Source: Gammaproteobacteria bacterium (GTDB lineage Bacteria; Pseudomonadota; Gammaproteobacteria; Steroidobacterales; Steroidobacteraceae). From it: a stretch of DNA of 64,000 nucleotides. Shown in pieces: positions 1 through 64,000 of the stretch. A model generated the notes under the pieces. The model saw only the letters and a list, made by a program, of their open reading frames with translations. It ran no database searches and was not told where the DNA came from. Where the stretch lies: assembly GCA_025350055.1 (NCBI GenBank), contig JANXYK010000062.1, forward strand, positions 62,001 through 126,000, read 5' to 3'. A program made the position numbers and the translations under genes. Within the stretch, counting starts at the first letter, position 1. Each line of letters opens with the position of its first letter.

Positions 1-12
1 GGAACGCATCAA

Positions 13-2742
13 GTGAACCGCGACGACCTGCATTTTCCGCCCCACCACCAGCCGCTGCGCGATGACATCCACGCGCTGGGCGAGGTCGTGGGCCAGGTGC
101 TGCGCGAGCAGGGCGGAGCGCAGCTGTACGAGCTGGCCGAGCAGGATCGCAAGCTCGCGATCCGCCGGCGTACGGGCGAAGCCGGCGCTGGCGAGGCGTT
201 GCGCGAACGGGTGCAGGGGCGGCCGCCGGAACTGGCGCGCGACCTGGTGCGCGCCTTCTCCTCGTATTTCCAGCTCGCCAATGTCGCCGAGAAGGTGCAC
301 CGCATCCGGCGCCGGCGCGAGTATTTTCTGGGCGATGGCGAGCGCCCGCAACCCGGCGGTGTCGAGGATGCGCTCGCCGAGCTGAAAGCCCAGGGGCTCA
401 AGCTCCCCGAGGTCATGGGCCTGCTGCGTTCACTCAGCATCGAACCGGTGCTGATCGCGCATCCGACCGAGTCGGTGCGCCGCACCGTGCTGCGCCGCCA
501 GCAGCGGCTCGCCGACCGGCTACTCGAGCGCAGCAATCCGCAGCTCGCGCCACACGAGCAGCGCGGCCTGCTCGAGCGCATCCGCACCGAAGTGACCATC
601 GACTGGCAGACGGCCGAGCACCCGCGCGAATACCTGACGGTCGCCGATGAGCGCGAGCACGCAATCTTCTATCTCGCCGAGGTGCTCTATCGCATCGTGC
701 CGGCCTTCTACCAGGAAATCGGCGCCGCGCTCGCCAAGCTCTATGGCGCCGACGCCGAGGCGCTGGAATTGCCGCAGCTGCTGGGTTTCGGCACCTGGGT
801 GGGCGGCGACATGGATGGCGCCCTCGAAGTGCACGCCAAGAGCATCCGCGAGACGCTGGCCCGCCAGCAGCAGGTGATCATCAGCAACTATTTTGCCGAC
901 TGCCAGGAGCTGGCGCAGCAGCTCTCGCAGAGTGCGGCGCGCGTTGGCGTATCGGCGGCCGTCACCAAGCGCATCGCCGACTATCGCACGCTCTTGCCCG
1001 GCGCTCCCGGGCTGGCGCCCGCGCGCCACGACACGATGCCCTATCGGGTGCTATGCGGACAGATGGCCGAGCGGCTGCGCATCACCTTCGATGGCCGTCC
1101 GAACGGCTACGAGCGCCCGGCGCAGTTTCGCGACGATGTGGCCCTGCTCGCCGCCAGCCTGCGGGAAAATCACGGCGTGCATGCGGGCTATTTCCTGGTG
1201 CGGCGGCTGCTGGCGCGCGTCGACACCTTTGGTTTCCACCTCGCCACGCTCGACCTGCGCCAGCGCAGCGACGTGCACCACGCGGTGCTGGCGCAGGGCC
1301 TCGATGATCCGCTCTGGCCGCAGCGCAGCGCTGCCGAGCAACATGCGCGTCTGGTGGATCTACTCGATCGCGACGCCGCGCCCAGTGGTGCCTTCGATGC
1401 GCTGGCGCGGCGCACGCTGGCGGTATTCGAAGCCATCCGCCAGGGCCGACATCGCTACGGCCCGGAGGCCGTGGGCCTGTACATCGTCAGCGGCGCCGCC
1501 ACCGCGGCCGATGTGCTGGCGCCCCTGGTGCTGGCGCATTGGGCGGGCGCGCGCGACCGGCAGAGCGGCGCGGCCGCCATCGATATCGCGCCGCAGTTTG
1601 ACAGCGTTGCGAGCCTCGAGGGGTGCGGTGAAGTGATGACGCAGCTGCTGGCCGACACGGCCTACCAGCGGCACCTGGCCGCACGAGGACGCGTGCAGAC
1701 CGTGCTGATCGATTATTCCGAAAGCAGCCGCGAGAGCGGCATGGTGGCTTCGCGCTACGCCGCCTATCGCGCCCAGCGCGCGCTGTCGCGCTCGCTCGAT
1801 CAGGCGCGCGACCGCCATGTGCTGTTCTACAGCCGCGGCGGCAGCATTTCGCGCGGCGGCGGACGCATCGACGCGCTGCTGCGCGCGGCGCCCGCGGAAG
1901 TGGCCAGCGGCGTGCTGCGCTTCACCGAGCAGGGCGAGAGCATCGCGCAGAACTTCGGGCTGCGTGCCAACGCCATGCGCACGCTCGAGCGCGCCTTCGG
2001 CACGCTGGCACTGGCGACGCTTGCCGTGCGCCGCGGCATCGCCGTGCAGGAAGGCGTGGCGCTGGCGGAAGTTGTCGGCGAAGTTGCCGAGCACAGCCGC
2101 GTTGCGTGGCGCTCGCTGGTCGCCGGCGGCACGCAGTTCTACCGCTTCTTCCGTGCGGTCACGCCCATCGATGTGATCGAGCGAATGCGCATCGGCGAGC
2201 AGCGCCACAGCACGCCGCAGGGCGTCGATGTCGGCGCGGTGCCGCCGGCCGCATGGGTGTATGCCTGGTCGCAATCGCGCCATATGCTCACGGGCTGGTA
2301 CGGCGCTGGCACGGGCCTGAAGGCGGCCAGCGAGGCGCGCGGCATCGCGCTGCTGCGACGCGCCTATGCCGGCTGGCCTTTCTTCCGTCACCTGGTCGAT
2401 GACATCGAGGCCACGCTCGGGCGCGCCGACATGCTCATCGCCGCCAGTTACGACGAACTCGCGCCCGCCGACACGCTGGAGTGCGCGCGCGCGATCCAGG
2501 CGGAATATGCTCAGAGCTGCGCCATGGTCTGCGAGATCAAGCAGACCGGTGCGCTGCTGGACCAGGACCGCACGCTCCAGCGCAGCATCGCATTGCGCAA
2601 CCCCTACGTGGACCCGATGAACCTGATGCAGATCGACCTGCTGCGCCGCTGGCGGGCCAGCGGCCGCAACGATAGGGCGTTGTTCGAGGCCTTGCTGGCC
2701 AGCGTCAACGGCATCGGCGTGGGCCTGCAGACCACCGGCTGA
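13..2742 (+). CDS. ppc: Phosphoenolpyruvate carboxylase
   Basis: This enzyme adds bicarbonate to phosphoenolpyruvate to make oxaloacetate and so refills the TCA cycle in the cytoplasm. The product has 909 residues, close to the usual bacterial length of about 880-930. Family signatures appear in order: AHPTES with the catalytic His at about residue 150, a FYSRGGSISRGGG loop near residue 605, FTEQGESIAQNFG near 637, and a C-terminal RNPYVDPMN block near 862 followed by the terminal Thr-Gly. The start is a GTG at base 13 just after a GGAACG stretch; the window edge limits the view upstream. The gene is followed after 71 bases by cysI on the same strand, with no clear terminator between them. 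Confidence 0.97.
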   Translation: MNRDDLHFPPHHQPLRDDIHALGEVVGQVLREQGGAQLYELAEQDRKLAIRRRTGEAGAGEALRERVQGRPPELARDLVRAFSSYFQLANVAEKVHRIRRRREYFLGDGERPQPGGVEDALAELKAQGLKLPEVMGLLRSLSIEPVLIAHPTESVRRTVLRRQQRLADRLLERSNPQLAPHEQRGLLERIRTEVTIDWQTAEHPREYLTVADEREHAIFYLAEVLYRIVPAFYQEIGAALAKLYGADAEALELPQLLGFGTWVGGDMDGALEVHAKSIRETLARQQQVIISNYFADCQELAQQLSQSAARVGVSAAVTKRIADYRTLLPGAPGLAPARHDTMPYRVLCGQMAERLRITFDGRPNGYERPAQFRDDVALLAASLRENHGVHAGYFLVRRLLARVDTFGFHLATLDLRQRSDVHHAVLAQGLDDPLWPQRSAAEQHARLVDLLDRDAAPSGAFDALARRTLAVFEAIRQGRHRYGPEAVGLYIVSGAATAADVLAPLVLAHWAGARDRQSGAAAIDIAPQFDSVASLEGCGEVMTQLLADTAYQRHLAARGRVQTVLIDYSESSRESGMVASRYAAYRAQRALSRSLDQARDRHVLFYSRGGSISRGGGRIDALLRAAPAEVASGVLRFTEQGESIAQNFGLRANAMRTLERAFGTLALATLAVRRGIAVQEGVALAEVVGEVAEHSRVAWRSLVAGGTQFYRFFRAVTPIDVIERMRIGEQRHSTPQGVDVGAVPPAAWVYAWSQSRHMLTGWYGAGTGLKAASEARGIALLRRAYAGWPFFRHLVDDIEATLGRADMLIAASYDELAPADTLECARAIQAEYAQSCAMVCEIKQTGALLDQDRTLQRSIALRNPYVDPMNLMQIDLLRRWRASGRNDRALFEALLASVNGIGVGLQTTG

Positions 2743-2772
2743 TAACCCGGGCGTTTTTCCAGATAACCCGGG
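2741..2772. repeat. Short direct repeat after ppc
   Basis: The 11-base word GATAACCCGGG occurs at 2741-2751, overlapping the ppc stop, and again at 2762-2772. Because CCCGGG is its own reverse complement, the two copies could also pair as a 6-base stem around a T-rich loop. There is no T-run after it, so a terminator role is only a possibility. Confidence 0.35.
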
Positions 2773-2813
2773 TAGGCGCCGCAGCCGCGCGCCCAGGCCT
2801 GTAAAGTAGCCGG

Positions 2814-4472
2814 ATGTATCGCTATGACGACATCGACCGCACATTCCTCACCGAGCGGGTGGCGGAGTTTCGCGAGCAGACCCGGCGTTTCCTCGCCGGC
2901 GAGCTGAGCGAGGACGAGTTCCGTCCGCTGCGGCTGCGCAACGGGCTGTACATCCAGACCCATGCGCCGATGTTGCGGGTGGCGATTCCCTATGGCCTGC
3001 TCTCCAGCCGGCAGCTGCGCATGCTGGCGCACATCGCGCGCCATTATGACCGCGGCTACGGCCACTTCAGCACACGGCAGAACATCCAGTACAACTGGCC
3101 CAAGCTCGCCGAGGTGCCCGATATCCTGGCCGACCTGGCCAGCGTCGAGATGCATGCGATCCAGACCAGCGGCAACTGCATCCGCAATGTGACCTCAGAT
3201 CATCTGGCCGGCGTCAGCGCCGATGAGCTGGAAGACCCGCGTCCCTGGTGCGAGATCATCCGCCAGTGGTCGACGCTGCACCCGGAGTTCTATTACCTGC
3301 CGCGCAAGTTCAAGATCGCGGTGACCGGTGCGCCCACCGATCGCGCCGCCTCCGAAGTGCACGACATCGGCCTGCACATCGTGCGCGATGCCAGCGGTGC
3401 CGCGGGCTTCGAAGTGCTGGTGGGCGGTGGCCTGGGCCGCATGCCGATGATCGGCAAGCGCATCCGTGCCTTCCTGCCGCAGCTCGAGCTGCTGGCCTAT
3501 CTCGAAGCCATCCTGCGGGTGTACAACCGCCACGGCCGGCGCGACAACATCCACCGCGCGCGCATCAAGGTGCTGGTGAAATCGCTCGGCGCCCTGGAAT
3601 TCACGCGTCAGGTGGAAAGTGAATATGCGGCGAGCCGCGCGACGGCGCAGCGCCTCGAGCTGGCGGAAGTGGAACGCATGCGCGCCTTCTTTGCACCGCC
3701 GGCGTACCGAAATGTGCCCGACACCGTGCCCTCTGCCGGCGCTGGCGCAGCCTACTTGGCCTGGCATCGCCACAATACGCGTGCGCACAAGGTGCAGGGT
3801 TACCGCGTGGTGTTCATCTCGCTGAAGAAGCACGGCGAAGCGCCGGGCGACATGACCGATGCGCAGATGGATGCGCTGGCCGGGCTCGCCGATCGCTACA
3901 GCTTTGGCCAGGTCCGCGTCACGCACGACCAGAACCTGGTGCTCGCCGATGTGGCGCAGGATACGCTTCCGGCACTGCACGCGGCGCTGGTGCCGCTGGG
4001 CCTCGCGACGCCGAACATCGGCACGCTCACCGACATGATCTGCTGCCCGGGCCTCGATTTCTGCAGTCTCGCGAATGCCGGCTCGATCGCGATCGCGAAG
4101 CAGATCCACGAACAGTTCGATGATTTCGACTACCTCTACGACCTGGGCGAGATCCAGGTGAAGATGTCCGGCTGCATGAATGCCTGCGGCCACCACCACG
4201 TGGGGCACATCGGCATCCTCGGCGTCGACAAACACGGCGAGGAGTGGTACCAGATCACGCTCGGCGGTTCGGCCAGCGGACAGGTGGCGCTCGGCGAAGT
4301 GATCGGCCCGTCGGTGGCCAAGGCGCGCGTCGCCACTACGCTCGCGCGCATCCTCGAGGTCTACGTCGAACAGCGCGAGAGCGGCGAGGAGAGCTTCCTG
4401 CAGGCGGTGCGGCGCCTCGGCGTGGAACCCTTCAAGGAGCGCGTCTATGCGCCAGATACTGCGGCAGCGTGA
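2814..4472 (+). CDS. cysI: Nitrite/sulfite reductase hemoprotein (CysI type)
   Basis: This is a cytoplasmic siroheme and [4Fe-4S] enzyme, most likely the assimilatory sulfite reductase that makes sulfide for cysteine synthesis. It has 552 residues and strongly resembles the Pseudomonas-type CysI in its N-terminal region (RRFLAGELSEDEF, GYGHFSTRQNIQ). The cluster and siroheme ligands are intact: C411 and C417 (C-x5-C) and C454 and C458 (C-x3-C, in CMNACGHHH). The next gene, a DUF934 protein, overlaps it by 26 bases, the same pairing seen in pseudomonads. cysH, cysG (siroheme) and cysM lie 9-12 kb downstream, which supports sulfite rather than nitrite as substrate. The electron donor, presumably ferredoxin or a flavoprotein, is not next to it. 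Confidence 0.93.
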   Translation: MYRYDDIDRTFLTERVAEFREQTRRFLAGELSEDEFRPLRLRNGLYIQTHAPMLRVAIPYGLLSSRQLRMLAHIARHYDRGYGHFSTRQNIQYNWPKLAEVPDILADLASVEMHAIQTSGNCIRNVTSDHLAGVSADELEDPRPWCEIIRQWSTLHPEFYYLPRKFKIAVTGAPTDRAASEVHDIGLHIVRDASGAAGFEVLVGGGLGRMPMIGKRIRAFLPQLELLAYLEAILRVYNRHGRRDNIHRARIKVLVKSLGALEFTRQVESEYAASRATAQRLELAEVERMRAFFAPPAYRNVPDTVPSAGAGAAYLAWHRHNTRAHKVQGYRVVFISLKKHGEAPGDMTDAQMDALAGLADRYSFGQVRVTHDQNLVLADVAQDTLPALHAALVPLGLATPNIGTLTDMICCPGLDFCSLANAGSIAIAKQIHEQFDDFDYLYDLGEIQVKMSGCMNACGHHHVGHIGILGVDKHGEEWYQITLGGSASGQVALGEVIGPSVAKARVATTLARILEVYVEQRESGEESFLQAVRRLGVEPFKERVYAPDTAAA

Positions 4473-4911
4473 GCTGACCAGCGATAGCTGGCGCTATCCG
4501 GACGAGGCGGGCAGCGGAGCGCAGGCGCTGCCATTTGCCACGATCGTTGCCGCGGCTGCCGCGCTCCCGGCAGGCAGTGGAGTCGTGATCGGTCCCACCT
4601 GCGATGTGCGCCTGCTCGCGCCCTGTGTTGGGCGCCTCGCGCTGATCGTGGTGCATTTCGAGAAGAACGGCGATGGCCGCGGTTTCTCGCAGGCGCAGGT
4701 GTTGCGCCAGCAATTGGACTATCGCCGCGAGCTGCGTGCCAGTGGCGCCATCAAGCGCGATCACATTTTTCTGTTGGCGCGCTGCGGTTTCGACGCCTTC
4801 GATCTCGACCCGGCCGAAGATGCGCAGGCGGCGCTGGCCGAGCTCGGGCGCTTCAGCGTGGCCTACCAGCAATCGAGCGGTACGCTCGTGAGGCCGCGCC
4901 TGCGCGGCTGA
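4447..4911 (+). CDS. DUF934 family protein, sulfite reductase partner
   Basis: This is a 154-residue cytoplasmic protein of the DUF934 family, which is almost always encoded directly after CysI-type sulfite reductases. Its molecular job is not established; a role in siroheme enzyme assembly or electron supply is inference. It starts inside the end of cysI (26-base overlap), so the two are very likely translationally coupled. The family core is visible as GPTCDVRLLAPCVGRLALIV, then the conserved FEKNGDGRGFSQAQVLRQ stretch and an FLLARCGFDAF segment. No signal peptide or membrane segment is present. It ends 8 bases before the convergent protease gene. Confidence 0.88.
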   Translation: MRQILRQRELTSDSWRYPDEAGSGAQALPFATIVAAAAALPAGSGVVIGPTCDVRLLAPCVGRLALIVVHFEKNGDGRGFSQAQVLRQQLDYRRELRASGAIKRDHIFLLARCGFDAFDLDPAEDAQAALAELGRFSVAYQQSSGTLVRPRLRG

Positions 4912-4919
4912 GCCGTCGC

Positions 4920-5750
4920 TTACTTCCAGAAGTCTTCGGCGGGTACGGCGAAGTTCAGGTTCTGCGAGTTCGTCAACGTCAGCGCAGTGATGCCGACCAG
5001 ATTGCCACGGGTGTCGAACAATCCGCCGCCCGAGGATCCTGGTGAAATCGGCGCGGTGGTCTGCACCAGGCGCCCATCGGGGTCATCGCGAATTCCCGAG
5101 ATGAGTCCCTCGGAGAGGGAACGCTGCAGGCCTTGCGGATTGCCAATCGCGTAGACGCCCTCGCCGACTTCAAGAGTGCTCATGAGGCGGATGCCGACTA
5201 CGGGGAGCAATTTCATTCCAGCAACCTTGAGGATGCAGCGATCGGCATCGTAGTTCGCGGCTACCAGCTCCACTTCGGTGGTTGCCTCTGTCTTCCCCGA
5301 GCCCAGGCGCAATGCGGCCTTGCCGCCGCCAACCACGTGGCAATTGGTCAAGGCGAGTTCATCGGAAATAGCCACCGCCGATCCGTAGACCGTCCTCGGG
5401 GCATTGCCATAGTCCTGACTGCGGCTCTCTATCCAGTAGACAGATCGGGCTGCCAGCTTGAAGAGCTCCTGCGAGGAGAGTTTGTGGCTGTCCGGCTTTT
5501 CCGCCAGCATATCCGGCGCATGCTGCCAGCTGATGTCGTCAGGCACAGTGATGGTCTGAACGGTCCTTCCTCCCATCGGATCTTCGCGCGTCACCCGTAC
5601 TGTGCCGTCGTTGTCGATCCATACGTAGCGCTTATCCGCCAGCGCCACGTTCGCAGTGACCAGCGCCAGAACGGCCGCCACGGCAAGCGGCGCGAACGGC
5701 GCACGGCCGAATACCGATGTGCGTTGACCAAAGGTGAATCGGCGCGACAT
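4920..5750 (-). CDS. Secreted trypsin-like serine protease
   Basis: This is a 276-residue protein with an N-terminal signal peptide (hydrophobic LAVAAVLALVTANVALA near residues 22-38), so it acts in the periplasm or outside the cell. The first part after the signal (KRYVWIDNDGTVRVTREDP) looks like a DUF4124-type short domain. It is followed by a two-barrel protease fold of the DegP/trypsin type. The triad is readable: His in LTNCHVVG, Asp in NYDADRCIL and Ser in SPGSSGGGLF. There is no PDZ domain, so it is shorter than DegP/DegS proteins. An AGGAG ribosome-binding site lies 7 bases upstream of the ATG. Substrate unknown. Confidence 0.85.
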   Translation of the reverse strand: MSRRFTFGQRTSVFGRAPFAPLAVAAVLALVTANVALADKRYVWIDNDGTVRVTREDPMGGRTVQTITVPDDISWQHAPDMLAEKPDSHKLSSQELFKLAARSVYWIESRSQDYGNAPRTVYGSAVAISDELALTNCHVVGGGKAALRLGSGKTEATTEVELVAANYDADRCILKVAGMKLLPVVGIRLMSTLEVGEGVYAIGNPQGLQRSLSEGLISGIRDDPDGRLVQTTAPISPGSSGGGLFDTRGNLVGITALTLTNSQNLNFAVPAEDFWK

Positions 5751-5861
5751 GGTGCAGCTCCTGACGCCAGAATCAGTCGATCAAGTACGCCTTGCCGCAT
5801 CCCACATTCTGTGGCGCCGCAGTTCCCCTTAGTCAGGATATGCTGAGCGCGGTCCCCGCGT

Positions 5862-6314
5862 CTAGCCGCCCAGGCAGACGATCAGGCGCGCGTGGTAGTT
5901 GCGCCAGTCGATCGGGATCACGATCGGGCGCAGGTCCGGCGGATATTCGAGCTGGCTGTCGCGCCCCGAGAGCACCGAGGGCACCGAGATCTGGAACTGG
6001 TGGCCGAAGTCGCGGCGCGCATTGCCCGAGAGCGTATTGGCGATCTCGCCGACCAGATCGCACAGGTTCTCGTGCCCCATGTCGGTTTCCTGCATGCGCA
6101 TCAGCATCACGCTCAGCATGCTCTTGGGCGCCGTGAAGGCCACCATGCCGGTGCGCTTGCCAGTCACCTGGATCACGCCCGTGTAGTCGGAGATTTCAGG
6201 CTTGTCGCTTAAGGCCAGGTGCGGCGTGCCGCATTGCGCGCTCTGCTGCACCGTCGTGTCGAAGTAATTCAGCACCCCGTCGACGAACACCGCGACTTGC
6301 GACTCCAGGCTCAT
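5862..6314 (-). CDS. CheX-like phosphatase domain protein
   Basis: This 150-residue cytoplasmic protein has the CheC/CheX/FliY-type fold. The dephosphorylation motif E-x-x-N is present in LVGEIANTLSGNAR, followed by the conserved G-N. In known systems CheX removes phosphate from CheY. It lies 6 bases after a single-domain CheY-like gene and downstream of a CheA-like kinase on the same strand, so the three probably form kinase, receiver and phosphatase of one pathway. The usual chemotaxis genes cheW, cheR, cheB and receptors are not in the window, so the output may not be flagellar. An alternative is a CheX-type domain acting as a phosphorelay partner. Confidence 0.8.
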   Translation of the reverse strand: MSLESQVAVFVDGVLNYFDTTVQQSAQCGTPHLALSDKPEISDYTGVIQVTGKRTGMVAFTAPKSMLSVMLMRMQETDMGHENLCDLVGEIANTLSGNARRDFGHQFQISVPSVLSGRDSQLEYPPDLRPIVIPIDWRNYHARLIVCLGG

Positions 6315-6320
6315 TCTCTG

Positions 6321-6695
6321 TCAGGTCCTGATCAATTTGCGCAACGCCTCGTTGAGCTGCCGGTCGGTGAAGGGTTTGCAGAGGAAGCCGCTGGCACCCT
6401 TTTCCAGCGCATCGATCGCCGTCAGCTTGTCGGCCAGTGCGGAGATTACCAGTATCTTGATATCCGGGTCGCGCTGCACCAGTTTCGCCACGCATTCGGC
6501 GCCGTCCATCTCGGGCATGGTCAGGTCCATGGTCACGAGCGTGGGGTGTACGGCCTCGTACAGGGCCAGGGCCTCGACACCATTGCGGGCGGCGCCGACA
6601 AATTCGACCCCGGGCAGTTCATTGGCCCGCTCGATGCGGCGGCGGATGACGTTCGAGTCGTCGACCACCATCAGGCGATGTGCCACCTCAGTCAT
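6321..6695 (-). CDS. CheY-like single-domain response regulator
   Basis: This 124-residue protein consists only of a receiver domain. All key residues are present: the acidic pair in MVVDDSN, the phosphoacceptor Asp in VTMDLTMPEMDG, Ser in VISALAD and Lys in LCKPF. It has no output domain, so it must act by binding another protein. It sits between the CheX-like gene (6 bases) and the CheA-like kinase (20 bases) on the same strand, which makes the kinase its likely phosphodonor and CheX its likely phosphatase. The target, a motor switch or another protein, is not visible. Confidence 0.9.
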   Translation of the reverse strand: MTEVAHRLMVVDDSNVIRRRIERANELPGVEFVGAARNGVEALALYEAVHPTLVTMDLTMPEMDGAECVAKLVQRDPDIKILVISALADKLTAIDALEKGASGFLCKPFTDRQLNEALRKLIRT

Positions 6696-6715
6696 GGGGA
6701 CAGTGCCAGCGCGAC

Positions 6716-8923
6716 TCAGGCTGCCGAGGACTGCGAATCAGCCTCGGCCTGCGCGCGCGGCAGCAGCACCTTGAAGCGCGTGTACTTGCCGGCCGTGGTC
6801 GAGATGCCGATGCGTCCGCCACTGTCGCGGATTGCGGCATTGACCACATCGAGGCCGACGCCGCGGCCGGCGTGCTCGGAAACCGTATCGGCGGTGGAAA
6901 AGTCCGGATGGAACAGCAGCCGGAACGCGCCGCTACGGTCCAGGTTGGCCGCCTGCGTGGCATCGAGCAGGCCACGCGTGACCGCGCGCATGCCGATCTC
7001 CTCGGGATTCAGGCCTTGACCGTCGTCCTCGACGATCAGCGAATAATTTTCCTGGTCGCTGTCCGTGAAGCGGATGCGCACGCTCCCCACCGGCGGCTTG
7101 CCGGTTAGCGCGCGCCGCTCACGCGGCTCGATGCCGTGGACGATGGAATTGCGCAGCATCTGGATGCAGATCTCGCGCACGCGCGGCACGAGGCTGGCCG
7201 GTACCTTCTCCAGGCCCTCGCTCAGCAGGCGCACGTCGCGTTTGCTGGCGGCGCTGACCTCGGCGCACAGCCGTTGCAGCGCCACTTTGAGCTGCTCGCC
7301 CGGGGTTGGGCCAAGATCCGCTCGCGCCAGTGCCGCGGCGACCTGGCCTCCCGCCAGCACCGCCGTGTCGCCGTGGCGCTCAGGCGGCAGATCATTGGCC
7401 GACACGGCGGTCGAACGCGCCTGGCCGACACGCTCCTGCAGCGCGCTCATCTCCTGGCCATGGGTCATCAGCTCATCGAGCCTGACGACCACCGGAACGA
7501 AATCATTGCCGGCCAGCTCGGCCCGCTTGCGCAGGCCACTGAGCAGATCCTCGACTTCGTGGGCGCGGCGCACGAAGGTGCCCAGGCCCAGCGCCGCGGC
7601 CTCGCCCTTCAGGCTGTGCATCTCGCGGAACACGCCCTGCAGTTTCTGCTGCAGATCGGCGCGCTGCTTGCCCGGCGCGCGCAGCAGCGCATTGCTGCGG
7701 CGTACGGCGGCATCGAGCGTGCCGAGGAAAGTCTGCATCTGCAGCGGCTCGACCTGCAGTACCTGCAGCAGCAGCGCCGACTGCGAATCGGTATCGGATT
7801 TCAGCGAATCGAGCTCGCGTTGCAGCAGCACGCGCTCGGTGACATCGGAGACCACGCCGAACACGTGATCGGCAGTGCTGGCCGTCGCACGCACGCGCCG
7901 GAACGAGAACGACAGGTAGCGCACTTCGGTGGCGCCCTGCGCCTTCTGGAAGCTGACTTCGATCTGGCTCAGCGGATTGACCGATTCGATCAGTTCCTCG
8001 TTGACCTTGTCCTTCCACAGCAGGCCGAGGTACTTGCCCGCCGCCAGCAGCGTTTTCTCATCCACCAGCGGACGCAGCAACTGCTCGAAGTCCTGTCCCG
8101 CAGGAGTGCCCACGCGCAGCAGCCCGCGCAGCGAATCCGAGTGCGCGCCGCCGATGCGGCCATCGCGTCCGATCAGGAACAGCCCTTCGCGCACCGTGCC
8201 CATGATGTGCGCGACCTGACGCTGCGCGATGCCGGCAGCGCGCGCGGCCTGGCCCGCGCGCCAGGAGAAATACAGCATCGAGGCCAGCAGCAACGCAGCC
8301 AGCGCCGAGCCGCCCAGCAGCAGCGCGCGCAGCGAGCGGCCGTCATTGACCACGGCCTCGCGCAGCAGTGCCGCCAGTTCGGAGACCTGGCGCGAAAGCG
8401 CCCCGGTGTTTTTCGTCTGCGTGGCAAGCAGTTCATCGACGCTGCGCTTGAGGCGCGCGCCCGCGGCGGTGAGCGTCGAGCCCGCGGCCGAATCGCTGTA
8501 CAGGTCGCCGGTCTTGTTGTTGCCCAGGCGCTCGAGCCCCTTGTCGAGCGGCGCCCACAGTTTCTGCGCCTTGTCGAGCATCGCCAGCGTATCGCTGCGC
8601 GCATCGAGACCGGCCGCCTTGATGGCATCGGCCAACTGGGCATAGGCCACGTTGCTGGCTTCGCGACTGCCAGCGAGCGTGCGCAGCGAATCGCCGACAT
8701 AAGTCTGGGTCTCGAGGCCGCGCTGGATCAGCGTCAGCTCGGAACGCATCAACTGCGGTTGGGCGGTGAGGCCTGCGGCCAGCTGTAAGGCGGTGGAAGC
8801 CGACTGCAGGCGCGCCGCGCGCTGCACACCGGTGAAGAGCAGCAGCGACAGCGCAGTCGTGCACAACAAGGCCAGCGCCACGGGCAGCCAGCGCAATTGC
8901 CGTGATAAAACCGGTTGAGCCAT
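6716..8923 (-). CDS. Membrane CheA-like histidine kinase (PilJ-like sensor, PAS, Hpt, ATPase)
   Basis: This is a 735-residue inner-membrane kinase. Two membrane segments (about residues 11-31 and 199-218) enclose a helical periplasmic region resembling the PilJ/type IV sensor domain. A PAS-like region follows (about 240-365). An Hpt domain carries the phosphorylated His at 436 in REMHSLKGEAAALG. A CheA-type ATPase domain follows, with LRNSIVHGIEP, EDDGQGLNP and ISTTAGKY motifs and the SGRGVG-like HAGRGVGLDVV block. Unlike classical CheA it has its own transmembrane sensor, and no CheY-binding or CheW-like regulatory domain is seen at the C terminus. It therefore looks like a stand-alone membrane sensor that feeds the adjacent CheY-like protein. 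The signal is unknown. Confidence 0.85.
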   Translation of the reverse strand: MAQPVLSRQLRWLPVALALLCTTALSLLLFTGVQRAARLQSASTALQLAAGLTAQPQLMRSELTLIQRGLETQTYVGDSLRTLAGSREASNVAYAQLADAIKAAGLDARSDTLAMLDKAQKLWAPLDKGLERLGNNKTGDLYSDSAAGSTLTAAGARLKRSVDELLATQTKNTGALSRQVSELAALLREAVVNDGRSLRALLLGGSALAALLLASMLYFSWRAGQAARAAGIAQRQVAHIMGTVREGLFLIGRDGRIGGAHSDSLRGLLRVGTPAGQDFEQLLRPLVDEKTLLAAGKYLGLLWKDKVNEELIESVNPLSQIEVSFQKAQGATEVRYLSFSFRRVRATASTADHVFGVVSDVTERVLLQRELDSLKSDTDSQSALLLQVLQVEPLQMQTFLGTLDAAVRRSNALLRAPGKQRADLQQKLQGVFREMHSLKGEAAALGLGTFVRRAHEVEDLLSGLRKRAELAGNDFVPVVVRLDELMTHGQEMSALQERVGQARSTAVSANDLPPERHGDTAVLAGGQVAAALARADLGPTPGEQLKVALQRLCAEVSAASKRDVRLLSEGLEKVPASLVPRVREICIQMLRNSIVHGIEPRERRALTGKPPVGSVRIRFTDSDQENYSLIVEDDGQGLNPEEIGMRAVTRGLLDATQAANLDRSGAFRLLFHPDFSTADTVSEHAGRGVGLDVVNAAIRDSGGRIGISTTAGKYTRFKVLLPRAQAEADSQSSAA

Positions 8924-8950
8924 GCTAACTCCCTGTACCTGACCCGCAAT

Positions 8951-10774
8951 CTACCTGAATGTCACCAGCAGGCGCGCGCGCTGCGGTAGTCCTAAGGCGC
9001 CCAGTTGCGTAGTGTCGTAGCGGCCCGTGCGCACGGCCAGCATGGCCGCGTCGTCGAACACGCCAGGGAGACTCGCTTCCACGACGCGTGGGTCGCTGGC
9101 CTTGCCCTTGCGATCGAGCATGAACTCGACCACGACCTGGCCCTTGAGACCCTTCTCCAGCGCGCGCGGCGGGAATGCGGCATTCAACGGGCGTGTGGGC
9201 TTGGCGTTGATGAAATCGGGTTTGGCACTGGCCGTGGCAGAGGAGTTTGCCGCCGTGGTCGCCGCCTGCGTGGCTGCCGCGGCAGCCGCCGCGGCGCGCT
9301 GGTTGCCGGCTTCCACTTCCGCCTGTACCTGCTTGCGCGCGGCACTGAGTTCCGGACTGCTGCCCAGTTCGCTGGCGGCCGTCAGCCAGGGTTGCGCACT
9401 CTCGGGCTGCTGGCCGCGCAGTGCGCTCTGCACGCGCCCCAGCAGGGCCAGTTGCAGTTCGTGCTGCACGCCCAGTGTCAGCGGATGGGTGCGGTTGACC
9501 TGCTGCATGGCCGCGAAGCGCGTGCGTGCACTGTCGGCGGCGGGCTCCAGCAAGGCTCCAGCAGTGATCGCTGCACGCACGCGCGTGGCCATGTCGGCCA
9601 GCTGCACATCGCTAGTGTGTGTTTCGAGCGTGTGGCGCAGGTCGGCGAGCGCGGCGCGATCGCCGCCGCCGGAGGCGATCTGTGCAATCAGTTGGGTGGC
9701 GGTATCGAGCTGGTTCGCGGCCAGGGCAGCACGCGCCTGGGCGATCAGCCAGCGCGGCCGGGCCGCGGCGATATCCGACTCGAGCCGGCTGGTGACGCTG
9801 GCATCGACGCCCACGCCCTTGAAGCTCGCAAGCAGATGCGAGGCATCGTCGAGCTTGCCGGCAGAAAGTTCCGTCTGGATGCGGCTGCGCGCGACGCTGA
9901 ACAGGCGGCGCATGCCATCGCGCGCTTCATCATTCTGCGGATCCTGTGCCAGCACCTGCGCGTACAGCTCCAGCGCGCTCTCGCCGGGCGCATCGGCGCG
10001 CGGCAGCAGGCTTTTCTCATCATGGAAAGCGATGCGGGCGTCTGAGAGCAATTCCAGTGCGCTGCGCTTGGGTGCCGCGGGAGGCGCATTGGCGGCTGGC
10101 GCCGGGTTCGCGGCGTCGGACTTGCCAGTGTTGTTGGTTGCGCCCGGCGTCGCGGCCGTGAGTGCACTGGTGGGAGCGTTGGCAGCGTGATCGTTGCCTG
10201 CCCGGCCGAAGAAATACCAGCCCAGGCCGCCCGCCAGCAGCAGCAGCGGCAGCAACAGCATGAGGCGGCGCTTCGGCGGAAACGGGTTCCTGGTCGAGCT
10301 GAGCGAGGCGAGTGTGGTGCTGGTGGCGGCCGCCGCGGCGCTATCGAGCCGCTGCTCGGCGATCTGCAAGGCATCCTGCCAGGCGCGCGTGGTGAGTGCG
10401 TCGCGCTCGAGGATCGCGCACACCGAACCGCGGTGCAGCGCGCTGGCCCAGCTGGATGATTGACCGTCGGCGCAGACGATGATGATCGGCGCCATCGGAT
10501 ATTGCTGCTCGATGCGGGCGGCGATCGCGCGCGCGTCGTGGCGCAGGCTGGCATCGAAGATCAACAGCCAGGGCGATGTACCGGCCTCGGCCAGCGCTTC
10601 GATGCCTTCGATGGGGCGGGTGCGGTAGCGATCGCCGAGCAGCGGTCCCAGCTCCAGCAGCAGGCCATCGTCGAGCGAGAGCAGCCAGGCGTCACGACGT
10701 TTGCCGGCGCCGCTGACAGGCGCGGGCTGGCTGCTACGCGGATTGCGACTGCGCTGCGGTTCTGGATTGGGCAC
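8951..10774 (-). CDS. TonB-like protein with N-terminal receiver-like domain
   Basis: This 607-residue protein has an unusual domain order. Residues about 28-142 look like a receiver-type alpha/beta domain (LLSLDDGLLLELG, LLIFDASL with D74, IIIVCADG) and are cytoplasmic. A membrane segment at 171-189 (MLLLPLLLLAGGLGWYFF) is followed by an Ala-rich, probably helical periplasmic part with TPR-like helices. The last 80 residues are a TonB C-terminal domain (FPPRALEKGLKGQVVVEFML ... VVEASLPGVFDDAAM). TonB C-terminal domains normally couple inner-membrane energy to outer-membrane receptors; no ExbB, ExbD or receptor gene is nearby. It lies 27 bases downstream of... no kinase gene, but directly upstream of the kinase in transcription order, and may be co-transcribed with the CheA/CheY/CheX genes. 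Confidence 0.8.
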   Translation of the reverse strand: MPNPEPQRSRNPRSSQPAPVSGAGKRRDAWLLSLDDGLLLELGPLLGDRYRTRPIEGIEALAEAGTSPWLLIFDASLRHDARAIAARIEQQYPMAPIIIVCADGQSSSWASALHRGSVCAILERDALTTRAWQDALQIAEQRLDSAAAAATSTTLASLSSTRNPFPPKRRLMLLLPLLLLAGGLGWYFFGRAGNDHAANAPTSALTAATPGATNNTGKSDAANPAPAANAPPAAPKRSALELLSDARIAFHDEKSLLPRADAPGESALELYAQVLAQDPQNDEARDGMRRLFSVARSRIQTELSAGKLDDASHLLASFKGVGVDASVTSRLESDIAAARPRWLIAQARAALAANQLDTATQLIAQIASGGGDRAALADLRHTLETHTSDVQLADMATRVRAAITAGALLEPAADSARTRFAAMQQVNRTHPLTLGVQHELQLALLGRVQSALRGQQPESAQPWLTAASELGSSPELSAARKQVQAEVEAGNQRAAAAAAAATQAATTAANSSATASAKPDFINAKPTRPLNAAFPPRALEKGLKGQVVVEFMLDRKGKASDPRVVEASLPGVFDDAAMLAVRTGRYDTTQLGALGLPQRARLLVTFR

Positions 10775-10904
10775 TGGCGGTGAACCCCCGATTCAAGTGG
10801 CGCCAATGTGTGACGGGCAGCAATTTGGCGCCCCTGACAGGTTCACAATTCCTATGCGACAGAATATCCGCGGCTGCCTGCGGATGGCGACTCTGTGGCG
10901 CAGT

Positions 10905-12176
10905 TCACAATTTTGCCACCGTGGCCGCGACGGCTTCGGCAAGTTGGTCGATATCCGCGTCGCTGTGGGCGGCCGACAGGAAGCCGACCTCGAAGCCGCT
11001 GGGCGCCAGATAAATGCCCCGCGCCAGCAGCGGGTGATACATCGAGGCATAGCGCTGCGCGCAACCGGCGGGAAACTGCTTGGGCGTGCGGATCACATCC
11101 TGTGTGACCTCGCCCAGGCACATCCAGAAGACCGAGCCCACGCGTTGCACATGCAGTTTCGGCACGCCGCGCAAGGCGCGTTCGAGGCGTGCCCCACGCG
11201 CTTCCAGCTGCGCATACAGTGAGCCATCAGCCAGCTGCCGCAGGGCCGCGAGGCCTGCGCACATGGCGACCGGATTCGCGCTCAGCGTGCCGGCCTGATA
11301 CACCGGACCGACCGGCGCCACTTGCTGCATCAGCTCGCGCCGGCCGCCATAGGCGCCGACCGGGAAGCCGCCGCCGATGATCTTGCCGTAGGTCACCAGG
11401 TCCGGCTCGATGCCGGCCACTGCGCAGTAGCCCTGGAAGCCGACGCGGAAACCCGAGATCACCTCGTCGAAAATCAGCAGCGCGCCGTGCTGGCGGGTCA
11501 GCCGTGCCAGCGTTTCAAGAAAAGCCTGGCGCTGCGGCAGCAGGCCATAGTTGGCCGGCAGCGGCTCGATGATCGCCGCGGCGATTTCCTTGCCGTGCTG
11601 CGCGAAGACTGCGGCCAGCGCGGCCTCGTCATCGAGCGGCGCCACCACCGTTTCGCGCACGGCCTCGGCGCCCAGCCCTGCGCTGTCGGGGAGCGCGGCT
11701 TCGGCGAGCCCCGAGCCGGCCCGCAGCAGCATCGCATCGGCATGCCCGTGATAGCAGCCCTCGAACTTCAGGATCTTTGAACGTCCGGTGGCGCCACGCG
11801 CCACGCGCAGCGCCGACATCACCGCCTCGGTGCCGGAATTCACGAAGCGCAGGTTCTGCACCCAGGGGATGCGGCTGCAGATGAACTCGCCCAGCTCCAG
11901 GCTGTAGGGCTCGGCGGTGCCAAGGCTCCAGCCGCGATCGAGCGCAGCGACCACCGCTTCGCGCACTTGCGCGTTGCCGTGGCCGAGTATCAGCGGGCCG
12001 AAGGCCATGCAGAAATCGAGGTACTCGCGACCATCGACGTCGCGCAGCCGCGCCTGTGAACCGCCGGTCATGAAGACAGGTGTGCCGCCGACGCCCTTGA
12101 AGGCGCGTACTGGCGAGTGCACGCCACCCGGGGCGACGCGCAGCGCGCGTGCATACAGTTCCTCCGAACGGCTCAT
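10905..12176 (-). CDS. hemL: Glutamate-1-semialdehyde 2,1-aminomutase
   Basis: This is a cytoplasmic PLP enzyme of the C5 heme pathway that turns glutamate-1-semialdehyde into 5-aminolevulinate. It has 423 residues, the usual length. Diagnostic parts are the N-terminal PGGVHSPVRAFK, the NSGTEAVMSALRVARGATGR segment, FDEVISGFRVG, and the PLP lysine in VTYGKIIGGGFPVGAYGG. It starts with ATG inside the end of hemB (4-base ATGA overlap), so hemB and hemL are translationally coupled and make consecutive substrates. Heme and siroheme made from this pathway are needed by cysI, cysG and the multiheme cytochromes of this window. Confidence 0.96.
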   Translation of the reverse strand: MSRSEELYARALRVAPGGVHSPVRAFKGVGGTPVFMTGGSQARLRDVDGREYLDFCMAFGPLILGHGNAQVREAVVAALDRGWSLGTAEPYSLELGEFICSRIPWVQNLRFVNSGTEAVMSALRVARGATGRSKILKFEGCYHGHADAMLLRAGSGLAEAALPDSAGLGAEAVRETVVAPLDDEAALAAVFAQHGKEIAAAIIEPLPANYGLLPQRQAFLETLARLTRQHGALLIFDEVISGFRVGFQGYCAVAGIEPDLVTYGKIIGGGFPVGAYGGRRELMQQVAPVGPVYQAGTLSANPVAMCAGLAALRQLADGSLYAQLEARGARLERALRGVPKLHVQRVGSVFWMCLGEVTQDVIRTPKQFPAGCAQRYASMYHPLLARGIYLAPSGFEVGFLSAAHSDADIDQLAEAVAATVAKL

Positions 12177-13165
12177 AGTCCGAGGAGCGAACGCATTTCG
12201 CGCGCGCCGTAGGTGATGATCATGTTGGCGCCAGCGCGCTTGAAGGCCGTGAGTATTTCGCGGTGCAGCGCGGCGCGTGGCGCCAGACCTTGTGCGGCCA
12301 GCGCTTCGAGCGCGGCGTACTCGCCGCTGACGTGATACACGGCCCAGGGCTTGCGGATCTCGCGCGAGAGTTCGCGCAGCAGGTCGAGGTAGGGGAGGCC
12401 GGGCTTCACCATCAGAATGTCGGCGCCCTCAGCAACATCGCGCTCGGCGCACAGCCAGGCATCCCCAGGGCGCGCCGGGTCGAGCTGGTAACTGGCGCGG
12501 TCCTTCAGTTGCACGGCGCTGCCGCCCTGCGGCGCCGATTCCGCGGCCACGCGAAACGGGCCGTAGAGCGTGGACTGGAATTTCACGGCATAACTCATCA
12601 GCACGGTGCGCTCGCAGCCCTGCGCATCGAGCGTGCTGCGGATGGCACGGATGCGGCCATCCATCATGTCACTGGGCGCGACGCAGTCCGCGCCGGCCTG
12701 CGCATAGGCGAGCGCCGCGGCCGCAAGTTCCTGCACGCTGGCATCGTTGTCGAGGTGATCGCCCTCGGCATTGACCACGCCACAGTGGCCGTGCGGTGTC
12801 GAGGAACACAGGCACACATCGGCGGCCAGCCAGATGTCCTTGCCGAAGCGCTGCTTGAGCGCGCGTATCTGGCCGGCCGTGAAGGACCAGTCGATGTCCT
12901 TGAGGCTGCGCGCGCGCGGCACGCCGAACAGCAGGAAGGCGCTCACGCCGGCTTTGAGGTCCGCCTCAGTCTGGCGCAGCAGCGAATCCGGGGTTTCCTG
13001 GTTGACTCCCGTGAGGCCCGGCACCGGCTCGGGCTGCTTGACCGCCTCGGCGACGAAACAGGGCTGGATCAGCTGGTCGAGCTGCAGGTGCACCTCGCGC
13101 GTCAGGGCGCGTACGTGGGGGTCCTGGCGCAGGCGACGGAGCGTGGGCGGGTACTGGACATTCAT
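12173..13165 (-). CDS. hemB: Delta-aminolevulinic acid dehydratase (porphobilinogen synthase), zinc type
   Basis: This enzyme condenses two 5-aminolevulinate molecules to porphobilinogen in heme and siroheme synthesis. The 330-residue product has both active-site lysines, in MSYAVKF and ILMVKPGLPYLD. The metal loop reads DVCLCSSTPHGHCG, with three cysteines in the arrangement of zinc-dependent enzymes rather than the Asp-rich magnesium type, an observation that goes beyond the family name. It is the first gene of a hemB-hemL pair that overlap by four bases. It is divergent from cysH with 93 bases between the starts. Confidence 0.96.
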   Translation of the reverse strand: MNVQYPPTLRRLRQDPHVRALTREVHLQLDQLIQPCFVAEAVKQPEPVPGLTGVNQETPDSLLRQTEADLKAGVSAFLLFGVPRARSLKDIDWSFTAGQIRALKQRFGKDIWLAADVCLCSSTPHGHCGVVNAEGDHLDNDASVQELAAAALAYAQAGADCVAPSDMMDGRIRAIRSTLDAQGCERTVLMSYAVKFQSTLYGPFRVAAESAPQGGSAVQLKDRASYQLDPARPGDAWLCAERDVAEGADILMVKPGLPYLDLLRELSREIRKPWAVYHVSGEYAALEALAAQGLAPRAALHREILTAFKRAGANMIITYGAREMRSLLGL

Positions 13166-13220
13166 CGGCCCATTGTGCCGCAGCCGCTCGGGGTGGGGTC
13201 ATGCATTGTCACGGGCTTAT

Positions 13221-13243
13221 GCACCCATAGTTATGTGGGGTGC
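13221..13243. promoter_or_regulatory. Candidate operator dyad upstream of cysH
   Basis: GCACCC at 13221-13226 and GGGTGC at 13238-13243 form a perfect 6-base inverted repeat with an 11-base spacer. It sits 15 bases before the cysH start in the region between divergent hemB and cysH. A regulatory role is inference from position only; no known binding motif is recognised with confidence. Confidence 0.3.
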
Positions 13244-13258
13244 CCCGATAATGCCGCC

Positions 13259-14008
13259 ATGGCACTGAAATCCGCCCTGTCCGTCGCCGACGCTGTCCCG
13301 ACCTTGAGTGCAGGGTTGAAGGCCAAAGTGGCTGCGAGCGTCGGCTTCCTGCGCGATGCCGTGCGTGACTACGCCCAAGTCATCTATGCCAGCAGCCTGG
13401 GTGCCGAGAGTATCGTACTGACCGACCTGATCTGGACCCAGGTGCCTGAAATCCGGATCGCGACCATCGATACCGGCCGCCTGCCCGAGGAAACGCTGGG
13501 GCTGATCGATCGCCTCGAGCGTCGCTATGGGCAGCGGATGACGGTCTACATGCCGCAGGCGCCGGCGATCGAAGCCTTCGTGGCCACCGAGGGCATCAAC
13601 GGTTTCCGCAATGGCCTGGCCCAGCGGCAGGGCTGCTGTGCGATCCGCAAGCTCGAGCCTTTCCGGCGCATGCTTGCCGGCCGCGCGGCCTGGGTGACCG
13701 GCGTGCGGCGTGAACAGTCGGCGGCCCGATCCGCATATTTAGTCAGCGAAATTGATGAACGTTACGGCCTGCAGAAAATCAGCCCGCTGCTCGACTGGAG
13801 CGCGGATGATGTGTGGACCTACATCCGTGCCGGTGCACTGCCCTACAACCCCTTGCATGATCGCGGCTATCCCAGCATCGGCTGCGCACCCTGCACGCGC
13901 GCCATCGAGCCCGGCCAGGACGAACGCGCCGGCCGCTGGTGGTGGGAAAATCCGGATTCGCGCGAGTGTGGCCTGCAGCCGCGCATGCGCCCCTCCCCAA
14001 CGCCCTGA
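13259..14008 (+). CDS. cysH: Assimilatory APS reductase, thioredoxin-dependent (CysH, [4Fe-4S] type)
   Basis: This cytoplasmic enzyme reduces activated sulfate to sulfite for cysteine synthesis. The paired cysteines C126-C127 and C209-x-x-C212 mark the iron-sulfur form, which uses adenylyl sulfate (APS) rather than PAPS. The catalytic Cys is C237 in RECGLQ. In most relatives this motif ends in His (ECGLH), so the Gln is unusual. I chose the ATG at 13259, giving 249 residues; an open frame continues upstream, but that part only mirrors hemB on the other strand. cysG follows after 24 bases, then cysM, and cysI lies 9 kb upstream, so the sulfate assimilation route is almost complete here. Confidence 0.93.
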   Translation: MALKSALSVADAVPTLSAGLKAKVAASVGFLRDAVRDYAQVIYASSLGAESIVLTDLIWTQVPEIRIATIDTGRLPEETLGLIDRLERRYGQRMTVYMPQAPAIEAFVATEGINGFRNGLAQRQGCCAIRKLEPFRRMLAGRAAWVTGVRREQSAARSAYLVSEIDERYGLQKISPLLDWSADDVWTYIRAGALPYNPLHDRGYPSIGCAPCTRAIEPGQDERAGRWWWENPDSRECGLQPRMRPSPTP

Positions 14009-14032
14009 GCGCGGCCGCGCGGCCTGACTCGC

Positions 14033-15487
14033 GTGGATCAGCTTCCCGTATTTCTCGATCTGCGCGATCGCCTGGTATTGCTGGTCGGCGGCGGCGAAGT
14101 CGCGGCGCGCAAGGCACAGCTGCTGCTCAGCGCCGGCGCGCGGCTGCGGGTCGTGGCCCCGCAGCTGTGCAGCGAGTTGCGCCAGTTGTGCGAGCGCAGC
14201 GGCACCGAACTGATCAACGCGCGTTTCGAGCCCGCTCATCTGGCAGCCGCGATGCTGGCGGTTGCCGCCACCGATGACCCGCAGGTGAACCAGGCCGTGA
14301 GCGCGGCGGGCCGCGCCGCCAATGTGTGGGTGAATGCCGTCGATGATGCGAGCGCCTCCAGCTGTTACCTGCCGGCGATCGTCGATCGCTCGCCGGTGAT
14401 CATCGCGGTTGGCACCAAAGGTGCCTCCCCGACCCTGGCGCGACGCGTGCGTGCGCAGCTGGAAAGCCTGCTCCCGCATCGCCTGGGGAAATTGGCGCTG
14501 CTCGCCGGGCGCATGCGCGGGCTGGTGCGGCGCGCGCTGGCCGATCAGGCGCAGCGTCGGAAATTCTGGGATCAGTTCTTCGACAGTGCGCTCGCGACCA
14601 GCATTCTCGCGGGCGCGATCGAGCAGGAAGCGGCCGATGCGGAGTTTTCCGCCGAACTTGCCGCGGCAACGGCGGCGTCCGTGGCATCCGCGGCGGCGCC
14701 CGCAGCGCGCGGCGCCGTGTGGCTCATCGGCGCGGGGCCCGGCGATCCGGACCTGCTGACCCTGCGCGCGCAGCAGCTGCTGCAGCAATGCGATGTGGTG
14801 CTCTACGACCGGCTGGTGCCGCAGGCCGTGCTCGAGCGCGTGCGACGCGATGCCGAGCGCGTGTTCGTGGGCAAGCGGCCCGGCGAACATCGCACCACGC
14901 AGGCACGCATCAACGAGCTGCTGCAGGGGTATGCCGCACGTGGCCTGCGCGTGGCGCGGCTCAAGGGTGGCGACCCGCTGGTTTTCGGCCGCGGCGGCGA
15001 GGAGATTGCGGCGCTGGTCAGTGCTGGCGTACCCGTGCTGGTCGTGCCCGGTGTGACCGCGGCGTTCGGCGCCGCGGCCGCCAGTGCAATTCCATTGACA
15101 CACCGGGGCCTCGCGCAGTCGGTGTGTTTCGTGACCGCGATGGGCGAGGCGGCCGCGAGCCTCGACTGGCGTGCGCTCGCGGCACCGCTCCAGACCGTGG
15201 TGTTCTACATGGGCGTGTCACAGCTGCCACGCATCGTCGAGCGGTTGCTGCAACATGGCGCGCCGCCGGCGCGTGCCGCGGCGGTGATCGAGCGCGCCAC
15301 GCAGCCGGGCCAGCGCGTGGTGGCCGGCGAACTGCAGGACATCGTCGCGCGGGTCACTGCAGCCGGCGTGGCCGCACCGGCTCTGCTGATGGTCGGCGAC
15401 GTGACACGATTCGCCGGCCTCGCCGCCGGTACTACTGCCAAGCCGGCAGCAGGTTCTGTGTACACCACGCACACTCCGGAGTCCTGA
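14033..15487 (+). CDS. cysG: Siroheme synthase (fused precorrin-2 dehydrogenase/ferrochelatase and uroporphyrinogen methyltransferase)
   Basis: This is a two-part enzyme that methylates uroporphyrinogen III, oxidises precorrin-2 and inserts iron to make siroheme, the cofactor of CysI. The 484 residues split into an N-terminal NAD-binding dehydrogenase/chelatase part (LVGGGEVAARKAQLLL near residues 18-33, about 1-210) and a C-terminal SUMT methyltransferase (AGPGDPDLLTLRA near 235, then VGKRPGEHRTTQ, LKGGDPLVFGRGGEE and VPGVTAAFGAAA). The start is GTG at 14033. The last base of its stop is the first base of the cysM ATG, so the two are coupled. Length and domain order are typical for gammaproteobacterial CysG. 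Confidence 0.96.
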   Translation: MDQLPVFLDLRDRLVLLVGGGEVAARKAQLLLSAGARLRVVAPQLCSELRQLCERSGTELINARFEPAHLAAAMLAVAATDDPQVNQAVSAAGRAANVWVNAVDDASASSCYLPAIVDRSPVIIAVGTKGASPTLARRVRAQLESLLPHRLGKLALLAGRMRGLVRRALADQAQRRKFWDQFFDSALATSILAGAIEQEAADAEFSAELAAATAASVASAAAPAARGAVWLIGAGPGDPDLLTLRAQQLLQQCDVVLYDRLVPQAVLERVRRDAERVFVGKRPGEHRTTQARINELLQGYAARGLRVARLKGGDPLVFGRGGEEIAALVSAGVPVLVVPGVTAAFGAAAASAIPLTHRGLAQSVCFVTAMGEAAASLDWRALAAPLQTVVFYMGVSQLPRIVERLLQHGAPPARAAAVIERATQPGQRVVAGELQDIVARVTAAGVAAPALLMVGDVTRFAGLAAGTTAKPAAGSVYTTHTPES

Positions 15488-16503
15488 TGAAGTTTGCCGC
15501 TGATTTCCTGGCCGCCGTGGGCGGCACGCCGCTGATCCGCCTGCGCGCGGCGAGCGAGAGCACTGGTTGCGAGATCCTCGGCAAGGCCGAGTTCATGAAT
15601 CCCGGCGGCTCCGTGAAGGATCGCGCCGCGCGCGCGATCGTGCTCGATGCGGAGCAGCGCGGCGAACTGGGGCCCGGTGGCATCGTGGTCGAGGGCACTG
15701 CCGGCAACACCGGCATCGGCCTCGCGCATGTGTGCCAGGCGCGCGGCTATCGCTGCGTGATCGTGATGCCCGACAACCAGTCGCCGGAAAAGTTCGCGTT
15801 GATCGAGGCACTGGGCGCCGAGGTGCATCGGGTCAAGACCGTGCCCTACAGCGATCCGAATCACTACCAGAAAGTCGCCGGCCGCATGGCGCAGGAAATC
15901 CCCGGCGCGATCTGGGCCAACCAGTTCGACAACACCGCCAACCGGCGCGCGCATGTGGCGAGCACCGGGCCCGAGATCTGGGAGCAGACCGATGGGCGCA
16001 TCGATGCCTTCGTATCGGCGAGCGGTACCGGTGGCACGCTCGCTGGTGTTTCCGAGTACCTGAAGTCGCGCAATCCGCGGGTGCGCACGGTGCTGGCCGA
16101 TCCGCCGGGCAGCGCCTTGTACGAATTCATACGCAACGGCGCGCTCAAGGCCACGGGCAGTGGTTCGATCACCGAGGGCATTGGCATCGGGCGCATCACC
16201 GCCAACATGAAAGATGCCCCGATCGATGCGGCGCTGCATATCGAGGATGCCGAGACGGTGACTTGCGTCTACCGGCTGCTGCGTGAGGAGGGCCTGTTCG
16301 TCAGCAGCACCAGCGGCGTCAATGTGGCGGCGGCCATGCGCGTGGCGCGCGAACTCGGTCCCGGCCAGGTGATTGTCACCGTGCTGTGCGACAGCGGTGC
16401 CAAGTACCTCTCGCGCCTGTTCAATCCGGAGTGGCTGGCGCACAAGGGCCTGCTGGAAGCCGCCGAGGCCGGCTATGGTGGGCCCTTGCGAGGCCTGCGC
16501 TAA
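15487..16503 (+). CDS. cysM: Cysteine synthase B (O-acetylserine sulfhydrylase, CysM)
   Basis: This PLP enzyme joins sulfide or thiosulfate with O-acetylserine to make cysteine in the cytoplasm. The product has 338 residues when read from the ATG at 15487, which shares one base with the cysG stop. The open frame extends upstream only as a shadow of cysG. The PLP lysine is in NPGGSVKDRAA, and the phosphate-binding loop is GTAGNTGIGLAHV; the second conserved loop is SGTGGTLAGVSEYL. The family assignment to CysM rather than CysK rests on the N-terminal region and on a somewhat longer C-terminal end; the two are hard to separate by eye. It closes the cysH-cysG-cysM operon. Confidence 0.92.
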   Translation: MKFAADFLAAVGGTPLIRLRAASESTGCEILGKAEFMNPGGSVKDRAARAIVLDAEQRGELGPGGIVVEGTAGNTGIGLAHVCQARGYRCVIVMPDNQSPEKFALIEALGAEVHRVKTVPYSDPNHYQKVAGRMAQEIPGAIWANQFDNTANRRAHVASTGPEIWEQTDGRIDAFVSASGTGGTLAGVSEYLKSRNPRVRTVLADPPGSALYEFIRNGALKATGSGSITEGIGIGRITANMKDAPIDAALHIEDAETVTCVYRLLREEGLFVSSTSGVNVAAAMRVARELGPGQVIVTVLCDSGAKYLSRLFNPEWLAHKGLLEAAEAGYGGPLRGLR

Positions 16504-16504
16504 T

Positions 16505-17434
16505 ATGCCGACGATGAAACCGCCGCGGCGCGAGCCGTTACCCTGGCAAACACCCAAACCTCCGGCCGACGATCCGCAGGCGCCCGCGCGCGTCGCGGCC
16601 ATTACCGCCAACGCCAGCTACCTGCCCGGCGATGCCGACCCGGCCTTCCTGCAACGTGACGAGTTGCGCGCCGAGCGCCTGCAGCTCGACTACCTCAAGC
16701 CCGAACTCTCGCTGCAGGCCGCGGGCATCGAGCACACGATCGTCGTGTTTGGCAGCACGCGCATCCTCGAGCCAGCCGCTGCCAAGCGCCGCCTCGATGC
16801 AGCGCTCGCCGCCGCCGCTGCCGCGCCCGCTGACGCGGGCCTGCAGCAACGCGCGGCCGTGGCCGCGCGCCTCGCCGCACGCAGCCATTACTATGAGGTG
16901 GCGCGCGAGCTGGGCGCGCTGATCGCCGCCAGCAACAAGGATCGCAGTCACTGCAAGACCGTGGTGATGACCGGCGGTGGTCCCGGCATCATGGAAGCGG
17001 CCAATCGTGGCGCTTACGACAGCGGCGTGCACACCGTCGGACTCAACATCGACCTGCCGCACGAACAGTTTCCCAATCCCTATGTCACGCCGGGCCTGTG
17101 CTTCCGCTTCCACTATTTCGCGATGCGCAAACTGCATTTCCTGCAACGCGCGCGGGCGCTGGTGGCCTTTCCCGGGGGTTTCGGCACTTTCGACGAACTG
17201 TTCGAAACCCTGACGCTGCTGCAGACCCGCAAGATGCAGGCCGTGCCGGTGGTGCTGGTCGGTGAGAGCTACTGGCGACGCGTGATCGACATTCCCTACA
17301 TGATCGGCGAGGGCGTGATCGATGCCGAAGACGCGGAACTGTTCTGGTACGCCGAGGATGCACGTAGCGCCTGGCGCAGCATCGTGGCCTGGTATCGCAA
17401 CGCTGGCACGCCCCTGTTTGGCGACGAGGACTGA
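16505..17434 (+). CDS. LOG family protein (lysine decarboxylase-like Rossmann fold)
   Basis: This 309-residue cytoplasmic protein belongs to the LOG/TIGR00730 superfamily. The family motif is clear in AFPGGFGTFDELFE, with TGGGPGIMEAANRGA upstream. Some members release cytokinin bases from nucleotides or hydrolyse nucleoside monophosphates; the activity of this longer subgroup is not known to me. The N-terminal 75 residues (Pro-rich, then a helical region) are extra compared with short LOG proteins. I start at the ATG at 16505, one base after the cysM stop; a second ATG at 16514 is possible. It is followed by the beta-CASP hydrolase gene after three bases. Confidence 0.85.
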   Translation: MPTMKPPRREPLPWQTPKPPADDPQAPARVAAITANASYLPGDADPAFLQRDELRAERLQLDYLKPELSLQAAGIEHTIVVFGSTRILEPAAAKRRLDAALAAAAAAPADAGLQQRAAVAARLAARSHYYEVARELGALIAASNKDRSHCKTVVMTGGGPGIMEAANRGAYDSGVHTVGLNIDLPHEQFPNPYVTPGLCFRFHYFAMRKLHFLQRARALVAFPGGFGTFDELFETLTLLQTRKMQAVPVVLVGESYWRRVIDIPYMIGEGVIDAEDAELFWYAEDARSAWRSIVAWYRNAGTPLFGDED

Positions 17435-17437
17435 CCT

Positions 17438-18817
17438 ATGCAACTTTCCTTTCACGGCGCCGACCAGGATGTCACTGGCTCCTGTCATCTGCTCGAATGT
17501 GGCGGCAAGCGGCTGCTCGTCGATTGCGGCATGTTCCAGGGCGGTCGCGAGCTCGAAGAGGAAAACGCTGCACCGCTGGGCTTCGATGCCGCGGCACTCG
17601 ACTACGTGCTGCTCACGCACGCGCACCTGGATCATTGCGGCCGCCTGCCGCTGCTGGTGAAGCGCGGTTTCCGCGGCGAGATCATCAGCACCGCCGCCAC
17701 CGCCGAACTCGCCAGCATCGTGATGCAGGATGCCGCTCATATGGCCGAGGACGACGCCGCGGCGAGCGCGCGCCAGCGCCCACGCAAAGGCGCAGCGGTG
17801 CAGCCGCTGTACACGCGCGCCGATGCCAGTGCCGCGGCGCAGCGCTTCGGGCGGCGCGCGGGCTATGGCGAAAAGCTGGCATTGACGCCAGACATCAGCG
17901 TCAGCTTCCACGAGGCCGGCCATATCCTGGGCTCGGCCAGCGTGCTGGTGGAAGTCAACGAGCAGGGCCAGCGCAGCACGGTGCTCTTCTCCGGCGACAT
18001 CGGTGGCAGCGGGCGACCCATACTGCGCGATGCGGCGCCGCCGAGGGCGGATATCGTGCTGATGGAAACCACCTACGGCGATCGCAATCACCGCTCGCCC
18101 GCCGATTCAGTGGCCGAGCTGATCAGCGTGGTCAGCCAGACCGTGGCGCGCGGCGGAAACGTGGTGATCCCGAGCTTTGCGCTCGAGCGCAGCCAGGAAA
18201 TCCTCTACTGCCTGCGCGCCGCCGTGGCCAGTGGTGCGCTGCCGCCGCAACTGCCCGTGTATGTAGATTCGCCGATGGCCATATCGGCGATCGAAGTGTA
18301 TCGCCGGCACCCTGAGTGCTACGACGCCGAGGCCGCGGCGCTGATCGGCGGTGGCGGCGACCTGTTTGGTTTTGCCGGCCTCAGGCTGGTGCGCGATACC
18401 TCGGACTCGATGGCGCTCAACCGGATCAGCGGCGGCGCCGTGATCATGGCGGGCTCAGGCATGTGTACCGGCGGGCGCGTGCGTCATCACCTGGTGCACA
18501 ACCTGCCGCGCGAGAACGCCAGCATCGTGTTCGTGGGGTATGCCGCGCAGGGTACGCCCGCGCGCCGCATCATCGATGGTGCGCGCAGCATCACGCTGTT
18601 CGGCGAGGACGTGCCGGTGCGCGCGCAGGTGCACACCATCAACGGTTTCTCGGCGCACGCTGACCAGAGCGAGCTGCTGCAGTGGCACGCGCGCGCTGGC
18701 GGCGCGCGCCGCACGATACTCGTGCATGGCGAGCAGGGCGCGATGCAGGCTTTCGCTGCGCTGCTCAAAGACGTGCCGGTGAGCATGCCGGCACCCGGCG
18801 CGCAGTTGCAGCTGTAA
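17438..18817 (+). CDS. Beta-CASP metallo-beta-lactamase fold hydrolase, RNase-like
   Basis: This 459-residue protein is a two-metal hydrolase of the RNA-processing beta-CASP group (CPSF73/YsH1-like). The metal site is HAHLDH at residues 61-66, with HEAGHILGS and SGDIGG further on. The beta-CASP blocks follow: VDSPMAISA, GSGMCTGGRVRHHL and the C-terminal NGFSAHADQSEL. Relatives cut RNA endo- or exonucleolytically, but bacterial members of this subgroup are poorly studied and the substrate is unknown. It lies three bases after the LOG gene and two bases before apbE, in what appears to be one transcript starting at cysH or at the LOG gene. Confidence 0.88.
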   Translation: MQLSFHGADQDVTGSCHLLECGGKRLLVDCGMFQGGRELEEENAAPLGFDAAALDYVLLTHAHLDHCGRLPLLVKRGFRGEIISTAATAELASIVMQDAAHMAEDDAAASARQRPRKGAAVQPLYTRADASAAAQRFGRRAGYGEKLALTPDISVSFHEAGHILGSASVLVEVNEQGQRSTVLFSGDIGGSGRPILRDAAPPRADIVLMETTYGDRNHRSPADSVAELISVVSQTVARGGNVVIPSFALERSQEILYCLRAAVASGALPPQLPVYVDSPMAISAIEVYRRHPECYDAEAAALIGGGGDLFGFAGLRLVRDTSDSMALNRISGGAVIMAGSGMCTGGRVRHHLVHNLPRENASIVFVGYAAQGTPARRIIDGARSITLFGEDVPVRAQVHTINGFSAHADQSELLQWHARAGGARRTILVHGEQGAMQAFAALLKDVPVSMPAPGAQLQL

Positions 18818-18819
18818 GG

Positions 18820-19824
18820 ATGATTCCGCGCGGCACCTCAGGCCTGGCATTGCCGCTGCTGGCGTTGCTGCTGGCCTGCGTGGTGACCCCGGCGCGCGCT
18901 GCATGGCTCTCGCGCACCGTCGATGGCACGATGGGCACGCGCATCGTGGTCGAACTCTGGTCGGAGGACAAAGCCGCCGGTGAGAGGGCTATCGATGCGG
19001 TGATGGCCGAGATGAACCGCATCGATCGGGGCATGAGCACCTACAAGAGCGACAGCGAACTCTCGCGCGTCAACGCCACCGCCGCGACGCACCCGGTGAA
19101 GATCAGTGCCGAGCTGTTCAAGCTGCTGGAGACTGCGCTCGAGTATTCGCGCATCACCGATGGTGCCTTCGATGTCACCTATGCCAGCGTCGGCTTCATG
19201 TACGACTTCCACGCCCATCACCATCCGAGCGAGCAGCAGATCAAGAGTGCACTGCCGGCCGTCAACTACCGCCATGTGCTGCTCGATCGGGCCAGCTCGA
19301 GCGTGCGTTACACGCAGCCCGGCGTGCGCATCGATCTGGGCGGCATCGCCAAGGGCTATGCGGTCGATTGCGGCATCGCCGTTCTGCAGCAGCGCGGCAT
19401 CCAGCATGCGATCGTGCAGGCGGGCGGCGACAGCCGCATCATCGGCGACCGCTTCGGCAAGCCCTGGATCGTTGGCATCAGGCATCCGGATCGCAGGGAT
19501 GAAGTGATCGCGCGCCTGCCGCTGGTCGATACCGCGATATCCACCTCAGGCGACTACGAGCGCTTCTTTGACGAGAATGGCACGCGCTATCACCACATCA
19601 TCGATCCGCACACCGGCCACTCGGCCAGTCGGGTGCGCAGCGCCACGATCCTGGCGACCAGCGCCACACGGAGCGACGGCCTCTCGAAGACCGCCTTCGT
19701 GCTCGGTGCCGAAGCGGCGATCAAGATCTATGAACGGCTCGGTGATGTGGATGCGATAATCGTCAAGCCTGACGGTACGGTGCTCTATACCAAGGGCCTG
19801 GAACCGGCCGGCACGCAACACTGA
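18820..19824 (+). CDS. apbE: FAD:protein FMN transferase
   Basis: ApbE attaches FMN covalently to Thr or Ser in target proteins such as NqrC, RnfG or FMN-binding extracellular reductases, using FAD and magnesium. The product has 334 residues from the ATG at 18820, with a signal peptide (LPLLALLLACVVTPARA), so it acts in the periplasm. Family motifs are DGTMGTRIVVELW near the mature start, RIDLGGIAKGYAVD, VQAGGDSR and HHIIDPHTGHSA near the metal site. No FMN-binding target protein is encoded in the window. The multiheme cytochrome locus starts 6.5 kb downstream; a functional link to it is only a possibility. Confidence 0.92.
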   Translation: MIPRGTSGLALPLLALLLACVVTPARAAWLSRTVDGTMGTRIVVELWSEDKAAGERAIDAVMAEMNRIDRGMSTYKSDSELSRVNATAATHPVKISAELFKLLETALEYSRITDGAFDVTYASVGFMYDFHAHHHPSEQQIKSALPAVNYRHVLLDRASSSVRYTQPGVRIDLGGIAKGYAVDCGIAVLQQRGIQHAIVQAGGDSRIIGDRFGKPWIVGIRHPDRRDEVIARLPLVDTAISTSGDYERFFDENGTRYHHIIDPHTGHSASRVRSATILATSATRSDGLSKTAFVLGAEAAIKIYERLGDVDAIIVKPDGTVLYTKGLEPAGTQH

Positions 19825-19836
19825 GGAGTAGGTTCG

Positions 19837-20691
19837 ATGCGTCTGGAAGACATGCGTGCAAGCGAGAATGTCGAGGACCGGCGCGGCATGGGCGTCGGCC
19901 GCACCGGTGCTGGCTTTGGGCTCGGCACTATCGTGCTGCTGGTGGCCGGATACTTCCTCGGTGTCAGTCCGCAGACCCTGCTCGGTATCGTCGGCGACGG
20001 CCAGATGTCCTCGCAGCAGCCGCAGGGCAGTGCGGTCACCGGCAAGCCTGGTGATGCCCAGGGCGATTTTGCGGCCCGCGTGCTCGGTGAAACCGAAGAC
20101 GTCTGGGGGAAATATTTTGCCGCCTCGGGCCAGCGCTACACGCCACCGACCATGGTGCTGTTCAGCGGCGAAGTGGTGTCAGCCTGTGGCAGCACCAGCG
20201 CCGCGGCCGGCCCGTTCTACTGTCCGGGCGACCAGAAGCTGTACCTGGATCTCGACTTCTTCAATCAGCTGGCCACGGATTTCGGCGCGCCGGGCCAGTT
20301 TGCCCGCGCCTACGTGATCGCCCACGAGGTGGGACATCACCTGCAGAGGCTGCTCGGCATCACTGAAAAAGTCGAGGGACTGCGCGCGCGCTCAGGCGGC
20401 GGCGAGGGCGCACACGGCATTTCGGTGCAGGTGGAGTTGCAGGCCGATTGCTTCGCCGGCGTGTGGGCGATGCAGGATCAGCGCGTGATCGAACCGGGCG
20501 AGGTGCAGCAGGCGCTTCAGGCCGCGGCTTCGGTGGGCGATGACACGCTGCAGCGGCGCATGCAGGGGCGCGTGGTGCCCGATACCTTCACGCACGGCAG
20601 CGCCGAGCAACGCCAGCGCTGGTTCGCGCGTGGTTTCGAGAGCGGCAAAATCGAGAGCTGCGACACGTTCTCAGCGGGCGCGCAGCTCTGA
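19837..20691 (+). CDS. YpfJ-type neutral zinc metallopeptidase
   Basis: This 284-residue protein is a zincin of the YpfJ/KPN_02809 family. It has one N-terminal membrane segment (TGAGFGLGTIVLLVAGYFLG), so the catalytic part probably faces the periplasm. The zinc site is HEVGHH starting at residue 163, with ELQADCFAGVWA following as the third-ligand region. An N-terminal MRLEDMRASENVEDRRG stretch is typical of the family. The ATG is preceded by a GAGGAGTAGG ribosome-binding stretch in the gap after apbE. The biological substrate of this family is not known. Confidence 0.9.
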   Translation: MRLEDMRASENVEDRRGMGVGRTGAGFGLGTIVLLVAGYFLGVSPQTLLGIVGDGQMSSQQPQGSAVTGKPGDAQGDFAARVLGETEDVWGKYFAASGQRYTPPTMVLFSGEVVSACGSTSAAAGPFYCPGDQKLYLDLDFFNQLATDFGAPGQFARAYVIAHEVGHHLQRLLGITEKVEGLRARSGGGEGAHGISVQVELQADCFAGVWAMQDQRVIEPGEVQQALQAAASVGDDTLQRRMQGRVVPDTFTHGSAEQRQRWFARGFESGKIESCDTFSAGAQL

Positions 20692-20694
20692 TCA

Positions 20695-20719
20695 GCGACC
20701 GGCGCTGACGCCAGGTCGC
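20695..20719. terminator. Hairpin between convergent genes, possible bidirectional terminator
   Basis: GCGACC, then GGCG, a CTGA loop, CGCC, one bulged A and GGTCGC form a 10-pair stem. It lies between the stop of the zinc protease gene and the stop of the convergent small secreted protein gene. No T-run follows on either strand, so it may be only a weak or Rho-assisted terminator. Confidence 0.45.
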
Positions 20720-20726
20720 GCGTGCC

Positions 20727-21110
20727 TTACTGGGCCGGAGCGGCCGGCGGCGCGTTCTTGGTCTTCCAGGCGCGCAGCTCGACGTTGAACTTGTCGGCTA
20801 CCTTCTGCACCCGATCGACTGCGGCATTCTGCATGGCCGTGTATTCGGTGCTGATCTTCAGGCGATCGGCGTCCGTGAGTTTGTCGCCGCCCATCGCCAC
20901 CCTCGCGTCCATTTCCTTGGTGATGCAGTCGATGTAATCCTTGACTGCCGCGTTGTAGTCCTTGACCGCGTGCTGCGCAGCGACCATATCGTCCTTGGTG
21001 GCAGTGGCGCCGTTGGGCACCTTCACCTCGTTCGAGGGCGCGCTGCAATTGGCAAATGCCGGGGCCGTGACCAGCACGGTGAGCAGGGACAGGGGCAGCA
21101 GGAATTTCAT
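20727..21110 (-). CDS. Small exported protein, function unknown
   Basis: This 127-residue protein has a clear signal peptide (MKFLLPLSLLTVLVTAPAFA) and a short mature part of about 107 residues. The mature part is mostly helical and charged, with two cysteines (NCSAPSN and YIDCITKEMD) that may form a disulfide in the periplasm. I chose the ATG at 21110, because upstream codons would place the signal peptide inside. The C-terminal end is Pro/Ala rich. I do not recognise a family with a known function. It is convergent with the zinc protease gene. Confidence 0.7.
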   Translation of the reverse strand: MKFLLPLSLLTVLVTAPAFANCSAPSNEVKVPNGATATKDDMVAAQHAVKDYNAAVKDYIDCITKEMDARVAMGGDKLTDADRLKISTEYTAMQNAAVDRVQKVADKFNVELRAWKTKNAPPAAPAQ

Positions 21111-21254
21111 GAATCGATCCTCTGGGAGTGGCAGGTGCATACGAACCGGTGCGCACATGGTAAGAGTCCGCGACCATCCTTGCCAAGTTCCGCAGCGTTA
21201 TTGAGGGGTCTGGCGCCGGTTTTGCCTATCATGGCGTGCAGGGTAGGCTGCTGC

Positions 21255-21276
21255 GGCGCCGGTCCAAGCCGGCGCC
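21255..21276. other. Perfect hairpin upstream of def
   Basis: GGCGCCGG at 21255-21262 and CCGGCGCC at 21269-21276 form a perfect 8-pair stem around a 6-base loop. It lies in the 214-base gap between the divergent small secreted gene and def. No T-run is near it. It could be a structured leader of def, a terminator remnant or a repeat element; the sequence does not decide. Confidence 0.4.
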
Positions 21277-21324
21277 CCTATGCTATGTAGAGCGTCAACA
21301 CTTGTACGCAAAGGTTTGAATCTT

Positions 21325-21858
21325 ATGGCTGTGCGACCAATCCTGAAGATGGGTGACCCGCGCCTGCTGCAGGTATCCGCGCCGGTGGCCGAGTTCGGGA
21401 CACCGCATCTGCTGACACTGATCGCCGACATGGAGGACACGATGCGCGCCGCCCAAGGCGCCGGGCTGGCCGCGCCACAGGTCGGCGTGGGCAGCCGTGT
21501 GGTGATCTTCGGGATGGAGCGCAACCCGCGCTATCCGCAGGCCGAAATGGTGCCCTACACCGTGCTGGTCAATCCGGTGCTGAAGGCGCATTGGGGCCGC
21601 CTCGAGGAAGACTGGGAAGGGTGCCTCTCGGTGCCCGGCATGCGCGGGCTCGTGCCGCGACATCGCCGACTGCGCTATCGCGGCTTCGACCAGCACGGCA
21701 AGCCCATCGATCGCGAGGTGGCTGGCTTCCACGCCCGCGTGGTGCAGCATGAGGTCGATCATCTGGATGGCGTGCTCTATCCCACACGTATCCGTGACTT
21801 GAGCAAATTTGGATTCACCGAAGAACTGTTTCCCGGACAGGATATCCAGGCGGATTGA
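21325..21858 (+). CDS. def: Peptide deformylase
   Basis: This metalloenzyme removes the formyl group from the N-terminal methionine of new proteins. The product has 177 residues from the ATG at 21325. All three family motifs are present: [18 protein letters not shown] (metal Cys) and QHEVDHLDG (two metal His and catalytic Glu). The gene is not next to fmt, the usual neighbour, so this may be a second deformylase copy; whether another def exists cannot be seen here. It is convergent with the ankyrin gene, 16 bases apart. Confidence 0.95.
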
Positions 21859-21874
21859 GCGCTGCGCGTGGGGG

Positions 21875-23853
21875 CTACTTGCCTTCCAGCTCGCTGGCGA
21901 GACCGCTGAAGCCGCGATCGCGGGCGATGTCGGTCGCCGTGGCGCGCTTGCCATTGCGCAGCGAGGTGCTGGCGCCGGCGGCGCGCAACACGCGCGTGGC
22001 GGCGGTGCTGCCCGCGCGGCTCGCGGCCAGCAGCGCGGTGTCGCCATCGTGATTCTGCAGATCCACTGAAGCCTTGCGACGCACCAGCAGCTGCACCACT
22101 TCATCCTGGCCGCGCGCCGCGGCCAGCAGCAGCGGCGTGTCGCCATCGGCAGTGCGCGCATCCAGTTTGGCGCGCGAATCAAGCAGCAGCGCGGCCACCT
22201 TTTCGTAGCCGGCGGCTGAAGCGGTCATCAGCGCCGTGCGGCCCTCGTTGTCGGCGGCATCGACTTCGGCGCCGGCGGCCAGCAACAACTGTGTGATGTC
22301 GACGGCACCCGCGCGCGCGGCGCGCCACAACGCCGTCTCGCCATGCTGGTCGGCCGTGCGCGGCGAAGCATTGCGGGCCAGCAGCAGACGCACGACCGGT
22401 GCATTGGCCGCGGTTGCCGCCGCCATCAACGGCGTTTCACCGTGGGCATCGGCGGCATCGACCTGGGCGCCCGCTTCGAGCAGTCGCTCGACCACCTCGG
22501 CGCGTCCGGCGCGCACTGCAGCCAGCAGTGGCGTGGCCTCGTCGCCGGCGCGGCTGTCGGCATTCACGCCGGCGCCCAGCAGGATGTTCACGGCGTCGAT
22601 ATGACCGGTGCCCGCGGCCAGCACCAGCACCGTGCGCCCGCGGCGATCGGCCTGGCGCGGATTGGCGTGCGCGCCCAGCAAGAGCTTCAGCATTTCATCG
22701 GACCCGCTGTGCAGCGCGACGTGCAGCAGGGTGTCGCCTTGCGCCGTGCGCCCCTCGACATCGGCGCCGCCCGCCAGCAGCTTCTGTGCGGCGTCGGTGT
22801 CATTGCGTGCCGCAGCCAGTGCCAGCGTAGTCCAGCCCTGGTAGATCTCTCCGGGTCGCGCGGCATCGAATTTGCCGGCGCGGCTTGGCGCAGCGTGTGC
22901 GGCCAGCGTCTTCGCGCCCAGCGCTCGCAGCTGTGCCGCAGCTGCAGCGGCATCCACGGCGAGCGCGGCATCGAGTGCGGTGTATTCCCGGCTGTCGGGC
23001 GTATCGAGGCGCACACCGGCTTTGGCCAGCAACGCGACATTGTCAGCGCGATCGGCGCGGGCCGCATAGAACAGGGCGGTGCGATGTGCGGTATCGACGG
23101 CCGCTACCGGCACGCCACGGGCGAGCAGCAGGCGGGGCAGCTCGGCCGACTCGGCCTGTGAAGCCAGCATCAACGGCGTGACACCGAAGTTGTCGGCCAG
23201 CGCAGGATCGCAGCCGCGCTCGAGCAGGAACTGCAGCGCCGGCTGCGAGCCGGCGGCGGCTGCGGCGCCCAGCAGCGTGGCGCCGAAATCATCGCGCATG
23301 GTTTTCAGTTCATCACCCAGTACGGCGAGCGTCGCCACATCGCCATGGCGCGCGCTGTTGAACGCAAGATCGCGGCGCAGCGCGGATTCGGCCAGGCCCA
23401 CGCGCTCGGCACTGAGCGGATCGCGCCCCAGGCGCACATCTTCGATCGCGGCCGGATACCCCAGTTTCGCGGCCTGGTGCAGCAGCGCCTTGGCTTCTTC
23501 GGCAGGTGCGCCCGGCTTGTGCGCCAGGAGTGAGGCCAGCACGTAAGCCGCCGCGGCATTGTTCTGCGCCGCGCTCTTGCGCAGCCAGCTCTCGGCCTGC
23601 GCGCCATCGACCGGCCCGCCGACCCCGTTGAGATGAGTCAGGCCCAGCAACAGTTGCGCTTCGGCGTTGCCAGCATTGGCAAGCTGTTGCAGCCGGCTGA
23701 GGGCAGTCGGGTAGTCGCGCACGCGTAACGCTACGCGCGCGTTTTCCAGCGCATCGGTCTTGGCGGCAGCCGCGATCGCAGTGCCACAAACCAGGGACAG
23801 CGAGAGGATTGCGAGCCCCACCAGCCTTGCTGAGGGTCGCAGATGGCGCGCGC

Positions 23854-23857
<4 letters not shown>
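21875..23857 (-). CDS. Exported ankyrin repeat protein with Sel1-like N-terminal repeats
   Basis: This 660-residue protein begins with a signal peptide (LVGLAILSLSLVCGTAIAAAA), so it is most likely periplasmic. Residues about 35-150 form Sel1/TPR-like repeats (AEAQLLLGLTHLNGVGGPVDG). The remainder is a long ankyrin array of roughly a dozen units, recognisable as repeated G-x-T-x-L-x-x-A-x-x-x-G steps such as DAHGETPLMAAATAANAPVV. Both repeat types bind proteins. It overlaps the upstream oxidoreductase gene by four bases, so the two are co-translated. By position it may be a scaffold for the divergent multiheme cytochrome system, which is inference. Confidence 0.88.
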
Positions 23858-25164
<1,307 letters not shown>

Positions 25165-25367
25165 AATTCAGCCAGATGATCTCCGGGCCGACAGCAAAGC
25201 AAGGGCAGAGTAATGCACATGGGCGCCTAGCTTCCGTGAGCCTGCGCACGTGTCAACATGTCGCTAATTTGTGAACTGTCCCGCAGTTGCGACATCATGA
25301 CGGACGGGGGAAAGGCTTTACAATCCGTGACAGAATGTGTTCAAAACGTTAAGGCTCTCTTAATATC

Positions 25368-26696
25368 ATGAATTTAGGCCAGATTTTCTGGTTTGTCGCG
25401 GGCGTGCTTTGTTGCTGCGCGGTGCTGGCTGTCGTCTATCCGTGGCTGGCAGGAAAGCCGCGCGCACAGCTCGCTGGCGCATTGCCGCGCTGGGTGCCGC
25501 TGCTGGCGGTCGCTGCCGTGATTGGTGCGGTCGCGCTCTACCTGCGCCTCGGCAGTCCACAGTTGAACCAGCACGATGCCGTGGCCTCGAGCGCCGGTGC
25601 CGCGGGTGCGGCGGTCGCTGCGCCCCCGGTGGCTGCCTCAACTTCGAGTAAGAACGCAGGTTCGATGGATAGTGCCGTGACGCACCTGGAGAAACGTCTC
25701 GCGGGGGGCAGCGGTTCCGCGGAAGACTGGGAGCTGCTGGCCAAATCCTACGAGTTCCTGGGCCGCACCGCCGATGCGGCGCTGGCCCGCAAACAACAAT
25801 TGCCGGCCGGGGCGGGCACCGAGAATGCAGCACCCGCCGCCGCAGTTGCGCCGCCACCGGTACAGGCGCTGTCGCTCGCGGCCACTCAATTGATGAGCGA
25901 GGCCAGCGCTGCCCGTGCCAAGCGCGATTTTGCTGCCGCCCGCGCGGCCTACGCCAAACTGGTGGCGCGCAATGAGATGACGGCCGATGCCTGGGCCGAC
26001 TATGCTGACGTGACCGCCAGCGCCACGGGCAATTCGCTGTCCGGCCAGCCCGCCACCTATATACAGAATGCATTGCGCCTCGACCCGAACCATCCCAAGG
26101 CGCTCTGGCTGCAGGGCAGCCTGCAGCATGGAACCCATCAGTACGCTGCGGCCGTGGTCAGCTGGCAGCGGCTGGCTGCCGTCATCGGCAATGGCGCCGC
26201 GGATGCCAAGCTGATTGCCGCCAATCTTGCCGAGGATCAGCGACTCGCCGACGGCGGTGCGCCTGCTGGTGCGAGCGCGACGAATGCGACAGCCGCCGCC
26301 GCCGCCGCTGGCGCCAAGCCCGCTGCGCGTGCTGCCACTGGCGCTCCCGCCGGCGTGGTGCGTGGCGAAGTGGTGCTGACCGATGCGCTGCGTGGCAAGG
26401 TGCCCGCGGGGCTCACACTGTTCATCCTGGCGAAGTCGGTGAATTCACCCGGCGCACCAGTGGCGATCCTGCGCCTGACCACCGGCAGCTGGCCGGTGAG
26501 TTTCCAGCTCGATGATTCGCAGGCGATGATGCCCGGGCGAAATCTGTCGAGCGCGGGTCCGGTCACCATTGAAGCGCGCACTTCGCGCACCGGCCAGGCG
26601 ATGCCGGCGCCGGGCGATTTCCAGGGCGCCACCGAACCGCTCACGCCTTCAGCCGGCAAACCGGTACGTGTGATCATCCAGAGGGTGATTGGTTGA
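25368..26696 (+). CDS. CcmI/CycH-like cytochrome c assembly protein
   Basis: This 442-residue inner-membrane protein has two membrane segments (about residues 7-24 and 40-60), the topology of CcmI. A TPR region follows (LEKRLAGGSGSAEDWELLAKSYEFLG, and YIQNALRLDPNHPKALWL). The C-terminal 110 residues (GEVVLTDALRGKVPAGLTLFILA ... GPVTIEARTSRTG) match the periplasmic C-terminal domain of CcmI/CycH, which hands apocytochrome c to the heme ligation machinery. The rest of the ccm genes is absent here, so this looks like a copy dedicated to the multiheme cytochromes just downstream. It is the first gene of the operon; the next gene starts three bases after its stop. Confidence 0.8.
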   Translation: MNLGQIFWFVAGVLCCCAVLAVVYPWLAGKPRAQLAGALPRWVPLLAVAAVIGAVALYLRLGSPQLNQHDAVASSAGAAGAAVAAPPVAASTSSKNAGSMDSAVTHLEKRLAGGSGSAEDWELLAKSYEFLGRTADAALARKQQLPAGAGTENAAPAAAVAPPPVQALSLAATQLMSEASAARAKRDFAAARAAYAKLVARNEMTADAWADYADVTASATGNSLSGQPATYIQNALRLDPNHPKALWLQGSLQHGTHQYAAAVVSWQRLAAVIGNGAADAKLIAANLAEDQRLADGGAPAGASATNATAAAAAAGAKPAARAATGAPAGVVRGEVVLTDALRGKVPAGLTLFILAKSVNSPGAPVAILRLTTGSWPVSFQLDDSQAMMPGRNLSSAGPVTIEARTSRTGQAMPAPGDFQGATEPLTPSAGKPVRVIIQRVIG

Positions 26697-26699
26697 TCC

Positions 26700-27548
26700 A
26701 TGGAATTCATCAGCCGTCACCTGAGCCCGGTCCGCGCCTTTACGCTGTTCGTGATCGGGGCGCTGCTATGGGGCTACAACGCGCACCTCGAGCGCTACAT
26801 CACGCCGGCACGCGGCATGGGCTACATCCTCGGCATCGTCGGCGGCTCGATGATGCTGCTGCTGTCGACCTATCCGGCGCGCAAGCGCTTGACCTGGCTG
26901 GCTTCGATGGGCGATGTCACCTGGTGGTTTCGCATCCACATGGTCTTTGGCGTGCTGGGCCCGCTGATCGTGCTGTTCCATTCCAATTTTTCGCTCGGTG
27001 CCACCAACAGCAATGTGGCGCTGACCTGCATGCTGGTGGTCGCGGGGAGCGGCGTGATCGGCCGCTACTTCTACGGCCGCGTGTATGGCGGCTGGACGGA
27101 TCACAAGAGCACGCTCGAGGAATTGCAGGCCACCGCCGACATGCTGCGCAAGCAGTCGAGTGCGGTGAGTGTGCTGCCCGATCTGCTGAGCGTGATCGAG
27201 GCCGAGGAAGCGCGACTGTTCAAGCGGGCGCGCACGCCCATCGGCGGCCTGTGGAACATGCTGACGATCGGCCTGCGTTCGCTGCTGACGCGCTGGCGAC
27301 TGGAGCGCGCGATCCATCGCATGGTGGTCACGGCGGCGCGCCAGTCGCCGACACTGGCCGCGCATGGCTCGCGCCTCGCGGCCACGGCGCTGGGTTACGC
27401 CACGCGCCGTCTCGATGCCAACCGGCTGGTCAACGAGCATCGGGTTTACGTGAAGCTGCTGTCGCTGTGGCACTTCGCGCATGTGCCGTCTTTCATCATG
27501 CTGCTGGTGGCGGGCACTGTGCACGTGATCTTCGTACACGTTTACTGA
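26700..27548 (+). CDS. Membrane protein with conserved membrane histidines, candidate b-type cytochrome
   Basis: This 282-residue protein has about four to five membrane segments: residues about 12-30, 40-58, 75-95, 100-118 and 258-282. Histidines fall inside or at the ends of the hydrophobic stretches, notably WFRIHMVFGVLGPLIVLFHS and LWHFAHVPSFIML followed by VHVIFVHVY at the C-terminal end. This pattern resembles diheme membrane cytochromes b and ferric reductase-like membrane domains, but no family name is certain. A middle cytoplasmic part of about 120 residues is helical. It sits between the CcmI-like gene and the 21-heme cytochrome, a fitting place for a quinol-to-cytochrome electron entry point. 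Confidence 0.65.
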   Translation: MEFISRHLSPVRAFTLFVIGALLWGYNAHLERYITPARGMGYILGIVGGSMMLLLSTYPARKRLTWLASMGDVTWWFRIHMVFGVLGPLIVLFHSNFSLGATNSNVALTCMLVVAGSGVIGRYFYGRVYGGWTDHKSTLEELQATADMLRKQSSAVSVLPDLLSVIEAEEARLFKRARTPIGGLWNMLTIGLRSLLTRWRLERAIHRMVVTAARQSPTLAAHGSRLAATALGYATRRLDANRLVNEHRVYVKLLSLWHFAHVPSFIMLLVAGTVHVIFVHVY

Positions 27549-27593
27549 GCGTCGGGAACTGATTCCGTGCGTTGGGCAGGAGGCCTTTGGTTG

Positions 27594-29132
27594 ATGCGAG
27601 TCATGCTGACAGCAACGCTCATCGCCGCACCGGTCGCCCATGGCGCCTCGGTCGAGAGCCTGCTGATGCCCGACAAGGTCTCCAAGGCGCACGCCAAGCT
27701 CGAAGACACGTGCACCAATTGCCATGATCGCGGCGACCGCTCGCGCCAGAGCGCGCTGTGCCTGGCCTGCCACAAGGAAATCGCCGCCGACCTTACGGCC
27801 CACAAGGGTTACCACGGCCGCATGCCCAATGCCGGCATCGGCAAGTGCACCGGTTGCCACACCGAGCACCGCGGGCGCGATGCCAACATCGTGCGCCTGA
27901 ACACCACGGCCTTCGATCACGAGCGCACCGATTTTCCGCTGGCTGGCGCACATCGCACGCTGGCCTGCAACAGCTGCCACAAGGCTGGCGAGGCCTATCG
28001 CAAGGCCACGCCCACCTGCATCAGCTGCCACAAGAACGACGATTACCACGAGGGCCAGCTCGGCACCGCCTGCGCCGACTGCCACAACCTCGACAGCTGG
28101 GCCGGCGCGCGCTTCGATCACGGCAAGACCAAGTTCGCGCTCACCGGTGTGCACCAGAGCGTGAGCTGCAGCGCCTGCCACCTCGGTGGTCACTACAAGA
28201 ATTCACCCCTGGCCTGCGTCGGCTGCCACGCCACCGACGATGCGCACAACCGCGAGCGCGGCGATGACTGCGGCAAGTGCCACACCACCACCGAGTGGAA
28301 GACCGCCAAGTTCAACCACGAAAAGGAAACCGGCTTCGCGCTGCTCGGGCGCCACGCCAAGGTCGATTGCCTGGGCTGCCATCGCAGCGGCAACTACAAG
28401 GATAAGATCCCGAAGGATTGCTACGGCTGCCACAAGGCCGATGACTCGCATGCCGGCCGCTTCGGCCAGAAGTGCAACGACTGCCATGACAACGAGGTCT
28501 GGCACCCGGTGAAATACGATCACCTGGCGAAGACCAAGTTCGCGCTGGTGGGCGTGCACGCCAAGGTCGACTGCCACACCTGCCACAGCGCCAATGTCGA
28601 CAAGCAGAAGCTCGGCACCGACTGCGTGGCCTGCCATCGCGCGGCCAGTCCGCACGGCACGAAGTTCAAGCTGGCCTGCGACAACTGCCACGGCCAGCAG
28701 GACTGGCGCAGCGAGATCAATTTCGACCACGACCTGACCAGCTGGCCGTTGCTCGGCCTGCACAACGTAGTCGCCTGCGCGCAGTGCCACCGCACCCAGG
28801 CTTTCAGCGCCAGCGGCGAACGCTGCATCGATTGCCACAAGAAGGACGACGTCCACAAGGGTGGCCTTGGCGACAAGTGCGACAGCTGCCATACGCCCAA
28901 CGGCTGGGCGCTGTGGACCTTCGATCACCTCAAGCAGACCGGCTTTGCCTTGAGCGGCGCACACGGCAAACTCAAGTGCGTCGACTGCCATCGCAAGCCG
29001 GCTGGTGAAGTGAAGCTTTCGCCCGACTGTATTTCGTGCCACCAGAAGGACGACATACATGCCGGGCAATTCGGGCGGCAGTGCCAACGCTGCCATACCA
29101 CCGTAACCTTCCAGGGCGGACGTGCCAGGTAG
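27594..29132 (+). CDS. Periplasmic multiheme cytochrome c with 21 heme motifs
   Basis: This 512-residue exported protein has a signal peptide (MLTATLIAAPVAHGA) and 21 CxxCH heme-binding motifs, about one per 24 residues. The units repeat a pattern of F-D-H-x-x-T-x-F-x-L-x-G-x-H followed by C-x-x-C-H, typical of cytochrome c3/c7-like chains with bis-His hemes. I chose the ATG at 27594 because a perfect AGGAGG lies 10 bases upstream; a GTG at 27567 is an alternative. It probably carries electrons across the periplasm. The next gene, a 50-heme cytochrome, starts eight bases after its stop, and the outer-membrane barrel gene follows that. Confidence 0.92.
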   Translation: MRVMLTATLIAAPVAHGASVESLLMPDKVSKAHAKLEDTCTNCHDRGDRSRQSALCLACHKEIAADLTAHKGYHGRMPNAGIGKCTGCHTEHRGRDANIVRLNTTAFDHERTDFPLAGAHRTLACNSCHKAGEAYRKATPTCISCHKNDDYHEGQLGTACADCHNLDSWAGARFDHGKTKFALTGVHQSVSCSACHLGGHYKNSPLACVGCHATDDAHNRERGDDCGKCHTTTEWKTAKFNHEKETGFALLGRHAKVDCLGCHRSGNYKDKIPKDCYGCHKADDSHAGRFGQKCNDCHDNEVWHPVKYDHLAKTKFALVGVHAKVDCHTCHSANVDKQKLGTDCVACHRAASPHGTKFKLACDNCHGQQDWRSEINFDHDLTSWPLLGLHNVVACAQCHRTQAFSASGERCIDCHKKDDVHKGGLGDKCDSCHTPNGWALWTFDHLKQTGFALSGAHGKLKCVDCHRKPAGEVKLSPDCISCHQKDDIHAGQFGRQCQRCHTTVTFQGGRAR

Positions 29133-29139
29133 GGATGTC

Positions 29140-32100
29140 ATGACACAATCAACACACAGTCATTCGCACACTCCGACGTTGTGGGCCTTGATGCGACGGG
29201 CAGGGCGCTATGGCACGCTCGTCGTGCTCGGCCTGCTGGCACTGGGCACTGCCACGGCGCAGCCCACGGCTCCCGTGGTGACGGCACCGGTGGAACGCAC
29301 GGCTTTCGATCACCTGACCACGGGTTTCGAGCTGCTCGGCAAGCACCGCGATCTGCCCTGCGAATCCTGCCACGTCAACGCGATCTTCAAGGGTACGCCG
29401 CGCGATTGCGCGTCCTGCCACGGCGTGGGCACGCAGGTGCGCGCCACCAAGAAGCCGACCAGTCACATCCTCACGTCCAACCGCTGCGAGGGCTGCCATA
29501 CACCGGTGGCCTTCAGTCCGGCGGTGAATTTCGATCACGCGGAAGTGCAGGGCAGTTGCTCTTCCTGCCATAACAACGTGCAGGCGCAGGGCAAGGGCCC
29601 GACGCACATCGATACCAATCTCGAGTGCAACGCCTGCCACTCGACCATCGGCTGGGCGGGCGCCGTGTTCAACCACAATGGCATTACGACCGGATGTGCG
29701 AGCTGCCATGACGGGGCCAAAGCCAAGGGCATGCCGCCCACGCACATTCCGATTGGCACACCGGCTGCGCCCTGCGAGGCCTGCCATATTCCGACCAAGT
29801 ACACCTCGTTCTCCGGTGCGACGATGAACCATCCGGCCGTCGGCACTCCGCCGATGCTGTGCACGGTTTGTCACGAGGCGGGCATGAGTTTCTTCGGTGT
29901 CACGATCGTCACCCGACCGCCGGCGCCGCATCCCACCACCGGCGATTGCTACCAGTGTCATACGTCTTTCACCACCTTCAAGGGCGGCACGGGCCAGCCC
30001 GCCGGGCATATCCCGACCACGCAGCCCTGCGTGCTGTGCCACTCGAATCCGGCCGACTATAAGGTTTACGTGATGATGCACAATGGCATCACCAGTGGTT
30101 GCGCGACCTGCCACGGCCCGGGCAAGAGCTTCACCAATATGGCGCCGCCGACATTGGTGCTGCCGCCGGCCAATCACATCGGCTACGGTGGCGCGGCCTG
30201 CGAGAGTTGCCACTCGAACACCAACTTCACGATTCCCGGCGGCTTCATATTCGCCAATGCCAGCGGCACGGCGCCGCCGGCGATGGTGCACTCGGCGGTG
30301 AGCACATTGCGCTGCGACAGCTGTCATGCCAGCGGCCTGACTTTCGCGGGTGCGCCGCCGACCAAGGTGTTCCCTGCCAATCACGTGCCGATCGGCGGCG
30401 CCGACTGCGGCGTGTGCCATGGCAACACCAGCTTCAGCAGCTTCATGTTTACCAATGCCAGTGGCACGGTCGCGCCGGCCATGGTGCACAGCGCGGTCAG
30501 TGCGATTGTCTGCTCGACCTGCCACGAGAAGAGCCTGACCTGGGCCGGCGTGCCGCCGACCAAGACGCGTCCGGCCACCGAGGCGAGCGGCGCCACGCAC
30601 CCGAGCTCGGGCGAGTGTTCCGACTGCCACAAGTCGACTGTGACCTTCAAGGGCGCCGGCAACTATCCGGCCAATCACGTCCCGCTGCCTAACGGCGCCT
30701 CGAGCAATTGCAGCAGCTGTCACGCCGACCCCAACAATTTCTCGGTCTATACGATGGACCACAGCGTGGTGAGCGGCACCGCCTGCGCCGTGTGCCATGG
30801 CGCAGGCAAGAGCTTTGCCAACATGGCGCCGCCGACGCTCAAGCTCCCGCCGACCAATCACATCCCGATCGGCACGGCGGCCTGCGAGAGCTGCCATGCG
30901 CCCACCGTTTTCACGAACTTCGTGATTGGCAACGTGGTGCCGCCGATGAATCACGCCGCGGTCGCGAGCCAGACCTGCGCCTCCTGCCATGGCGCGGGCC
31001 TGACGTTCGTGGGCACACCGACGGTCAAGGTGTTCCCGGCCACCGGCCACATTCCCACCGGCACGACCGCCTGCCAGAACTGCCACTCGGTCACGAACTT
31101 CAGCAGCTTCGTGATCACCAATGCCGTGCCGCCGATGAACCACACCGGCTTCACCACCGGCTGCGCCAGCTGTCACGCCAATGGCCTGACCTTCCTCGGC
31201 GCACCGCCCACCAAGGTGATGCCGAACAATCACATCCCGACGGGCACGATCGCCTGCGAGGGCTGTCATTCGAACAGCAACTTCAGCAGCTTCGTCTTCA
31301 GCAACGCGAGCGGTACGATGCCGCCCTCGATGGTGCACACGGTGGTGACCTCGATCGTCTGCTCGACCTGCCACGAGGCCGGCAAGACCGATATCGGCAC
31401 ACCGGCGACCAAGGTGCGGCCGGCGCTGAAGGCCGATGGTACGGCGCACGTGCCGGCGGGTGAGTGCTCGACCTGCCATTTTAACACCACCTCGTTCAAG
31501 GGCGCCTCCGACCTGCCGGCCAATCACATTCCACTGCCGGCAGCCGACAACAACAACTGCGCGCTGTGCCACACCACGCCGGGCAACTACAGCATTGGCG
31601 TGATGAACCACGTAAACATCGCCAGCAACTGCACGCAGTGTCACGGTACGGGCAAGAGCTTCGCCAACATGGCGCCGCCGACGTTGAAATTGCCGCCGTC
31701 GAATCACATACCCTTTGGCACTGCAGCCTGCGAGAGTTGCCACTCGACCAGCAACTTCACGAACTTCGTGATCGGCAACGTGGTGCCGCCGATGAGCCAC
31801 GCGGCGGTAGCCACGATCAGCTGCAACAGTTGCCACGGCGCCGGCCTTACTTTCGTCGGCACGCCGGCGGTCAAGGTGTTCCCGGCCACGGGCCACATAC
31901 CGACCGGCACCACGCTGTGCACGAACTGCCACTCGGCCACCAACTTCACCAGCTTCGTGATCACCAACACCGTGCCACCGATGAGCCACACCGGCTTTAC
32001 GACCGGCTGCGCGAACTGCCACGCCGCCGGCCTGACTTTCCTCGGCACGCCCGCTACCAAGGTGATGCCGAACAACCACATCCCGACCGGCACGATTGCC

Positions 32101-33786
32101 TGCGAGGGCTGTCACTCGAACAGCAACTTCAGCAGCTTCGTGTTCACCAATGCGAGCGGTACGGCGCCGCCCTCGATGGTGCACACGGTGGTGACCTCGA
32201 TCGTCTGCTCGACCTGCCACGAGAAGGGCAAGACCGACATCGGCACGCCGGCGACTAAGGTGCGGCCGGCGCTGAAGGCCGATGGCACGGCCCACGTGGC
32301 GGCGGGCGAGTGCTCCACCTGTCATTTCAACACCACCAGCTTCAAGGGCGCAGCCGACCTGCCGGCCAACCACATTCCGCTGCCGGCAGCCGATAGCAAC
32401 AACTGTTCGCTGTGTCACACCACGGCCGGCAACTACAGCCTGGCAGTGATGAACCACGTGAACATCACCACCAACTGCGCGCAGTGCCATGCCTATGGCC
32501 TGAGCTTTGCGAACATGGCGGCGCCGACCCTGAAGCAGCCCCCTTCGGGCGCCACTGGGCACATCCCCTCGAACCCGCCGAATGGCACGTTGGTCATCGC
32601 CTGCGAGCAATGTCACACCGCCACGGTGTTCACGACTTTTGCGGGAACCGTGATGAAGCACCTGGCGGTGCGCACCATGGCCTGCGTGAGCTGCCACGAG
32701 CTCGGCATGAACTGGAAAACGAACTCCAGTCTTTGGGTGCGGCCTAGCAGTGGCCATCACGGCACTCAGGACTGCGGCGGTTCGGGTTGCCACTCGACCC
32801 GCGACAAGTTTGGCGCGCGCCGCGGCGTGGCCGTGGGTTCGAGCCTGAAGTCGGCCAGCACTGTGACGCCAGCGCTGGGTGCGGGAGGCGCCGCGCTTGG
32901 TCGCACGGCGGGCTTCAACCACCGCCGCGTTGCGGGTACCGCCTGCGTGAGTTGCCACGGTCCGACCAGTGGTCTCGGCAAGCCGACCACGCATATCTCG
33001 ACCAGCGACAGCTGCGAGAGCTGCCACAACACGCTCGCCTGGCAACCGCTCACGACTGTGGATCACAGCCAGACGCGTGGCACATGTGTGAGCTGTCACA
33101 ACACCACGGTCGCGAGCGGCAAGCGCAACAACCACATCGTCAGCGGCAACGACTGCGAAACCTGCCACACCACCAACGCCTGGACGCCAGCGCAATTCGA
33201 TCACGGTGGCGTGGCTGCGCACACCTGCACCACTTGCCACAATGGCATAGCCACCACTGGCCTGCCGTTGAAGAATCACGTGCAGACCAGTGCGCAGTGC
33301 GATACCTGCCACGGCACGCTGGGCTGGAAGCCGGCGATGGTCGACCACACCGTGCTGACGGCGACCTGCGCCAGCTGCCACAACAACAGCATCGACATCG
33401 GCAAGCCGACCGCGCACATGGCCACGTTGCGCGATTGCACCAGTTGCCATGCCTATCCGGACTGGGCGGTGCTGCACTACGTGCACACCACGGCAAGCTT
33501 CCCGGGCCAGCATCGCGCGGCACTGACCTGCGCGAACTGCCACACCGGCAATAGCGAGTTGATTCCGTGGCAAGCGGGTTTGAACAGCAGCTGCGCTGGC
33601 TGTCATGCGGCCGCCTTCAAGCCCGCCTTGCATCCGAAGACCACGACTGGCCTGAAGTACACCGTGAACGAGCTGAGTGACTGCACCAGCGCCTGCCACG
33701 TCTACAGCGACGCCACGCAGGGCACGATCGTGAAATCGGTGCCGGGCAACTATCACAAGGTGTCGGATGCCGCGTTCAAGCACTAG
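29140..33786 (+). CDS. Giant multiheme cytochrome c with about 50 heme motifs
   Basis: This 1548-residue exported protein has a signal peptide (TLVVLGLLALGTATAQ) after a short His-rich start. I count 48 CxxCH motifs plus one C-x4-C-H (32773-32793) and one C-x3-C-H (33682-33699), about 50 possible hemes. Much of the middle is built from 60-residue, two-heme units of the form C-x-x-C-H ... G-L-T-F ... H-I-P-x-G-T. Two copies of an 846-base block stand in exact tandem (30811-32502). The ATG at 29140 follows AGGTAGGG; a GTG at 29122 overlapping the previous stop is less likely. It lies between the 21-heme cytochrome and the outer-membrane barrel, which points to an electron wire that reaches or crosses the outer membrane. 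Confidence 0.92.
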   Translation: MTQSTHSHSHTPTLWALMRRAGRYGTLVVLGLLALGTATAQPTAPVVTAPVERTAFDHLTTGFELLGKHRDLPCESCHVNAIFKGTPRDCASCHGVGTQVRATKKPTSHILTSNRCEGCHTPVAFSPAVNFDHAEVQGSCSSCHNNVQAQGKGPTHIDTNLECNACHSTIGWAGAVFNHNGITTGCASCHDGAKAKGMPPTHIPIGTPAAPCEACHIPTKYTSFSGATMNHPAVGTPPMLCTVCHEAGMSFFGVTIVTRPPAPHPTTGDCYQCHTSFTTFKGGTGQPAGHIPTTQPCVLCHSNPADYKVYVMMHNGITSGCATCHGPGKSFTNMAPPTLVLPPANHIGYGGAACESCHSNTNFTIPGGFIFANASGTAPPAMVHSAVSTLRCDSCHASGLTFAGAPPTKVFPANHVPIGGADCGVCHGNTSFSSFMFTNASGTVAPAMVHSAVSAIVCSTCHEKSLTWAGVPPTKTRPATEASGATHPSSGECSDCHKSTVTFKGAGNYPANHVPLPNGASSNCSSCHADPNNFSVYTMDHSVVSGTACAVCHGAGKSFANMAPPTLKLPPTNHIPIGTAACESCHAPTVFTNFVIGNVVPPMNHAAVASQTCASCHGAGLTFVGTPTVKVFPATGHIPTGTTACQNCHSVTNFSSFVITNAVPPMNHTGFTTGCASCHANGLTFLGAPPTKVMPNNHIPTGTIACEGCHSNSNFSSFVFSNASGTMPPSMVHTVVTSIVCSTCHEAGKTDIGTPATKVRPALKADGTAHVPAGECSTCHFNTTSFKGASDLPANHIPLPAADNNNCALCHTTPGNYSIGVMNHVNIASNCTQCHGTGKSFANMAPPTLKLPPSNHIPFGTAACESCHSTSNFTNFVIGNVVPPMSHAAVATISCNSCHGAGLTFVGTPAVKVFPATGHIPTGTTLCTNCHSATNFTSFVITNTVPPMSHTGFTTGCANCHAAGLTFLGTPATKVMPNNHIPTGTIACEGCHSNSNFSSFVFTNASGTAPPSMVHTVVTSIVCSTCHEKGKTDIGTPATKVRPALKADGTAHVAAGECSTCHFNTTSFKGAADLPANHIPLPAADSNNCSLCHTTAGNYSLAVMNHVNITTNCAQCHAYGLSFANMAAPTLKQPPSGATGHIPSNPPNGTLVIACEQCHTATVFTTFAGTVMKHLAVRTMACVSCHELGMNWKTNSSLWVRPSSGHHGTQDCGGSGCHSTRDKFGARRGVAVGSSLKSASTVTPALGAGGAALGRTAGFNHRRVAGTACVSCHGPTSGLGKPTTHISTSDSCESCHNTLAWQPLTTVDHSQTRGTCVSCHNTTVASGKRNNHIVSGNDCETCHTTNAWTPAQFDHGGVAAHTCTTCHNGIATTGLPLKNHVQTSAQCDTCHGTLGWKPAMVDHTVLTATCASCHNNSIDIGKPTAHMATLRDCTSCHAYPDWAVLHYVHTTASFPGQHRAALTCANCHTGNSELIPWQAGLNSSCAGCHAAAFKPALHPKTTTGLKYTVNELSDCTSACHVYSDATQGTIVKSVPGNYHKVSDAAFKH
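30811..31656 (+). repeat. 846-base in-frame tandem repeat, copy 1
   Basis: This is the first of two adjacent copies inside the giant cytochrome gene. It encodes 282 residues with nine CxxCH motifs. Anchors such as the AGCTTTGCCAACATGGCGCC-type start and the CEGCHSNSNFSSF segment recur exactly 846 bases later. A partial third start occurs at 32503, and a shorter related unit begins near 30127. Confidence 0.85.
31657..32502 (+). repeat. 846-base in-frame tandem repeat, copy 2
   Basis: This is the second copy, directly after the first and of identical length. Most differences I can see from copy 1 are silent or conservative (for example PPMNHAAVASQ against PPMSHAAVATI), which suggests a fairly recent duplication of nine hemes or ongoing gene conversion. 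Confidence 0.85.
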
Positions 33787-36232
33787 CAGCCCCAGGGTCT
33801 GGCTGCTGGCCGCGCTGGTACTCGGGCTGTTGCCCGCGGTGCCGGCGCGCGCGCAGTCCTTCGGCAACGGACCCGGGCGGTTTGTCGATATCGTTGAGCT
33901 CAGCGATCGCGACGACCAGGCCGATATCGTGGTGCAGTTCACCTGCTCGCTGCGTTATATCACCCACCAGCCGGCATTCGAAGGCACGGAGCTGCGCATC
34001 CAACTGCTGCCGCAAGGCGATTGCTTGCTGCAGCCGGGCACGCAGATTGCCTCGGAGCTACCGCCGCTGTCCGGTGGCGCCACCATCATCGCGGCCGTGC
34101 GTGTCGAATCCGATGTGCCCGGCCAGGCAACGCTGGCCTTTACTTTCAAGAAGAGCGAGCGTTTTGTAGTCGCACAGGGTGTCGATCCGCGCAGCATCCG
34201 CCTGCGCCTGGTCGACCGCGCCCGCGGTCGCGGCAAGGTGATGCTCAACGAACCTGCCGATGGCGTCAGCAATTACGCCATCAACCTGGAATCGCAGCCG
34301 AAGGAATTCGAGCCGGCTGCGATCCAGCGCGCGCGCGATCGGCTCAAGACGCAGATCTTCGTCAGCCAGGCTGTGGTCGATGGACAAACCTGGTTCCGGC
34401 TGCGCGCGGGTCCCCTGGACAAGCGTAAGGATGCCGACCTGCTGTTGCTGCGGGCGCTGGCCGACTACCCGCGCGCCTGGCTGGCGATCGGCGATGACAC
34501 GGCCACGACCAATGGGGGCACGGCCGAGACGCTGCCGGCCGTCGAGCGCATTGGCGCTGATCCGGCGCTCGACCCGGCGGCACTGGCGACCCTGGTGTCG
34601 CAGGCGCGCGCCGCCATGACGGCGCGCGACTATCCCAAGGCGATTGCGGCGCTCACCAAGCTGCAGCGGCAACCGGAATTCCCGCAGCGCGCGGCGATGC
34701 AGGAGCTGCTGGGCCTGGCGCGCGAGCGCGCTAGCCAGCTCGCGCATGCCAAGGCCGAGTATGAGGAATACATGCGCCGTTACCCGACTGGCGAAGCGGC
34801 CGACCGTGTGGCGCGGCGCCTCCAGGTGCTGCGCGCGGCCTCCACGCAGGCGCGTACCGGTTCGGGCGGCGGTACTGCTGCACCCACCGGCTGGAATATC
34901 AGCGGCGGTGTTGGCCAGATGTATCGCTACGATGGCACCACCATCAGCAATGGCAACAGCGCCAGCAACGGCGGCAACAATCCGGCCGCCAGCCAGACCC
35001 AGAAGCAGAATGCGCTGTACAACGATCTCGACCTGCTGGCGCGCGACCGCGGCGAGCGCTTCGACATGCTGGGGCGCGTCAGCGTCGGCTACGCAAAGAA
35101 TTTCGCTGGCGCCTCAGCCACCGCCAACAGCGATTCCACCAAGCGCGTCAGCGTGGCCTCCTTCGAGGTCTCTGATCGCACGCTGCGGCTGCTGGCACGC
35201 GTCGGCCGCCAGTCACGCAACGAGGACGGCGTGCTCGGCACCTTCGATGGCATCTTCACCTCGTGGCAGGCGCTTCGCTCTGTGGGCCTGAATTTTGCGT
35301 ACGGCTATCCAGTCGAGCAGACCAGCGCCGGCATCCAGAGGCAGCGGCGCTTCTGGGCCGTGGCGCTGCCCTTCGCGATTCCTGGTGCGCACTGGGATGC
35401 GAGCGTGTTCTACACCCAGCAGACCTTTGATGGCATCAAGGATCGCGCCGCCGCCGGCATGGAGGCGCGCCTGTTGTTGCCGCGCAGTTCGCTCACCGCG
35501 CTGATCGATTACGATACCTATTTCAAGTCACTCAATGCCGCAGCGCTGCTGGGTACGCTGCAGCTGCCGGATCGCTGGAACCTGAGTTTCGACATCGAAA
35601 AACGCAATGCGCCGGTGATCACCGCCCGCAATGCACTGATCGGCCAACCGTTCACGAGCGTGGCAGAGCTGCGCCAGGTCGCGACCGACGCCGAGATCTA
35701 CCAGTGGGCGATCGATCGCACCGCGGTCAGCTCCAACTACAGCATCACTGCCACGCGACCGCTGGGTCAGCGTTTCCAGTTCGCGACCACGATCACCGCT
35801 TCGGAGATCGGCGCCACGCCGGCTTCGGGCGGTGTACCCAACCAGGCCGCCACCGGACTGAACTATTCCTACCAGACGCAGATCTACGGATCGAACATCT
35901 GGCGCAACGGGGATTTCAACGTGTTGAGCGTCGCCTATGCCACCACCGAGGTGGGCAAGATCGCCTCCATCGGCATCACCAGCCGCATGCCGCTGAGCGG
36001 CGCGTGGCGCATAGGCCCGCGCCTGAATTTCGATCGTCGTGAACTGGTCAGCGATGGTAGCGTCGAATTCTCGGTGCTGCCCTCGATGCTGATCGACTAC
36101 CAGCGTGGCCGCAGGCTGCTGCAGTTCGAGCTGGGCGGCCAGCTCGGCAAGCGCGATTCGAGTGCGCAAACGCAGCAAACGCAGAAGACGACGCGCTATT
36201 ATGCGAGCCTGGCATACCGCATCGGGTTCTGA
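33767..36232 (+). CDS. Outer-membrane beta-barrel protein with SPOR/TPR-like N-terminal part, porin-cytochrome partner
   Basis: This 821-residue protein has a signal peptide (VWLLAALVLGLLPAVPARA). Residues about 35-180 look like an AMIN-type beta domain, a segment near 210-250 (GQTWFRLRAGPLDKRKDA) resembles a SPOR peptidoglycan-binding domain, and residues about 285-355 are TPR-like (ARAAMTARDYPKAIAALTKL). From about 375 to the end it alternates polar and aromatic residues in beta-strand fashion and closes with YYASLAYRIGF, the terminal Phe signature of outer-membrane barrels. The start overlaps the giant cytochrome by 20 bases. It is the likely porin sheath of a porin-cytochrome conduit, analogous to MtrB but with different periplasmic domains; analogy, not proven homology. 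Confidence 0.75.
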   Translation: MPRSSTSSPRVWLLAALVLGLLPAVPARAQSFGNGPGRFVDIVELSDRDDQADIVVQFTCSLRYITHQPAFEGTELRIQLLPQGDCLLQPGTQIASELPPLSGGATIIAAVRVESDVPGQATLAFTFKKSERFVVAQGVDPRSIRLRLVDRARGRGKVMLNEPADGVSNYAINLESQPKEFEPAAIQRARDRLKTQIFVSQAVVDGQTWFRLRAGPLDKRKDADLLLLRALADYPRAWLAIGDDTATTNGGTAETLPAVERIGADPALDPAALATLVSQARAAMTARDYPKAIAALTKLQRQPEFPQRAAMQELLGLARERASQLAHAKAEYEEYMRRYPTGEAADRVARRLQVLRAASTQARTGSGGGTAAPTGWNISGGVGQMYRYDGTTISNGNSASNGGNNPAASQTQKQNALYNDLDLLARDRGERFDMLGRVSVGYAKNFAGASATANSDSTKRVSVASFEVSDRTLRLLARVGRQSRNEDGVLGTFDGIFTSWQALRSVGLNFAYGYPVEQTSAGIQRQRRFWAVALPFAIPGAHWDASVFYTQQTFDGIKDRAAAGMEARLLLPRSSLTALIDYDTYFKSLNAAALLGTLQLPDRWNLSFDIEKRNAPVITARNALIGQPFTSVAELRQVATDAEIYQWAIDRTAVSSNYSITATRPLGQRFQFATTITASEIGATPASGGVPNQAATGLNYSYQTQIYGSNIWRNGDFNVLSVAYATTEVGKIASIGITSRMPLSGAWRIGPRLNFDRRELVSDGSVEFSVLPSMLIDYQRGRRLLQFELGGQLGKRDSSAQTQQTQKTTRYYASLAYRIGF

Positions 36233-36234
36233 AC

Positions 36235-36825
36235 GTGTCGCGATTCCGAACATTGCTGGCGCCGCTCGGCGCACTGCTGCTGTCCACCGGCGCCATCGCC
36301 CGCGACGCGCCGCCGCCCACTGAATACCTGGATGAATCCACCGGCGCCACCGTGACGGTGGTCGACCGGCCGCTGGTGTTTGCGCGTGAGCGCAACGAGC
36401 GCGCCGCCAACCTGCGCGACTACGTCACGCTCTCGGCGGCCTCGGTCAACCGCGGCGGCAAGATCGAATACGTGCTGGTCGCCTACCTGTGGTCGACGCT
36501 CGACCCGCGTTTTGCACCCACGCTGGGCGCCGAGTCGCTGGTACTGCAAGCCGATGACCGGCGCATCGCGCTTACCGCCAATGGCAAGTCGCCCTCGGAT
36601 CTGGGCATTGTCCAGCCGGTCTACGCGCCGCCCGGCCAGCAGCCGGGCCAGCAATCCAAGCCGAAGGTGTTCCCCACTGACCTCGGCACGCTGCGTTTCA
36701 TCGCCGCCGCACGGAAGCTCGTGATCCAGAACCAGGCCGATGATTTTGCCTACGACTACGAGTTGTGGGACGACAAGCGCCGCTCGCTGGCGCGCTTCGT
36801 GCGTTTTCTGGAAGGCGATCGCTGA
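36235..36825 (+). CDS. Exported protein of unknown function in the cytochrome operon
   Basis: This 196-residue protein starts with GTG two bases after the barrel gene stop, so it is almost surely co-translated. It has a signal peptide (TLLAPLGALLLSTGAIA) and a mature part of mainly beta character (YVTLSAASVNRGGKIEYVLV, then LVLQADDRRIALTANGK) with a Gln/Pro-rich linker (PPGQQPGQQSKPK). No Cys is present in the mature part, so it carries no c-type heme and is not a lipoprotein. I do not recognise a family. By position it is an accessory factor of the barrel and cytochromes. Confidence 0.72.
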   Translation: MSRFRTLLAPLGALLLSTGAIARDAPPPTEYLDESTGATVTVVDRPLVFARERNERAANLRDYVTLSAASVNRGGKIEYVLVAYLWSTLDPRFAPTLGAESLVLQADDRRIALTANGKSPSDLGIVQPVYAPPGQQPGQQSKPKVFPTDLGTLRFIAAARKLVIQNQADDFAYDYELWDDKRRSLARFVRFLEGDR

Positions 36826-36836
36826 CAGTCCTGACC

Positions 36837-38921
36837 ATGAAGTGGCATGCGTTCCTCGCCCTGTTGTTGCCTTGCCTGGTGGCGGGTACTGCGCCTGCGA
36901 AGGATCGCCCGCTGCCGGCCTCGCCGCCGAGCTTCGATGTGACGATGACGGAGGCGAGCATTGCCATGCCCGACGGCGTGCATCTCGCGGCCGACATCTG
37001 GCGCCCGAAGGGGAAGGGCGCTGCCGGCCACTTCCCGGTGTTGCTCGAATACCTGCCTTACCGCAAGACCGAGGCGCGCGGCGAGCGCTACGCGTTGTAT
37101 GCCTACTTCGTGCGCCGCGGCTACGTGGTCGCGCGCGTTGACATCCGCGGCACCGGCAACAGCGAAGGCAAGCTGATTCCCTACGAGTACAGCGACATCG
37201 AGAACCGCGATGGCGATGCTGTGATCGCCTGGCTCGCGAAGCAGACCTGGTCGAACGGCAGGGTCGGCATGTTCGGCATTTCCTGGGGCGGTTTCAATTC
37301 GATCCACATGGCGATGCGCCGGCCGCCGGCGCTCAAGGCCATCATCGCGGTGGATGCCACCGATGATCTCTACCAGGACGACGTGCATTTCATGGATGGC
37401 GTCATGCACGTGGACGACTGGGAGATGAACCAGGACCTGCGCAACGCGATGCCGGGCGCGCCGGAATACCGCATCGACGAACAGTACTTCACCGACCGTT
37501 TCGATCAGCCACCCTGGGGCCTGACCTACAAGCGCCAGCAACGCGACGGGCCGTTCTGGGATCGCACTTCGCTGAAGACACGCTACGACTCGATCCAGAT
37601 TCCGACCTTCATGATCGGCGGCTGGTATGACGGTTACCGCGACAGCGTGCCGCGCGTGCTCGAGCACCTGAAGGCGCCGGTGAAAGGCATCGTCGGGGCA
37701 TGGAACCACACCTTTCCTCATGAGCCTTATCCGAAGCCGGGCTTCGAATCCCGGCACGAGATGGTTCGCTGGTTTGACCAGTGGCTCAAGGGGCGCAATA
37801 CCGGGATCATGGATGAGCCACGTCTGGCCGTTTATGTGCGGCAATGGCATCCGCCCGGGCCCTATCTCGAGACCGCGCCCGGCGCCTGGCGTTTTGAGGA
37901 TGGCTGGCCGCTCGCCGACTCGCAGCAGCGTGTGCTGTATCCGCGAGCCGATCATGCGCTCATCGATAGCTCACCCGGGGATGCAAAGCTCGACTTGCGC
38001 TACGTTCCGACCAGCGGTGTCGAGGCCGGTGGACCGGTGATGTGGTTCGGCGATGTGGCGCCCGATCAGCGCCCCAGCGATGCCTTCAGTCTGGCGTTCG
38101 ATTCCGAGCCGCTGGCGACGGAGCTCGAGATCCTGGGATTGCCGCATGCCCTGCTGCAGGTCTCCGCGAGCGCGATCCAGGCCGATTGGATGGTGAGGCT
38201 GGAGGATGTTGCGCCCGACGGCACCACGACGCTGGTAGCCTCCGCCGCGCAGAACGGCGCGCACCGCGACTCGGCGCGCGAGCCGCGCGCACTCGTGCCG
38301 GGCGAGCGTTTCCCGCTCGAGATCGAGATGCACTTCACTTCGTGGGTGTTTCCGCAAGGGCATCGCCTGCGCTTCGCCGTCAGCAATGCCCAGTGGCCGA
38401 TGCTCTGGCCGACACCCTATGCGATGATCACCTCGCTGTACCTGGGCGCGGGCGGCACGCAGCTGGTGCTGCCGGTGATGCCGGCGGGCAGGGTGCGCAG
38501 CGCGCCCGAGTTCCAGCCCATCGAGGCCGACGGCGAGCAACTGCCGGGCTACGGAAGCCTCGATCTGGGCACGCCCTCAGGCTACGGGGAAATTTCTTCG
38601 GTTGAACGCAATCCCCGCACCGGGGATGCCAAAGTGGTCGCGACCAACAACAGCGCCGAGCGCTTTCCGTGGGGCGAGGAATACAACACGGATGTGATCA
38701 CGCACCAATCGAATGACGAACATCCCGAGCGTACCTCGGTGCGCGGCGAGTACACGACCACGATCAAGCTCAAGGACCGCACACTGCGCTGGGAGAGCAA
38801 GGTGGAGTGGCGCAGCGATCGCGACAACTTCTACTACCAGGGCAATCGGCGGCTGTTGAAAGACGGCGTGCTGATCCGCGAGAAGTCCTGGGAAGATCGC
38901 ATTGCGCGCGATCATCAGTAA
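36837..38921 (+). CDS. CocE/NonD family exported hydrolase (X-Pro dipeptidyl-peptidase-like)
   Basis: This 694-residue protein has a signal peptide (AFLALLLPCLVAGTAPA) and an alpha/beta-hydrolase domain of the S15/CocE type. The nucleophile Ser lies in FGISWGGFNS, and the oxyanion-side RVDIRGTGNSEG motif precedes it. Further on come PTFMIGGWYDGYRDSV (Asp) and GAWNHTFP (His). The C-terminal beta-rich X-Pro dipeptidyl-peptidase domain (FPLEIEMHFTSWVFPQGHRL) completes the usual architecture. Members hydrolyse acyl or peptide bonds; the substrate here is unknown. I chose the ATG at 36837, 12 bases after the previous gene. It may be only a passenger in the cytochrome transcript. Confidence 0.88.
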   Translation: MKWHAFLALLLPCLVAGTAPAKDRPLPASPPSFDVTMTEASIAMPDGVHLAADIWRPKGKGAAGHFPVLLEYLPYRKTEARGERYALYAYFVRRGYVVARVDIRGTGNSEGKLIPYEYSDIENRDGDAVIAWLAKQTWSNGRVGMFGISWGGFNSIHMAMRRPPALKAIIAVDATDDLYQDDVHFMDGVMHVDDWEMNQDLRNAMPGAPEYRIDEQYFTDRFDQPPWGLTYKRQQRDGPFWDRTSLKTRYDSIQIPTFMIGGWYDGYRDSVPRVLEHLKAPVKGIVGAWNHTFPHEPYPKPGFESRHEMVRWFDQWLKGRNTGIMDEPRLAVYVRQWHPPGPYLETAPGAWRFEDGWPLADSQQRVLYPRADHALIDSSPGDAKLDLRYVPTSGVEAGGPVMWFGDVAPDQRPSDAFSLAFDSEPLATELEILGLPHALLQVSASAIQADWMVRLEDVAPDGTTTLVASAAQNGAHRDSAREPRALVPGERFPLEIEMHFTSWVFPQGHRLRFAVSNAQWPMLWPTPYAMITSLYLGAGGTQLVLPVMPAGRVRSAPEFQPIEADGEQLPGYGSLDLGTPSGYGEISSVERNPRTGDAKVVATNNSAERFPWGEEYNTDVITHQSNDEHPERTSVRGEYTTTIKLKDRTLRWESKVEWRSDRDNFYYQGNRRLLKDGVLIREKSWEDRIARDHQ

Positions 38922-38923
38922 CG

Positions 38924-40195
38924 CTAGTACGCGTTGAAGGGTCCGTTGCCAGCCGAGGTGCTGCGCCCTTCAAATCCGACGTACACGCGCCGGCCATAGA
39001 AGAACGGCAATCCCCAGTCGAATGAGCTGGCGATCGGATTGCTGCCGGCGACATTGTTGAAGGCGCTGAAGCTGGGGTTCGCCGAGGCCAGCGTATCGGC
39101 GTTGGCGATGTTGAACGACACGGTGCTGGTGACACCGGTATGGCTGCGGTTGGTGGCCGACAGCGTCTGCGCGACGGATGGGCAGTAGAAGCTCGGGGTC
39201 TTGGGGCAGTCGGGCAAGGCAGTCGTCGGTTGGCCGAAGAAATAGCCGTTCGAGCCTGAGTCGATAAAACTGTTGGCCATCGAACTGCCAGCGTAGTCGG
39301 TGGTGAAGTAGCCGGTCAGCGGATCCACGGTCATGAACGTGGCGCTGCCCAGCTGGTTGTTCGACTGCGTATCGATGCCCAGGATCAGGGAGCCACGCGC
39401 CGCCTGCTGTCCGACTGAGGTCAGCGTCGGCAGTTCGATCGCCACGCCATTGTTGTTGGTCGCAAAGTAGTAGATCGGATTGGCGACCTGCATCGCAGTG
39501 CTCACCTTGACGCCCAGCGGCACCGTGCTGGCACCCACCGTGGTATCGCAGCTGCCGCCGCTCGGGCAGCCGTAGTAGGCCGCCGGCTCGATCTGGCTGG
39601 CGCAAGCCGCGCCGCAGTCTTCGCGAAACACATTCACGCCCAGCACGCCATTGGCGCCGAAGGCCTCGACGGTATTCTCTGACGGTCCGGAGGCGCAATC
39701 GCTCGGCACCGCCGGCGCGGCTGGATCGCCGATCAGATGGATCGGCACGTTGCCGGCAGCACCGTCAGCGATCTGCACGTCGGCATTGCGGACGCTCCCC
39801 CAGGTGTAGCCATCGGCAAACTGCAGGCATTCGTACATCGGGTTGGAGGGAGGATTGCCAGCCAGATTCTCGGTAACAGGCTGCGGCAGTGCGCTGGTCA
39901 GCGTGGAAGTCAGCACCGAGGCGATGATGCGCAATCCCGTCGAACCGCTGTCGAGCAGCACGTGATCGACGCTCTGGCAGTTCGTGGTGCCCGGAGCGCA
40001 GACCGTCACGGTGACGAAGGCCAGATTGATTGCAGTGCCGCCCGGACCTGCATCGACAATGACCGCGCCGACGTTGCTGCCGGTGGTGATCGTCAGTCCG
40101 CCGCCGGAGCTGCCACCGCCACATGCGGTGAGCACCAGCGCAGTCAGCAGCCCCAGCGCGCGCTGCGCATGGACCAGGCCGCGCTGCCCGCTCAT
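38924..40195 (-). CDS. DUF3443 family lipoprotein with pepsin-like Asp-Ser-Gly motifs
   Basis: This 423-residue protein has a lipoprotein signal (LLTALVLTACGGG, lipobox Cys at 25), so it is anchored in a membrane facing the periplasm or outside. It belongs to the DUF3443 family, whose function is not established. Two motifs stand out: LLDSGSTGLRI with D82 and FIDSGSNGYFF with D312, plus GANGVLGVNVF between them. This spacing and pattern resemble the two catalytic Asp motifs and the DGILGL segment of pepsin-type proteases, which suggests an aspartic peptidase fold; this is inference. Eight or more cysteines could form disulfides. It overlaps the DUF2844 gene by four bases and ends two bases from the convergent hydrolase gene. 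Confidence 0.82.
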   Translation of the reverse strand: MSGQRGLVHAQRALGLLTALVLTACGGGSSGGGLTITTGSNVGAVIVDAGPGGTAINLAFVTVTVCAPGTTNCQSVDHVLLDSGSTGLRIIASVLTSTLTSALPQPVTENLAGNPPSNPMYECLQFADGYTWGSVRNADVQIADGAAGNVPIHLIGDPAAPAVPSDCASGPSENTVEAFGANGVLGVNVFREDCGAACASQIEPAAYYGCPSGGSCDTTVGASTVPLGVKVSTAMQVANPIYYFATNNNGVAIELPTLTSVGQQAARGSLILGIDTQSNNQLGSATFMTVDPLTGYFTTDYAGSSMANSFIDSGSNGYFFGQPTTALPDCPKTPSFYCPSVAQTLSATNRSHTGVTSTVSFNIANADTLASANPSFSAFNNVAGSNPIASSFDWGLPFFYGRRVYVGFEGRSTSAGNGPFNAY

Positions 40196-40665
40196 GGCAG
40201 TGCCTCCGGATTCACACCGGCAGGGGTCAATTGCGGGACATACGCCAACCCCAGCTGGGCACGCAGGTGCCCGGCGCTGCGCATCACCAGCGAGGCGCCG
40301 TCGATGGCCATGTGCGAGCGCGTCGAGCCCGCATTGCGCGGCGCCGTGGAGTAGGTGTCGAAATACTGGCCCAGGAGCTGGCGCAGGTCGGGCTTGAAGG
40401 GTCCGCGCCAGCTGACCGCGAACACCGTGCTGTTGGCGTCCAGGTACTCGCGCACCAGCGTGCCGGTCGGCAGCTGCAGTTCGTGCACGGTATAGCCGCT
40501 GGCCGCGATCGTGCGCAGCGTGGCCTTCATGCGCGCGCCATCGGTCTGCACCGAGGCTAAGTTGTCACCGAGCGCTGCCCAGCCAATGGCGGGACACAGG
40601 GCGGCGAGGCCCAACAGCGCACTTCGAAGTCCAGTTGCTCTGATCGTTCGCACGCAGCACTCCAT
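40192..40665 (-). CDS. DUF2844 family exported protein
   Basis: This 157-residue protein has a signal peptide (LRSALLGLAALCPAIGWAALG) and the DUF2844 core (YTVHELQLPTGTLVREYLD and VFAVSWRGPFKPDLRQLLG). Its function is unknown. It overlaps the following DUF3443 gene by four bases (ATGA), and the two families are known to travel together in beta- and gammaproteobacteria, so they probably act as one unit, perhaps as partner and exported peptidase-like protein. No operator or promoter is clear in the 193-base gap to typA; that gap contains a GCGGCC/GGCCGC hairpin near 40816-40833. Confidence 0.85.
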   Translation of the reverse strand: MECCVRTIRATGLRSALLGLAALCPAIGWAALGDNLASVQTDGARMKATLRTIAASGYTVHELQLPTGTLVREYLDANSTVFAVSWRGPFKPDLRQLLGQYFDTYSTAPRNAGSTRSHMAIDGASLVMRSAGHLRAQLGLAYVPQLTPAGVNPEALP

Positions 40666-40858
40666 GGCGGTTACTTAGATCTTGCCTGTTCCGGCGCATG
40701 GCCGCAGGCATGGTCTGGTGTTCAGACCATTGTCGCCGCAACAGGTTGCGTGCACAGGCTGTCGCTCGCGCCCGACAACAACTGGGGCAGGAGTCACTGA
40801 ACTTAAGCGGGATTGGCGGCCCTGGGGCCGCAATAGGCAAGGCCGACCGGGCGTCGGC

Positions 40859-42688
<1,830 letters not shown>

Positions 42689-42788
42689 GGGAGCCTAAAG
42701 CGGTCCAAAAAGGGCGTGGAGGGTACCAGAAGCCCGGCGGCGGCGCCTGTGATGTCTGCCAGGGCCGTTGTGCGGCCGCTACTGGCAA

Positions 42789-42812
42789 ATATATAAAGAT
42801 ATGTTTATATAT
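42789..42812. promoter_or_regulatory. AT-rich palindrome, probable operator of the ArsR-methyltransferase gene
   Basis: ATATATAAA at 42789-42797 and TTTATATAT at 42804-42812 form a perfect 9-base inverted repeat around a GATATG spacer. It ends five bases before the start codon of the regulator gene and stands out in this GC-rich sequence. A dyad of this form fits an ArsR-family dimer site and autorepression. I see no second copy in the window. Confidence 0.65.
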
Positions 42813-42817
42813 ATCGG

Positions 42818-43764
42818 ATGCCCTCTGCCGTGCACCAAATAGCGCCTCCAGGCATCCAGCGCCTGCCCGAAACCCTGCTCGCGCTGAAGGCGCTCTCGGA
42901 CCCTACCCGGCTGCGCCTGGTGCTGCTTTTAAGCCAGGGGGAGCTGACGGTAGGGGAGTTGTGCCGCGTGCTGGGGCAGAGCCAGCCCCGGGTATCGCGC
43001 CACCTGCGGCTGCTCAGCGAGGCCGGCGTGCTCGATCGCTTCCGCGAGCTGCAATGCATCTATTACCGCACGCCGGCCAGCGGGCCGCGGCCGGCCTGGC
43101 TGGCAGGTCTGTTGGCCCGCCTCGATACCGGGGAGGGCGCGCTGCGGCGCGATCGCGTGCGCCGCGCAACCGTAATGGCTGAGCGCGTGCACGCCTCAGG
43201 CACGGTCGAGGACACCGATCGCGGGGAGCTGGCGACGGCGCTGCAAGTCGAACTCGGGACTGAGAGCTGCGGAGCGCTGCTCGCGATCGGCACGGGTTGT
43301 GGTCGCGTGCTCGAGTTGCTCGGGCGCCAGGCCACCCATGCGATCGGCATCGACAGCTCGCCACCGGCGCTGCGCCAGGCGCGCTCGCGCGTGCACGGCC
43401 AGGGTCTGGCGCACTGCGAATTCCGCAGTGGCGATCTGCATGCGCTGGCCTACCCGGCGGCCAGTTTCGATACGGTCTCGATCAGCGGCGTGCTGGCGGG
43501 CACGGCGCGGCCGGAAGCCGCGCTGGCCGAAGCCGCACGGGTATTGCGTGCTGGCGGGCGCCTGGTGGTGGTCGAGTGTGCCGACGCCGCGCATGCACAG
43601 CGTGCCGTGCCGCTGGCACGTGCGCTGCCACAGTGGATCGCTGCGGCGGGCCTGCAGCTGCAGTCGATGCGTGAGTGCGAACTGCGCTGCGGTCATACGC
43701 TGATCGCGCTCGCACAGCATGCCCGCAGGCAACAGTCACACGCGCGCGCACCGGAGCACAGCTG

Positions 43765-43765
<1 letters not shown>
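42818..43765 (+). CDS. ArsR-family regulator fused to an SAM methyltransferase domain (SahR-like)
   Basis: This 315-residue protein has an ArsR winged helix at about residues 15-90 (LKALSDPTRLRLVLLL, GELCRVLGQSQPRVSRHLRL) and a class I SAM-binding domain at about 130-290 (LLAIGTGCGRVLELLG, then IGIDSSPPALRQARSR). This fusion is the layout of SahR, a repressor that senses S-adenosylhomocysteine and controls methionine genes; other such fusions have different roles. No metal-binding ELCVCDL site is present, so it is not an arsenic sensor. SahR genes often sit beside metF, metH or ahcY, but here the neighbour is an ABC transporter. A perfect AT-rich palindrome overlaps the region just before its start, so it probably represses itself. 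No clear Shine-Dalgarno is visible. Confidence 0.8.
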
Positions 43766-45621
<1,856 letters not shown>

Positions 45622-45651
45622 CAATCCCGCCAACTCGGGTACAATTAAGGC

Positions 45652-45951
45652 ATGGAAGAAATCGCAGATACCTTTGATTCAGCCTTCACCAAGGCCGTGG
45701 ATCTCGGCAACCGGCTCGCCGGCAAGGATAAAGAGGCCGACCTGTGGGACATCGCTGATGGCCTGCTGGCCGGCGCCGTGCAGTACTGGTTGTATTCGCG
45801 CCAACCCTGCGGCGATGCGCGCTGCGAAGACTGCCTGCCGCTCAGCACGGCGCAGGCGCGCCTGGCCGAGCTGCAGCGGCTGATCAGCCAGGTGGCGGCC
45901 GAGAGTGAATACTTCCACGCTCCTACCGACGCAAACGCCGGCCGCGCGTAA
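45652..45951 (+). CDS. Small conserved hypothetical protein
   Basis: This 99-residue soluble protein begins at an ATG 30 bases after the ABC transporter stop. It has a helical N-terminal part (FTKAVDLGNRLAG, LWDIADGLLAGAVQYWLYS) and a short Cys cluster, CGDARCEDCLP, that could bind a metal. The C-terminal part is again helical. I know no function. An efficient terminator hairpin follows directly after its stop, which supports it as the last gene of the transcript that starts at the ArsR-type regulator. Confidence 0.72.
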   Translation: MEEIADTFDSAFTKAVDLGNRLAGKDKEADLWDIADGLLAGAVQYWLYSRQPCGDARCEDCLPLSTAQARLAELQRLISQVAAESEYFHAPTDANAGRA

Positions 45952-45959
45952 GCGGCCAC

Positions 45960-45992
45960 GCGCCGGCGCCTGCATCTGCGCCGGCGCATTTT
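45960..45992 (+). terminator. Intrinsic terminator between convergent genes
   Basis: GCGCCGGCGC at 45960-45969 and its copy at 45978-45987, which is its own reverse complement, form a 10-pair GC stem around an 8-base loop. ATTTT follows on the plus strand. It ends the transcript of the small gene; the convergent aminotransferase gene ends just beyond it, so it may also stop readthrough in the other direction. Confidence 0.8.
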
Positions 45993-45999
45993 CCTGGTG

Positions 46000-47295
46000 T
46001 CAGGCCGCGCGCGAGGTGGCGGTGACTTCCGTCATTGCCGCCTCGAGCTTGTCCAGCCCCTCGGCCAGCAAGGCATCAGTGATCGTCAGCGGCGCGAGAA
46101 AGCGGATTACGTTGCTGTAGACGCCGCAGGAGAGAATCACCAGTCCCTGCCTGGCCGCAGCCTGCACCAGGGCTTTCGTGAGATCCGCATCGGGCTGATC
46201 GGCGCTGCGGTTCTTCACCAGTTCGATCGCCACCATCGCGCCCAGCCCGCGTATCTCACCGATCGCGCTGAAGCGCTGCTGGAGCTTGCGCAGCCGTGTC
46301 TGCAACTGCTCGCCCAGTTTCACTGAACGCGCCAGCAGTCCCTCGCTGGCAAACACGTCGAACACTGCCAGCGCGGCGGCGCAGGAGAGTGGCGAGCCGG
46401 CATAGGTGCCGCCCAGTCCGCCCGGCGGCGGTGCATCCATGATCTCGGCTTTGCCGATGACAGCAGAGAGCGGCAGACCACCCGCGATGCTCTTGGCGAC
46501 GGTCATGAGGTCGGGCTCGATGCCCGCATGCTCGATCGCGAACATGCGACCGGTGCGTCCGAAGCCCGACTGGATCTCATCGACGATCAGCAGGATGCCG
46601 TGCTGGTCGCACAGCGCACGGAGCGAGCGCATGAAGTCGGCCGGCGCAATGTAGAAACCACCTTCGCCGAGCACGGGCTCGATGATGATCGCGGCAACCT
46701 GCGCCGGATCGACATCGGCCTTGAACAGCTGCTCGATCGCGGCGAGCGACTGCGCGCTCGTGACGCCGTGGTATTCCATCGGGAAGGGCACATGGTACAC
46801 GTTCGGCAGCAGCGGTCCGAAGCCCGCCTTGTAGGGCTGCACCTTGCCGGTCAGCGACATGGTCGCCAGCGTGCGGCCATGGAAGCCACCGCTGAAGGCG
46901 ATCACGCCGGCGCGCTTGGTGTAGTAGCGCGCGATCTTCAGCGCATTCTCGACGGCTTCGGCGCCGGCGGAGAACAGGATGGATTTCTTCGGCGTGGGGC
47001 CCGGTGCCGCCTCGTTCAGGCGCTCGGCGACCTCGACGTAGTTTTCATAGGGCGTGATCTGGAATGCGGCGTGCGTGAGCAGATTGAGCTGCGCAGTGAC
47101 GGCCGCCACGATCTTCGGATGGCAATGGCCGACATTCAGTACTGCGATGCCGCTGGCGAAATCGATGTAGCGTTTACCCTCGACATCCCAGAGCTCGGCA
47201 TTGCTGGCGCGTGCGACGTAAGTGGGCAGTGAATTGGCGACGCCGCGTGGCACGGCGGCATTACGGCGCTGCTGGAGCTCGGCATTGCTGGTCAT
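46000..47295 (-). CDS. gabT: 4-aminobutyrate (GABA) transaminase-like aminotransferase
   Basis: This class III PLP aminotransferase probably moves the amino group of GABA or a similar omega-amino compound to 2-oxoglutarate. The product has 431 residues from the ATG at 47295; an upstream extension looks non-coding. Motifs are FASGIAVLNVGHCHPKIVAA, SGGFHGRTLATMSLTGK, IIEPVLGEGGFY, VDEIQSGFGRTGRMFA and the PLP lysine in TVAKSIAGGLPLSAVIG. The exact substrate cannot be told by eye; ornithine or acetylornithine aminotransferases are the alternatives, but the GABA-type blocks fit best. No gabD is beside it. Confidence 0.87.
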   Translation of the reverse strand: MTSNAELQQRRNAAVPRGVANSLPTYVARASNAELWDVEGKRYIDFASGIAVLNVGHCHPKIVAAVTAQLNLLTHAAFQITPYENYVEVAERLNEAAPGPTPKKSILFSAGAEAVENALKIARYYTKRAGVIAFSGGFHGRTLATMSLTGKVQPYKAGFGPLLPNVYHVPFPMEYHGVTSAQSLAAIEQLFKADVDPAQVAAIIIEPVLGEGGFYIAPADFMRSLRALCDQHGILLIVDEIQSGFGRTGRMFAIEHAGIEPDLMTVAKSIAGGLPLSAVIGKAEIMDAPPPGGLGGTYAGSPLSCAAALAVFDVFASEGLLARSVKLGEQLQTRLRKLQQRFSAIGEIRGLGAMVAIELVKNRSADQPDADLTKALVQAAARQGLVILSCGVYSNVIRFLAPLTITDALLAEGLDKLEAAMTEVTATSRAA

Positions 47296-47400
47296 GATCT
47301 TCCCTTGTAGTGATGGCGCGCAGGGCGAATTATAGGCCCTGCACGTCCCCATATGGCTGCCGGCGCATAAGGTTTGTATCATTGTTCCCGGCAAATTCGT

Positions 47401-47429
47401 TTGCTGCCAAGGGGTTGCGTCGCTAGAAT
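47401..47429 (+). promoter_or_regulatory. Sigma-70-type promoter for the ferredoxin reductase gene
   Basis: TTGCTG at 47401-47406 and TAGAAT at 47424-47429 are separated by 17 bases, the ideal spacing for a sigma-70 promoter. The TTG start codon lies 34 bases after the -10 box. The region is the gap between divergent gabT and this gene. Confidence 0.6.
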
Positions 47430-47463
47430 CGCCGCGCCCCGGAACAATGCGGAATGAATCATC

Positions 47464-48504
47464 TTGAGTGAACCCTTAAGCGTAGAAGTGCTGATCGTTG
47501 GTGCCGGACCTGCTGGCCTGTTCCAGGTCTTTGAACTCGGGTTGCTGGGCATCAAGGCCCACGTGCTCGATTCACTGGCGGCTCCGGGTGGTCAGTGCAC
47601 CGAGCTGTACCCGGACAAACCCATCTATGACATTCCGGCCCTGCCGGTGTGCGGCGCGCAGGAACTGGTCGACCGCTTGATGCAACAGATCAAACCTTTC
47701 GGCGCCGTCTTCCACTACGGTGAAGAGGCGGTCGAAGTGCGCAAGCTCGACAACAACCGCTTCCGCGTGGTCACCAGCTTCGGCACGGCGTTCGATGCCG
47801 GCGCGGTGGTGATCGCCGCGGGCGTGGGTTCCTTCCAGCCGCGACGCCTGGCGGTCGAGGGCGCCGAGGCTTTCGAAGGCAAGCAGATCCACTACAAGGT
47901 GCGCACGGCGAGCGACTGTCACGGTCGGCGACTGGCCATTTTTGGTGGTGGCGATTCCGCGCTCGACTGGGCCATGGAGCTGGCGCCGAAGGCTGCGGCA
48001 TTGACGCTGATCCATCGGCGCGCGGAGTTTCGTGGCGCGCCTGCGTCGGTGGCGCGTGTGCGCGAGCTCGAGGCCGCGGGCAAACTGCGTGTCATCGAGG
48101 GCGTGGCGACTGCCTTGCGCCAGGGCGAAGGCAAGCTCAACGGTGTCGACATCAAGGGAAATGGTGGCACCGTGACATCAATCGATGCCGAACAGCTGCT
48201 GGTGTTCTTCGGTCTGGCACCCAAGCTTGGGCCGATCGCCGAGTGGGGGCTGGACCTCGACAAGCGCGCGCTCAAGGTCGACACCGAAAAATTCGAGACC
48301 AATATCGCCGGCATCTTTGCGATCGGCGACATCAACACCTATCCGGGCAAGAAGAAGCTGATCCTGTCCGGCTTCCATGAGGCAGCGCTGGCGGCCTTCG
48401 CCGTGCAGCACTACCTGTATCCGGCCAAGAAGCAGTTCCTGCAATACACCACCACGAGCCCGGCGATGCAGAAGCGCCTGGGCGTGAGTGCCGACACGCC
48501 CTGA
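47464..48504 (+). CDS. Ferredoxin/flavodoxin-NADP reductase, thioredoxin reductase-like type
   Basis: This 346-residue flavoprotein has the FAD motif VLIVGAGPAGLFQVFELG near residue 9 and the NADP motif LAIFGGGDSALDWAMEL near 157. It belongs to the YumC-like group of ferredoxin-NADP reductases, because it lacks the CxxC of thioredoxin reductases and has PGGQCTELYPDKPIYDIP typical of the group. It would link NADPH to ferredoxin, for instance the donor of CysI. The start is a TTG at 47464. A good sigma-70 promoter lies just upstream, and tesB follows 10 bases after its stop. Confidence 0.88.
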   Translation: MSEPLSVEVLIVGAGPAGLFQVFELGLLGIKAHVLDSLAAPGGQCTELYPDKPIYDIPALPVCGAQELVDRLMQQIKPFGAVFHYGEEAVEVRKLDNNRFRVVTSFGTAFDAGAVVIAAGVGSFQPRRLAVEGAEAFEGKQIHYKVRTASDCHGRRLAIFGGGDSALDWAMELAPKAAALTLIHRRAEFRGAPASVARVRELEAAGKLRVIEGVATALRQGEGKLNGVDIKGNGGTVTSIDAEQLLVFFGLAPKLGPIAEWGLDLDKRALKVDTEKFETNIAGIFAIGDINTYPGKKKLILSGFHEAALAAFAVQHYLYPAKKQFLQYTTTSPAMQKRLGVSADTP

Positions 48505-48514
48505 GCAAGTGCAC

Positions 48515-49384
48515 ATGGATCACCGCCTGGCCGCCCTGCAGCGCCTGCTTGAACTCGAGCAGATCGAGCAGAATATTTTTCGCGGCGAGAGCCGCGACAT
48601 CGGCAGCCCGCAGGTCTACGGCGGCCAGGTGCTGGGGCAGGCGCTCAAGGCCGCCTACGCGACAGTCGAGCCCGATCGACGCGCGCATTCGCTGCATGCC
48701 TATTTCCTGCGGCGCGGTGACTTCAATGCACCGATCGTCTATTTCGTCGATCGCAGTCGCGATGGTCACAGCTTCACCAGCCGGCGCGTCACGGCGCTCC
48801 AGCATGGCGAGCAGATCTTCCACCTTTCGGCCTCGTTCCAGCTGGAGGAGGAGGGCCTGCAGCACCAGCTGGAGATGCCACCAGTGCCGCCGCCCGAATC
48901 ACTCGATCCGGCGGTGCCTTTCGGGGCCGAGGCCATCGCGCATTTTCCCGAACGCCTGCGCCAGAAGTACATGCGCGAGCGCCCGTTCGAATTCCGCGTG
49001 GTCCCGCCGCAGCTGGCGGACAGCGCCGGCGGCGCTCCGCGCCAGTATTTCTGGCTGCGCACCGTCGATGCGCTGCCCGACGATGATGTGCTGCACCGCT
49101 GCCTGCTGGCTTACGTTTCCGATTTCCACCTGCTGAGCACGGCACTGCTGCCGCACGAGGCGCAGGCGCCGCGCGGTCGCCTGGTGGTCGCCAGCATCGA
49201 TCACGCCATGTGGTTCCACTGGCCGCTGCGGGTCGATGAATGGCTGCTGTACGCCACGGATAGTCCCAGCGCCTCCGGCGCCCGGGGCTTTGCGCGCGGA
49301 AGCCTCTATACTCGTGCTGGCCGCCTGGTGGCGAGCACGGTCCAGGAAGGATTGCTGCGTCTGCTGCCGCCCACCGGCGCCTGA
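48515..49384 (+). CDS. tesB: Acyl-CoA thioesterase II
   Basis: This 289-residue cytoplasmic double hot-dog enzyme splits acyl-CoA into fatty acid and CoA. Diagnostic parts are RIVYFVDRSRDGHSFTSRR-like VYFVDRSRDGHSFTSRRV, ALLPHEAQAPRGRL, SIDHAMWFHWPLRVDEWLLY and the C-terminal LVASTVQEGLLR, which match TesB. I chose the ATG at 48515, 10 bases after the ferredoxin reductase stop; a further upstream start is possible but would remove only a few residues. The gene order has no clear metabolic link to its neighbours. Length is normal. Confidence 0.92.
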   Translation: MDHRLAALQRLLELEQIEQNIFRGESRDIGSPQVYGGQVLGQALKAAYATVEPDRRAHSLHAYFLRRGDFNAPIVYFVDRSRDGHSFTSRRVTALQHGEQIFHLSASFQLEEEGLQHQLEMPPVPPPESLDPAVPFGAEAIAHFPERLRQKYMRERPFEFRVVPPQLADSAGGAPRQYFWLRTVDALPDDDVLHRCLLAYVSDFHLLSTALLPHEAQAPRGRLVVASIDHAMWFHWPLRVDEWLLYATDSPSASGARGFARGSLYTRAGRLVASTVQEGLLRLLPPTGA

Positions 49385-49415
49385 TTGCCCGTCCAACAAA
49401 GCTGAAGGGTTAGCC

Positions 49416-50288
49416 ATGAAGAGCAGTAGAGACTTGCGCGTCAGCATGTTGTTGACACTGGCCTGCGCTCTGGCGGCGCCCGCCGTATTCGCGGCCGGGG
49501 AAACCGCCGCCGCCGCGGACGAATACGACCGCAAGGTCAATGAGCTGGCCTGGATCAAGGGGCCGACCAGCGTGCCGGTTGGCAATAATTCCAAGCTGAC
49601 TGTCCCCGACGGTTACCTGTTCCTCGACGCGGCCAACACCGCCAAGTTTGACGAGCTCAACGAGAATTTCAGCAATGGCAAGGATGTGATGATCGGGCCC
49701 GCCGACCATGCGTGGGCCGCTTACCTGCAATTCGATGACGGTGGCTACGTGAAGGACAACGAGAAGATCGATGCCGACGCGCTGTTGAAGACACTGCAGG
49801 AAAATACCGAAGCCAACAATGAAGAGCGCCAGAAGCGCGGCTGGACTGCGCTGCACATCAAAGGCTGGGCGGTACCGCCGGCCTACAATCAGTCCACCAA
49901 GCGACTGGAGTGGGCGACCACGTTGCAGAGCAACGGTGGTACCGGAGTCAATTTCTTCACAAAGGTGCTCGGCCGGCGTGGCCACACTTCGATCGTGATG
50001 GCCACGGCGCCAAGCCGCCTCAGCGAAGCCGAGAGCGCGCTGAACACGGTGCTCGACGGTTACAGCTTCAATTCGGGCGAGAGCTATGCGGAGTGGAAGC
50101 CCGGCGACAAGGTGGCCGAGTACGGCCTGGCGGCGCTGGTGCTGGGCGGCGCGGCCGCAATCGCCACCAAGAAAGGCCTGTGGGCGGTGATCGTCGGTTT
50201 CCTGGTCAAAGGATGGAAACTCGTGGCCATCGCGGTGGCAGGTGCCGGCGCCTTCCTGCGCAAACTGTTGGGCAAGAAGAAAGAGTGA
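49416..50288 (+). CDS. DUF2167 family membrane protein
   Basis: This 290-residue protein has a signal peptide (LLTLACALAAPAVFA), a periplasmic DUF2167 domain and two membrane segments near the end (GLAALVLGGAAAIA and LWAVIVGFLVKGWKLVAIAVAGAGAFL), with a Lys-rich tail. The DUF2167 core is seen in WIKGPTSVPVGNNSKLTVPDGY and GWTALHIKGWAVPPAYN. The function is unknown. The ATG at 49416 is preceded by AAGGGT. The following membrane protein and J-protein genes are close enough to share a transcript. Confidence 0.88.
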   Translation: MKSSRDLRVSMLLTLACALAAPAVFAAGETAAAADEYDRKVNELAWIKGPTSVPVGNNSKLTVPDGYLFLDAANTAKFDELNENFSNGKDVMIGPADHAWAAYLQFDDGGYVKDNEKIDADALLKTLQENTEANNEERQKRGWTALHIKGWAVPPAYNQSTKRLEWATTLQSNGGTGVNFFTKVLGRRGHTSIVMATAPSRLSEAESALNTVLDGYSFNSGESYAEWKPGDKVAEYGLAALVLGGAAAIATKKGLWAVIVGFLVKGWKLVAIAVAGAGAFLRKLLGKKKE

Positions 50289-50294
50289 TGCGCA

Positions 50295-51023
50295 GTGGTG
50301 CTGAGCGCTCGCGCTGAACTGCTGTTACCGATCGGGGCGATCGCGTTCTATCTCTACGATTCGCTGCTGTGGCTGTTCGGTGACGAGCTGGTGCTGATCC
50401 GCGATGCGCGCCGCTGGCGCAGCGCGGCCGGATCCGAGTGGTTGCTGCTGCGCCGTCGCCTGTACCTGCCCAATCCCTTCGCGCCACAGCAGCTGCTGTG
50501 GCGGGCTTGCTGGTCGGCGAGCACGCGCGCCGCGGAGTCTACTGATCTCAAGCCGCTCGCCGCGCTGCAGATTGCGCTGCGCCCGCTGTGCGTGCTGGTG
50601 TTCCTCGAGATGCTGTTGATTCTGATCGCGCTGCCGGTGTGCGTTTACATCGGTCTGACGCCGCTGGCGCTGCTGGTGTTGCTCGGCACGATCTACCTGG
50701 CCGCGCTCTGCGCGGTAAGCTGGATCTGGTGGCATCGCGCTGCGCTGGGGCTTTCGGCGCGTAACTGGCGCAGCCTCAGCTTTGATGCGCTGGCGTGCCC
50801 GCCCTTTGCGATCAACCTGGTGCGCAAGATCTCGCTGCTGGGCACGGTGCGCGGCGATTTACTGACCCAGGCGCGTGCGGTGTTCGAGCCTGCGGCCTTC
50901 GAGAGCCTGCGCGCCGCACTGCTGCGCCGGGTTGCCGAGCAGGTGGCGGTGGCCACCGAGGGCAGCCCGGCGCAAGCCGAGCTGCTGCGCTATCAACATC
51001 AACTGCAGGAGCAGCGCACTTGA
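50295..51023 (+). CDS. Membrane protein of unknown function
   Basis: This 242-residue protein starts with GTG six bases after the DUF2167 gene stop. It has an N-terminal hydrophobic segment (LLPIGAIAFYLYDSLLWLFG) and two strong membrane segments in the middle (VFLEMLLILIALPVCVYIGL and ALLVLLGTIYLAALCAVSW). The first part (ELVLIRDARRWRSAAGSEW) and the C-terminal 80 residues are soluble and mostly helical. I do not recognise a family. The J-protein gene overlaps its stop by four bases, so they are translationally coupled and may work together. Confidence 0.72.
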   Translation: MVLSARAELLLPIGAIAFYLYDSLLWLFGDELVLIRDARRWRSAAGSEWLLLRRRLYLPNPFAPQQLLWRACWSASTRAAESTDLKPLAALQIALRPLCVLVFLEMLLILIALPVCVYIGLTPLALLVLLGTIYLAALCAVSWIWWHRAALGLSARNWRSLSFDALACPPFAINLVRKISLLGTVRGDLLTQARAVFEPAAFESLRAALLRRVAEQVAVATEGSPAQAELLRYQHQLQEQRT

Positions 51024-51436
51024 CCCGCTACGAGATGTTCATTTCCCTGCTGTGCCTGATCGCCGGCTACATGGCGGTGAGCTGGACTCTCGATCGCCTG
51101 CGCCCCGGCGGCAAGCGCGATACGGGCGCGCCCGGCAGTGCACCGCCAGGCGGCGCGAGCGACGAGCCACGCGGTGGCGCCGGGGCGGGCGCTGGTGCGC
51201 GTAGCGACCCGCCGCGGCCAGCGCCGCAGACCGCGATGCCCTGGTATGTGGTGCTGGATGTCGATCGCAGCGCGAACCGGGCACAGATCACGGCGGCCTA
51301 CCGCGCGCGCATCAGCCAGTATCACCCGGACAAGGTGGCGCGCATGGGGCCGGAGATCCGTGCACTGGCGGAAAAGAAATCGGCGGAAATCAACACCGCC
51401 TACGAAACCGCGCTCAAGAATATTAGCGGCGCCTGA
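51020..51436 (+). CDS. Membrane-anchored J-domain protein
   Basis: This 138-residue protein has an N-terminal membrane segment (MFISLLCLIAGYMAVSW) and a C-terminal J domain (PWYVVLDVDRSANRAQITAA, then the HPD motif in YHPDKVARMG), joined by a Gly/Ala/Pro-rich linker. J domains stimulate DnaK (Hsp70), so it may recruit DnaK to the membrane protein of the previous gene. I chose the TTG at 51020: an AGGAG lies eight bases upstream and the codon overlaps the previous stop. The ATG at 51035 has no such site. Confidence 0.82.
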   Translation: MTRYEMFISLLCLIAGYMAVSWTLDRLRPGGKRDTGAPGSAPPGGASDEPRGGAGAGAGARSDPPRPAPQTAMPWYVVLDVDRSANRAQITAAYRARISQYHPDKVARMGPEIRALAEKKSAEINTAYETALKNISGA

Positions 51437-51442
51437 GCGCGT

Positions 51443-52531
51443 TCAGGGTGGCGCACTGCCGCCGCGCGGCGTCGGTGTGCCGGCGCGCGCGAAATTCCCG
51501 CGCAGCTGCTGCGCCACGCGCGTGCGACCGCAGGCTAGTGCGTACTGCGCCAGCGCTTCGGTATCAGCGGCAGAGTCCAGCTCGAAATCACCAACCTGGG
51601 CCAGCGCTGCCTCGGCGGTGGCCAGCGCTGTCGGGAGTTGCCGCGTTGTCATGAACTGCGCCACCAATGTGCGCGCCACGCTGCGCAGGCCACGTTGTTC
51701 GGGCCAGTGCGCGGCCTTCGCCAGGATGGCCTGCGCGTCTGCCTGGTGCTGGCCGGGATCGGTCGCGGCGAGCCAGGCGAGCAGCGCGGCGCGGGCGCGC
51801 GGCACATCGCTCACCCGTATCGAGGTGTACACGGCGTCGATGACACCCTGACGCCGGCGTTCGTGTTCAAGCGCGTCGCGTTCGGCGAACCATTCGGGGC
51901 TGAGCGTGGGCACGAAGCCCAGCGCCGCGCGGCGCAAGTACAGGGTGGCGCCGAGCAGGCTGTGCAAGCACAGCCACAGCAAGGCCATCAGCAGGTAGCT
52001 GACTGCCAGCCAGAGCGGTGAGATCGCAAGCCACCAGATGCCAGCGGCACAGGCCGCCATCGCCGCGAGCAAGGGCAGGTAGTAGAACCCCAGGCCGCGC
52101 AGCACGCGCCACAGCGCCGGTGGAAACACAGCATCGAAGCTGTGCTGCCGGAGTGCCGCGGCGCCGATCGATGCGGGCAGCAACAACAGGGCTGCCAGCC
52201 CCAGATACTTGCCCCAGGGTTGCGGGCCGAAGCGCAGCAGTGCTGCGATCGCCACACCGAGCGCCACGTGCACCAGTGGCCGCATGCCGCCAAAAGGGCC
52301 GAGCATGTCCGTGGAAGCGACCGGCGCCGCGATCACACCATTGGCCGCATGATCGAGCAGGGCGCAGGCGTACTTGTTCAGCCACGAGAGCAGGAACATC
52401 AGCGGGAAGATCACCACCAGGGTGACCGTGTGCGCAAAGGCCATGCAAAACGCAGCCATCAGGGCGATGAACGCCACCAGCAGCAGGCTGCTGAGCTGGA
52501 ACGGCATGGCCAGCGCTCGTGCCAGGCTCAT
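51443..52531 (-). CDS. Multi-pass membrane protein with helical C-terminal part
   Basis: This 362-residue protein has about five or six membrane segments in its first 220 residues (LLLVAFIALMAAFCMAFA, LVVIFPLMFLLSWL, LVHVALGVAIAALLRF and others). The C-terminal 130 residues are soluble and helical, with TPR-like repeats (ARAALLAWLAATDPGQHQAD and LPTALATAEAALAQVG) and a Pro/Gly-rich end. I do not recognise a family, although the first part recalls uncharacterised multi-pass DUF proteins. It is convergent with the J-protein gene, seven bases apart. Confidence 0.68.
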   Translation of the reverse strand: MSLARALAMPFQLSSLLLVAFIALMAAFCMAFAHTVTLVVIFPLMFLLSWLNKYACALLDHAANGVIAAPVASTDMLGPFGGMRPLVHVALGVAIAALLRFGPQPWGKYLGLAALLLLPASIGAAALRQHSFDAVFPPALWRVLRGLGFYYLPLLAAMAACAAGIWWLAISPLWLAVSYLLMALLWLCLHSLLGATLYLRRAALGFVPTLSPEWFAERDALEHERRRQGVIDAVYTSIRVSDVPRARAALLAWLAATDPGQHQADAQAILAKAAHWPEQRGLRSVARTLVAQFMTTRQLPTALATAEAALAQVGDFELDSAADTEALAQYALACGRTRVAQQLRGNFARAGTPTPRGGSAPP

Positions 52532-52603
52532 CGATCAAGTCTCCCACCGGAAAGCGGCGCTCAGTCTAGCGCGCCGCGATCCGGCAGGGGGATGTGCGTC
52601 GCT

Positions 52604-53725
52604 TCAGTCCGGTGCGTGCGCGCTCGCCTTGATCACGCCGAATACGCCGTTGCTCTCACCGTCGGGGCCGGCAGTGAAATACAGCGACTCCGGGCTCGAT
52701 TTCGAACCGCCGCCGAATGACAGCGCCCACAGGCCGTCGATGAGGATCGGAGCGCCGCGCGCAGTGCGCAGGCTGCCGATGAAATGACCGCGCGCGTCGA
52801 AGGCGTTGATGCGTCCGTCCTTGAAATTGCCGACCAGGATGGCGCCGCTGAACTGACCGAAGCCGTAGGGCGCGCGCGCCAGTCCCCAGGGCGAGTTCAG
52901 CACGCCGCGTTGCGCGAAGCGGCGCAGCAGGTGGCCATCGGTATCGAACACATCGACATAACCGGCACCTGCGCCGCCCACATCGTCGTGCCGGACGGCG
53001 TCCTGCAGTGCATAGGTGACCCACAGGTCACCGTCGATGGTCTGGATGCCAAAGGGCGCGTAGCCCATCGGCAGGCGCGGATCGGTGAAGGTGCCGGCGA
53101 CTGTCACTGGATTGAACTGGTTGTCGAACACATCGATGCGGCCGTTGTGGAAATCGGTCGCGTACAGGTGATTGCCAGTGGCGTTGGTGCCAAAGGCGAG
53201 ACCTTTGTACACGGCGCCCATGGCACTGTTGTCCACAGCCGTGATGGCGCTGGTCAGGTTGGCCTGCGCGTTCCAGCCGGCGATCGTGCCGTTCTCGCTG
53301 TCGAAGATGAAGATCGAGGCGAGGGTGGTTCCAGGTACATGGAAGGCCGAGCTCGGGTTCCAGACCATGCCGGTGGGCGCGCCGCTGGATCCTGGATCTG
53401 CACCCGCCGGCGCAGGCACGGTGACCACCAACGGCAATACACTGCCATCGCCGCCGTAGAGCGTCGACACGCCGGCGGCATTGTCATTGACCCAGAAAGG
53501 TCCGCCGGGCGCGAAGGCGATGCCCCAGGCGTTGCGCAGGTTCGGATCGAGAGCGCTGGCCTGGCCGCTCTGGTTGGCGACCAGATTACTGACCGTGAAA
53601 GTGACCACGTGTTCGGCGGCATCCCCCCCGGAGTCGGCGAAAGCCGGCGCTGCGAGGCCTAGTGCCAGCGCACACAAAGTTGCAGGCAAAGCGAAGGGCG
53701 CAAGCGCGCGGTGTGAACGTGCCAT
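52604..53725 (-). CDS. TIGR03118 family exported protein
   Basis: This 373-residue protein has a signal peptide (FALPATLCALALGLAAPAFA) and a beta-propeller-like mature part of the TIGR03118 family (LVANQSGQASALDPNLRNAW, GIAFAPGGPFWVNDNAAG, NATGNHLYATDFHNGRIDVF and YGFGQFSGAILVGNFKDG). The family has no assigned activity. I chose the ATG at 53725, because it places the signal peptide at the very start; an upstream start is possible but unlikely. The gene stands alone, with the oxidoreductase gene 75 bases away. Confidence 0.85.
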   Translation of the reverse strand: MARSHRALAPFALPATLCALALGLAAPAFADSGGDAAEHVVTFTVSNLVANQSGQASALDPNLRNAWGIAFAPGGPFWVNDNAAGVSTLYGGDGSVLPLVVTVPAPAGADPGSSGAPTGMVWNPSSAFHVPGTTLASIFIFDSENGTIAGWNAQANLTSAITAVDNSAMGAVYKGLAFGTNATGNHLYATDFHNGRIDVFDNQFNPVTVAGTFTDPRLPMGYAPFGIQTIDGDLWVTYALQDAVRHDDVGGAGAGYVDVFDTDGHLLRRFAQRGVLNSPWGLARAPYGFGQFSGAILVGNFKDGRINAFDARGHFIGSLRTARGAPILIDGLWALSFGGGSKSSPESLYFTAGPDGESNGVFGVIKASAHAPD

Positions 53726-53800
53726 GGATATGCTCCTGGTTGAAGTTTTTGTTCCGGCGATCGTAGGTGGGGATCGCCAGCGCAAAGGTTCTATGAATCT

Positions 53801-55228
53801 TCAGCGCGCGAGCAGCTTGCCCGGATTCATGAGCCCTTTGGGATCGAGCGCGCGCTTGATCGCGCGCATCGCATCCAGCTCCACGGGCGAGCTGTAATGC
53901 TGCAGTTCGGTGACCTTGAGTTGGCCGATGCCATGTTCGGCGCTGATGCTGCCGCCGTGCGCTGCCACCAGGTCGTGGATCGCACGACGGATCAGGGGTT
54001 CCTGGCTGGCAATCGCGGCGGGCGCGATCGGTCCCAGCCAGTTGATGTTGAAATGCAGGTTGCCATCGCCAGCGTGGCCGTAGGCCACCAGTGTGCCCTC
54101 GGGCACATGCGCCTGCACCCAGGCCGAGGCCTCGGCCACGAAGGCGGGCAGGGCAGAGACCGGCACCGAAATGTCGTGCTTCACGCCCGGGCCTGCGCGG
54201 CGCTGCGCCTCGGGAATCGCCTCGCGCAGATTCCAGAAAACGCGTCGCTGGCTTTCATTGCTGGCGAGCACGGCATCCTGGATCAGGCTCGCCTCGCTGG
54301 CCTGCAGCAGCGCGCCCTGCAACAGTTCATCGAGCGGCTCGTCGACGAAGCTTGCGAGCTCGCACAGCACGCACCACGCGGATTCCGTCCCCAGCGGTGC
54401 GCGGGTATCAGGAATGTGACGGCAGGCAAGCTCGATGGCCGCGCGCGGCAGCAACTCGAAGGAGTTGAGCCGCTCGCCGGCAGCGGCGCGCAGCCTGCCC
54501 AGCAGCGCGATGGCCGCGGCCACGTCGCGCACTGCGACGAAGGCCGTGGCGCTGCTGCGCAGTCGCGGCCACAGTTTCAGCGTCGCCGCCGTGATGATGC
54601 CGAGCGTGCCCTCGGCGCCGATCAGCAGCGATTTCAGGTCGTAGCCGGTGTTGTCCTTGCGCAGGCCGCGCAGGCGCTGCAACACGCGGCCATCGGGCAG
54701 CACCGCTTCGATGCCGAGCGCGAGCGCGCGCGTCATGCCGAAGCGCAGCACGTTGAGCCCGCCGGCGTTGGTCGAGAGGTTGCCGCCGATCTGGCAGCTG
54801 CCGGCGGAACCAAGCTCCAGCGGGAAGTAGCAATCCGCCTCAGCCGCCGCACGCTGCACGTTGGCGAGCAGGCAACCGGCTTCAACCGTGATCGAAAAAT
54901 TGGCGGGATCGATGCTGCGTACGCGGTTCATGCGTGCCAGGCCGATGACCAGCTGGCGGCCCGAGGCGTCTGGCGTGGCGCCACCGCAATAGCTGGTGTT
55001 GCCGCCCTGCGGCACCATCGCAATATCGAGTGCGTAACAGGCGGCCATCAGCACCGAGAGCTGCGCCGTGCTGTCTGGCAGCGCGACTGCCAGTGCCTGC
55101 CCGTGGTACAGGCGCCGGTGGTCGACAAGGTAAGGCGCGACCTCATCTGCCGCGGTCAGCAGCGCAACGCCGGCACAGCGGTGCCGCAAGGCCTCGAGCA
55201 GGGCGCCCGCCGTGGACCTTTCACTCAC
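53801..55228 (-). CDS. FAD-linked oxidoreductase, GlcD/D-2-hydroxyacid dehydrogenase type
   Basis: This 475-residue enzyme has the FAD-binding type 4 fold (VPQGGNTSYCGGATPD, GSAGSCQIGGNLSTNAGG, LLIGAEGTLGIITAATL) and a FAD-oxidase C-terminal domain (YGHAGDGNLHFNIN, EHGIGQLK, DPKGLMNPGKLL). Members oxidise D-lactate, glycolate or D-2-hydroxyglutarate; the C-terminal part fits the last group best, but the substrate is not fixed by eye. It has no Fe-S domain. It lies 5 bases downstream of cfa on the same strand, so the two may be one transcript, together with the desaturase. Confidence 0.87.
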   Translation of the reverse strand: MSERSTAGALLEALRHRCAGVALLTAADEVAPYLVDHRRLYHGQALAVALPDSTAQLSVLMAACYALDIAMVPQGGNTSYCGGATPDASGRQLVIGLARMNRVRSIDPANFSITVEAGCLLANVQRAAAEADCYFPLELGSAGSCQIGGNLSTNAGGLNVLRFGMTRALALGIEAVLPDGRVLQRLRGLRKDNTGYDLKSLLIGAEGTLGIITAATLKLWPRLRSSATAFVAVRDVAAAIALLGRLRAAAGERLNSFELLPRAAIELACRHIPDTRAPLGTESAWCVLCELASFVDEPLDELLQGALLQASEASLIQDAVLASNESQRRVFWNLREAIPEAQRRAGPGVKHDISVPVSALPAFVAEASAWVQAHVPEGTLVAYGHAGDGNLHFNINWLGPIAPAAIASQEPLIRRAIHDLVAAHGGSISAEHGIGQLKVTELQHYSSPVELDAMRAIKRALDPKGLMNPGKLLAR

Positions 55229-55233
55229 GATCG

Positions 55234-56508
55234 TCAGACCGTGGCGATGGCGCGCAGTCTGCAGCCGGGTTTGGTCAGCAGCATCTGCACATCACCGAGT
55301 TGTCGTTCAGCGAAGCCGCCTTCGCAGTAGCACAGGTAGAACTCCCACAGACGGATGAACTGTTCGGACATGCCCAGGCGCCGCACCGCGGCCAGGCGCT
55401 CGAAGAAATTGCGCCGCCAGGTGGCCAGCGTGCGCACGTAATGCGGACCGATGTCCTCGAGATGGAAAATCTTCAGGTCGGTTGCACGCCGCAGCGAATC
55501 GCCGATTGCACTCACCGAGGGGATGAAGCTGCCCGGGAACACGTAGCGCTGGATGAAGTCGACCGTGCGCAGCGCGGCCTGGTAGTACTGATCCTGGATC
55601 GTGATCGCCTGCAGCAGCATGGCGCCCGAATCCTTGAGGAGCGAGGCGCACTTGTTGAGATAGGTGTCGAGGAAGCGCGCGCCCACGGCTTCGATCATCT
55701 CGATCGACACCAGCTTGTCGTACTGGCCGTCGAGGTCGCGGTAGTCATCTAGGCGCAGCGTGATGCGAGCCCCAAGGCCCGCGCGCGCGATGCGCCCGGC
55801 GGCGTAGTCGTGCTGGCGGCGCGAGATCGTCGTGGTCGTCACGCGGCAGCCATAGTGCTGGGCTGCGTGCATCGCCAGCCCGCCCCAGCCGGTGCCGATC
55901 TCCAGCAGGTGATCGCCCGGCTGCAGGTCGAGCTTGCGGCAGGCGGCATCGAACTTGGCGCGCGAGGCCTCGGTCAGCGTGCTTTCATCGCTGGCGAAGA
56001 TGCCGCAGGAATAGGTCATGGTTTCATCGAGCATCAGCTCGTAGAACTCGTTCCCCAGGTCATAGTGCGCGGCGATGTTGCGCGCACTGCCGGCGCGGCT
56101 GTTCCGGTGCAGCGCGTGGAACAGGCGCAGCAGCGGGCGGCTGAGCAATGACCAGCGGCTGTCCATGTTCTCCATGAGGGCGCGGTTGACCACGATGATG
56201 CGCACCAGCGCCGTCAGGTCGCTGCAGCGCCAGTGGCCGCGGATGTAGGCCGCGCCCGCACCGACCGTGCCGCCAAAGGCGGCGTCGGCATAGAACTGGG
56301 GATCGAGCACCTCGATGGTGGTGCTCTGGGCACAGCGCGCGCTGCGCTGGCCGTAAGTGTGTTCGCCCTGATCATCGACCAGGCGGATCTCGCCATCGCG
56401 CAGGCGCGCGAACTGCGCCTGCAACAGCCGACGGCCGAGCGCAGCCAGCGGCGCGAACGCAGGTTCTGCGCCGCTCTCCTGGTCGACTGGAATGATGTTC
56501 GGTTTCAT
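55234..56508 (-). CDS. cfa: Cyclopropane fatty acyl phospholipid synthase
   Basis: This 424-residue enzyme transfers a methylene group from SAM to the double bond of unsaturated acyl chains in membrane phospholipids. Motifs are AHYDLGNEFYELML, MTYSCGIFASDESTLTEA, LEIGTGWGGLAMHAA (SAM site), VSIEMIEAVG and the family end block. The N-terminal part (FYADAAFGGTVGAGAAYIRG) is the lipid-binding domain of the group. It precedes the FAD oxidoreductase by five bases and follows the desaturase gene by 27 bases on the same strand, so desaturation and cyclopropanation are encoded in sequence. Confidence 0.94.
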   Translation of the reverse strand: MKPNIIPVDQESGAEPAFAPLAALGRRLLQAQFARLRDGEIRLVDDQGEHTYGQRSARCAQSTTIEVLDPQFYADAAFGGTVGAGAAYIRGHWRCSDLTALVRIIVVNRALMENMDSRWSLLSRPLLRLFHALHRNSRAGSARNIAAHYDLGNEFYELMLDETMTYSCGIFASDESTLTEASRAKFDAACRKLDLQPGDHLLEIGTGWGGLAMHAAQHYGCRVTTTTISRRQHDYAAGRIARAGLGARITLRLDDYRDLDGQYDKLVSIEMIEAVGARFLDTYLNKCASLLKDSGAMLLQAITIQDQYYQAALRTVDFIQRYVFPGSFIPSVSAIGDSLRRATDLKIFHLEDIGPHYVRTLATWRRNFFERLAAVRRLGMSEQFIRLWEFYLCYCEGGFAERQLGDVQMLLTKPGCRLRAIATV

Positions 56509-56535
56509 CGGGGCGCCCCTCCCAAGCCCCTGGAC

Positions 56536-57510
56536 TCAGCGTCGCAAGCGTCGTGCCGGGTTCTCGCGCACCGTCACCGGTACGGGTTTCAGATCCCAGA
56601 TGATCCCGAACCAGCTGAGCACGCGCAACAGGTAGTAGGTGAGATCGTATTCCCACCAGTAGAAACCCTGGCGTACGGAATTGGGATAATAGTGGTGGTT
56701 GTTGTGCCAGCCCTCACCGAGGGTCAGCACCGCCAGCAGCCAGTTGTTGCGACTGGTGTCGTGGGTCTTGTAACGCTGCCGGCCGAACACGTGCGAGAGC
56801 GAATTGATCGTGTAGGTGGCATGCCAGCACAACACGGTGGAGATGAAGAAGCCCCACACCAGCATCTGCCAGCCGCTGGTGCCCAGCGCGGGCGCCACCG
56901 CATGCAGCAGCACGCCGAGCAGGAACATGCCTACACCCAGCAGCACCGGCACCACGAGGTCAAAGCGATCGAGCCAGCGCAGTTCCGGGAATTTCATCAG
57001 GTCGCGCACCAGCTGGAAGTCGGGCGCGAAGCCGCGGATCGTCAGGAACCAGCCCATGTGCGAGCGCCAGAAGCCGTGTTGCACCGGCGAGTGCACATCG
57101 TTTTCGCAATCGGAATTGGCGTGGTGGTGGCGGTGGTGGGCAGCCCACCACACCGGACCGCGCTGTACCGCCGAGGCGCCGAGCAGGCCGAAGATGAACT
57201 GCCCGGCCCGCGAGGTCTTGAAGCTGCGATGCGAGAAGTAGCGGTGATAGAAACCGGTGATCGCAAACATGCGCACCAGGTAGGCCACGATCGCGACCGT
57301 GATGGCCACCGGGCTGACCCCCACCCAGAAGGCCGCCAGGCAGGCCACGTGCATCAGCACGAAGGGCAGGATGCGCATCCAGTCGATCTGGTCGGGGAGC
57401 CGGTCGCGCATTCCCTGGATATTGCTGCGGCTGTTGTCGAACCAGCGCAGCAGGTGGGTCTTGAGGCGAGCCAGAGCTGAGGAGGATTGGCGAACAGTGC
57501 GGGAAGTCAT
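56536..57510 (-). CDS. Acyl-lipid/acyl-CoA delta-9-type fatty acid desaturase
   Basis: This 324-residue membrane enzyme introduces a double bond into saturated acyl chains. The three His boxes of the membrane desaturase family are present: HRYFSHRSF (HxxxxH), HRHHHANSD (HxxHH) and EGWHNNHHYYP (HxxHH). Hydrophobic segments lie between them. I chose the ATG at 57510; the frame remains open to a TTG at 57534, adding only eight residues. It is the first gene of the group with cfa and the FAD oxidoreductase, and its product makes the substrate of Cfa. A hairpin lies in the 137-base gap to htpX. Confidence 0.9.
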   Translation of the reverse strand: MTSRTVRQSSSALARLKTHLLRWFDNSRSNIQGMRDRLPDQIDWMRILPFVLMHVACLAAFWVGVSPVAITVAIVAYLVRMFAITGFYHRYFSHRSFKTSRAGQFIFGLLGASAVQRGPVWWAAHHRHHHANSDCENDVHSPVQHGFWRSHMGWFLTIRGFAPDFQLVRDLMKFPELRWLDRFDLVVPVLLGVGMFLLGVLLHAVAPALGTSGWQMLVWGFFISTVLCWHATYTINSLSHVFGRQRYKTHDTSRNNWLLAVLTLGEGWHNNHHYYPNSVRQGFYWWEYDLTYYLLRVLSWFGIIWDLKPVPVTVRENPARRLRR

Positions 57511-57596
57511 TGAATTTCTGGGGTTACAGCTCAAGGGCCAAATATTAAGTCCACCGGGGGCAGGCCGACTCTACCCAAGGGCCCAGAAGCTTGCAA

Positions 57597-57623
57597 ACGG
57601 CCGCGTCAGTAATACGCGGCCGT
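57597..57623 (-). terminator. Probable intrinsic terminator of htpX
   Basis: ACGGCCGCGT and ACGCGGCCGT form a perfect 10-pair stem around a 7-base loop, 25 bases after the htpX stop. On the minus strand it is followed by TTTGC, a short T-run. The desaturase promoter must then lie in the remaining part of the gap. Confidence 0.6.
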
Positions 57624-57647
57624 CATGCGTGCACGGGACGGTGCGTG

Positions 57648-58526
57648 CTAGAGGCGCCCCTGGAGCGCCGCGATGCGCTCCTCGAGCGGCGGGTGGCTCA
57701 TGAACAGACGCCCGATGCCCGAAGCCAGTCCACCACTGATGCCGAAGGCCGCCATTTGCGTGGGCAGCGCCGCCGCATGCGCGCTCTTGAGCCGCTCGAG
57801 CGCCGCGATCATGTTATTGCGACCGGCCAGCTGCGCACCACCCGCGTCGGCACGGAATTCCCGGTGCCGCGAGAAGGCCATCACGATCAGGTTCGCGAGG
57901 ATGCCGAACACGATCTGCGTGACCATCACGGTCACGAAATAGCCGATGCCGCCACGGCTCTCGCCGTCGCGCGACATCGCCCGATCGACGATCGAGCCGA
58001 CCACGCGCGAGAGGAAGATCACGAAGGTGTTGACCACGCCCTGGATCAACGTGAGCGTGACCATGTCGCCGTTGGCGACGTGCGTGATTTCATGTCCTAG
58101 CACCGCTTCGACTTCGCTGCGGCTCATGCCGCGCAGCAGACCGGTGCTGACCGCCACCAGCGCCGCGTCGCGACGCGCGCCGGTGGCGAAGGCGTTGGGT
58201 TGAGGTGAGTCGAAGATGCCCACCTGAGGCATGCCGATGCGCGCCTGCGTGGCCAGCGCCTGCACGGTGCTGAGCAACCACTGTTCATCGGCATTGGCCG
58301 GCTTGTCGATCACGCGCACGCCCATCGCGCGCTTGGCCATCCACTTGGACATCGCCAGCGAGATCAGCGAACCACCGAAACCGAACACGGCCGCCATGAC
58401 CAGCAGGCCGGAGAGGTCGCCGCCGTGCACGGCCAGCCAGCGATCGAGACCGGTGACCCGGGCAATGACCGAGAGCACCAGCAGTACGGCCAGGTTTGTC
58501 AGCAGGAACAGTGCGATGCGTTTCAT
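57648..58526 (-). CDS. htpX: Membrane zinc protease HtpX
   Basis: HtpX degrades damaged inner-membrane proteins in concert with FtsH. The 292-residue product has four membrane segments (two at the start, [19 protein letters not shown] and [20 protein letters not shown], two in the middle) and the zinc motif [12 protein letters not shown], with [13 protein letters not shown] as third-ligand region. The N-terminal [16 protein letters not shown] is typical of the family. A CTTGAA box with a candidate CAT-type -10 region (58574-58600) lies upstream, compatible with heat-shock control. An intrinsic terminator follows. Confidence 0.95.
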
Positions 58527-58573
58527 GGGGGTCGTGGATATCCTGATCGTTGAGGGATTTGCCTAACCGATAT

Positions 58574-58600
58574 GATGATAGCGGAGCCCGGGAGTTCAAG
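58574..58600 (-). promoter_or_regulatory. Candidate heat-shock (sigma-32-like) promoter of htpX
   Basis: On the minus strand CTTGAA (58595-58600) matches the sigma-32 -35 consensus exactly. After 14 bases comes TATCATCA, which shares only the central CAT with the CCCCATnT -10 consensus. The site lies about 50 bases before the htpX start. It is a weak match apart from the -35 box. Confidence 0.3.
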
Positions 58601-58669
58601 GCCGCAAATTTTATTTGTCAGAACAACGACTTAGGAGCGAAAGCTCCAGCTCGCGAGTCGGGCCCGCGC

Positions 58670-59701
58670 TCAGGCGCCGAAACTGCCGCCTAGCAGGCGG
58701 CCCAGGCCCCAGGTGCAGGCCGCCGCGGCCGCGCCGATCAGCATCATGCGCAGCGCACCCAGCAAGGCGCTGCGGCCGTTGAAGAGGCTCAAGGCCATGC
58801 CGACGGCGGCGAGCGAGGCCAGCGCCGCGCCCTGCGACCAATACAGCGCGTTGGCGCCCGAGCCCACCAGCAGGAAGGGCAGCAGCGGGATCAGCGCTCC
58901 AAAACCAAAGGCGAGGAACGAGAACAGCGCGGCCGCCCAGGGCGAAGCGAGCTCATCCGGGTTCAGGCCCAACTCCTCGCGCGCCAGCGTATTGAGCGCG
59001 TGCTCCGGGTTCGACATCAGGCGCTGCGCGATCGAGCGCGCCTGGTCGATCTCCACGCCGCGCGCCTGGTAGATCAGCGCCAGCTCTTCGGCTTCCTCGG
59101 CCGGATACTCCTCGAGCTCGTCGCGCTCCAGGCCGATCTGGTATTCGTACATCTCGCGCTGCGAGCGCACCGACACGTATTCGCCCGAGGCCATCGACAG
59201 CGAGCCGGCCAGCAGGCCCGCGATGCCGGCAGTGACGATCGCATGGCCGCTCGCGCCTGCGCCCGTGATGCCGAGGATCAGGCTGGCATTGGACACCAAC
59301 CCGTCGTTGACGCCGAACACCGCGGCGCGCAGGTTGTTGCCGCCGGTCACGCTGCGGTGACGCTGGCCCACATCCTGTACGGTTACCGGCATCAGGTGCC
59401 CATCGATCGCCGGCGCGGCCCCGTACACGGAAAGTCCACGCAGTTTCATGGCGGCGAGCACCGGTTTGAGGGAGCGCGGCCCGAATATGCCAATCAGTTT
59501 GCTGACCAGACGGGCGCGCATGCGCGGCTGGAAATCCCCGGGGTTGGCGAGTTTCGCCCAGTGCGTGGCCTGCTCGAGGGCCGCGGCGCCCAGCGACTCG
59601 AACAACTGGCGGTGGTTCGGATCCTTTTCCGCGCGCGCCACGACCTCATAGAGCCAGGCGGACTCGCGCTCGTGATACCAGCTGCTTTTCGGGTCGCTCA
59701 T
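58670..59701 (-). CDS. Ferritin-like/VIT fusion iron or manganese transporter (MbfA-like)
   Basis: This 343-residue protein has an N-terminal short ferritin-like helical domain (E-rich ESAWLYEVVARAEKDPNHRQ, then ALEQATHWAKLA with E and H) and a C-terminal VIT1/CCC1 membrane domain with about five segments (VFGVNDGLVSNASLILGITG, HAIVTAGIAGLLAGSLSMA, SGEYVSVRSQREMYEYQ). This layout is that of the Ery-VIT/MbfA group, which exports iron or manganese and protects from peroxide stress. The ferritin-like part is shorter than in known MbfA, so full metal binding is uncertain. It stands alone on the minus strand. Confidence 0.85.
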   Translation of the reverse strand: MSDPKSSWYHERESAWLYEVVARAEKDPNHRQLFESLGAAALEQATHWAKLANPGDFQPRMRARLVSKLIGIFGPRSLKPVLAAMKLRGLSVYGAAPAIDGHLMPVTVQDVGQRHRSVTGGNNLRAAVFGVNDGLVSNASLILGITGAGASGHAIVTAGIAGLLAGSLSMASGEYVSVRSQREMYEYQIGLERDELEEYPAEEAEELALIYQARGVEIDQARSIAQRLMSNPEHALNTLAREELGLNPDELASPWAAALFSFLAFGFGALIPLLPFLLVGSGANALYWSQGAALASLAAVGMALSLFNGRSALLGALRMMLIGAAAAACTWGLGRLLGGSFGA

Positions 59702-59752
59702 GCGGGAAGGCTAGCAGAGTGCGCCAGCGCGCGGCACCGGAATTGGCGCCCG

Positions 59753-60121
59753 CTACTGACCGCGCAGGAGCGGTGCGAGATGGGCGTAGAGGCCCGTGCT
59801 CAGGCGGCGGCTGTCGACCACGGCATGGGCGCCGAACTGCATCGCTTCGACCGCCTCGCTGATTGCCGGGTTGTCGACGATCACGATCACCTTGAGCCCG
59901 GGCGCGGTGTGCTGGAGCGAGTCGATCAGCGTGGTCGCGCTCATGTCGGCCATGCGCGCAGGCGCCAGCACGCAGGAGAGCGAACGCGAGGCGGCGATTC
60001 CCAGGGCTTCGCGGCCCAGCGCGCAATGCGTCACCTGCGCGCCCATCGCGCGCAGCAGGCGATCCACCTCGCCCTCCCCAGGCTGTGGCCGCAGATACAG
60101 GACTTCCGGGACAGGCGACAC
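59753..60121 (-). CDS. Pseudo-receiver domain protein
   Basis: This 122-residue protein has the length and helix/strand pattern of a response regulator receiver, and the stretch AISEAVEAMQFGAHAVV closely matches the FixJ-type receiver of the next gene (MAVEAMQHGAFDFL). The key residues are missing: no acidic pair at the start (VLYLRPQ), no phosphoacceptor Asp (CVLAPARMADM) and no conserved Lys. It cannot be phosphorylated in the usual way and probably acts by protein contact. It lies 36 bases after fixJ on the same strand, so it is likely a modulator of that pair. Confidence 0.72.
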   Translation of the reverse strand: MSPVPEVLYLRPQPGEGEVDRLLRAMGAQVTHCALGREALGIAASRSLSCVLAPARMADMSATTLIDSLQHTAPGLKVIVIVDNPAISEAVEAMQFGAHAVVDSRRLSTGLYAHLAPLLRGQ

Positions 60122-60157
60122 CCGCCAGATGGTGCCTTGCCCCTGCGGGCCGTAGAA

Positions 60158-60784
60158 TCAGGGATTCTGCGTAGCATCCTCGGCATCGAGCACCATGCGC
60201 ACCAGTTCGGCCAGCGAACGGGCGTGCATTTTCTCCATAACGTGGGCACGGTGGATTTCCACCGTGCGCTGGCTGACCCCGAGGGTTGCGCCGACCACCT
60301 TGTTGGCCTTGCCCTGCGTGACCAGCTGCATCACCTGCAGCTCGCGCGGGGTCAGGGATTCGATGCGCTCGCGGATCTGCGCGCCGGCCGCCAGCGAGGC
60401 GCGCGACTGCGCATCGCGGGCCAGCGCACGCTGCACGCGATCGAGCAGCTCCTGGTCGCGGAAGGGTTTCTGCAGGAAATCGAAGGCGCCGTGCTGCATG
60501 GCTTCCACGGCCATGGGTACATCGCCGTGGCCGCTGATGAAAATGACCGGAATGGTGGCGCCGCGCTGGTTGAGCTGCTGCTGCAGCTCCATGCCGCTCA
60601 TGCCCGGCATGCGCACATCGAGCACCAGGCAGCCGCTCTGTTGCCGGTCATAAGCGTCGAGGAATTCGCGCGCCGAGCCCAGCGCCTGCGCCTGCAGGCC
60701 TACCGAGCGCATCAGCATGCGCAGTGATCCGCGTACGGCTTCATCATCATCGACGATGTACACGATGGGCGCTGTGGATTTCAT
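60158..60784 (-). CDS. FixJ-family response regulator
   Basis: This 208-residue regulator has an N-terminal receiver (IVYIVDDDEAV acidic pair, CLVLDVRMPGMSG phosphoacceptor Asp, VIFISGHGDVPMAVEAMQ and LQKPF Lys) and a C-terminal LuxR-type HTH (LTPRELQVMQLVTQGKANKV and VSQRTVEIHRAHVMEKMHAR). This is the FixJ/TtrR architecture. The start overlaps the end of the histidine kinase gene by one base, which fits a cognate pair. It probably activates transcription of respiratory genes under low oxygen; no target can be seen in the window. Confidence 0.93.
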   Translation of the reverse strand: MKSTAPIVYIVDDDEAVRGSLRMLMRSVGLQAQALGSAREFLDAYDRQQSGCLVLDVRMPGMSGMELQQQLNQRGATIPVIFISGHGDVPMAVEAMQHGAFDFLQKPFRDQELLDRVQRALARDAQSRASLAAGAQIRERIESLTPRELQVMQLVTQGKANKVVGATLGVSQRTVEIHRAHVMEKMHARSLAELVRMVLDAEDATQNP

Positions 60785-61905
60785 CAGGAGCCTCCGGACA
60801 CTGCGGGCAAAGTGAAATAGAAACAGCTGCCGCGCGGTGCATTGGCGCGCCAGTTCAGTTTTCCCCGGTGACTTTCAATGATGGAGCGGCTGATGGCCAG
60901 CCCCAGCCCCGTACCCTCGGGCTTGGTGGTGGCGAAGGCCTCGAACAGCCGTTCGCGGATCGTGGGGTCGATGCCGGGCCCGGCATCGAGTACGCACATC
61001 TCGACGCCCTCGTCGCAGGGCGCGGTGCACAGGCGGATGGTGCGCTCGCTTCCCGCATCGGCAACCACCGCGTCGATGGCGTTGCGTACCAGGTTGAGCA
61101 TCACCTGCTGCAGCTGGATCGCATCGCCCAGCACCATCGGCAGTACCGGCGCGAGTTCGAGCTGCAGCTGCACGTTGTTGGCGCGCGCATCGGAGTGCGC
61201 GAGTATCACCAGCTCGCGCACCAGCGCGTTCAGGTCCAGCAGTTCTTCCTGGGTCTCGCGGTTGCGCACCAGCAGGCGCAGCCGTTTGATGATCTCGCCG
61301 GCGCGCAAGGCCTGCGCGCCGATCTGCTGCAGGGCGCTGACCACTTCCTCGTGCTGCGCCGGCCCCTGCTCGGCCAGCCGCTCGGCGGCGCGCGCGTAGG
61401 TGGCGATCGCGGTGAGCGGCTGGTTCAGTTCATGCGCGAGGCCCGTGGTCATCTCGCCGAGCGTGGAGAGGCGCGCCACATGCGTGAGCCGTTCGCGCGC
61501 TTCGCGCACCGCTTCCTCGGCCGCGCGGCGCTGCTGTTCTTCGCGCCGGCGCGAGCTCAGATCATGCAGCAGGCCCACGAAGCGCGCGGGCTCGGCGCCA
61601 GCGACGCGCCCCACGGCAAGCGAAACGGGGAACTCACTGCCATCGCGGCGCCGCGCCATGACCTCGCGGCCGATGCCGATCACGCGCGCTTCGCCGGTCT
61701 TGAAGTAGTGGCGCAGGTAATCATCGTGGCGCTGCGCATCGGATTGTGACATCAGCAGGCTGACGTTGTGGCCCAGCACTTCCTCGCTCGGGTAGCCGAA
61801 GATGCGGCAGGCCGCGGCGTTGAAAGTCTGCACGATGCCACGATGGTCAATGATGACGATCGCGTCCACACAGGCGTCGAGTAGCGCCTGCAGTTCGGCC
61901 TTCAT
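60784..61905 (-). CDS. FixL-like PAS sensor histidine kinase, probable heme oxygen sensor
   Basis: This 373-residue soluble kinase has one PAS domain (about residues 8-115) and a HisKA/ATPase part with the phosphorylated His at 158 (GLAHELNQPLTA), N-box LVRNAIDAV, and DAGPGIDP and GTGLGLAISRSI motifs. The PAS sequence follows that of FixL: RHDDYLRHY with H60 and IGIGREV with R80, the same 20-residue spacing as the heme-binding His and the distal Arg of FixL. This supports a heme-based oxygen sensor, though no heme binding has been shown here. No membrane segments are present. It overlaps the FixJ-type regulator gene by one base. Confidence 0.88.
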   Translation of the reverse strand: MKAELQALLDACVDAIVIIDHRGIVQTFNAAACRIFGYPSEEVLGHNVSLLMSQSDAQRHDDYLRHYFKTGEARVIGIGREVMARRRDGSEFPVSLAVGRVAGAEPARFVGLLHDLSSRRREEQQRRAAEEAVREARERLTHVARLSTLGEMTTGLAHELNQPLTAIATYARAAERLAEQGPAQHEEVVSALQQIGAQALRAGEIIKRLRLLVRNRETQEELLDLNALVRELVILAHSDARANNVQLQLELAPVLPMVLGDAIQLQQVMLNLVRNAIDAVVADAGSERTIRLCTAPCDEGVEMCVLDAGPGIDPTIRERLFEAFATTKPEGTGLGLAISRSIIESHRGKLNWRANAPRGSCFYFTLPAVSGGS

Positions 61906-61914
61906 GGGCGCTGC

Positions 61915-62241
61915 TCAGTAGTTGTCGTCGGTCGGCTCGTCCTCGTCGAGGTCGTCTTCGTCATCATCATCGTCATCATCGTCCCAGTCGTCGTCGTCGT
62001 CGTCTTCGTCATCGTCTTCATCGTCGGCGCCGATCGCGGCACCGGTCCAGCCTTCGGGCTGGTCGATCTTGTCCAGATCGAATTCCGCCCAGGTGTCGAC
62101 GTCGATCTCCTCGATGTCACCATCGAGATACTCGATCTCGATGAGCTCGGCATCCTCGTCCACCGACAGGACGCGAAAGCTATCGTTCTCATCGATGTTT
62201 TCATACCACTGCCCGACAACGGGCTCGAATTCTCTGGCCAC
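61915..62241 (-). CDS. Acidic DUF6763-like protein with poly-Asp tail
   Basis: This 108-residue protein begins with a small beta-rich domain (VVGQWYENIDENDSFRVLSV, IEIEYLDGDIEEID) that resembles the DUF6763 family of gammaproteobacteria. From about residue 74 the protein is almost purely Asp and Glu, ending in TDDNY. Such tails bind divalent metals or act as nucleic acid mimics; the role here is unknown. The coding DNA of the tail is a GAC/GAT microsatellite, so its length may vary between strains. The gene lies nine bases before the FixL-like gene on the same strand. Confidence 0.75.
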   Translation of the reverse strand: MAREFEPVVGQWYENIDENDSFRVLSVDEDAELIEIEYLDGDIEEIDVDTWAEFDLDKIDQPEGWTGAAIGADDEDDDEDDDDDDWDDDDDDDDEDDLDEDEPTDDNY

Positions 62242-62450
62242 CGATCTGATCCCCTGGATTGCGCAGGCGCCGATATCGGCCTGAGACGGATATTAGGGTG
62301 CGGCGCGCACTCAAGGCAACGCCATCAGTCATTGCCGGCCTGTGGCGGCTCGGCAACCGGGGGTCGAGGTTTCACGATGCCCCACCCCTGCGCGAATCCG
62401 ACTGTACACTTGGGGACTGCGCAATTAGTACGTACAGCCCACTATTGCCC

Positions 62451-63695
62451 ATGACCACCCGCAAGATATCCAGGAAGCCGACTCGCAAGCCGCCGGCTCG
62501 CGGCGTAGCCGAGGGCGTGCAAGGGCCCTTGGACCAGGCGCGTCGCCTGGTCGTCAAGGTCGGCTCGGCCTTGCTGGTCGACGCGCGCACCGGGCGGCTC
62601 AATCGCAGCTGGCTGGAGACGCTGGTCGAAGACCTGCTGCGGCTGCGACGGCGCGGGTGCGAGCTGATCCTGGTGTCTTCCGGGGCCATTGCGCTGGGGC
62701 GGCGGCACCTCGGGCTGCCCGCCGGCGCGCTGCGTCTGGAAGAGAGCCAGGCCGCCGCCGCGGTCGGGCAGATCCGCCTGGCGCATGCCTATAAAGAGTT
62801 GCTCGAGGCGCACGAGGTCACGGTAGCGCAGGTGCTGCTCACGCTCGAGGACAGTGAGCAGCGCACCCGCTACCTGAACGCACGGGCCACGCTCGAGTCG
62901 CTGTTGCGGTTGGGCGCGATACCGGTGATCAACGAGAACGATACCGTGGCGACCGCCGAGATCCGCTACGGCGACAACGACCGGCTGGCAGCGCGGGTCG
63001 CGCAGATGACCAGCGCCGATTGCCTGGTACTGCTCTCCGATGTCGACGGGCTTTACAGCGCCGACCCCAACCGTGATCCGGCGGCGAAGTTCATCGCCAG
63101 CGTCGCGCAGATCACCCCGCAGATCGAAGCGATGGCGGGGCGCTCGGCTTCCGATGTGGGTTCGGGCGGCATGGCGACCAAGATTGCCGCCGCGCGCATT
63201 GCGGTGGGCGCGGGCTGCCACATGTGCATCGCCGCCGGTGCCCATCCGCATCCGTTGAAGCGCATCGAGACCGGTGCGCGCTGCACCTGGTTCCTGCCGG
63301 CTTCATCGCCGGTGGCCGCGCGCAAACAGTGGATTGCCGGCACGCTGCGTCCGGTGGGCGCCATACACGTGGATGAAGGGGCCTTGCGCGCGCTGCAGGC
63401 CGGCAAGAGCCTGCTGCCCGCTGGAGTCACCGGCACGCTGGGGCGCTTCGAGTCGGGCGATACGATCAGCGTGCTGAGCGCCGCCGGCGTTGAAGTCGCG
63501 CGCGGCATTGCGGCCTACTCGGATGCCGAAACCGCGCGCATCATGGGTCGGCATAGCGCCGAGATAGCGGCGCTGCTTGGATTCCGCGGCAGCGATGAGC
63601 TGATCCATCGCGACGATATGGTGATCCTGCAGCCGTCGGGCGCGAGCGCCAGCACGGGCGCAGCCGGCGGCACGAGCGCAGGTGGCGTGCCATGA
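62451..63695 (+). CDS. proB: Glutamate 5-kinase with PUA domain
   Basis: This enzyme phosphorylates glutamate, the first and feedback-controlled step of proline synthesis. The product has 414 residues from the ATG at 62451. The amino acid kinase part has [40 protein letters not shown] and [12 protein letters not shown], and the PUA domain at the end has [20 protein letters not shown]. The first 30 residues, rich in Lys, Arg and Pro, are an extra N-terminal tail. It overlaps proA by four bases (ATGA). The last 20 residues are Ala/Gly/Ser-rich. Confidence 0.95.
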
Positions 63696-64000
63696 ACGCG
63701 CAGGCCAGCGCCGACAGCGTCGGGGAGATTCGTGCGTTGATGCGCAAACTCGGCCAGGCGGCGGTCGCAGCCACTGCGCCCCTGGCACTTTCCGATACGG
63801 CGACTCGCAATCGCGCCTTGCTGGCCGCGGCAGCGGCCCTGCACGCGCACAGCGCGCAGATCCTCGCTGCGAACGAGCAGGACCTGCATGCCGCGCGCGA
63901 CGCTGCATTGAGCGCCGCGCTGCTCGATCGCCTCAAGCTCGATGCCGCGCGCGTGGCCGCGATGGTGCGCGGGCTCGAAGAGATCGCGGCCCTGCCTGAC
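63692..64000 (+). CDS. proA: Gamma-glutamyl phosphate reductase, 5' part
   Basis: This gene starts in the window and runs past its end; the first 103 codons are open. It begins with the ATG at 63692 that overlaps the proB stop in ATGA, the usual coupling of proB and proA. The visible part ([75 protein letters not shown]) matches the N-terminal region of ProA, which reduces glutamyl phosphate with NADPH to give glutamate semialdehyde. Its catalytic Cys region lies beyond the window. Confidence 0.93.

Follow-up and report, generated by a model that had tools for sequence, protein, structure and literature searches.

Six plus-strand genes, all present as open frames, occupy positions 25368-36825 of the window, the 64,000-nucleotide stretch of DNA analysed here, and adjoin minus-strand genes on their upstream side (Table 1). 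The first-pass annotation spoke of seven plus-strand genes but named six, and those six are real, encoding the CcmI-like, membrane, 21-heme, 50-heme, barrel and exported proteins it listed.

Table 1. Genes of the cluster and its flanks in the window.
Feature	Position	Strand	Size and basis
Sel1/ankyrin-repeat protein, exported	21875..23857	-	660 aa; Pfam Ank, Sel1
Fe-S flavoprotein (FADFES), apparently membrane-anchored	23854..25164	-	436 aa; Pfam Fer4, Pyr_redox_3; N-terminal helix
CcmI/CycH-like cytochrome c assembly factor	25368..26696	+	442 aa; Ig_CycH 2e-27
PCC3 inner-membrane protein (IMP), predicted di-heme b	26700..27548	+	282 aa; two WX3HX13H, SGXXG, loop charges
21-heme cytochrome, presumed periplasmic	27567..29132	+	521 aa; 21 CXXCH
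Giant cytochrome, presumably extracellular	29122..33786	+	1554 aa; 48 CXXCH + 1 CX3CH + 1 CX4CH
Outer-membrane barrel protein	33767..36232	+	821 aa; beta domain, SPOR, TPR, ~22-strand barrel (model)
Small exported protein	36235..36825	+	196 aa; without known family
S15 peptidase, next plus-strand gene	36765-38921	+	

Related loci were the best 80 of 288 by IMP similarity, and a gene was scored as present when found anywhere within the fetched stretch; since the loci were chosen by IMP similarity and the genomes are akin, the counts do not represent independent events. The Sel1/ankyrin-repeat gene overlaps the flavoprotein gene by 4 bases and finds a match in 52 of 57 loci that extend 6.5 kb or more upstream, repeat proteins matching loosely. 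Of the 39 loci reaching 9.8 kb or more downstream, 32 have the small exported protein by a single search and 35 by an iterated profile, which also matched more than once per locus. A search of the 80 related loci for the S15 peptidase gave nothing at E <= 1e-10, though few of them extend that far downstream; the gene, found only in the window, was left out of the system. Upstream genes for ApbE, a zinc-peptidase and a metallo-beta-lactamase were confined to four close relatives (L035, L037, L039, L040), with one additional zinc-peptidase match in L045, and were left out for this reason, some loci being too short upstream. A minus-strand frame of 399 aa at 36756-37955, with no family and no match in the 80 loci, was taken as spurious.

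The two cytochromes have 24.8 residues per heme in the smaller and 32.4 in the giant one, and the earlier count of 50 hemes for the latter holds once its two atypical motifs are included. Shuffling the residues of each protein 200 times yields means of 0.3 and 0.5 CXXCH, with a maximum of 3. Exactly 21 CXXCH motifs recur in 64 of 69 related loci. The periplasmic location presumed for the 21-heme protein follows from a signal-like N-terminus judged by eye. An orphan 74-heme paralogue lies on another contig of the same genome, without barrel or IMP, and in locus L074 the CcmI-like gene and IMP are followed by no multiheme cytochrome or barrel over the next 10 kb. The first-pass annotation had held that cytochromes occurring without the barrel and membrane genes would speak against a conduit. 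One such case thus exists in this very genome, yet it and L074 leave the conduit reading standing, since most related loci retain the complete set.

The IMP carries WX3HX13H at positions 76 and 257 and SGXXG (as SGVIG) at 117, motifs shared by 29 more loci (L006-L034). Its hydropathy profile displays seven overlapping peaks, which we read as five helices. Loops 58-78 and 123-252 are assigned to the cytoplasm from their net positive charge, seen in all 18 of the aligned rows. The protein matches no Pfam family up to E = 1, and so has no FRD (PF01794) domain. The CcmI-like protein reaches 95.5 bits against the CycH Ig-like domain (cut-off 27) and 12.1 bits against the CcmH/CycH TPR domain model, well under the cut-off of 42. 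Its gene is present in 57 of 64 loci by iterated profile and in 55 by a single pass; contig C37 bears ccm genes with their own CcmI, making the gene of the locus a second copy in the genome. The model of the barrel protein has about 22 barrel strands (pLDDT 84.9, pTM 0.69); SPOR scores just above the Pfam cut-off and TPR under it. No PDB sequence relative is better than E = 0.19, and the 50 fold matches listed all have low TM, the top ones being usher secretion pores at about 0.26.

By published sequence-level features rather than a named reference sequence, the locus is a PCC3 porin-cytochrome cluster. PCC3 clusters combine a giant cytochrome, a periplasmic cytochrome, an outer-membrane barrel and an IMP; the periplasmic protein has a median of 21 hemes, the extracellular one a median of 34 and a maximum of 85, at 22-39 residues per heme, and the IMP of about 300 aa has five helices, of which helix 4 bears SGXXG and helices 3 and 5 bear WX3HX13H (He et al. 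2017, PMC5566968). The window shares the gene set, clustering, heme numbers (21 and a giant partner), residues per heme and IMP motifs, with no basic difference. Gene content and IMP motifs thus back the porin-multiheme cytochrome conduit proposed at first, while its description as new gives way to PCC3, and a new PCC family was dropped after this comparison. The main text of He et al. mentions neither CcmI nor tetratricopeptide, TPR or peptidoglycan, and its PCC3 section names no cytoplasmic flavoprotein. MtrCAB, MtoAB and PioAB follow a common logic of porin, periplasmic cytochrome and optional surface cytochrome, but have 10 hemes where the window has 21 and about 50; the MtrA-family model TIGR03508 (cut-off 192.2 bits) gives 13.9 and 122.4 bits here, and no protein of the genome reaches its cut-off. 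In the ghost-rock 'group 1' PCCs (PMC13264449, 2026) a large cytochrome likewise adjoins a porin, of about 20 strands, and ferredoxin-NADP reductase genes lie near 7 of 11; unlike those of the window they are described as decaheme, and the word PCC3 is absent from the available text.

The divergently transcribed flavoprotein contains the motifs CxxCxxCxxxCP and CxxHxxCxxxCP. The latter is present in 66 of 66 full copies, counted from 70 frames in 81 loci after exclusion of four below 400 residues. Besides the 7 cysteines of the cluster motifs none is conserved in an alignment of 24 sequences, which leaves no dithiol site. Against TIGR04018 (cut-off 339.9 bits) the protein scores 156.7 bits in native order, 151.1 for the core alone and 173.4 with a segment moved. 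By these profiles it is a relative of YpdA and thioredoxin reductases that falls below family membership, and its FAD-NAD(P) domain is apparently circularly permuted with respect to YpdA. Profile scores were used because the AlphaFold2 model has poorly packed domains (TM 0.3 or less to relatives) and so backs neither the permutation nor the cofactor geometry. The protein looks anchored in the membrane by its N-terminal helix, and NAD(P)H binding is predicted from family resemblance.

The suggestion that the divergent oxidoreductase may belong to the cluster is backed beyond its original form, and the flavoprotein appears to be a near-constant partner of PCC3. It is present in 62 of the 64 PCC3 loci with enough upstream sequence; L107 lacks it, and so does L080, a locus on a short contig with a rearranged gene order. 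Among 274 genomes of the class to which the window belongs, 33 have both IMP and flavoprotein, one has a strong IMP match only (G336 lacks the flavoprotein), three have the flavoprotein only (without IMP are G323, 72% complete, and G244, a partial match) and 237 have neither, so that 33 of 34 IMP genomes carry the partner. The IMP threshold for this count, E <= 1e-40, was chosen after seeing the score gap (1.7e-41, then 1.5e-17), and the flavoprotein limit of 1e-60 was fixed in advance; a limit of E <= 0.001 gives 44 IMP genomes, the 10 extra being distant or short matches that were excluded. On one contig lie 29 of the 33 pairs, 25 of them at most 3 kb apart. Across 299 genomes of the phylum, full-length IMP and flavoprotein occur in the same four, one of which falls outside the class; G285 and G419 are excluded from this sample, their matches covering only positions 122-431 and 171-431. 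Linkage is retained under rearranged gene orders (L047, L093, L097, L110). Flavoprotein and IMP are encoded on opposite strands in the window, and the same is true of the 70 loci holding the flavoprotein with the single exception of L110; the two are therefore mostly not one transcript.

The association extends to distant loci. A plasmid of Emticicia oligotrophica DSM 17448 (Bacteroidota), whose IMP was reached through the flavoprotein search, the plasmid search with the window IMP giving no match at E <= 1e-10, bears a co-directional run of ccsA, IMP, flavoprotein, 23-heme cytochrome, 40-heme cytochrome and outer-membrane protein. This strain and Leptothrix cholodnii SP-6 are culturable hosts of the PCC3 type. 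PCC4 and IMP-multiheme clusters share with the window a five-helix IMP with two HX13H adjoining multiheme cytochromes, and a further redox protein is frequently present (He et al. 2017, PMC5566968). Among 16 distant IMP loci picked by hand outside PCC3, 10 place a flavoprotein-like frame of 794-888 aa, containing Fe-S motifs, next to the IMP and a decaheme cytochrome, which replaces the 21-heme protein; the six without such a full flavoprotein are L128, L131-L134 and L138 (cNMP and Fer4 only). The three of these large proteins examined by Pfam contain Pyr_redox, two cNMP domains and Fer4, and differ from that of the window in being unpermuted and in their cNMP domains.

The chain of heme proteins very probably wires the inside of the cell to its outside, and the constancy of the flavoprotein suggests where PCC3 electrons may originate. 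The reading we favour, with a probability of roughly 0.55, is a PCC3 trans-envelope conduit that starts on the inner side with a cytoplasmic NAD(P)H-type flavoprotein, with electrons likely flowing outward. Gene set, motifs, conservation and linkage can be read directly from the DNA; we infer the cofactors, locations, electron path, direction and donor. A single helix would tether the flavoprotein to the inner membrane, and NAD(P)H (or reduced ferredoxin) would be its electron donor. Its FAD and two Fe-S clusters would relay the electrons to a cytosolic heme b of the IMP (H80/H261), from which they would reach a periplasmic heme b (H94/H275). The 21-heme cytochrome would carry them onward and through the barrel to the ~50-heme cytochrome outside, the barrel being moored to peptidoglycan via its SPOR/TPR part and the CcmI-like protein serving as a dedicated assembly factor for the heme-rich cytochromes. 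Such a path, from NAD(P)H to the outer wire, would replace the quinone-linked model. A cytosolic NAD(P)H flavoenzyme joined to a transmembrane di-heme b resembles the FRD ferric reductases and NADPH oxidases, with the difference that here the flavoenzyme is a separate protein of TrxR/YpdA type with Fe-S motifs and the acceptor would be a cytochrome wire.

In weighing this explanation we counted for it the PCC3 features, the flavoprotein linkage, its survival under rearranged gene orders, the Emticicia run, the ten distant loci with a large flavoprotein-like frame, the missing dithiol, the cytoplasmic IMP loops, the search that found no RuBisCO and the ES-1 expression, and against it the non-independent counts, the opposite strands, the proximity to the CcmI-like gene, the exceptions (L107, L080, G336, G323, G244), the six distant loci with no full flavoprotein, the CL21 IMP rise and the poorly packed flavoprotein model.

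The published PCC3 model runs the other way: electrons taken up from outside (Fe(II), minerals, humics) pass along the wires to the IMP, which reduces the quinone pool (He et al. 2017, PMC5566968, Figure 6 legend and IMP section), and the flavoprotein would be a side branch, forming for instance NAD(P)H by reverse flow, or unrelated. PCC3 is found in known Fe(II) oxidisers, di-heme b proteins can have quinone activity, and cells of Sideroxydans CL21 that become able to oxidise iron significantly raise a single PCC3 gene, that for the IMP of copy 2 (PMC12442390). In ES-1, however, Fe(II) gives lower levels of both PCC3 clusters than thiosulfate does (PMC8788666), no RuBisCO, the only carbon-fixation marker sought, was found in the 96%-complete genome, and the near-constant flavoprotein partner also speaks against this model; we regard uptake as rather unlikely here.

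It is improbable that the flavoprotein works in cytochrome maturation, for example by reducing heme or thiols from the cytosolic side, and not in the wire. Its kinship to YpdA and thioredoxin reductases would fit that role, as would its closeness to the CcmI-like gene, the two lying no more than 700 bases apart in 61 of 64 loci with both and sharing a strand in L093, L124 and L125, but it bears two Fe-S cluster motifs and no conserved dithiol, and the CcmI-like gene is absent from the stretch read in 9 of the 10 distant flavoprotein-IMP-decaheme loci (it is present in L130). Equally doubtful is a giant cytochrome forming a free surface filament that the barrel merely secretes or anchors, its pore holding no cytochrome: the orphan 74-heme paralogue and the faint usher resemblance would agree with it, but the barrel is kept in 37 of the 39 PCC3 loci with enough downstream sequence, as a conduit would predict.

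PCC3 is common, 34 of the 274 sampled genomes of the class having a strong IMP match, and the cited papers discuss it as a putative Fe(II) oxidase. The cluster type is already known; less known is its near-constant Fe-S/flavin neighbour. We tentatively propose, at somewhat below even odds, that PCC3 is an NAD(P)H-driven, quinone-bypassing exporter of electrons, a bacterial counterpart to NADPH oxidase, in which a permuted, anchored flavoprotein with an unusual Cys3His-type Fe-S site would supply the power and the outer heme would feed a 21-heme wire spanning the periplasm and a giant surface wire, and that this system may be common to Pseudomonadota and Bacteroidota, each with its own cytochrome assembly factor (CcmI or CcsA). 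If this is true, many environmental bacteria would be candidates for discharging cytosolic reducing power to the outside, with the quinone pool bypassed.

The locus is, judged by its sequence, a PCC3, the porin-cytochrome conduit type of He et al. 2017, and not the new type of conduit that the first-pass annotation had proposed. PCC3 is defined by a porin, an extracellular and a periplasmic cytochrome and a five-helix inner-membrane protein (IMP); extracellular cytochromes have a median of 34 hemes and up to 85, periplasmic ones a median of 21, with 22-39 residues per heme, and the IMP carries SGXXG and two WX3HX13H motifs (PMC5566968). The window cytochromes have 24.8 and 32.4 residues per heme, and the IMP bears WX3HX13H at 76 and 257 and SGVIG at 117, motifs shared by 29 further relatives (L006-L034) from genomes near the window's; the assignment follows from this agreement in heme density and IMP motifs. 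The claimed cytochromes of 21 and 50 hemes are borne out: the smaller contains 21 CXXCH, and the giant one 48 CXXCH, one CX3CH and one CX4CH, while shuffling the residues of either (200 shuffles each) leaves on average fewer than one CXXCH. Translation and family searches confirm the six plus-strand and two minus-strand genes, with overlaps or near-contacts at 29122/29132, 33767/33786 and 23854/23857. Since ccm genes with their own CcmI sit elsewhere in the genome, the CcmI-like copy of the locus is a second one.

Coordinates of the locus, its neighbours and related features
Feature	Sequence	Coordinates	Strand
Six plus-strand PCC3 genes	window	25368-36825	+
Two minus-strand genes together	window	21875-25164	-
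Flavoprotein (Fe-S/flavin oxidoreductase)	window	23854-25164	-
Ankyrin/Sel1 protein, exported	window	21875-23857	-
ApbE flavin transferase, upstream	window	18682-19824	+
DUF3443 protein, near the locus	window	38924-40195	-
Orphan giant-cytochrome paralogue	L004, contig C10, window genome	5413-12591	-
PCC3-type IMP with CcmI-like gene	L074	394-1341	
PCC3-like run of pEMTOL02	L147	12049-24633	
Flavoprotein gene with in-frame TGA	G180, contig C1 (single-contig genome)	2217460-2219028	

A paralogue of the giant cytochrome, with 2392 aa, 74 CXXCH and two variants, stands alone elsewhere in the window genome: neither a barrel nor an IMP was seen beside it. Homologues of the DUF3443 protein occur in 13 of 81 loci, the window counted; ApbE was matched in four close relatives only.

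Counting the window's own genome, 61 of 148 nearby genomes contain IMP relatives (E <= 0.001). Scanning 84,980 species genomes with the IMP alignment yielded 288 relatives, the closest named ones being gammaproteobacterial metagenome assemblies, some of them labelled Steroidobacteraceae; the best 80 of the 288 and the window form a set of 81 loci, with counts restricted to loci with enough flank. The suggestion that the divergent oxidoreductase may belong to the locus is supported: the flavoprotein is found in 62 of 64 loci (absent from L080 and L107). The CcmI-like gene occurs in 57/64 by iterated profile and 55/64 in a single pass, and lies less than 700 bases from the flavoprotein in 61 of the 64 loci having both. 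The ankyrin/Sel1 protein is a regular neighbour (52/57), the barrel is present in 37/39, and the small exported protein in 32/39 in a single pass or 35/39 by iterated profile, which also gives multiple matches per locus. The IMP-adjacent cytochrome has 21 CXXCH in 64 of 69 loci; the exceptions have 18 (L095), 24 (L096) or no adjacent cytochrome (L047 and L097, both rearranged, and L074), and two loci outside the set, L124 and L125, one of another class, have 24. Gene order is shuffled in several loci (L047, L093, L097, L110), and the flavoprotein nonetheless stays within the cluster, sharing the IMP strand in L110 only. The barrel is missing from L047, where the contig stops after the giant cytochrome, and from L074, where no multiheme cytochrome or barrel was found in the 10 kb after the IMP.

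Co-occurrence points the same way. Among 274 genomes of the class, a strong IMP (E <= 1e-40) is found in 34 and the flavoprotein (E <= 1e-60) in 36, with both in 33 and neither in 237 (Fisher p 6e-38, kinship not corrected for). One genome (G336) has a strong IMP without the flavoprotein; the converse occurs in G244 (partial), G285 (positions 122-431 only) and G323 (72% complete). The pair shares a contig in 29 of 33 cases, 25 within 3 kb and all 29 within 12 kb. In a phylum sample of 299 genomes both full proteins fall in the same four genomes, two of which (G000, G232) also belong to the class sample. The flavoprotein gene of G180 has an in-frame TGA and is split into two matches.

The flavoprotein consists of a single N-terminal helix, basic residues, CxxCxxCxxxCP, CxxHxxCxxxCP, a segment such as FETNVPGIFIAGELGGMGLIRNA, GxGxxG and an NAD(P) domain. 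It ends at what we take to be the point where YpdA/TrxR proteins would carry a VPGxFxAGD segment. With the segment shifted to the end, the window protein scores 173.4 bits against the YpdA profile, up from 151.1 (core) and 156.7 (native protein), and the L114 homologue 175.3, up from 152.6 (core); the match end shifts from position 264 to 289 (window) and 309 (L114) of 316. The higher and longer match supports circular permutation relative to YpdA. The two best PDB relatives likewise place the segment close to the end of the chain, but their alignments there (-2.4 and -1.8 bits) are not significant. Both cluster motifs occur in all 66 copies whose frame reaches 400 residues; in G651 and Emticicia, Ser replaces the second Cys of the first motif and the His-containing motif is intact. 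Since the alignment reveals no conserved cysteine in the window protein beyond the cluster motifs, it is unlikely to carry out a dithiol reaction and probably relies on Fe-S transfer. The conserved YRx3FxRxK suggests a preference for NADPH, presumably, by way of TrxR chemistry.

Only one plasmid match of the flavoprotein reaches E <= 1e-60. It is full-length, has 45.6% identity and comes from pEMTOL02 of the Bacteroidota species Emticicia oligotrophica, where it belongs to a co-directional run of ccsA (1028 aa), an IMP homologue of 281 aa (25% identity at E 7e-15, with WX3HX13H and SGVVG), the flavoprotein, a 23-heme and a 40-heme cytochrome, a 538 aa protein and a lipoprotein-like protein. 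Both this run and the window locus include an assembly factor, CcsA in the former and CcmI in the latter. The 538 aa protein looks like an outer-membrane barrel; BLASTP gave no significant match to the window barrel, and the two share, by eye, GR[Q/K]x8GxxDG, which coincides with columns 480-495, invariant in the barrel alignment. Bacteroidetes already have putative PCCs in the literature (PMC6344600).

The window barrel was modelled from 45 sequences (pLDDT 84.9, pTM 0.69) with a beta domain (40-149), a SPOR-like domain (170-241), TPR helices (270-363) and 22 long strands (376-820, counted from the model list). MtrB has 26 strands. A conserved helical stretch (620-650) between strands 13 and 14 of the model could act as a plug or for docking. 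For PCC3 porins, up to 42 transmembrane regions have been predicted (PMC5566968).

IMP residues 58-78 and 123-252 are net positive in 18/18 rows (segment borders set by hand), and their probable cytoplasmic placement would put H80/H261 at the inner face and H94/H275 at the outer. He et al. liken this arrangement to ferric reductases and cytochrome b (PMC5566968). Because a cytosolic NAD(P)H-type flavoprotein is the near-constant partner of the IMP, NAD(P)H (or ferredoxin) is favoured as inner redox partner and export as the direction, electrons probably passing through the flavoprotein to the IMP and outwards. The ghost-rock paper likewise argues for export in heterotrophs and reports ferredoxin-NADP reductase genes near 7/11 group 1 PCCs (PMC13264449); apart from that remark on its own PCC group, the article text covered by the literature search yielded no mention of a flavoprotein or CcmI-like gene as conserved in PCC3. 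The main rival is uptake from outside, for instance from Fe(II), to quinones. Later papers assign PCC3 a putative role in Fe(II) oxidation, with no functional proof (PMC10734462, PMC12442390, PMC13386937, PMC8788666, PMC12016527). The expression results run in opposite directions: Fe(II) gives lower levels of both PCC3 clusters in ES-1 than thiosulfate does (PMC8788666), and the IMP of one PCC3 copy of strain CL21 is significantly up when cells are able to oxidise iron (PMC12442390). No RuBisCO was found in the window genome (3.29 Mb, 76 contigs, 96.34% complete; window contig 134 kb), which disfavours growth on Fe(II) by the Calvin cycle, the one carbon-fixation route covered by the search. 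The flavoprotein-IMP path may also run backwards, producing NAD(P)H. We give a probability of about 0.55 to a PCC3 conduit with a cytoplasmic NAD(P)H-type flavoprotein at its inner end and probable outward flow; L074, the flavoprotein's strand and the CL21 expression count against this reading and are compatible with that confidence.

This IMP type is often, though not always, paired with a flavin/Fe-S enzyme. In ten of 16 hand-picked distant-IMP loci (L126-L141), a flavoprotein-like frame of 794-888 aa that bears Fe-S motifs stands next to the IMP and a decaheme cytochrome; in L138 cNMP and Fer4 are present but the flavin domain is missing, and no flavin/Fe-S frame was found in five (L128, L131-L134). 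Three of the ten were scanned for domains and contain an unpermuted Pyr_redox, two cNMP-binding domains and Fer4. These ten loci, with an FAD-cNMP-cNMP-4Fe4S protein, a distant IMP and a decaheme cytochrome in one row, form a second kind of locus, and its cNMP domains raise the idea of cyclic-nucleotide control over the electron gate.
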